The translations under genes were made by a program, and so were the position numbers. Below, piece after piece: positions 1 through 25,107 of a stretch of 25,107 nucleotides of DNA. Each line of letters starts with the position of its first letter. Position 1 is the stretch's first letter. This DNA comes from a virus, in IMG/VR virus record IMGVR_UViG_3300031862_000042, positions 1-25,107 of that record. One strand, 5' to 3'. The notes under the pieces were generated by a model that saw only the letters and a program-made list of their open reading frames with translations, did not search any database and was not told the origin of the DNA.

Positions 1-75
1 AAAAAGTATGATGAGGATTGGTATAGTAAGGGGAAATTTAGAAAGATTTGGGAAGTTATTAGAGGTAAAGATTGA
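1..75 (+). CDS. 3' end of an unidentified gene (cut by window edge)
   Basis: Frame 1 is open from the first base to a TGA at 73-75 and encodes 24 residues ending in VIRGKD. The peptide is rich in Lys, Asp, Trp and Tyr. Its stop overlaps the TTG start of the next gene (TTGA at 72-75), the usual coupling junction in this genome, which supports it being the end of a real gene. There is too little to assign a function. Confidence 0.45.
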   Translation, partial: KKYDEDWYSKGKFRKIWEVIRGKD

Positions 76-821
76 GACCAAAAGGATTTCATCATACTGA
101 AGAAACAAAAAGAAAGATGTCTGAAAAAGGAAAGTCTCCTTCTGAGGAAGTTAAGAAGAAAAGAGTGGAGACAAGAAGAAAAAATCATCCTCATCTTTCT
201 GATGAGCAGAAACGGAAAATTTCAGAAAAACTTAAAGGTCATCATCTTTCCGAAGAGACAAAAAAGAAAATATCTGAAAAGCATCATGGTACAAAGCCTT
301 GGAATTATGGGAAACAACTTTCGCCCGAAACTAAAAAAAAATTATCAGAAACATTGAGCGGAGAAAAAAGTCCCCACTGGAAGGGTGGAAAAGTAAAAAC
401 AATTTGTGAGACTTGTGGTAAAGAGATGGCAGCTTTCCCTTCTCAATTGAAGAGATTTAAGCATCATCATTGTTCTAACAGATGTGCTTCAATTTATAGA
501 ATGAAAAATCAAAAGACCAAAGATACTTTTATTGAAATTGCTATTGAACGGGAACTCATCAAAAATGTAATTCCTTACATGAAACAAGTTCCATTAGAAG
601 GTATTACACTTGCTGATTTCTTATTACCTAATAAAATAGTGATTCAATGTGATGGCGATTATTGGCATAGAACTAAAGAAAGGAAAAACAGAGATGTAAA
701 TCAAGACTTTATTTTAGGTTTTAGGGGTTATAGGGTTTACCGTTTTAAGGAAAGCGAGATTAAAAAATCAGCAAGAAAATGTATAAATAAAATTTTAGAG
801 AATGAAGGAATAAAAATGTGA
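72..821 (+). CDS. NUMOD3-containing homing endonuclease with Vsr-like (EDxHD/DUF559-type) nuclease domain
   Basis: This 249-residue protein starts at TTG 72, preceded by an AGAGGTAAAG SD. Residues about 6-100 hold four or five repeats of the type (L)S(E/D)E(T/Q)KKKISEK followed by a GEKSPHWKGG stretch, which is the NUMOD3 DNA-binding module typical of phage homing endonucleases. Next come Cys pairs (CETC near 113-116, CSNRC near 135-139) that could bind zinc. The C-terminal third (IVIQCDGDYWH, then RDVNQDFILGFRGYRVYRF) matches the PD-(D/E)XK Vsr/DUF559 pattern used by EDxHD-type homing endonucleases such as I-Bth0305I. It is very Lys-rich. I see no intron boundaries around it, so it looks free-standing. 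The family call is firm from motifs; the target site is unknown. Confidence 0.85.
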   Translation: MRPKGFHHTEETKRKMSEKGKSPSEEVKKKRVETRRKNHPHLSDEQKRKISEKLKGHHLSEETKKKISEKHHGTKPWNYGKQLSPETKKKLSETLSGEKSPHWKGGKVKTICETCGKEMAAFPSQLKRFKHHHCSNRCASIYRMKNQKTKDTFIEIAIERELIKNVIPYMKQVPLEGITLADFLLPNKIVIQCDGDYWHRTKERKNRDVNQDFILGFRGYRVYRFKESEIKKSARKCINKILENEGIKM

Positions 822-1006
822 ACGCCAAACCTTTTTGCGGATATTACTTTTATGGTGCGGCAAATAATGCGCAGAGAGCTGCTTATTATAGTTCATGGGG
901 CTTGCTCAGTTCTGCTTCAACTGCTCCACCTCCTCCACCTCCTACACCCACTCGGCTTTTATTTTTTATAAGATATATGTTAAGAAGACAAGGGATGCGA
1001 AGATAA
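818..1006 (+). CDS. small Pro-rich hypothetical protein
   Basis: A 62-residue ORF starts at GTG 818 and overlaps the upstream stop by 4 nt, with AAGGAA at 805-810 as a possible SD. It has an aromatic and Ala/Ser-rich first half (YYSSWGLLSSAS), a run of six Pro, then a basic tail with several Arg. No family is recognised. The basic tail after a Pro hinge could be membrane or nucleic-acid contacting. It might also be the displaced end of a gene broken by the neighbouring endonuclease. Confidence in it being a real gene is modest. Confidence 0.4.
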   Translation: MNAKPFCGYYFYGAANNAQRAAYYSSWGLLSSASTAPPPPPPTPTRLLFFIRYMLRRQGMRR

Positions 1007-1032
1007 ATTAGAAATAAAAGGAGGATAATAAA

Positions 1033-1311
1033 ATGCAATTACCAGAGTTTCTTAATTTGGGAATTATTTCTCAGATTGTGATTTTAGTTGTTGGGATAAT
1101 CCAATATTTCAAACCTTATGTTCCTGAATGGATTATCAAACCATATCTTCAAATTGTTCTTGGAGTTGGATGGTCAATAGCCATTATAGCCTACACAGGG
1201 ACAATAACCAATTGGGTATTTGTTATAACCAATGGGGTTCTGGCTGGGTTACTGGCTGAAGGTGGATATCAAATTCTAAGTAATTTTGGTTTAAAAAGTA
1301 AGGGGGAATAA
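1033..1311 (+). CDS. holin-like small membrane protein
   Basis: A 92-residue protein follows a strong SD (AAAGGAGG at 1017-1024). It shows three hydrophobic segments at about residues 10-26, 37-56 and 60-80, a short N-terminus, and a short charged C-terminal tail (LKSKGE). This size, topology and charged tail are those of phage holins, which form the inner-membrane lesions that release the endolysin or depolarise the membrane at lysis. It lies among small genes just before the terminase, a common place for lysis genes. No endolysin is visible in the window, so the holin call rests on size and topology only; another small membrane protein is possible. Confidence 0.55.
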   Translation: MQLPEFLNLGIISQIVILVVGIIQYFKPYVPEWIIKPYLQIVLGVGWSIAIIAYTGTITNWVFVITNGVLAGLLAEGGYQILSNFGLKSKGE

Positions 1312-1314
1312 AAA

Positions 1315-1740
1315 ATGAAACGAATCATTCTTATTGGTTTGGCTATAGTATTTTTGGCTTCCGTTTCCTTTTCCCAGGTTTGGTATCCAGCAAATCAAAA
1401 AACCGTAGGCTGGGATGCTGTGGCCACACTAGATGATGGTTCTCCGATTCCTGCTGGAGAAACAGTTCGCTATCAAATATATATTGTGAAGGAAGGGCAA
1501 TCCAAAGACACCAAAATCAATTTGGGAAATACTGTAAATACTCAGTTCCTTGTGACACTTCCAGCAGAAGGAAAGTGGTTTGTTGGTGTTCAAAGTGAGA
1601 GATTGGATGCTACTGGAGTCCTAATAACCCAATCTCAAATAGTATGGTCTGAAGATCCAGCCTATTGCCAGAACGGGGAAACTTTTGGGATTTCATTTTT
1701 CAGGTTGCCAAGTCAACCAAAGAATTTAAAACCACTATAA
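1315..1740 (+). CDS. secreted beta-sandwich (fibronectin III-like) protein
   Basis: This 141-residue protein begins 4 nt after the holin-like gene, behind an AAGGGGGAA SD. Residues 1-20 form a clear signal peptide: basic MKR, a hydrophobic core, and a likely cleavage after SFS or SFSQ. The rest is strand-rich: residues about 30-115 read like one Ig/fibronectin III fold (VGWDAVATLDDGSPIP, then VRYQIYIV, then GKWFVGVQSERLD). It ends in a Pro-rich tail (PSQPKNLKPL). Being exported and next to a holin, it could act in the periplasm or at the cell surface during lysis or exclusion, but this is inference. Confidence 0.6.
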   Translation: MKRIILIGLAIVFLASVSFSQVWYPANQKTVGWDAVATLDDGSPIPAGETVRYQIYIVKEGQSKDTKINLGNTVNTQFLVTLPAEGKWFVGVQSERLDATGVLITQSQIVWSEDPAYCQNGETFGISFFRLPSQPKNLKPL

Positions 1741-1769
1741 AATTTTGGCGTAATTAATGACTTTTTCTG

Positions 1770-1787
1770 ACACGGCAGACTCCGTGT
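1770..1787 (+). other. perfect 6-bp stem-loop in intergenic gap
   Basis: ACACGG (1770-1775) and CCGTGT (1782-1787) are exact inverted repeats around a CAGACT loop. No T-run follows, so it is a poor intrinsic terminator. It lies just upstream of a second hairpin that contains the next gene's SD. Confidence 0.35.
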
Positions 1788-1791
1788 ATTT

Positions 1792-1807
1792 AACACCAGG
1801 AGGTGTT
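1792..1807 (+). promoter_or_regulatory. ribosome-binding site inside a hairpin
   Basis: AACACC (1792-1797) pairs exactly with GGTGTT (1802-1807), and the loop plus 3' arm contain the SD AGGAGG (1798-1803). The SD sits 8 nt before TTG 1812, which decides that start over GTG 1803, as the GTG overlaps the SD itself. The hairpin would hide the SD, so translation of the following gene may be down-tuned or conditional. Confidence 0.45.
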
Positions 1808-1811
1808 TAAT

Positions 1812-2045
1812 TTGGCTATTACAATAAGGGGACGTGGTTATCCTTTACTAGTTGAGCCCACAGATACACTAATAAAGGTTTCACTAAATGGGACCGAGTT
1901 ATTTTCAATCCCATCATCTGCTAAATCAGCAGGTGGATCGGCTACAGTTGGATCTGCAGTAACGTCTGCTAATGCGTTTTTGGAATTGCAACATGGGGGT
2001 ACAACTTATCGAGTTCCCATGTTTACAACTGTAACCACATCATGA
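1812..2045 (+). CDS. small conserved-looking hypothetical protein
   Basis: I start this 77-residue protein at TTG 1812, because AGGAGG at 1798-1803 is optimally spaced from it. The reading frame could also open at GTG 1803. The sequence is strand-rich and neutral: an N-terminal RGRGYPLLVE, a central VSLNGTELFSIP, a Gly/Ser/Ala-rich middle, and a C-terminal HGGTTYRVPMF. It has no signal peptide, membrane segment or recognised motif. It resembles a small virion or head-decoration-type protein more than an enzyme, but I cannot assign it. Confidence 0.55.
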   Translation: MAITIRGRGYPLLVEPTDTLIKVSLNGTELFSIPSSAKSAGGSATVGSAVTSANAFLELQHGGTTYRVPMFTTVTTS

Positions 2046-2087
2046 TATAACGCAATGCTGGAAAGGAAAGTCGAATTTAAGCGCTTG

Positions 2088-2096
2088 TGCTATAAT
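2088..2096 (+). promoter_or_regulatory. extended -10 promoter-like element at terL start
   Basis: TGCTATAAT (2088-2096) is a perfect extended -10 box (TGnTATAAT) with no good -35 upstream. A transcript would start near 2103, just inside the ORF whose ATG is at 2099. Either the protein actually starts downstream, the mRNA is near-leaderless, or the match is chance. Confidence 0.25.
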
Positions 2097-2098
2097 TT

Positions 2099-5000
2099 AT
2101 GGATATTGAAAATCTTGATATTGTAACTAAGCGAAAGTTATCAGAAAGTAGTAAGCTTCTTTCCTATCAGCCTAACAATGAGAAGATGCTGAAGTTCCAT
2201 CAAAGCAATTCAAAAGTTAGGCTTATATTTGGGGGCAAGCGTTGTCTTCCATTGGACTACAAAGTATTAAAGTCAGATGGAAATTGGTGTGAGATTGATG
2301 ATTTAAATATTGGTGATGAAATTTTAGGAGTCAATCTGCTTACAGGAATTGCCTCACCAACTAAAGTTATAAATAAAAGCTATTCTGGTAGAAAGTTAAT
2401 TTACAGAATAGAACTTACAGATGGAACCAGTTGCCGAGCAAGTAGTGAACATGAGTTTCCTGTTTTCTCTAGATCGGGAAAGTTAGATGGCCATGGTAAT
2501 AAATCTAGGCCAATTATTTACAATGTTGAAAAACTTATTACAACTTTGGGGAATTCTGAAGCTAGGAAGAAAGGTCTGATTCAAGCCAGAGAAGTGATAT
2601 TTGGTTCAAATAGCTCATTAAGAATTCCTCCATATTTGCTTGGAGCATTATTAGGAGATGGATCTTTACATAGTGGTTTTGCTCTTGTAAATAAAGATGA
2701 AGAGGTTATAAGTAGAGTTAATGATCTTTTGATACCGCTTGGTTGCTATTTAAAGCAAGATAAATCTGATGATTTATGCTGGAAAATTATTGCAAGTGAA
2801 AAAAATTATACGTCCACTGGACAAAAAATTAATCAGGTAAAGACAGAATTTAGGAATTTGGGATTGCTTGTTAAATCTGGGGATAAGTTTATTCCAAAGT
2901 TATATTTGATAGCTTCAGTAAATGATAGAAAAGAACTATTGGCAGGATTGATTGATACTGATGGATCAATTGATGAATTTGTTAGTAAGTCTAAACAATT
3001 GGCAGAAGATTTTTGTTTTTTGATTAGAAGTTTAGGGGGAAAAGCAACATTATCAGAGTCCTATAAGACTTGTCAAACTGGAGCAATTGGAAGATATTGG
3101 AGGGTTTATTGGAGATTAAATTGTGAACTTCCTTTATCATTAAAATATAAGAATCCAGAACGGAATTTAAATATAAACTATACTCGACGAGTTATTAAAG
3201 ATATAGTTCCTATTGGTGAAGAAGAGACAGTAAACATTACAGTAGATCATCCAGATCATAATTTTATTGGTGAAAATTGGATTGTTACTGGTAATAGTGG
3301 CAAGACGGTAGCGGGAGCAATAGAATGTATTTGGGCAGGTTTGGGTATACATCCATTTTTGGATTATCCAAAACCCCCATTGAATATTCGTATTTGTAGT
3401 GTTGACTTTCATGGGATAAAGGATATTATCTTGCCTGTAATGCGTGAATGGTTGCCTAGTGGAAGCATAAGAAGATATTGGGCTGAAGATAGGATTTTGG
3501 AATTAACAAATGGAACCCAATATGATATGAAATCTGATGATCAAGATTTAGAGAAGTTTGAGGGGGTTGGGCGCGACATCTGCTGGCATGATGAGGAACC
3601 GCCGCAGGCTATTTACCAAAGTAACTATATGAGGACTATTTTTAATAGGGATGGGGTTCCCCAAAATGGAAAGATATTAATTACTTCGACCCCCCTTCAC
3701 GGCATGTCGTGGATTTATGATACTCTTTATGATAATCCAGAAGCAGTTCCTCCGTATGTGGAATATTGGCATGTATCTATTTATGATAATCCACATTTGG
3801 ATAAGGCTGCTATTGATGCAATTCTTAAAGATCCAGCCATGAAGGACAATATTGAGGCGGCTGTATTTGGTAAATTTGTATCGAAGTCTGGGCTTATTTA
3901 TAAAGAATTTAGCGAGAAGCATATTATTAAACCAACTTCTCCAATACCAAAAGATTGGTTAATTGTTTTGGGTATTGATCCTCATGACCGCAATCCCCAT
4001 GGGGTTGTATTTATGGGTCTCACAAAAGAGAATGTATGGATTGTATTTGATGAAATTTTAGAAACATGTATCTTGTCTGAGTTAGTTGCCAAGATTAAGG
4101 CAAAATTGGGGACAAGATGGCCACCTAATTTAGCCATAATTGATACATCGGCAAGTTCTCCCCAGTCAATTACTGGTAGAAGTGTTAAAGAAGAATTGAC
4201 ACAGAAATATGGGCTTTATGTTATTGATGCTCATAAAGATGTTTTGGCAGGGCGGTTAAAAGTTGCTGGGTTATTAAATCCAGGGACGGGGAAGGACGGT
4301 AAACCGCTACTTCCTAAGTTATATGTGCAAGAAAATTGTAGGCAGCTTATTAGGGAATTTCGGCACTATTGCTGGTCGGATTGGCATTCCGTTCGCCAGA
4401 GGGATACAAGTAATCCAAAGGAAAGGCCTCTAAAACGCGATGACCATTTGCTCGATTGTTTTTCTGAACAAACTCAAATACTTACGCAATCTGGGTGGAA
4501 AGAATTTAAAGATATAGATAAGGAAAATGAAATAGTAGCCACATTAAATCCCAATAATTGGAATTTGGAATATCAGCAAATAACAGGTTATGTGGAGAAG
4601 GAATATGAAGGTAAAATGCTTCATTGTGATGGGGTTACAACGGAATTTTGTGTAACACCTACTCATAGACTATATAGTAGTAGGCAATATAATTATAAAA
4701 AAGCCAAAAATTATAAGTTTGAACTTGGAACAATTGATACTTTTGGAATAGAGTTTCCTATTAAAAAGGATGCTATTTGGAAAGGAAAAGAACAGTTAAT
4801 ATTCTATCTTCCAGATATAGAAGGCAATGTGAATTGTAGACGATTTTTTGAAATAAATATGAATGATTGGCTGGAATTTTTGGGGGTATACTTGGCTGAG
4901 GGATTTTCGTCAAAGAGCCATTATCAGGTACTCATTACTCAATTTCCCAATTCAAATTATTTTGAATCAATAAAACGGATTTTGGATAGATTGCCATTTA

Positions 5001-5602
5001 ATTTTAAATATGATGAACGGCAAAAAAGATTTTATTGCATGAGCAAGCAACTATATGAATATGTTTTAAAATTGGGAAATTCTCGTACTAAATATATTCC
5101 CAGAGAATTCCTACAATTGTCTACAGATCATCTAAACCACTTATTGTTTGGTATGATGATTGGAGATGGGACTATTGATCCGTATGGAAATTATGTTAAA
5201 TATGATTCTGTCTCTAACCAACTAATTAATGATGTTCAAGAATTGCTTTTAAAAACAAATAGGTATGGAAATGTTCATGTTTATTTTTATCCAGAAATGA
5301 TTTCTCCAACTAATGGAAAGTTATATACGGATTGTAGTCCCTGTTGGAGGATATGGTTTAGTACTAGAAAGGGATATACTACAGTTAATAGAAAACGCAA
5401 TATAAAAGAAATAGATTATAAAGGTAAGATATATTGTGTGGAAGTACCAAATCATATAATTTACGTGCGACAAAATGGGAAAGGTATGTGGAGCGGAAAT
5501 AGTCTTCGCTATGTAACTATGAGCAACCTTGTGTATCGGCCTCCTGAATTTACAGTAAAGCCACGAATTCCAGAAGTGCCATCTCCAACGGGATATTTTT
5601 AA
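2099..5602 (+). CDS. terL: terminase large subunit precursor with two inteins
   Basis: This is the DNA-packaging motor ATPase and nuclease. The 1167-residue precursor loses residues 49-399 and 787-1134 as inteins to give 468 residues, a normal TerL length. The joined sequence restores Walker A (GGKR+SGKT). Walker B with the catalytic acid is ICWHDEEPP. The RNase H-like nuclease domain has metal-binding Asp in VLGIDPHD, LAIIDTSAS and, after splicing, DDHLLD+SLRY. No good SD precedes ATG 2099; a later Met at residue 30 (2186) would also precede Walker A, so the start is less sure than the rest. No small terminase subunit was recognised nearby. The function is certain from the motifs. Confidence 0.95.
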   Translation: MDIENLDIVTKRKLSESSKLLSYQPNNEKMLKFHQSNSKVRLIFGGKRCLPLDYKVLKSDGNWCEIDDLNIGDEILGVNLLTGIASPTKVINKSYSGRKLIYRIELTDGTSCRASSEHEFPVFSRSGKLDGHGNKSRPIIYNVEKLITTLGNSEARKKGLIQAREVIFGSNSSLRIPPYLLGALLGDGSLHSGFALVNKDEEVISRVNDLLIPLGCYLKQDKSDDLCWKIIASEKNYTSTGQKINQVKTEFRNLGLLVKSGDKFIPKLYLIASVNDRKELLAGLIDTDGSIDEFVSKSKQLAEDFCFLIRSLGGKATLSESYKTCQTGAIGRYWRVYWRLNCELPLSLKYKNPERNLNINYTRRVIKDIVPIGEEETVNITVDHPDHNFIGENWIVTGNSGKTVAGAIECIWAGLGIHPFLDYPKPPLNIRICSVDFHGIKDIILPVMREWLPSGSIRRYWAEDRILELTNGTQYDMKSDDQDLEKFEGVGRDICWHDEEPPQAIYQSNYMRTIFNRDGVPQNGKILITSTPLHGMSWIYDTLYDNPEAVPPYVEYWHVSIYDNPHLDKAAIDAILKDPAMKDNIEAAVFGKFVSKSGLIYKEFSEKHIIKPTSPIPKDWLIVLGIDPHDRNPHGVVFMGLTKENVWIVFDEILETCILSELVAKIKAKLGTRWPPNLAIIDTSASSPQSITGRSVKEELTQKYGLYVIDAHKDVLAGRLKVAGLLNPGTGKDGKPLLPKLYVQENCRQLIREFRHYCWSDWHSVRQRDTSNPKERPLKRDDHLLDCFSEQTQILTQSGWKEFKDIDKENEIVATLNPNNWNLEYQQITGYVEKEYEGKMLHCDGVTTEFCVTPTHRLYSSRQYNYKKAKNYKFELGTIDTFGIEFPIKKDAIWKGKEQLIFYLPDIEGNVNCRRFFEINMNDWLEFLGVYLAEGFSSKSHYQVLITQFPNSNYFESIKRILDRLPFNFKYDERQKRFYCMSKQLYEYVLKLGNSRTKYIPREFLQLSTDHLNHLLFGMMIGDGTIDPYGNYVKYDSVSNQLINDVQELLLKTNRYGNVHVYFYPEMISPTNGKLYTDCSPCWRIWFSTRKGYTTVNRKRNIKEIDYKGKIYCVEVPNHIIYVRQNGKGMWSGNSLRYVTMSNLVYRPPEFTVKPRIPEVPSPTGYF
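2243..3295 (+). mobile_element. intein 1 (LAGLIDADG-type) inserted in TerL Walker A motif
   Basis: The 351-residue intein runs from Cys49 to Asn399 of the precursor, with Ser as the +1 extein residue. Block A is CLPLDYKVL, block B carries the SSEH motif, and the C-terminal blocks read DHPDHNFIGENWIVTGN. The penultimate residue is Gly rather than the usual His. Two homing endonuclease motifs are intact: LLGALLGDGSL and LLAGLIDTDGSI. Removal joins GGKR to SGKT and recreates the P-loop, which fixes both boundaries. Splicing is therefore required for packaging ATPase activity. Confidence 0.93.
4457..5500 (+). mobile_element. intein 2 (LAGLIDADG-type) inserted in TerL nuclease motif
   Basis: The 348-residue intein runs from Cys787 to Asn1134 of the precursor, with +1 Ser. 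Block A is CFSEQTQILTQSGWK, block B has VTPTH, and the C-terminal blocks read VEVPNHIIYVRQNGK then MWSGN. The penultimate residue is again Gly. The endonuclease motifs are FLGVYLAEGFSS and LLFGMMIGDGTID, both with acidic residues in place. Excision joins DDHLLD to SLRY, the conserved last metal-binding motif of the terminase nuclease. Confidence 0.93.
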
Positions 5603-5685
5603 TGGATGAAATGGCATTAAGTTTAATAGTTGCATTGATAATCCGGTTATTGTTATATAAACCCATGGTGCGGGGAGAGGGTTGA
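5602..5685 (+). CDS. 27-residue putative membrane peptide
   Basis: The ATG at 5602 overlaps the terL stop (TAATG), and the TGA at 5683-5685 overlaps the next start (TGATG). The product has one hydrophobic segment (ALSLIVALIIRLLLY) and a basic tail. The overlap at both ends suggests a genuinely translated coupling ORF, but it is short and its function is unknown. Confidence 0.45.
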   Translation: MDEMALSLIVALIIRLLLYKPMVRGEG

Positions 5686-6041
5686 TGAAGATAACAATTA
5701 ATATAATTCCCCATTCTCAAATGCGATATGATACTTTAGATGATTGGCAAATGGATGGAGATAATATTACCTTTCAGATAGCAGATACTGGCAATAATTT
5801 ATATACCAAAATAGTTTTGATTCATGCGCTGGTTGAACAACTTCTTACAGAAGCCAAGGGGATTTCAGAAGAAGAGATAACTAAATTTGATATGGATCAT
5901 CCAGATAGTCCAGAACCTGGATTAGAGCAGGATGCTCCCTATCGATCAGAGCATTTATTGGCCGAAGGTATTGAGAGATTAATTTGTGCTTATTTGAATA
6001 TTCCATGGAGAGAGTATAATCAAGGGGGGTACAATGAGTAA
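5685..6041 (+). CDS. conserved phage hypothetical protein
   Basis: I prefer ATG 5685 (118 residues) over TTG 5682, because GGAGAGG at 5674-5680 is better spaced from the ATG. The N-terminus is strand-like (KITINIIPHSQMRYDTLDDW), the middle helical (LIHALVEQLLTEAKGIS), then acidic (FDMDHPDSPEPG). Proteins with this layout, an N-terminal KI.I.II.H...RY.T...W pattern and a central H..VE helix, are in my recollection common near phage terminases and remain unassigned. The IHALVEQ stretch loosely resembles an HExxE-type helix but lacks enough residues to claim a metalloprotease. It overlaps the next ORF by 8 nt. Confidence 0.7.
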   Translation: MKITINIIPHSQMRYDTLDDWQMDGDNITFQIADTGNNLYTKIVLIHALVEQLLTEAKGISEEEITKFDMDHPDSPEPGLEQDAPYRSEHLLAEGIERLICAYLNIPWREYNQGGYNE

Positions 6042-6387
6042 ATTTGGAGAGGAACTTCAAATGATTGCCATTTCATTTAAGAAACAGATGTCTCAACCTC
6101 TATGTGAAAAGATAACAGAGGAGATAGTTAATAAGATTGGTTTGCACTGTATTCCTGGTTTGATAAAGTATTCTTATCCTTATGAAAGTAAGGGGGGTAA
6201 GGGGTATACTCTAATACAACCCATTACAGAATCTATGGTGGCATGGGATATCTGGACTGATCATAAAGGAGGATACCTTTTTTTGATTTCATGTAAAAGA
6301 TTTAACCCAGAGGAAGTATTTGAGATTTTAAAGAGATATAAGTTAAAATTAATAAATTGTGAACCAATGGTGTTGAGATTGGTATGA
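6034..6387 (+). CDS. S-adenosylmethionine decarboxylase (SpeD)-like protein
   Basis: This 117-residue protein has the length and layout of prokaryotic AdoMet decarboxylase proenzymes, which self-cleave at Glu-Ser to make a pyruvoyl group and decarboxylate AdoMet for polyamine synthesis. The segment ITESMVAWDIW, then GGYLFLISCKRF, then a closing helix (EEVFEILKRY) lines up with the family's ESHxxxHT, GYxxxDxFTC and helix. Glu66-Ser67 match the cleavage site, and Cys87 is exactly 20 residues after the Ser, as in the family. However, the His after Ser is Met68 and the catalytic His five residues after Ser is Asp72, so canonical activity is doubtful. It overlaps both neighbours by a few nt and directly precedes an ATP-grasp gene. 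It may be a repurposed paralog. Confidence 0.55.
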   Translation: MSKFGEELQMIAISFKKQMSQPLCEKITEEIVNKIGLHCIPGLIKYSYPYESKGGKGYTLIQPITESMVAWDIWTDHKGGYLFLISCKRFNPEEVFEILKRYKLKLINCEPMVLRLV

Positions 6388-7703
6388 TTCAAAATTACCA
6401 GACTAAGTCTGTGTGCGTCTATGATCAAGGATTATTTGTTGAACTTGCTGTTCGTTTAGCTAAAGATTTTGGGCAAGTATATTACTTTAGCCCATGGGAA
6501 TCTGCATTTCCTAAATCCAATGATATTCTAATAGGTAAGGGCATTCCTGGAGTAGAGAGAGTTAATAATTTCTTTGACATTATAGATAATGTAGATTTAT
6601 TTGTTTTTCCCGACATATATTCTGGATCTATACAGAAATATCTTGTAGAGAAGTGTGGTAAGAGAGTTTGGGGAAGTCGTTATGGGGACTCCTTAGAGCT
6701 TTATAGAAAAGAAACTAAAGAATATATGAAGAGTATTGGAATTGATATTGGTCCTTATGAAGTAATAATTGGATTAAATGCTCTGCGGGAATACCTAAAA
6801 GAACATGAACATCAGTGGGTAAAAATTAGTTTCACTCGCGGAGACATGGAAACTTTTGAAGCAGAAAACTATGATACTATTGAACCCAAACTAGATGAGC
6901 TTGAACACAATCTTGGGGCCAAGAAAGAGATAATGGAATTTATAGTAGAGGATGCAATTCCAGCCGATATAGAAATTGGGTATGATGGGTACACAATAGA
7001 TGGGAAATTTCCATCTCAAGGAATGTGGGGATTGGAAATTAAAGACAAAGGATATATTGGAGTTTTCTCAACTTATGAAGATATGCCAAAGCAGATCTGG
7101 GATATCAACAAAAAGTTAGAACCCGCTTTACGTAATTATCAATATAGAAATTTCTTTAGTACAGAATTTAGGATGGGAAAAGACAAGATCCCATATGTAA
7201 TTGATCTTTGTTGTAGAGCTGGATCTCCCCCAAGTGAGCTTTACCAGAACATGTATACGAATTTAGCAGATATTCTATGGTTCGGAGCAGAGGGGAAAGT
7301 TATTGATCCCATACCCGCGGGTAAGTATGGGGCAGAAATGTTAATTCATTCGGCTTGGGCCGATAAGAACTGGCAGGCTGTAAACTTTCCAGAGAAGATT
7401 AGAGACCAAGTTAAATTTCGTAATTTGACTATCATCAATGGAAAGTATTATGTGGTTCCACAAGCCATTGGACTTCCAGAGATTGCTGCAGTAGTTGCTA
7501 TTGGAGATTCTGTAGAGGAAGTAATTAAAGGGGTTCAAGAACTAGCCAAACAAGTTACTGGTTATTATATTGATATTTTTCCAGACTGTTTGGATACTGC
7601 ACAGGAAGAGATTGATCGGCTTAAAAAAATGGGAATTACGTTAAAGCCTAGTGTGCGAAAAGCGTCTGATATAAAAATGAGCGATATATTAAAGAGGGTG
7701 TAA
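6384..7703 (+). CDS. ATP-grasp family protein (PurD/carboxylate-amine ligase-like)
   Basis: A 439-residue protein is coupled to the gene before by an ATGA overlap. The N-terminal ~100 residues look like an alpha/beta pre-ATP-grasp domain ending at RVWGSRYGDSLELYRKETKEY. A Lys in HQWVKISFTRGDM could bind nucleotide phosphates, and EFIVEDAIPADIEIGYDG gives the adenine-side strand. The block FFSTEFRMGKDKIPYVIDL followed by CRAGSPPSEL resembles the Mg-binding E...D..xR.G pattern of ATP-grasp ligases such as PurD. Such enzymes join a carboxylate to an amine through an acyl phosphate. The substrate is not visible: a nucleotide-pathway role, a peptide-modifying role or DNA-base modification are all open. 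Confidence 0.65.
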   Translation: MIQNYQTKSVCVYDQGLFVELAVRLAKDFGQVYYFSPWESAFPKSNDILIGKGIPGVERVNNFFDIIDNVDLFVFPDIYSGSIQKYLVEKCGKRVWGSRYGDSLELYRKETKEYMKSIGIDIGPYEVIIGLNALREYLKEHEHQWVKISFTRGDMETFEAENYDTIEPKLDELEHNLGAKKEIMEFIVEDAIPADIEIGYDGYTIDGKFPSQGMWGLEIKDKGYIGVFSTYEDMPKQIWDINKKLEPALRNYQYRNFFSTEFRMGKDKIPYVIDLCCRAGSPPSELYQNMYTNLADILWFGAEGKVIDPIPAGKYGAEMLIHSAWADKNWQAVNFPEKIRDQVKFRNLTIINGKYYVVPQAIGLPEIAAVVAIGDSVEEVIKGVQELAKQVTGYYIDIFPDCLDTAQEEIDRLKKMGITLKPSVRKASDIKMSDILKRV

Positions 7704-7708
7704 TATGT

Positions 7709-7816
7709 ATGGGTAGTGGTATAATGCCACTGTTATGGGGTGCGGTATTATTATTTATAGCATCGCCATTTGATGATCTTTTAATATTTGCGTTAATTAT
7801 ATGGTTATTTAAATGA
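7709..7816 (+). CDS. 35-residue small membrane protein
   Basis: ATG 7709 follows AGAGGG (7693-7698). The product has two short hydrophobic stretches (IMPLLWGAVLLFIA and LLIFALIIWLF) separated by SPFDD, and a terminal Lys. It fills the gap between the ATP-grasp gene and the next ORF, and the TGA at 7814-7816 lies just before the next SD. It is hairpin-like in topology. Unknown function; small two-helix proteins of this kind occur in phage head regions and near lysis genes. Confidence 0.5.
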   Translation: MGSGIMPLLWGAVLLFIASPFDDLLIFALIIWLFK

Positions 7817-7826
7817 GGTGAGATAA

Positions 7827-8063
7827 ATGGCAAAAGTAAAAGTTGAGAAAGTAGTTGAATCAAAGGAAAAGACGATTAGTCCTAGTTTCTTTACTACTGA
7901 CGATCTTCCCAGACAAGACGGTTCTGTAGAGGCAATATTGGCCAAAGTTAAGAGAGATGGTCATTATTCTTTATTCCAAGAAGATCCAATTAATGAAATT
8001 TATCCATTAAGTATTGAAATGGATACTAAACCAGATTCTTCTGAAGAACCAAAGGTGAAATAA
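7827..8063 (+). CDS. small charged hypothetical protein
   Basis: This 78-residue protein follows a GAGGTGAG SD. It begins with a Lys/Glu/Val-rich stretch (MAKVKVEKVVESKEK), has a central DDLPRQDGSVEAILAKVKRDGHYSLF, and an acidic C-terminus. It has no membrane segment or signal peptide. It sits directly upstream of another small protein and the portal gene, so a head-assembly accessory role is possible. No family recognised. Confidence 0.6.
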   Translation: MAKVKVEKVVESKEKTISPSFFTTDDLPRQDGSVEAILAKVKRDGHYSLFQEDPINEIYPLSIEMDTKPDSSEEPKVK

Positions 8064-8249
8064 ATGGCAGAAACCACATTCTTAGATTGGACAAAGAAGA
8101 AAACTGAGGAAGTAAAAAAAACTACATATCAAACCATAGTAGATACTATGGATTCCATAATTCCAGGGTTTAGTGAAGCCCGAAAGGGCCTTGAAGAACA
8201 AAAACGTAGGATAGAGCAAGGTTCCGAAAGGACGGGACAAAATAAATAA
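8064..8249 (+). CDS. small helical hypothetical protein
   Basis: The ATG at 8064 directly follows the upstream TAA, with AAAGGTGA as SD inside the previous gene. The 61 residues are predicted to be mostly helical and highly charged (KKKTEEVKKTTYQTIVDTMD, then EEQKRRIEQGSER). It lies 9 nt before the portal gene. No family recognised; the spacing argues that it is translated with the portal. Confidence 0.6.
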   Translation: MAETTFLDWTKKKTEEVKKTTYQTIVDTMDSIIPGFSEARKGLEEQKRRIEQGSERTGQNK

Positions 8250-8258
8250 GGTGGTAAA

Positions 8259-10058
8259 ATGGCACGAGAAGTGGATAAAGATCCTGTAAATTACGTTTCT
8301 GAATTATATAATAGTGCTAAAATGTGGCGAAAGCCATATGAGGATCGCTGGAAAAAGTTCTATAAGTTGTATCGTAGTTACAGGGATAAAACCGTATATC
8401 CTTATAAGAGTAATATTTTTGTACCCTATATCTTTTCAATTGTAGAGTCTGTGGTTCCCAAAATGTTAGGAACCATTTTCAATACACGCCCTATTATTTC
8501 AGTACAGCCACGGAAGGGATCAAGTGCAGCACTAGCGAAAGTGATGGAACGGGTACTTGAATTTCAGTTAGATGATGAGCAACTAGAATTTTTTACAAAG
8601 ATATTGGAGTTCTTTAAAGAATGTGCCATATATGGAACTTCCTTTATGAAAGTTATTCCCAGATTTAATGATGATGAATTGGCCACTTTCAATTATATTG
8701 ATATAGAACCAATTGACTTATTCCATGTGTTTCCTGATTCTAGGGCCAAATCTGTTCGTAGAATGAAGTATATAATTCAATTATCTTATATGGACTATGA
8801 GGAGCTTGAACAGTATGGCAGACAGGGATTTTATAAGAATGTTAAAGATTGTCAAGATTATGTAGAAGGGATGATAAATGTTGATTCCTATAAGCGTGAG
8901 AGATTAACAGATGTAGGAATTTTAGATGAGTATGGATATGATGCCACACGAAAAGTCATAGAGGTTTTGGAATATTGGGATAAGGATAACATTTATACCA
9001 TTGGGGCCCGAAAAGTTATATTAAAAGAGGAAAAGAACCCATTTGGGGGACTGCTCCCATTTATTATGGCTCGTTACATCCCAGTCCAACACGAGCTTTA
9101 TGGGATTGGAATACCAGAAGTGTCAGAAGTTTTACAGGAAGAATTAAATACAGTTAGAAACCAAAGGATGGATAACGTTAACCTCATTATCAACCGGATG
9201 TTTGTTGCAAATAAATATGCTGATATCAATTTTGATCAATTAGTATCCTATCCAGGAAATGTTATTTTAACAAATGATGTGAATGCTATTCAACCGTTGG
9301 ATACTAGAGATATTACAAAATCTGCCTATATGGAAGAGGAGATTATCAAAAGGGATATCGACAATTGTACTGGAGAATGGGAATATTCGAGAGGTGCCAT
9401 GCCTCCAAGAAAAGAAACGGCAACTGGAATTGTAAGATTGCAACAAGCATCTAATGTAAGATTTGATACTGTTGTAAAGATGTTGGAATTTACAGTTATT
9501 AGGCATATTGCGAAGATGCTTTTGTGGTTGGATTACCAGTTTTTGCCAAAAGAGGATTTGAAGGCCATTCTTGGTGCTGAGGATTATGTTAGGTTAAATG
9601 CCGAAACTTTTTATGCCCAAGATGTAGAAACAATGTTAAAGCAATATAATTTCCAGCCGATGGGTTCATCTACTACGGCCATTAAGGAAGTTAGAATACA
9701 ACAAATCATGCAAGCATATAAATTATTTAATCAGGATCCAATGATCAATCAGATGGCCTTAAGAAAGATGGTCATTGATGTATTGGATCTAAAAAATGAA
9801 AATGAGTTATTACAAGTGCCACCTCCCTCACCAATACAACCAGGAGCAGGAGGCCTACAGCCAGGGGCTCAAGGCCAACCGAGTGGAGGACCGGCGGCCA
9901 AAGGACCGCAACCGCCTCAGCCACCTGCGCCTCCCCAACCTGGACAAAAATTTCAAACTCCAGTTGAACAAATGGCTCAATTAGCAAGAATAGCTGGTGG
10001 AGGTTTGATCAAAAAGGGTGGGGCTGGAATGCCTGAACAGGCAGCAAATGCGATGTAA
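8259..10058 (+). CDS. portal protein
   Basis: The 599-residue protein forms the dodecameric DNA entry/exit channel at the capsid vertex and docks the terminase. The N-terminal region (YVSELYNSAKMWRKPYEDRW, then YKLYRSYRDK, YPYKSNIFVPYIFSIVES) is the hallmark of podovirus-type portals. A middle domain with ERVLEFQLDDEQ, KECAIYGTSFMKV and IEPIDLFHVFPDSRAK continues the family pattern, followed by the QEELNTVRNQRMDN helix and the ETATGI motif. Residues about 520-563 form a Pro/Gly/Gln-rich linker, and the last 30 residues end in a Gly/Ala-rich tail. Size and position between terminase and scaffold fit. Start: AAGGTGG SD before ATG. Confidence 0.92.
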   Translation: MAREVDKDPVNYVSELYNSAKMWRKPYEDRWKKFYKLYRSYRDKTVYPYKSNIFVPYIFSIVESVVPKMLGTIFNTRPIISVQPRKGSSAALAKVMERVLEFQLDDEQLEFFTKILEFFKECAIYGTSFMKVIPRFNDDELATFNYIDIEPIDLFHVFPDSRAKSVRRMKYIIQLSYMDYEELEQYGRQGFYKNVKDCQDYVEGMINVDSYKRERLTDVGILDEYGYDATRKVIEVLEYWDKDNIYTIGARKVILKEEKNPFGGLLPFIMARYIPVQHELYGIGIPEVSEVLQEELNTVRNQRMDNVNLIINRMFVANKYADINFDQLVSYPGNVILTNDVNAIQPLDTRDITKSAYMEEEIIKRDIDNCTGEWEYSRGAMPPRKETATGIVRLQQASNVRFDTVVKMLEFTVIRHIAKMLLWLDYQFLPKEDLKAILGAEDYVRLNAETFYAQDVETMLKQYNFQPMGSSTTAIKEVRIQQIMQAYKLFNQDPMINQMALRKMVIDVLDLKNENELLQVPPPSPIQPGAGGLQPGAQGQPSGGPAAKGPQPPQPPAPPQPGQKFQTPVEQMAQLARIAGGGLIKKGGAGMPEQAANAM

Positions 10059-10067
10059 GGAGAAATT

Positions 10068-10394
10068 ATGACAGATCGAAAAGATCTTCTTTTGCAGGGG
10101 GAGACTCCAGAAAAGCCCGTTTTCCAACGGGATGAATCAAGCCTTGCTGAGTTTACAGATAAAGGAACCGCATACTCGATATTAAAAGAGAGTCGCGGTT
10201 GGAAAATGTTATTAAATGAATTTATTACCCCTCGTAAATCATTAGATAGGTTCTTAAGGACTAAAACAGGCCAGGAGCGTCACGAGGTCTGGGGTGCCTT
10301 AAAAGAACTCGATGAATTGATTAGTTTTATAGAGGGAAGAATAAAAGAAGGCAATGATGCTGCAAAACAGCTTAAGGCCTTGTACAACAAATAA
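10068..10394 (+). CDS. conserved helical head-region protein
   Basis: A 108-residue protein starts 9 nt after the portal gene, with an AAGGAGAA SD. The second half is helical (RGWKMLLNEFITPRKSLDRF, then HEVWGALKELDELISFIEGR, then AKQLKALYNK). Its location between portal and scaffold suggests a head assembly or portal-associated role. The amphipathic helices could mediate oligomer contacts. No named family recognised. Confidence 0.65.
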   Translation: MTDRKDLLLQGETPEKPVFQRDESSLAEFTDKGTAYSILKESRGWKMLLNEFITPRKSLDRFLRTKTGQERHEVWGALKELDELISFIEGRIKEGNDAAKQLKALYNK

Positions 10395-10405
10395 GGGAGG
10401 ACATT

Positions 10406-11428
10406 ATGGCTAAGAAAAGTTTAGAGGACCTTGCTAAGGACGTTTTAAGTTCTCAGGAAGGTCTTAAAAGTTTGGAAGATTTAGAATCGCTGTTTGCGCC
10501 AGACACACCGGCTGTCACGGCAACACAACAGCTTACTGCTGCGCCAGTATCAGCGCAAAATGCATCGGCTCCACCTGTGATTCCTGCACAACCCCCGGCA
10601 GCACCAGGACCGGAACAACCGATATCTCTGGAATCCATCCCTGAGAAATTCAGAGATAAAGACTTGAACTCATCCCTATCTAAATGGGAAAAGAGTTATG
10701 CAGAACTCGAAAGGGAACTTAAAAAACAGAAGGAAGATGTGGCTAATTTGAACAATCTCGTAAAGACTTTGTCAGATAAAGCCAAGATTCCAGAACCAAT
10801 TGCAACAACTCCACCTATTCCTGCACCTGTTCAACAGTTGCCAGAAGACGATGTGGAGGATTCTATGTTTTTTGATAAACCTAAAGAGGCTTCTACTAAG
10901 GTTGCAGCCAGGGTTGCTGCCGCTGCCATTATCCAATACCATACGGCAATGGAAAGGCAAAAGTTTGTAGATAACTTTAAAGCGCAGCATCCTGACTTCG
11001 AGAATTATCGAGAGGATATGTTTGCTATTCTTAAAACAAGGCCAGACCTGGATCAAAACCCAGCGAACTTGCCAACGGTCTTTGAGATGGCCAAACAACG
11101 CTATGCGAAACGCCTTGAAGATATGAAGACGGCAATGGGCATTCCATCACCATCACCTGTTCCTACATCTACATCTACATCCACTCCTGTAATAACTGAG
11201 GAGCAAATGGAAGCTATGGAACAACGGATGATGGAAAAAGCCAAGGCAGCTTTGTTAGAAGAGGCTAAAAAGAGACGAGCTACCCAGGGAACTTTGGGTG
11301 GAAGTACAACCACCCCAGCTGAAAAAGCTACACCTACGCAGACGGTGAAACCTAAGACTGAGGATGAAGTTATCTTTGATGAGATACTGGCATCTGGGCC
11401 AAAGGCTGCGAATTTCTTAAAAGAATGA
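10406..11428 (+). CDS. capsid scaffolding protein
   Basis: The 340-residue protein sits between portal and capsid genes, the standard place for a scaffold. It is low-complexity and acidic/basic: an N-terminal helix (SLEDLAKDVLSSQEGLKSLE), an Ala/Pro-rich linker at about residues 30-75, then a coiled coil around residues 92-130 (SLSKWEKSYAELERELKKQ and the following heptads). More Pro/Thr linkers follow, then a helical AMEQRMMEKAKAALLEEAKK region and a short acidic end. Scaffolds direct procapsid assembly and leave before or during packaging. The lack of a protease motif argues against a fused prohead protease. Confidence 0.72.
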   Translation: MAKKSLEDLAKDVLSSQEGLKSLEDLESLFAPDTPAVTATQQLTAAPVSAQNASAPPVIPAQPPAAPGPEQPISLESIPEKFRDKDLNSSLSKWEKSYAELERELKKQKEDVANLNNLVKTLSDKAKIPEPIATTPPIPAPVQQLPEDDVEDSMFFDKPKEASTKVAARVAAAAIIQYHTAMERQKFVDNFKAQHPDFENYREDMFAILKTRPDLDQNPANLPTVFEMAKQRYAKRLEDMKTAMGIPSPSPVPTSTSTSTPVITEEQMEAMEQRMMEKAKAALLEEAKKRRATQGTLGGSTTTPAEKATPTQTVKPKTEDEVIFDEILASGPKAANFLKE

Positions 11429-11450
11429 TAGAAAGGGGGTGTATTTGTCA

Positions 11451-11528
11451 ATGGCACAGTCAATGATTACTGGAGCTACCGGTTCACAAAACATGGCTTC
11501 TGGCCAGAAGGTTATTGATATGGCGGAT
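11451..11528 (+). CDS. major capsid protein, exon 1 (26 codons)
   Basis: ATG 11451 begins MAQSMITGATGSQ and exon 1 ends VIDMAD at GAT 11526-11528. A GGGGGTG SD lies upstream; TTG 11445 in frame is a less likely start. Without splicing the frame stops at TAA 11594-11596 after 47 residues. The splice site is set by an 11-bp P1 helix (11518-11528 with 11582-11592) ending in the U.G pair required at group I 5' sites. The exon joins in phase 0 to exon 2 at 12265, giving MAD+KIYLLEPNAAPL, which is the expected capsid sequence. Confidence 0.85.
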
Positions 11529-12264
11529 GGAAACCCTAATGATTTCAATAAGTTAGGTTGTGTCATTGTTCCTAAAATCTTGTCCGCCATATAAAAATAA
11601 AGCTCTCTTCAATGCTGGGAGAGCTCCAAAAAATCATTACCCCAAAGGAGGAAAAGTTAATGAACATGGAGCAAATCAGCAGGGAACAACTTGATAAAGA
11701 ACAGTTAGGGTGGCTTGCGGGAATTATTGATGGAGAAGGATGCATTAGTGTAGGAATTTATGATCGTAAATGCAAATCCTATCCAAATCATAAACGCAAT
11801 AAACCCTATTGTAAAACTCTTCAAACTACTTTAACAGTCTCCAATCATGATGTTAGGGTAATTAAAAGAGTTAGTGAGATTTACAAAAAATTAGGAGTTG
11901 GATTCTATTATAGTACAGCAAAAAAGAAAGATAATGGTACCTGGATAATAAATATTAATACTACGGGAAAAGGTACTACAAGGAAAGCTCTTTTGGCTGT
12001 ACGTGATCAATTAGTATCAAAAAAAGAACAGATGGAACTACTCCTACAATTAATTGAATATCGGGAAAGTTTAGGATATCAGGGAAAAGGAAGTCTTGGT
12101 ATTTGTAACGATCCCAAAATTCAATGGTATGTAAATCGCATAAGAGAACTCAAACATGAGTTTCCAAGTTTACCCTCAGAGACTAAGCGGAGAGCCAATC
12201 AGATTTTGGAATTCTGATTGATGATATAGTCCGATACATACTGGTGACAGTACGTTAACTTTTG
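11529..12264 (+). ncRNA. group I intron 1 in the capsid gene
   Basis: This 736-nt self-splicing intron is defined by pairing I could trace. P1: exon AUGGCGGAU (11520-11528) with guide sequence GUCCGCCAU (11582-11590), ending in U.G. P10: AUCUU just before the guide (11577-11581) with AAGAU at the start of exon 2 (12265-12269). P7: GACUA (12181-12185) with UAGUC (12227-12231). P8: CAATCAGA (12196-12203) with TCTGATTG (12213-12220). P9-type hairpin: TACTG-GTGA-CAGTA (12239-12252) with a GNRA loop. The last base is G (12264). An AGCTCTC/GAGAGCT stem lies at 11601-11625. Confidence 0.9.
11660..12217 (+). CDS. intron-encoded LAGLIDADG homing endonuclease (intron 1)
   Basis: I start at ATG 11660 (185 residues), 8 nt after AAGGAGG (11645-11651); the frame is open from ATG 11612. 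The single motif LGWLAGIIDGEGCISVG at about residues 16-32 keeps the catalytic acid (GEG), so it should act as a homodimer. It is followed by the strand/helix pattern of single-motif enzymes. The C-terminal residues and the TGA (12215-12217) are encoded inside the ribozyme P7/P8 region, so ORF and RNA core overlap. Its role is to cut intron-less capsid alleles so the intron is copied in by repair. Confidence 0.9.
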   Translation: MNMEQISREQLDKEQLGWLAGIIDGEGCISVGIYDRKCKSYPNHKRNKPYCKTLQTTLTVSNHDVRVIKRVSEIYKKLGVGFYYSTAKKKDNGTWIININTTGKGTTRKALLAVRDQLVSKKEQMELLLQLIEYRESLGYQGKGSLGICNDPKIQWYVNRIRELKHEFPSLPSETKRRANQILEF

Positions 12265-13287
12265 AAGATCTACTTATTGGAGCCTAACGCTGCACCTTTG
12301 TATGTGCTCGTCTCAAAGTTAAATAAACGAGTCGCGATCAATACGACCATTTATTGGCTCGAAGACGTTCTTAACCCTTCGTGGGCTACACTAAACGGTG
12401 CAACTTCAGCAGGAAGTTCTAACATCGTAGTTCACACTGGCGAGGGCTACTACTTTAACATATCAGATTTAGTTAAAGTCCCTAGCACAGGTGAGATTAT
12501 GTATGTTACTGCAGCCAGCGTTTCTACTGCCTTCTCGGCAACTAGAGGATATGCTGGATCTACTGCAGCTTCCGCTGCTGATGATTCTGATTTAGTGATT
12601 ATTGGTTCCGCATTTGAGGAAGGTTCAGCCTACAGCGCACTATCTACAGTTAGTACCAAAACGACTTCGGCAACCAACTATTTACAGATTTTCCGTAAAG
12701 CAGTTGAGATTACGAAGACTATGGCGAACGTAGAGCTGTATGGAGGAGAGGACCGACCTTATCAGAGAAAGAAGAAAGGTATCGAATTAATGAGAGACCT
12801 GGAAAGAACTTTCTTGTTTGGGAAACCATATCAAACCACGAGTGGCGTTACACATGCTCGTAGAATGTGCGGTGGAATTGAATCTTTTATTTCTACCAAC
12901 TCTACGGCAGCTGGCGGGGCTCTTACTGAAACAGAATTTGACGGGTTCTTAAGAACAGTTTTTAGATATGGGTCTTCTACCCGATATCTATTCTGCGCAC
13001 CTATCGTTCTGTCTGTTATATCACTGTGGGCACAAGGGAAGCTAAATATGTTCCCGAAGGACCGAACTTACGGTATAGCAATTTCTCAGTATCAGTCCGC
13101 ACACGGAACGGTCAACTTAGTTAAAGAGCTTATGTTAGAGAACGCAGGTGGGGTATCCAGTACTTCTTATTATGGGGGCTATGCATTCGCCATTGAGTTG
13201 GAGGATCTCATTTATCGTTACCTACAAAATAGGGACGTCCAAATGGAGACCGATATCCAGCATCCAGGTGATGATTACTACAAGGAT
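12265..13287 (+). CDS. major capsid protein, exon 2 (341 codons, main body)
   Basis: This exon encodes most of the shell protein. It starts KIYLLEPNAAPLYVLVSKLN, has an E-loop and insertion region with many Ala/Ser/Thr, then conserved helices (QIFRKAVEITKTMANVELYG, GIELMRDLERTFLFGKP, TRRM-like ARRMCGGIESFI). It ends with HPGDDYYKD at GAT 13285-13287. The full spliced protein is 391 residues (26+341+24), a plausible HK97-fold capsid length. It follows the scaffold gene. The reading frame does not stop at the exon end but continues through intron 2 into the endonuclease ORF, so unspliced RNA could yield a capsid-endonuclease fusion. HK97 fold is inferred from gene order and general pattern. Confidence 0.88.
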
Positions 13288-13991
13288 CAAATATTAGGTT
13301 CTTGTAAAAGGCTACTTAATCGGTGGATCTCCTTTTTTAAAAAGGACAATACCGAGGGAAGGAATTCGATCATACAGCATGTAACGGAGGTGTTTCCTAT
13401 GAAACTTAAAGATGCCGCCCGTTTGGGCATGTTAATTGAAACAGAAGGTTATATACAAGTTCTTAGACCATATAAGAGAAAAGGAGAAAATTGTTTGAGA
13501 TCTCCACATATAAATGTTAGTATAACTAATACTGATATGGGTCTCTTGAGTTGGGCAAAGATAGTTTTAGAAAAAGAACTTGGACATGAATTTAAAGTAT
13601 ATTCTGTTTCTAATTCAGATAAGATAAGGACAAAACAATGCTATCGTTTAGTAATTTCTAGATTTGACGATATTCAAAAAATATTGAATATAACAAGAGG
13701 TTTGATGCTAGGAATTAAGAAAACGATTGCAGACTTAATTTGTAGTTTTTTAAACTACAGAAAGACTTTTGAAAAGCCAAATGGATATGTTCATAACAAG
13801 ACATATTCAGAAGTATTTAATAGGCTAATCAATAAAGTAGACAAAATAAAACAAACGTATGATCAAATTTTGCCTGTAACGACTTTACGCAGCCCAGATC
13901 ATAATGATCAGAAGATAAAGTCTGAACTTATCAGTAATGATAAGAGGCCGATAGAAATATCTGGTCAGCACGTGAGTGCTTAACATTATTG
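13288..13991 (+). ncRNA. group I intron 2 in the capsid gene
   Basis: This 704-nt intron is bounded by a 9-bp P1: exon UACAAGGAU (13279-13287) with guide GUUCUUGUA (13298-13306), ending in U.G with one internal G.U. P7: GACTTTA (13881-13887) with TAAAGTC (13916-13922). P8: GATCA-TAA-TGATC (13897-13909). Three GNRA hairpins follow: CTTATCA-GTAA-TGATAAG (13927-13944), GATA-GAAA-TATC (13950-13961) and AGCAC-GTGA-GTGCT (13967-13980). The last base is G13991. Removal joins YYKD to QYLAEVG in phase 0. A P10 is weak. Confidence 0.9.
13399..13983 (+). CDS. intron-encoded LAGLIDADG homing endonuclease (intron 2)
   Basis: ATG 13399 lies 8 nt after GGAGG (13386-13390) and gives 194 residues. One LAGLIDADG-type motif, AARLGMLIETEGYIQV near residues 5-20, keeps the acidic residues (E, E). 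The SPHINVSITNTDMGLLSW segment and the later helices fit the single-motif family. The frame is the same as capsid exon 2 and stays open across P7, P8 and all three P9 hairpins, so about 35 C-terminal residues are encoded by ribozyme core. The TAA at 13981-13983 is 8 nt before the intron end. Confidence 0.85.
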   Translation: MKLKDAARLGMLIETEGYIQVLRPYKRKGENCLRSPHINVSITNTDMGLLSWAKIVLEKELGHEFKVYSVSNSDKIRTKQCYRLVISRFDDIQKILNITRGLMLGIKKTIADLICSFLNYRKTFEKPNGYVHNKTYSEVFNRLINKVDKIKQTYDQILPVTTLRSPDHNDQKIKSELISNDKRPIEISGQHVSA

Positions 13992-14066
13992 CAATACCTG
14001 GCAGAAGTGGGGATGGAGTTTCATAATGAGCAGAAGCACGGTGTTCTCACTGGTGTAACCTCATGA
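13992..14066 (+). CDS. major capsid protein, exon 3 (24 codons and stop)
   Basis: The exon begins CAA 13992 (QYLAEVGMEFHNEQKHGVLTG) and ends at TGA 14064-14066. Its YLAEVGMEFHNEQKHGVL stretch is a typical capsid C-terminus and continues the exon 2 end in frame. Exon 3 is too short to have been called on its own, and its assignment depends on the intron 2 boundaries. Confidence 0.82.
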   Translation, partial: QYLAEVGMEFHNEQKHGVLTGVTS

Positions 14067-14178
14067 TCGTAAGATTATAAGGTTTCTAACTAGTTTTTTA
14101 AGGCCTTTAGAATGGGCAAATACACATGGAGGCGCCAATAGGTTCTGAAGTGTTTTCATTCTTACAAAAGGAGGTATC

Positions 14179-14589
14179 ATGAATAGAAAAGATACTGAAT
14201 CAGTAAATCCATTAATAAAATATATAGCAGGTCTTTTTGACGCGTTGGGTACTGTCAAAATAGAGACCCCGCGAAATGCGGAAAAACCATCTCTTTATAT
14301 TTGGATAACATCAAGACATTGGGAACTTATGGAGGTGCTCCAAAAGTTTGGAGCCTATGTTGGGCGCAAGGCCGATGGGCAATGGAGAGCCAAATGGAGA
14401 GATTATCATGCCTATAGGATTTTAAAATCAATCCTTCCTCACCTTATCATTAGGAAGGATCAAGCTGTAGTTGGAGTGGAGTTTTTGGAAAATCGAAAAC
14501 AAGATCCAACAGGCGAAGATGATGTGATTTACAGACTGCGTTTAAAACTTTTGAAAAAGGCTGATGAACATGAGTCTGAAAGGCTATAA
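14179..14589 (+). CDS. free-standing LAGLIDADG-like protein, probably inactive
   Basis: A 136-residue protein with a strong SD (AAAGGAGG, 14167-14174). Residues 13-25 read KYIAGLFDALGTV, a LAGLIDADG helix in which the catalytic acid of DADG/DGEG is replaced by Leu (DALG). The remainder (SLYIWITSRHWELMEVLQKF, then WRAKWRDYHAYRILKSILPH) follows the single-motif family layout. It lies 112 nt after the capsid stop and I could not find P1/P7 pairing around it, so it is not shown to be in an intron. With the acid lost it may be a decaying endonuclease or retain only a maturase or DNA-binding role. Confidence 0.75.
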   Translation: MNRKDTESVNPLIKYIAGLFDALGTVKIETPRNAEKPSLYIWITSRHWELMEVLQKFGAYVGRKADGQWRAKWRDYHAYRILKSILPHLIIRKDQAVVGVEFLENRKQDPTGEDDVIYRLRLKLLKKADEHESERL

Positions 14590-14653
14590 ACAATCATCAA
14601 ATATTCCACAGATGGTAAAATAGTTCCATCGAAGGAAATAAGGAGGAAACAAA

Positions 14654-15217
14654 ATGAGATTTGTATCAAAAAGACGAGAAGCAAGAGTTGTAATAAAACC
14701 CACTGATAGAATTATTGATGAACAAAGGCGGGTAAGTATTGTACGAGGGAAAACGGCTGAATTTAGAAATTTCAGGTACCGTACCGATGATCCTGAAATA
14801 ATTGAAGCTTTATTACATCATCCAGAATATGGATTGTCATTTGTATCCGCTGAGCCTGGCGAGGCAGTGCAAAAACCTGCGCCTGTAATCTTTGAAACCG
14901 ATGATTCAATTAGAGATAATTCAGTTAAAATGATTCAAGGGGCTAAAGCTACAGTAGATAGGCCAATGGAAGGAATACCATCTCAAGTAGCTGTTATTAC
15001 TAAGGATGAAGTAGTACAACTAGTTGACGAGAAGATGAGATCATTGGATAACAAATTGGACAATTTGATTTTAGCCATCCGTAGCCAAGAGGATGCCCAA
15101 AAGATTCCCAAGGCCAAGAAAGAGTTTCATTGTCCCATTTGCCATGAAGAATTCCCATCTGGTGTTGCAGTTGGGGTACATAAGAAGAAAGCCCATTCGG
15201 AATTAAAAAAGGAATAA
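14654..15217 (+). CDS. C2H2 zinc-finger-containing head-region protein
   Basis: A 187-residue protein starts at ATG 14654 behind AAGGAGG. The N-terminal half is compact and strand-like (RVSIVRGKTAEFRNFRYRTD, then a PEIIEALLHHPEYGLSFV helix-strand unit). A helical coiled region follows (EVVQLVDEKMRSLDNKLDNL). The C-terminus holds a CX2CX12HX4H finger (FHCPICHEEF to HKKKAH, about residues 157-181). Its place between the capsid and adaptor genes suggests a structural or head-completion role. The zinc finger is unusual for such a position and could instead bind host DNA or proteins. The function is not recognised. Confidence 0.65.
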   Translation: MRFVSKRREARVVIKPTDRIIDEQRRVSIVRGKTAEFRNFRYRTDDPEIIEALLHHPEYGLSFVSAEPGEAVQKPAPVIFETDDSIRDNSVKMIQGAKATVDRPMEGIPSQVAVITKDEVVQLVDEKMRSLDNKLDNLILAIRSQEDAQKIPKAKKEFHCPICHEEFPSGVAVGVHKKKAHSELKKE

Positions 15218-15221
15218 AAAT

Positions 15222-15249
15222 AAATGAGGAAGTAACCTTCCCCATTTTT
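15222..15249 (+). terminator. putative intrinsic terminator
   Basis: AAATG-A-GGAAG (15222-15232) pairs with CTTCC-C-CATTT (15237-15247) around TAAC, with one A.C mismatch, and is followed by TT. It lies in the 49-nt gap after the zinc-finger gene. The T-tract is short, so it may be a weak terminator dividing head from tail transcription. Confidence 0.45.
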
Positions 15250-15266
15250 AATGAGGTGAATTTTCT

Positions 15267-15980
15267 GTGATTTATAGTGATCTTCAGAGTAGAGTGGTAG
15301 ATTATCTTGATAGATCCGATTTAACTACCAAAATTCAAAATTGGATTAATGATACACGTAGGGATCTATCCTTAAAGTATCCTTTTAAATATTTATATCA
15401 AGAAGCCACCACATCTACATCCGCAGCCACAGCCACTTATGCCTTGCCTGCCGATTACTTAGGCCATCTAAGTGTTTGGTGTGGCAATAAGAAAATGGTT
15501 AGGCTAACTGGCAATGAAGCGGATGAGTTGGCAATTACTGACGTGGATGCTACAGCTGTTGTTAGAACACTTACCTTTGAACCAGATACTACAGTCAGCA
15601 TTGACTCTGCATCAGGTCCTCCCGACTATTACATTGATAGAGGAATGAAAATTGAACTCTATCCTATTCCAGATCAAACCTACACTTTGACAATAAAATA
15701 TTATGCCCAGCCAGCTGCTTTTAGTGTGGATAGCGATTATGACTATATTTCTACCTTCCATTTTGAGGCCATTATTTGGGGGGCGGCATTACGTGGCGCC
15801 ATGTTTTTGGATGATAAAGAAAAGTTGGTGGCATTTGGTACTGCTTATGACAGAGCCATTAAGGAAATGATTCAAAGGGAAATGATGTTTGAGAAACAGG
15901 ATCAACATTTTAGACTTAGAGATTGGCGGGATTATGATCTAACCACATTTAAGCGACTATATAAGGTTAAAATTGAGTGA
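15267..15980 (+). CDS. head-tail adaptor / connector protein
   Basis: A 237-residue protein starts at GTG 15267, placed 7 nt after GAGGTGA (15253-15259). The pattern of N-terminal helices (YSDLQSRVVDYLDRSDLTTK, then IQNWINDTRRDLSLKYPF), a strand-rich middle (ATYALPADYLGHLSVW, then MKIELYPIPDQTYTLTIKYY) and C-terminal helices (FEAIIWGAALRGAMFLDD) is that of phage adaptor proteins that bind beneath the portal. The L.YPIP...T..I.Y and Y.LP.DY motifs are familiar from podovirus and siphovirus connectors. Its position after the capsid fits. It overlaps the next gene. Confidence 0.72.
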   Translation: MIYSDLQSRVVDYLDRSDLTTKIQNWINDTRRDLSLKYPFKYLYQEATTSTSAATATYALPADYLGHLSVWCGNKKMVRLTGNEADELAITDVDATAVVRTLTFEPDTTVSIDSASGPPDYYIDRGMKIELYPIPDQTYTLTIKYYAQPAAFSVDSDYDYISTFHFEAIIWGAALRGAMFLDDKEKLVAFGTAYDRAIKEMIQREMMFEKQDQHFRLRDWRDYDLTTFKRLYKVKIE

Positions 15981-16569
15981 AATAATGGAAGATGTTACTA
16001 GTAATATTCAACTTTTGGCAAATAAGGTTCTTTTGGTTCCCACCATTAGTGACCTTTCTAATGCTGTGCATGATCATACGAATGACGCTGGTGGGGGAAT
16101 CCTTTCGGCTTCCTGTTTATCCGACCCACTTACAGCCATTAGTGTGCATTCTACTACGGTTACAGCTACCACTGTATCAACAGCTACCTTTAGTGGAGGA
16201 AGTGCGGAAATAGGTACAGGTTCACACGGAATGCAGATAAATTCGTCTGTCTCCGACAACTTTAATCTCTTTACCTATACCAATACGCCCAACCCGAACT
16301 GGTCTATTGGCTATGGCAATGGATCCGGTAGTCCGGATGCTTCTAAAGAATATATTACGTCGAATGCGGGTCATATCTCATTTATGAACAGCAACGTCGG
16401 CATCGGGACGACGGGTGAATTTGGCGGTGGGGCTAAAGTTATTGGTATAGCTAATGCTGCAACTGCACCCAGTTCTAATCCTACAGGCGGCGGAGTCTTA
16501 TATGCTGAGGCAGGCGCTTTAAAATGGAGAGGAAGTTCAGGAACAGTTACTACAATCGCTTCTGCTTAA
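15973..16569 (+). CDS. fibre-tip-like structural protein
   Basis: This 198-residue ORF opens at TTG 15973, overlapping the adaptor stop by 8 nt; ATG 15985 is an alternative start. The N-terminus is helical (EDVTSNIQLLANKVLLVPTI) with a short HDHTNDAGGG segment that resembles fibre motifs. The rest is low-charge, Ser/Thr/Gly-rich and strand-like. The C-terminal NVGIGTTGEFGGGAK, then NPTGGGVLYAEAGALKWRG is common at the ends of tail fibre and spike proteins. I call it a virion fibre or tip protein; the receptor is unknown. Confidence 0.6.
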   Translation: MSEIMEDVTSNIQLLANKVLLVPTISDLSNAVHDHTNDAGGGILSASCLSDPLTAISVHSTTVTATTVSTATFSGGSAEIGTGSHGMQINSSVSDNFNLFTYTNTPNPNWSIGYGNGSGSPDASKEYITSNAGHISFMNSNVGIGTTGEFGGGAKVIGIANAATAPSSNPTGGGVLYAEAGALKWRGSSGTVTTIASA

Positions 16570-16582
16570 AGGAGAAATAAGA

Positions 16583-16756
16583 ATGAATAAAGAAAAACTT
16601 CAGGCAAGAATTGAAGAATTAAAGAAGCAAAATGATGAGGCTAATCAAATAATGGTTCAGTTAGATCAAAAAAGAAGCCAAGTTATCCAAGAAATGTTGG
16701 TTAGAAATGGAAGGATTTTAGGTCTTGAAGAAATTTTGGGATGGCTGGGAAATTAA
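16583..16756 (+). CDS. 57-residue coiled-coil protein
   Basis: ATG 16583 follows AAAGGAGAA (16568-16576). The product is almost entirely helical with heptad-like spacing (LQARIEELKKQNDEANQIM, then QLDQKRSQVIQEMLV), followed by a short hydrophobic LEEILGWLGN end. Such small coiled coils occur next to fibre and tail genes as trimerisation or chaperone-like factors. No family recognised, but frame, SD and compact fit support it being a gene. Confidence 0.6.
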   Translation: MNKEKLQARIEELKKQNDEANQIMVQLDQKRSQVIQEMLVRNGRILGLEEILGWLGN

Positions 16757-16807
16757 ATGAATAGAAAAACTCTTCCAGTGGGAATGACTATAGTTAAAGA
16801 TGGATAG
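16757..16807 (+). CDS. possible 16-residue peptide ORF
   Basis: ATG 16757 directly follows the previous TAA and encodes MNRKTLPVGMTIVKDG before TAG 16805-16807. The SD is weak (GGGAAA). It lies in the leader of the radical SAM gene and might be a leader peptide or chance. It lacks the Cys expected of a RiPP core. Confidence 0.2.
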   Translation: MNRKTLPVGMTIVKDG

Positions 16808-16840
16808 AAACCTATAAACTGAATAGAAAGGAATAAATTT

Positions 16841-18103
16841 ATGTATTATCCCATAACACGGGCATCGTTGAATTTAACAAGAGCCTGCCCCCTAGCTTGC
16901 TCCTACTGCTTCACAAATGGGTGTAGATCGGGGGATTTAAGCGAAGAAATGGGGAAACGGGCTATAGATTTCTTATTTGAGGGGGCTTCCCAATGCCAAG
17001 GAAGAGACAGAAATGTAGAGATAAGTTGGTGGGGGGGAGAGCCTCTGTTAAAATGGAGCCTATTAAAGAAGTTAACCCTATATGCAGAAGATGTATCAAG
17101 AAAGAGTGCCATTCCTGTATCTTTTGGTGGCACGACTAATGGTCTTCTACTTACTCCAGATAAGTTTGATTTTCTTGATTCTCACCATACATTCTTTATG
17201 GTTAGTTTTGATGGAACCAAGGAAACCCATGATTATTATAGGAAGTCGGCCCAAGGAGTTGGATCTCATAAGATTGTAGAAAGAAATTTGAAGGCGGCAT
17301 TAATACGATGGCCATTTTATAGAACAAGAATGGGGCCTTTTGTAGAGCGTATAGATCATTTTTTTGAGGATTGTAAATATACTTTTGATTTAGGTGTAAC
17401 CTATTTAATGTTTTCTCCAGTGTATGAAGGTAATTGGACAGAGGAGAAGTGGAAGATATTTGAAGATCAGTGTATGAAAGTTGTGGATTATATGGCGGAA
17501 TTACGAGCACAGGGTAGAAAAGTTGATATAGAACATTTTAGATCCTATACAGGAAAAGACAATAGTAGATGGGCTTGTGGGGCTGGGCGCCAATATGTTG
17601 GAGTGGATATTGATGGTGCTATTTATCCCTGTCACCGTTACAATAAGTTCTCTGATAATAGACCTTGGCAAGAGAAGGAAGTTTGCATTGGGCATGTTGA
17701 ACATGGGATTACGAGACCAGAATTTCGACAGATATTTATTGATGGGGACCATAGTCTATGTGGAAAATGTCCCAGATTGGAGGATACACCTTGTCATGGG
17801 TCCTGTCCTGCTGTGAATTACGATTTTACGGGAAATCCAATGAAACCTCATTTAGGTGCCTGTAGATATGTCGAGATGCAAAAACGAGTATCAAAATATT
17901 ATAAGGAGAAAATTATGGATAAGGAAGAAGGGGTGCAAACAAGTTGTATGCCCTATAATGGGCCAGATAGATCCTGTGATTGTTATAATGCCAATTACAC
18001 TGGTCCAATTAAACCAAAAAAATTAACAGATGAAGTAATTGCCATGCTGTTACAAGATTTGAATGCCAGAGTGGCAAAATTAGAGGCAAAGTCAAATGGG
18101 TGA
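16841..18103 (+). CDS. radical SAM/SPASM enzyme 1 (anSME-like)
   Basis: This 420-residue enzyme should cleave AdoMet at a 4Fe-4S cluster to form a 5'-deoxyadenosyl radical. The cluster motif is CX3CX2C (Cys16, 20, 23) in LTRACPLACSYCF, and GGEP at 65-68 follows ISWW. A SPASM-type region provides auxiliary-cluster Cys: C246, C264, then C307, C310, C318, C322 and C341, as in sulfatase-maturase and peptide-modifying enzymes. The C-terminal tail contains an extra Cys set (C369, C379, C381; SCDCYNANYTG), then a coiled coil (DLNARVAKLEAK). The gene starts a chain of overlapping genes ending in the fibre. SPASM enzymes usually modify peptides or proteins; the substrate here is not shown. Confidence 0.9.
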   Translation: MYYPITRASLNLTRACPLACSYCFTNGCRSGDLSEEMGKRAIDFLFEGASQCQGRDRNVEISWWGGEPLLKWSLLKKLTLYAEDVSRKSAIPVSFGGTTNGLLLTPDKFDFLDSHHTFFMVSFDGTKETHDYYRKSAQGVGSHKIVERNLKAALIRWPFYRTRMGPFVERIDHFFEDCKYTFDLGVTYLMFSPVYEGNWTEEKWKIFEDQCMKVVDYMAELRAQGRKVDIEHFRSYTGKDNSRWACGAGRQYVGVDIDGAIYPCHRYNKFSDNRPWQEKEVCIGHVEHGITRPEFRQIFIDGDHSLCGKCPRLEDTPCHGSCPAVNYDFTGNPMKPHLGACRYVEMQKRVSKYYKEKIMDKEEGVQTSCMPYNGPDRSCDCYNANYTGPIKPKKLTDEVIAMLLQDLNARVAKLEAKSNG

Positions 18104-18914
18104 GAAGCCAAAATCTAGAACAACCATTCCAATGAATAAGCATACTAGTGGGTTACATGATGGACATAGACAGCTTATTAAATTAGCCCATACAATTGGA
18201 GATCGAGTTGTAGTCCCAATGTTATTTAATGTACGAGATTGGTACGCCTACCTCATTGATGGAATTGTTCCTCAAGTAAAGGAAACCAATATTGATAAGC
18301 AATTAAATGAATTGACTGTTTATAATACGCATCCAATGGTTATGCCTTTCTATGAAATTCCTTTGGAAAAGAGATTAGAATGGAGGCATAAGGCCGAAGG
18401 AGTATTGGAGAAATTTCAGCAATATCTTTGTACCCCCTCTTATCAAAGATTTGCTCTTGCATTAGCCATGGATTTATGCCGACAAGTTGAGCGGTCTAAG
18501 GGCAATGTTAAATATATGGTAAAAGGTCCAGAATGGCATTCATTTTTGATTAAAGCCATCAAACCGTTATTGGGAAGTCCTGTAGAAGTTATAATCTATA
18601 ATAAGATTGAAAAGCATAAAGAAAGTAAAATTAAATTACAAGGTGGTTTATCTAAAATAGATCCTGTACATTATCCTGAAATTTATAGGTTAAAATCTGT
18701 AATGGAAGGAGCAAAGGATCGGTTTATAATTGGTAGTAATGAGAAGTTGGTTGAAGAATTGAACGCTGCCTATTATAGTAGGCCTTGGAAGATTGTTAGT
18801 ATTACAGTATTTGAAGGTGGAATAATTCCAGGAAGATTGGAAACGATGCAATTTATGTTTCCTAATCCCAAAGGTGGATCAATTATACTTGAAGAAGTAA
18901 ATTATGAATTATAA
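18096..18914 (+). CDS. HxGH nucleotidylyltransferase-like protein (PanC/cytidylyltransferase-like)
   Basis: A 272-residue protein overlaps the radical SAM stop by 8 nt. Residues 14-31 (NKHTSGLHDGHRQLIKLA) carry the HxGH motif (HDGH, 21-24) of nucleotidylyltransferases and PanC-type ligases, with the following strand VVVPMLFN as expected for a Rossmann-like fold. The characteristic second motif of PanC (MSSRN-like) is not visible, so it may be a divergent adenylating or nucleotide-transfer enzyme. The C-terminal half (KGPEWHSFLIKAIKPLLGSP, then WKIVSITVFEGGIIPGRLE) is unassigned. In this setting it could activate a small substrate for the neighbouring enzymes. Confidence 0.5.
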   Translation: MGEKPKSRTTIPMNKHTSGLHDGHRQLIKLAHTIGDRVVVPMLFNVRDWYAYLIDGIVPQVKETNIDKQLNELTVYNTHPMVMPFYEIPLEKRLEWRHKAEGVLEKFQQYLCTPSYQRFALALAMDLCRQVERSKGNVKYMVKGPEWHSFLIKAIKPLLGSPVEVIIYNKIEKHKESKIKLQGGLSKIDPVHYPEIYRLKSVMEGAKDRFIIGSNEKLVEELNAAYYSRPWKIVSITVFEGGIIPGRLETMQFMFPNPKGGSIILEEVNYEL

Positions 18915-19638
18915 AGAACTTAGTCAATTTGTTAGATTCATTCCAAAAGACGGATTAACAATCTTTCCTGATCTTGTCTATAGGGATGTAAATGATATTT
19001 CTGAAAAAGAAAGATTCGCTACTAAGAAGATATTTGGGGAAGATCCAGAATACACGGTGTTATCTAATATGGGAAGTTATGTTCCTAAAGGTACAGAATA
19101 TAGGATACGACTTTGCACTTATGTTTATAAGGGAACAGACCATATTGGAAATATAATGTTTACTGAATTTTTGGATAATCCGAATGGATATGAGAAGAAA
19201 GATTTCCATTATGTAAAGTGGATTGAAGAAAAGTATAGGCATACAAAGTATTCTAGGTATATAATTGGTGATTTAATTCATATTCTATTTAAATCTGGAA
19301 TAGCAAATAGATTGTATTCATATATGCCAGCAAAAAATACCCAAAGCACTTTCTTTTTTGATCAAATTGGGCAGGATGCGCCTTGTGTGAGCAAGCGATA
19401 TCCTTCGGATAGTCCAGATGTTCAAAAATATATCCTCTCGAAAGGTGTTGTTGCAGATTTTCCAGTTAAATATGTATTAATTGAATTTAATGGGGATATA
19501 TACCGAGATATGGATTTGGAAGAATATCTGATGGCATCCCCTAATAGAAAAATAGAAGATGTTCGTAAGTGGTTGGTTGAAATGAACAAGGCCGCTAAAA
19601 TGGTAAAGGATACTTTTTATGGATGCTCTTCAAGTTAA
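18904..19638 (+). CDS. GNAT acetyltransferase-like protein
   Basis: A 244-residue protein overlaps its upstream neighbour by 11 nt and the next gene by 20 nt. The middle region resembles a GNAT fold: strand DHIGNIMFTEFLD, then HYVKWIEEKYRHTKYSRYII leading into GDLIHILFKSGIANRLYS (motif A position), then NTQSTFFFDQIGQ (the N..s..FF..G motif B). GNATs transfer acyl groups from acyl-CoA, often to amines on small molecules or proteins. The pyrophosphate loop is not canonical (RxxGxG is not clear), so acyl transfer is tentative. Its place in the coupled cassette suggests a modification role. Confidence 0.42.
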   Translation: MNYKELSQFVRFIPKDGLTIFPDLVYRDVNDISEKERFATKKIFGEDPEYTVLSNMGSYVPKGTEYRIRLCTYVYKGTDHIGNIMFTEFLDNPNGYEKKDFHYVKWIEEKYRHTKYSRYIIGDLIHILFKSGIANRLYSYMPAKNTQSTFFFDQIGQDAPCVSKRYPSDSPDVQKYILSKGVVADFPVKYVLIEFNGDIYRDMDLEEYLMASPNRKIEDVRKWLVEMNKAAKMVKDTFYGCSSS

Positions 19639-20623
19639 TGTCTACCTCACAAGCCATTGTACACGATATGGGCGTAATAGATGTTCAGATTGTTATTATC
19701 CTATAGATGGCAAGATGTCGCGGCATATGGCAATGGACATTGGGGTATGGATTAATAAATTAGCTAAAATAGAAAATGTAAAGCTATTTAAAGCTCATTT
19801 CCTAGGGGGAGAACCTCTTTTAAATCCAGATGCTTTATTAATGTTGTTAATATTACTGCACGATTTGCCTTCTCATCCCGATGGGAAGTTTGTGATCTTT
19901 ACGAATGGGGATCTATTAGATGAGTATATCCTAAAAGTTTTAAAACGTTGGCAAGTTAAAATATTATTGAATCCAACTAATTTACCTTTAGATGAAGTTA
20001 GAAGAAGAATGGAATTAATAAAGTCCGTCTGTGGCGGTGTGAGTCTTGCAATCGTTGCCGATATGGCCAATCTAGCACGCTTGAGAGATTTGGCCGAGTT
20101 GGCGGTTGAATTCAATGGCCATATTAGAATCAACCGCCTCTACCACGGCGGTTCGATTTCTGGATATGTTGAGGAATTTGGACGACAAATGCACAAAGTA
20201 TTTGATGTGTTACTAAGTTCAAAATTTGTAATGTGGCCTAATTTCATATTAGAAAGCACTTATCCCCTATGGGAAGGGCCAAAGAATTGTCATTCCTGTG
20301 GCAAATGGCTTTTAATAATAGATCCTAATGGGGATATACGCAGTTGTAATGCAGATATGGATACCAAAATTGGGCATATTTCCACACATACAAGGATGTC
20401 GGATTTTAAATTTCCACAACGATGGTCAAGTAAGAACTTAGAAGAGTGCAAAGGATGTGAATGGGCTAATGGTGGATGGTGCCAAGGAGGATGTCCCCTA
20501 AGCCGTAAATTGGCATTTGGAACTTATAATCACAAAACCCCATTTTGCGAAGTTTATAAAACTCTTTTCCCACGATTGCAGGAGTTAGTTACGAGGTGGA
20601 AAGAAAAGCATGGTTTGGAATAA
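19619..20623 (+). CDS. radical SAM/SPASM enzyme 2
   Basis: A 334-residue enzyme overlaps the GNAT-like gene by 20 nt and the first fibre gene by 14 nt. The cluster motif is CX7CX2C (Cys14, 22, 25: HCTRYGRNRCSDCYYP) instead of the common CX3CX2C. AHFLGGEPLLNP gives the GGE motif at 63-66. The C-terminal SPASM-like Cys set is C224, C227, C243, C277, C280, C288, C292 and C310, with CQGGCPL typical of SPASM. It is distinct from enzyme 1 rather than a recent duplicate. The family predicts radical chemistry on a peptide or protein; its genetic coupling to a fibre gene makes that fibre family the first candidate substrate, by inference. Confidence 0.85.
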   Translation: MDALQVNVYLTSHCTRYGRNRCSDCYYPIDGKMSRHMAMDIGVWINKLAKIENVKLFKAHFLGGEPLLNPDALLMLLILLHDLPSHPDGKFVIFTNGDLLDEYILKVLKRWQVKILLNPTNLPLDEVRRRMELIKSVCGGVSLAIVADMANLARLRDLAELAVEFNGHIRINRLYHGGSISGYVEEFGRQMHKVFDVLLSSKFVMWPNFILESTYPLWEGPKNCHSCGKWLLIIDPNGDIRSCNADMDTKIGHISTHTRMSDFKFPQRWSSKNLEECKGCEWANGGWCQGGCPLSRKLAFGTYNHKTPFCEVYKTLFPRLQELVTRWKEKHGLE

Positions 20624-21305
20624 AGACTATCCTACATCTACAGTATCCCCATCTGCCAGCACGCTTGGTTTAACCGGAAATTGGAAAGCTTTAGAAGATT
20701 GGTGGGGAGTAGAACATACTACCTTAACTAGCGCCTCAAGTGGACATCATACTGCCCAAAATATAAGTTTGGTTTGTGTGGCTGCCACTTCTGCCATATC
20801 GGCTCTAAGTTCTCCTGGAACAGGAGCATTGGCTTATGATACCACTAAAGGTGAACTAGAGGTATACCGAACAGCCGGTTGGGGTAAATTAACCGAATCC
20901 TATTGGTCTCGTGTTAGAACAGTATTTCTTTCTGCATCCATTTCGACAGCTACATGGACAAAGTTGACGGAGAAACGTACTGTCGAAGAAGATCAATACG
21001 ATACTTTGAGTGAATTTGCTAGCAGTAGTGGAAGTGCAAGTATAAAAGCAACTGGAACTTATTTTGTACTTGGTACATGCAGATTTCCAACAACATCAAA
21101 TAATTATTTGGTAGGGGTTGCTATATATAAAAACGGGTCTGCCGTAGCAGTTCATCGGGGATATGGGGCAGGAGTGCGAAGTACAGAAGTTTTTGATATT
21201 CTATCTCTTACGGCAGGAGATAGACTTGAGGTTTATTGTTATCATAACGCCGGAAGCAATATAACCATTGTTGGCGGAAGTTTACAGTTTACTAAATTAT
21301 CATAG
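20610..21305 (+). CDS. C1q-like tail fibre protein A
   Basis: A 231-residue protein starts inside the radical SAM 2 gene (14-nt overlap, GAGGTG SD). The N-terminal module (MVWNKDYP, then WKALEDWWGVEH, SGHH) is shared with the two fibre genes that follow. Residues about 60-100 form a connector (SPGTGALAYDTTKGELEVYR, then GWGKL) typical of phage fibre structures. The C-terminal ~130 residues, starting SRVRTVFLSAS and including VGVAIYKNGSAV and LSLTAGDRLEVYC, match a C1q/TNF-like jelly roll, a trimeric receptor-binding fold. It lacks the Cys array. Confidence 0.72.
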   Translation: MVWNKDYPTSTVSPSASTLGLTGNWKALEDWWGVEHTTLTSASSGHHTAQNISLVCVAATSAISALSSPGTGALAYDTTKGELEVYRTAGWGKLTESYWSRVRTVFLSASISTATWTKLTEKRTVEEDQYDTLSEFASSSGSASIKATGTYFVLGTCRFPTTSNNYLVGVAIYKNGSAVAVHRGYGAGVRSTEVFDILSLTAGDRLEVYCYHNAGSNITIVGGSLQFTKLS

Positions 21306-21314
21306 GGTGATTTA

Positions 21315-22034
21315 ATGGTTTGGAATAAAAGTGTGCCAGTTACTGGTACAAATATAACTAGTGCTCCAAATATTTTTGAGGGTAATTGGACAGCTTTGGA
21401 GGGCATAACTGGGGAGGAGCATTATACATTTACAAATGCCCTATCTGGCCGCCATAAACCAGGGGAATGGCCTGTATTCTTTTCAAGTACCACTTCAGGT
21501 ATTACTGCCGTAACCTCTCCCGGAAGCGGAGCATTGGCCTGGGATACTACTTTAGGATTAGGCAAAATATATGATGGAACTTCTTGGGGCCAAGTCAGCA
21601 TGTTGGTTCATAGTAGGGTTAGTGCATATCGAAATGGGGATAAGACATTGACCACTACGGATGAAATAGTAGTGCCCTTTGATACAAAGACATTTGATTC
21701 TTTAAGTGAATTTAGTACCACAACATATACATTTACAACTACGACTGCTGGATATTATTTAATAAAAGCACAATTATCAATTATTCCATCAAAAGGCGGA
21801 ATAGATTATGATATGAGCGTTAAACATACAGATGCCGCAAGTGCTACAATACTACAAACACATGCATATAGATATTCAATGTCTACAGATGAAATGGTGA
21901 TGGAAAAGGTTACACTTCTTCCATTATCAGTTGGAGATAGGATATCAATTATTATACAACCAGGTACTGCAAATGCTGGAGTAATAGCTGGTGGAGCAGA
22001 TAGAACATTTTTGGCTATTTATAGGGCGTCATGA
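21315..22034 (+). CDS. C1q-like tail fibre protein B
   Basis: A 239-residue paralog of the preceding protein, 9 nt downstream, with TAGGGTGA as SD. It repeats the N-terminal module (MVWNKSVP, NWTALEGITGEEH, SGRHKPG), the connector (SPGSGALAWDTTLGLGKIYD), and a jelly-roll end (SRVSAYRNGDKTL, FDTKTFDSLSEFST, AGYYLIKAQLSII, LLPLSVGDRISIII, FLAIYRAS). It is a clean, uninterrupted version of the C1q-like domain, and so serves as the reference for the insertion seen in the next gene. It likely forms a trimeric receptor-binding head. Confidence 0.72.
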   Translation: MVWNKSVPVTGTNITSAPNIFEGNWTALEGITGEEHYTFTNALSGRHKPGEWPVFFSSTTSGITAVTSPGSGALAWDTTLGLGKIYDGTSWGQVSMLVHSRVSAYRNGDKTLTTTDEIVVPFDTKTFDSLSEFSTTTYTFTTTTAGYYLIKAQLSIIPSKGGIDYDMSVKHTDAASATILQTHAYRYSMSTDEMVMEKVTLLPLSVGDRISIIIQPGTANAGVIAGGADRTFLAIYRAS

Positions 22035-22080
22035 ATTATGAATAAGATTGTTTTAAATTATTTAAAGGGTGAAAAATAAT

Positions 22081-24279
22081 ATGGCTACTTGGCGCAAGAG
22101 TTATCCAAAACCTGCAACCAAGGTAAGTGATTTACCAGAATATCATAGTGATAACTTTAATGTGATAGATAGTGCATATGAGTTAGAGCATTTTGGACCC
22201 GCATCTGCCAATGCAACTTCAGGACAGCACCGGCCTGGAGTATGTGGGGGATTAAAAGAGGGGACTACTGCCGCATTAACGGCCATTACAGCTTCAGCAG
22301 GCTCAATTGCATTTGATCAAACAAAAGGACAATTGCAGCGTTATAGTGGAAGTGCGTGGGGGGATGTGGGAGTTTCCCAATGGTCTAGAGTGCGGGCATA
22401 TAGATCCGCAAATGTGAATGTTACAGCCGGAGCTTCTGCTGCCACATTAACTGCCGATACTGAAACATATGATACTCTTGGCGAATATGATAATACATCT
22501 GGTATATTTACGGCTTTAGCAAGTGGTTATTATTTGGTTATTAGCCAAATTACAATGATTGCATCCGCTGCTGTTCAAGACACATCTGGTGCCTGTTCAG
22601 CTACTGGGAATGTTGGAACTCCTGATTGGACATGTGTTGGGGCGTCTGCAAATTGGGATGCAATAAATGAATATCCAACAGCGGTTGATACAGACTATAA
22701 TATAACATCAACTTTAAGCGCTACAGATGTTGTAAGTGGCTCTTTGCCTTCCGTTCCTTCTGGATCGGCTCCAATTTCGGTGAATGTATATTATAGACTA
22801 AAGGGGACAGGATGCATTTGTAATGCTACTTGTGATGGGTATACTGCATGTAGTTGTGATAGTACTTGTGATGGGTATACTGCATGTAGTTGCAATGCTA
22901 CTTGTTATAACCAATCCTGTAGTTGTAATGCTACCTGTTATGGGTATACTGCATGTAGTTGTAATAGTACTTGTGATGGGTATACAGGATGTAGTTGTGA
23001 TAATACTTGTTATAACCAAGCTTGTGTTTGTAATGCCAGCTGCTATGGATATACCGCATGTAGTTGTAATAATACTTGTTATGGATATACGGCCTGCAGT
23101 TGCAATGCTACTTGTTATAACCAATCCTGTAGTTGCAATACTACCTGTTACGGATATTCAGCCTGTAGTTGTAATAGTACCTGTTATGGATATACAGGAT
23201 GTAGTTGTAATAGTACCTGTTACGGACAAGGTTGCAGTTGCAATGCTACATGCTATGGATATTCAGCCTGTAGTTGTAATATTGTCTGTTATGCTGAGGG
23301 GAAAGGAGGATGCACTTGTTATAGTGCATGCGATGGATATTCGGCCTGTAGTTGCAATGCTACTTGTTATAACCAATCCTGTAGTTGTAATGCCAGTTGT
23401 TATGGGTACACGGCCTGTAGTTGTAATAATGCGGCATATGGATATACAGGATGTAGTTGTGATAATGCTTGTTATAACCAATCCTGTAGTTGCAATGCTA
23501 CCTGTTACGGATATTCAGCCTGTAGTTGTAATAATACTTGTTATGGGTATACGGCCTGTAGTTGTAATAATGCGGCATATGGATCTGGTTGTCCTTGCAA
23601 TGCTACCTGTTATGGATATTCAGCCTGTAGTTGTAATAATACTTGTTATGGGTACGTCTGTAGTTGTAATAGTACCTGTTACGGACAAGGTTGCAGTTGC
23701 AATGCTACATGCCATGGATATTCAGCCTGTAGTTGTAATAGTACCTGTTATGGATATACAGGATGTAGTTGTAACAATACCTGCTATAACCAATTTGAAA
23801 CACGAGTGGTTCCTTTATTAAGAGTCAATAGTACTAATTATGGGGGGGCATTGACAACTCCAACTTCTGCATTTACTGATTATTATAATTCATGGAGTGC
23901 TAATCCCGCAACTGGTCTGGATTGGACAACAACATCTATAGCTACAATTTCTGGATTTGGGTATGAAACTAAAATGGCCTCTGCTGCATGTTCAGCCGAA
24001 ATAAGCCAGGCCTACTTACAACTTGGCTGGTGGCCTCCTCGTCCAGTAATTGGAATTTATATTTATAAGAACGGCACTCTATTAGAGTCGGCATATCAAC
24101 CTATAATGAATGCTGGAACTACTACATACCAAGCAGCATCAATAATGTCTGTGGTTTATTTATCAGCTGGACAAACTTTGGATATCAGATATACAAAGAC
24201 AATGGATAATGATATTGTGTATGGGAATGCGACATATACTTACCTGGCTATACACCGATTGGCTGGAAATTGTTTATAA
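22081..24279 (+). CDS. tail fibre protein C with giant Cys-rich array inserted in a C1q-like domain
   Basis: I start at ATG 22081 (732 residues), 8 nt after AAAGGGTGA; the frame also opens at GTG 22069. Residues 1-100 hold the shared module (ELEHFGPASANATSGQHRPG) and connector. About 101-165 is the first half of the C1q-like fold (SRVRAYRSANVN, TETYDTLGEYDNT, GYYLVISQITMI). A beta-sandwich begins near 180 (DWTCVGASANWDAINEYP, then ISVNVYYRLKG). The array of 28 Cys units spans 245-571. The sandwich resumes (RVVPLLRVNSTNYGGALTT, then WSANPATGLDWT) to about 650, and the C1q-like fold finishes (GIYIYKNGTLLES, then LSAGQTLDIRYT, YLAIHRLAG). The protein follows two radical SAM genes and is the main candidate for their modification. 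Confidence 0.82.
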   Translation: MATWRKSYPKPATKVSDLPEYHSDNFNVIDSAYELEHFGPASANATSGQHRPGVCGGLKEGTTAALTAITASAGSIAFDQTKGQLQRYSGSAWGDVGVSQWSRVRAYRSANVNVTAGASAATLTADTETYDTLGEYDNTSGIFTALASGYYLVISQITMIASAAVQDTSGACSATGNVGTPDWTCVGASANWDAINEYPTAVDTDYNITSTLSATDVVSGSLPSVPSGSAPISVNVYYRLKGTGCICNATCDGYTACSCDSTCDGYTACSCNATCYNQSCSCNATCYGYTACSCNSTCDGYTGCSCDNTCYNQACVCNASCYGYTACSCNNTCYGYTACSCNATCYNQSCSCNTTCYGYSACSCNSTCYGYTGCSCNSTCYGQGCSCNATCYGYSACSCNIVCYAEGKGGCTCYSACDGYSACSCNATCYNQSCSCNASCYGYTACSCNNAAYGYTGCSCDNACYNQSCSCNATCYGYSACSCNNTCYGYTACSCNNAAYGSGCPCNATCYGYSACSCNNTCYGYVCSCNSTCYGQGCSCNATCHGYSACSCNSTCYGYTGCSCNNTCYNQFETRVVPLLRVNSTNYGGALTTPTSAFTDYYNSWSANPATGLDWTTTSIATISGFGYETKMASAACSAEISQAYLQLGWWPPRPVIGIYIYKNGTLLESAYQPIMNAGTTTYQAASIMSVVYLSAGQTLDIRYTKTMDNDIVYGNATYTYLAIHRLAGNCL
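22813..23793 (+). repeat. in-frame Cys-rich tandem repeat, 28 units (327 residues)
   Basis: Units are 12 or 11 residues with consensus CSCN(A/S/N)TCYGY(T/S)(A/G) or the shorter CSCNATCYNQS. Cys occupies positions 1, 3 and 7; 82 of 327 residues are Cys. Two units replace the third Cys with Ala (CSCNNAAYG). Units are grouped 12+12+11 into a 35-residue (105-nt) super-repeat, with about nine copies; the fifth has an extra unit and a GKGG insert. At DNA level the repeats differ by synonymous changes (TGT/TGC, AAT/AAC), so the array is old enough to have drifted and is kept by protein-level selection. Confidence 0.95.
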
Positions 24280-24288
24280 GGTGATTAA

Positions 24289-25107
24289 ATGGGAGTTTAT
24301 AACCAATTAATATTAACAAACTTTACTCTCGGAATGTATGATGTTGATCAATTATCACGAACACAATATCCCTCTGGAGCGTGTGTGGATTGTGATAACG
24401 TTATATTTACTCCCGCTGGTGCCCTTACAAAGAGACCAGGATATGAACAATTATCATCTACAAGAGTAAATTCAGCTGCAATAACAAAGATTTTTCAATG
24501 GACAGATGTAGATAATGGTCAGCACTCATTTGCTTTTACTTGCGCATCAGCCACTACGGCCCCTACTTCTGCTGTTAGTGCTGCAGTTTATCTTGTTGAT
24601 ACTACTGGAACAGAAGCGGCATATATAAAATTAACATTGCCTGCTAATGGTGTTAATTGGAAGCCAACATTATTAGATGGGATATCATGTGCATCTTGGG
24701 AAGGATCGGCAATATTCACTCATAGTGGAAATTCAAAATATATGATGGCCTATAATACTGGTACTTCCGCAGTTGCAGTGAGCGGGGGTACTGGGACTCC
24801 AAGCGGGGCAAAAGTTGTGTGTGCATGGGGAAATTTCTTATTTGCAGGGAACGTGCTAGTTGATGGTGTAAGGAATGGTTCACGGCTTATGTGGACATAT
24901 CCTGGGGATGTAGATAATTGGCCGGCTGCTTATTATATTGATTTAGATCCAGATGATGGGGATGAGATTAGGTCCATTGTAAATTTTAAAAATAATATAT
25001 ATGTGTTTAAGAGATATAAAATGTGGGCCATACATTGGGTTGGCGGTGTATCACTATTTCAAGAGGAGAGAATAGCCCAGGATGTTGGAATGGTTGGTCC
25101 AAATGCT
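24289..25107 (+). CDS. beta-propeller-like tail hub protein (partial, runs off window)
   Basis: ATG 24289 follows AAGGTGA. 273 residues are visible and the frame is open at the right edge. The start pattern (LGMYDVDQLSR, PSGACVDCDNVIF, GALTKRPGYEQL) is that of phage tail proteins with a propeller or hub fold such as the P22 gp10/T7 gp12 type. Later WTYPGDVDNWPAA, IRSIVNFKNNIYVFKRYKMW and a following LFQEERIAQDVG repeat the expected blades. It should form part of the tail tube or hub that carries the fibres encoded upstream. The family is judged from pattern only and the C-terminus is missing. Confidence 0.65.
   Translation, partial: MGVYNQLILTNFTLGMYDVDQLSRTQYPSGACVDCDNVIFTPAGALTKRPGYEQLSSTRVNSAAITKIFQWTDVDNGQHSFAFTCASATTAPTSAVSAAVYLVDTTGTEAAYIKLTLPANGVNWKPTLLDGISCASWEGSAIFTHSGNSKYMMAYNTGTSAVAVSGGTGTPSGAKVVCAWGNFLFAGNVLVDGVRNGSRLMWTYPGDVDNWPAAYYIDLDPDDGDEIRSIVNFKNNIYVFKRYKMWAIHWVGGVSLFQEERIAQDVGMVGPNA

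Follow-up and report, generated by a model that had tools for sequence, protein, structure and literature searches.

Cysteine arrays in phage tail proteins lie beside radical SAM/SPASM genes and are candidate substrates of the encoded enzymes

The window analysed here covers a virus record of 25,107 bases from end to end. The portal encoded in it resembles that of short-tailed phages such as Pf-WMP3 (22% identity), and we take the carrier to be a short-tailed phage. One gene run on its forward strand encodes, in order, a radical SAM (rSAM)/SPASM enzyme, rSAM1 (16841–18103), an HxGH-motif protein (18096–18914), a GNAT-fold acyltransferase-like protein (18904–19638), a second rSAM/SPASM enzyme, rSAM2 (19619–20623), two fibre-type proteins (20610–21305 and 21315–22034) and, at the end of the cassette, 4 and 1.5 kb downstream of rSAM1 and rSAM2 respectively, a 732-residue tail-fibre-type protein (22081–24279) that carries a cysteine array (22813–23793, residues 245–571). 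For this last gene we used the ATG at 22081; the ORF list begins at a GTG at 22069. A virion structural protein gene follows (24289–25107; phrog_3287, 4.4e-19) and runs off the record. Elsewhere in the window, as read from the sequence, a terminase-like ORF appears to be split by two intein-like insertions with endonuclease-type segments (2099–5602), small endonuclease-like ORFs are found at 72–821, 11612–12217 and 14179–14589, and a long ORF with a capsid-like start and a homing-endonuclease-like end (12262–13983) suggests an interrupted major capsid gene; a 439-residue ORF (6384–7703) is weakly similar to the ATP-grasp ligase PurD (E = 0.11).

The array spans 327 residues, 82 of them Cys (25.1%), and consists of 28 units of the form C-x-C-N/D-x-x-C-Y, typically CxCNxTCYGYTA; recomputation from the sequence reproduced exactly the counts of the first-pass annotation. 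Units follow one another at spacings of 12, 12 and 11 residues, a pattern repeated along the array with the exceptions of one 14 and one 11,11, and Tandem Repeats Finder detects periods of 36, 105 and 210 bp in the array DNA, with the 105-bp period corresponding to a 35-residue super-repeat. Cys occupies positions 1 and 3 in 28/28 units each and position 7 in 26/28 (Ala in two), position 4 is N or D in 27/28, and position 8 is Y (23), D (4) or H (1). The rest of the protein has 5 Cys in 405 residues. The array Cys codons mix TGT (64) with TGC (18) and show two non-synonymous losses, the third base varies in the codons for Thr, Gly, Ala and Tyr, and both frame and motif reappear in independent phages, from which we conclude that the array is not a product of chance and that its frame is real; synonymous mixing alongside just two amino-acid-changing losses points to purifying selection acting on the translated frame. 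With a single Lys and not one Arg, the array would be nearly invisible to virion proteomics that relies on trypsin. Searches against Pfam, NCBIfam and the PDB gave no significant match to the array and PHROGs gave weak matches only, tblastn with the array protein found none among 50,697 phage records, and an exact-pattern scan of 84,980 GTDB genomes returned 14 stretches, comprising only simple repeats and unrelated Cys-rich ORFs.

The array had been assigned to a phage tail fibre, and this placement holds: the 239-residue paralogue encoded at 21315–22034 matches the tail protein family phrog_13286 (4.4e-5), and the gene downstream belongs to a virion structural family. The same paralogue is weakly C1q-like (E = 0.0025, below cut-off), the 231-residue paralogue encoded at 20610–21305 matches phrog_15750 weakly, and the fibre parts of the array-bearing protein are conserved in its relatives in contigs G002, G003 and G005. 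Aligned to the two array-less paralogues, residues ~165–690, array included, form one insertion in a weakly C1q-like domain. The earlier description of the array as a fibre shaft is therefore doubtful; judged by this alignment, the array probably juts out from a globular domain of the fibre.

The best NCBIfam model for rSAM1 is PapB (NF047865; 209.7 bits, 6.5e-62), at a score below the equivalog cut-off of 340. It also matches TIGR04115 (4.7e-33) and PF04055 (2.8e-10), the thioether maturase CteB (5wgg, 2.1e-26) is closest to it in sequence among proteins of solved structure, and by these matches it appears closest to PapB/SCIFF-type peptide thioether maturases. The Cys of its CX3CX2C radical-SAM cluster motif (C16, C20 and C23) are invariant in 21/21 array-linked rSAMs, and those of the SPASM auxiliary clusters (C246, C264, C282, C307, C318, C322 and C341) among nine rSAM1 relatives; the SPASM Pfam score is 19.3, just below the cut-off of 21.5. 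Only 15 residues precede C16, leaving no room for an N-terminal leader-binding (RRE) domain, and the alignment to CteB begins at CteB residue 100, with the CteB N-terminal region absent from rSAM1. rSAM2 matches PF04055 (1.5e-7) and, above cut-off, the SPASM model TIGR04085. All array-linked rSAMs match peptide maturase models, cyclophane-forming ones among them. The HxGH-motif protein, in which H21, G23 and H24 are invariant in 6 sequences, is weakly assigned as nucleotidylyltransferase-like (TIGR00125, E = 0.0054, below cut-off), and for the AlphaFold2 (AF2) model of the GNAT-fold protein (pLDDT 78.6, pTM 0.79) the PDB matches listed by Foldseek are acyl/acetyltransferases (best E = 1e-6). 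The full order of rSAM1, HxGH, GNAT, rSAM2, fibre, fibre and array fibre is shared by four phages (the window, G002, G003 and G005); partial versions comprise array, GNAT-family ORF and rSAM2 (G006), array, HxGH and rSAM1 (G004/G014), and an adjacent array and HxGH gene with the rSAM about 22 kb distant (G001).

Array-like units also occur within the enzymes. In rSAM1 the unit CDCYNANY (residues 379–386, 17975–17998) scores 11.4 bits, a score reached by 11/2000 shuffles, and in its relatives such units (CVCYNACYNEG, CICNNMCYLEG) often follow the last SPASM Cys and score up to 21.6 bits, equalled by 0/2000 shuffles of the same protein. Scores are from a PSSM built on 118 array units, and shuffling preserved the composition of a protein while breaking up any local clusters of Cys. 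Such a C-terminal unit is present in about half of the rSAMs tested. The tail units lend support to a link between enzyme and array but do not decide it; the enzyme might modify its own unit, use it to mimic the array in docking, or bind a cluster with it.

We scanned IMG/VR with two DNA patterns of two successive units each, plus one stricter pattern, and sorted the matches by visual inspection of their translations into in-frame arrays and simple repeats lying out of frame; many first pattern matches proved to be such repeats and were used as controls. Among the matches listed, some dozen further viral contigs encode the same array type, on carriers that are for the most part unrelated. An rSAM was found in 15/21 array loci compared with 1/156 other loci among the matches listed (Fisher p = 3.8e-16). 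The loci behind this count partly share ancestry, and the profile used, of 21 array-linked rSAMs, drew some of its members from these very contigs. The single rSAM-positive control (L121) has an ORF that equals the L062 array in length and Cys count, and its rSAM scores the same; in all likelihood it duplicates that array and was overlooked in sorting. Five array loci (L113, L165, L175, L151 and L079) have no rSAM at the locus but one elsewhere in the contig, which for L165 and L175 lies about 22–25 kb from the array. One further array, L134, has no rSAM in its 7.6 kb but is located at a contig end; we count this locus, together with the nearest rSAM distances of about 22–25 kb in array contigs G001 and G009, against the substrate interpretation given below. 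A Pfam-wide count, over array contigs that are not fully independent, gave an rSAM in 11/12 array contigs among the matches listed and in 8/30 larger control contigs; in the twelfth, G006, PF04055 missed an rSAM2 homologue.

The reverse search agrees with this linkage. A scan with the rSAM1 profile yielded 17 close loci, 15 of them in contigs with an array and two (L239 and L248) in short fragments with no array. Five array contigs (L241, L242, L243, L249 and L250) were found through this profile and not through the array patterns, and all of these except L243 are listed with CxCNxxCY arrays. With the structural gene that follows the array as bait, a scan recovered three array phages, all with an rSAM, and 29 distant loci with neither an rSAM nor an array of this kind; a whole-contig search of array-less structural relatives found an rSAM in 0/18. 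Since the carriers are mostly unrelated once the arrays are masked, the array and the rSAM are what the array phages share.

Looser rSAM and pattern matches extend the class to CNCNYCT arrays (L258, L260 and L263–L265), CNSDCACN arrays (L042, L045, L072 and L079), a KCKC array (L277) and a poly-Cys array (L268). Cys is the sole residue common to all array types: Asn plus Asp is raised in many arrays, not in all, and is missing from the KCKC and poly-Cys arrays. As some array-linked rSAMs are, in addition, distant from rSAM1, one chemistry may not suit all. In L277 and L045 the array stops two or three residues before a Peptidase_S74 intramolecular chaperone; mature fibres lose this chaperone by cleavage, which would leave the array at the distal tip. 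For L242 and L250, whose carriers have no Pfam match, we read the array from sequence as lying inside a J-like tail-tip protein. Human-gut records retrieved through their similarity to the rSAMs gave a mixed picture: L356 belongs to a phage that has a CxxxC array, and most others have no array; L357, a CXXX-repeat-like example near a TatC-like gene, looks bacterial.

Several further loci have features of their own. The phage of L207 encodes, besides a large array, a stand-alone mini array of 97 residues (2750–3040) adjoining an additional GNAT-family-like ORF and rSAMs, and in L212 (15784–17685, contig G011) another pair of Cys-rich ORFs, with 57 and 46 Cys, stands beside a second rSAM. In L113 (1899–3464) the array leads directly into a Hint-like segment (CFPAGTPVTMADGS) that has no Pfam match and is perhaps another self-cleaving cap. 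Phage Phass-1, read in genetic code 15, has a Cys-rich ORF directly downstream of an rSAM (L315, 16138–16659). Long collagen-like SGYSGISGYSG repeats occur in neighbouring proteins of array phages (L001, 4672–6891; L211, 3152–5731).

A related system exists in cultured Campylobacter phages of the genus Firehammervirus, whose rSAMs are matched by rSAM1 at about 26% identity. CP220 was reported to have 11–12 rSAM proteins, called highly unusual and suggested to be metabolic (PMC2853527). Its gp140 contains a 7-residue CDCNYCT array (CDCNYCTCDCNYCTC...) and lies 2.2 kb upstream of the rSAM gp136. The array gene is present over its whole length in 15/15 matching Firehammervirus records of the collection, with a nearby rSAM annotated or matched in those inspected; in CP21 the rSAM is split into two ORFs. 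The literature searched contains no mention of an array–rSAM link in these phages. CP220 gp166 (L314, 8107–8532) is CxxC-rich, with 20 Cys in 60 residues, and lies 0.8 kb from the rSAM gp163.

Our favoured interpretation, which we consider likely, is that the array is a repeated substrate of the co-encoded maturases, which would introduce multiple Cys cross-links, most likely thioethers, and so stiffen an exposed projection of the tail. The enzyme–substrate link is well supported circumstantially, and the rSAMs very probably act on the array. Once the protein has been made in the host cytoplasm, rSAM1, and probably rSAM2 as well, would use radical chemistry to bond Cys sulfur to carbon atoms of residues nearby, repeating this many times over the length of the array. 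Tail fibres assemble in a reducing cytoplasm, where thioethers form readily and disulfides do not. By analogy with known maturases, the bond made is probably a thioether. PapB links Cys to Asp in PapA with 2 Da lost per link and accepts Cys-Xn-Asp with n of 0–6 (PMC9413430); Glu also serves as its partner residue. The array has no regular C-x3-D/E spacing, and its near-invariant Asn/Asp at position 4, the most likely partner on this analogy, stands at C1-x2-N4 and C3-N4; given the tolerance of PapB, a putative C1–N4 or C3–N4 link is plausible. We count the lack of C-x3-D/E against a thioether-maturase assignment, along with the sub-cut-off PapB score and the missing leader-binding domain of rSAM1. 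The product would be a non-reducible, covalently stapled projection from the tail-fibre domain, facing outside, which would withstand proteases and unfolding and give the tip that touches the receptor its shape; that its purpose is a stiff, stable adsorption tip is an evenly balanced proposition.

The first-pass annotation had offered enzyme-made thioether links as one of three models, and this one has gained strong circumstantial support from the rSAM/SPASM genes beside the arrays. Its preferred model, a disulfide-stapled beta-solenoid of the Tenebrio antifreeze type, would leave the rSAMs to serve something else and now appears unlikely. The 12-residue period and the Cys1–Cys7 spacing of 6 do recall the Tenebrio motif (TCTxSxxCxxAx), AF2 draws a solenoid-like pattern with two short strands per array unit, and a released virion can oxidise. 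However, there is no sequence relation between array and antifreeze protein, the array units have no TxT column, and the AF2 model is of low confidence (pTM 0.31; the best-predicted stretch of the array reaches pLDDT 50–64), too poor for a fold search. Other enzyme-linked arrays are spaced by 7 residues, 2 residues or CxxxC, cytoplasmic assembly disfavours dozens of disulfides, and neither the rSAM linkage nor the array-like rSAM tail units would be explained. The 2-Da mass loss proposed as a test does not discriminate here: disulfides and thioethers both lose 2 Da and are told apart only by resistance to reduction.

Equally improbable, in our estimation, is that the rSAMs modify the array otherwise, through sactionine (Cys to alpha carbon) or cyclophane/Tyr-linked bonds, epimerisation or C-methylation, with Cys perhaps staying free or binding metal. 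SPASM and related rSAMs perform all these chemistries, Tyr makes up 12.7% of the array, and the enzymes match several maturase models including cyclophane-forming ones; but the residue common to all array types is Cys, and the best-scoring rSAM1 models include the Cys-based PapB and SCIFF. Metal or Fe-S binding by a metallothionein-like array, with the rSAM tails as additional cluster ligands, is very unlikely: CxC motifs, 25% Cys and the array-like units that neighbour the SPASM clusters at the C-terminal ends of rSAMs would suit it, yet the array proteins have no metallothionein match in Pfam, their Tyr content and near absence of charge are unlike metallothioneins, and metal binding needs no rSAM enzyme. 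Least credible of all is that the rSAMs serve as auxiliary metabolic genes and have come to stand near tail genes through coincidence or an anaerobic ecology in common, which is disfavoured by linkage and co-absence: although phages often carry rSAMs (the 8/30 control contigs), at least three of those eight contigs hold arrays, controls rarely have an rSAM near the matched site, array-less structural relatives lack the enzyme, and the array-linked rSAMs are of peptide-maturase types.

The open-licence PMC literature searched yielded no rSAM-modified virion protein, no paper connecting phage tails, Cys arrays and radical SAM and, as had been supposed, no phage fibre with such an array; the enzyme chemistry is of a known kind and its setting in a phage tail array is unreported there. 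Some phages probably weld their tail tips chemically. It is about an even call whether this generalises to a widespread, hitherto unrecognised kind of virion maturation, in which Cys arrays on tail-tip proteins of varied folds are stapled covalently by phage-encoded peptide-type rSAMs, the array passes as a module among podo-, sipho- and myovirus tails, and the enzymes contain a copy of the unit on which they act. If true, this would explain what is done by rSAM genes that are commonly classed as auxiliary metabolic genes, those of the Campylobacter phages, a puzzle since 2010, among them, provide a family of natural thioether-type maturase substrates up to hundreds of residues long, and suggest a route to a non-reducible phage tail tip. 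The related system in cultured phages makes it testable on existing virions by mass spectrometry.

Among known systems, PapB/PapA is the closest: PapB is of the rSAM/SPASM type like rSAM1, and PapA is a Cys-rich repetitive substrate like the array. They differ in the features of rSAM1 noted above, in that the array is long and sits inside a structural tail protein, and in the phage-encoded cassette with GNAT and HxGH proteins. SCIFF/CteB, the nearest solved structure, acts on a short six-Cys peptide in bacteria. The CXXX-repeat peptides and their maturases (TIGR04115, TIGR04119) likewise combine a short regular Cys period with an adjacent rSAM; their Cys falls at each fourth residue, as opposed to positions 1, 3 and 7 of 12 in the array, and they are not tail proteins. 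Tenebrio-type antifreeze proteins share the 12-residue period and the Cys pair spaced by 6, whereas the array has no homology to them, three Cys per unit with CxC, an alternating 12/11 period and cytoplasmic assembly. Firehammervirus CP220 likewise has unexplained rSAMs, one of which lies some 2 kb from an array gene, with an array of the 7-residue type and an rSAM just 26.6% identical to rSAM1.
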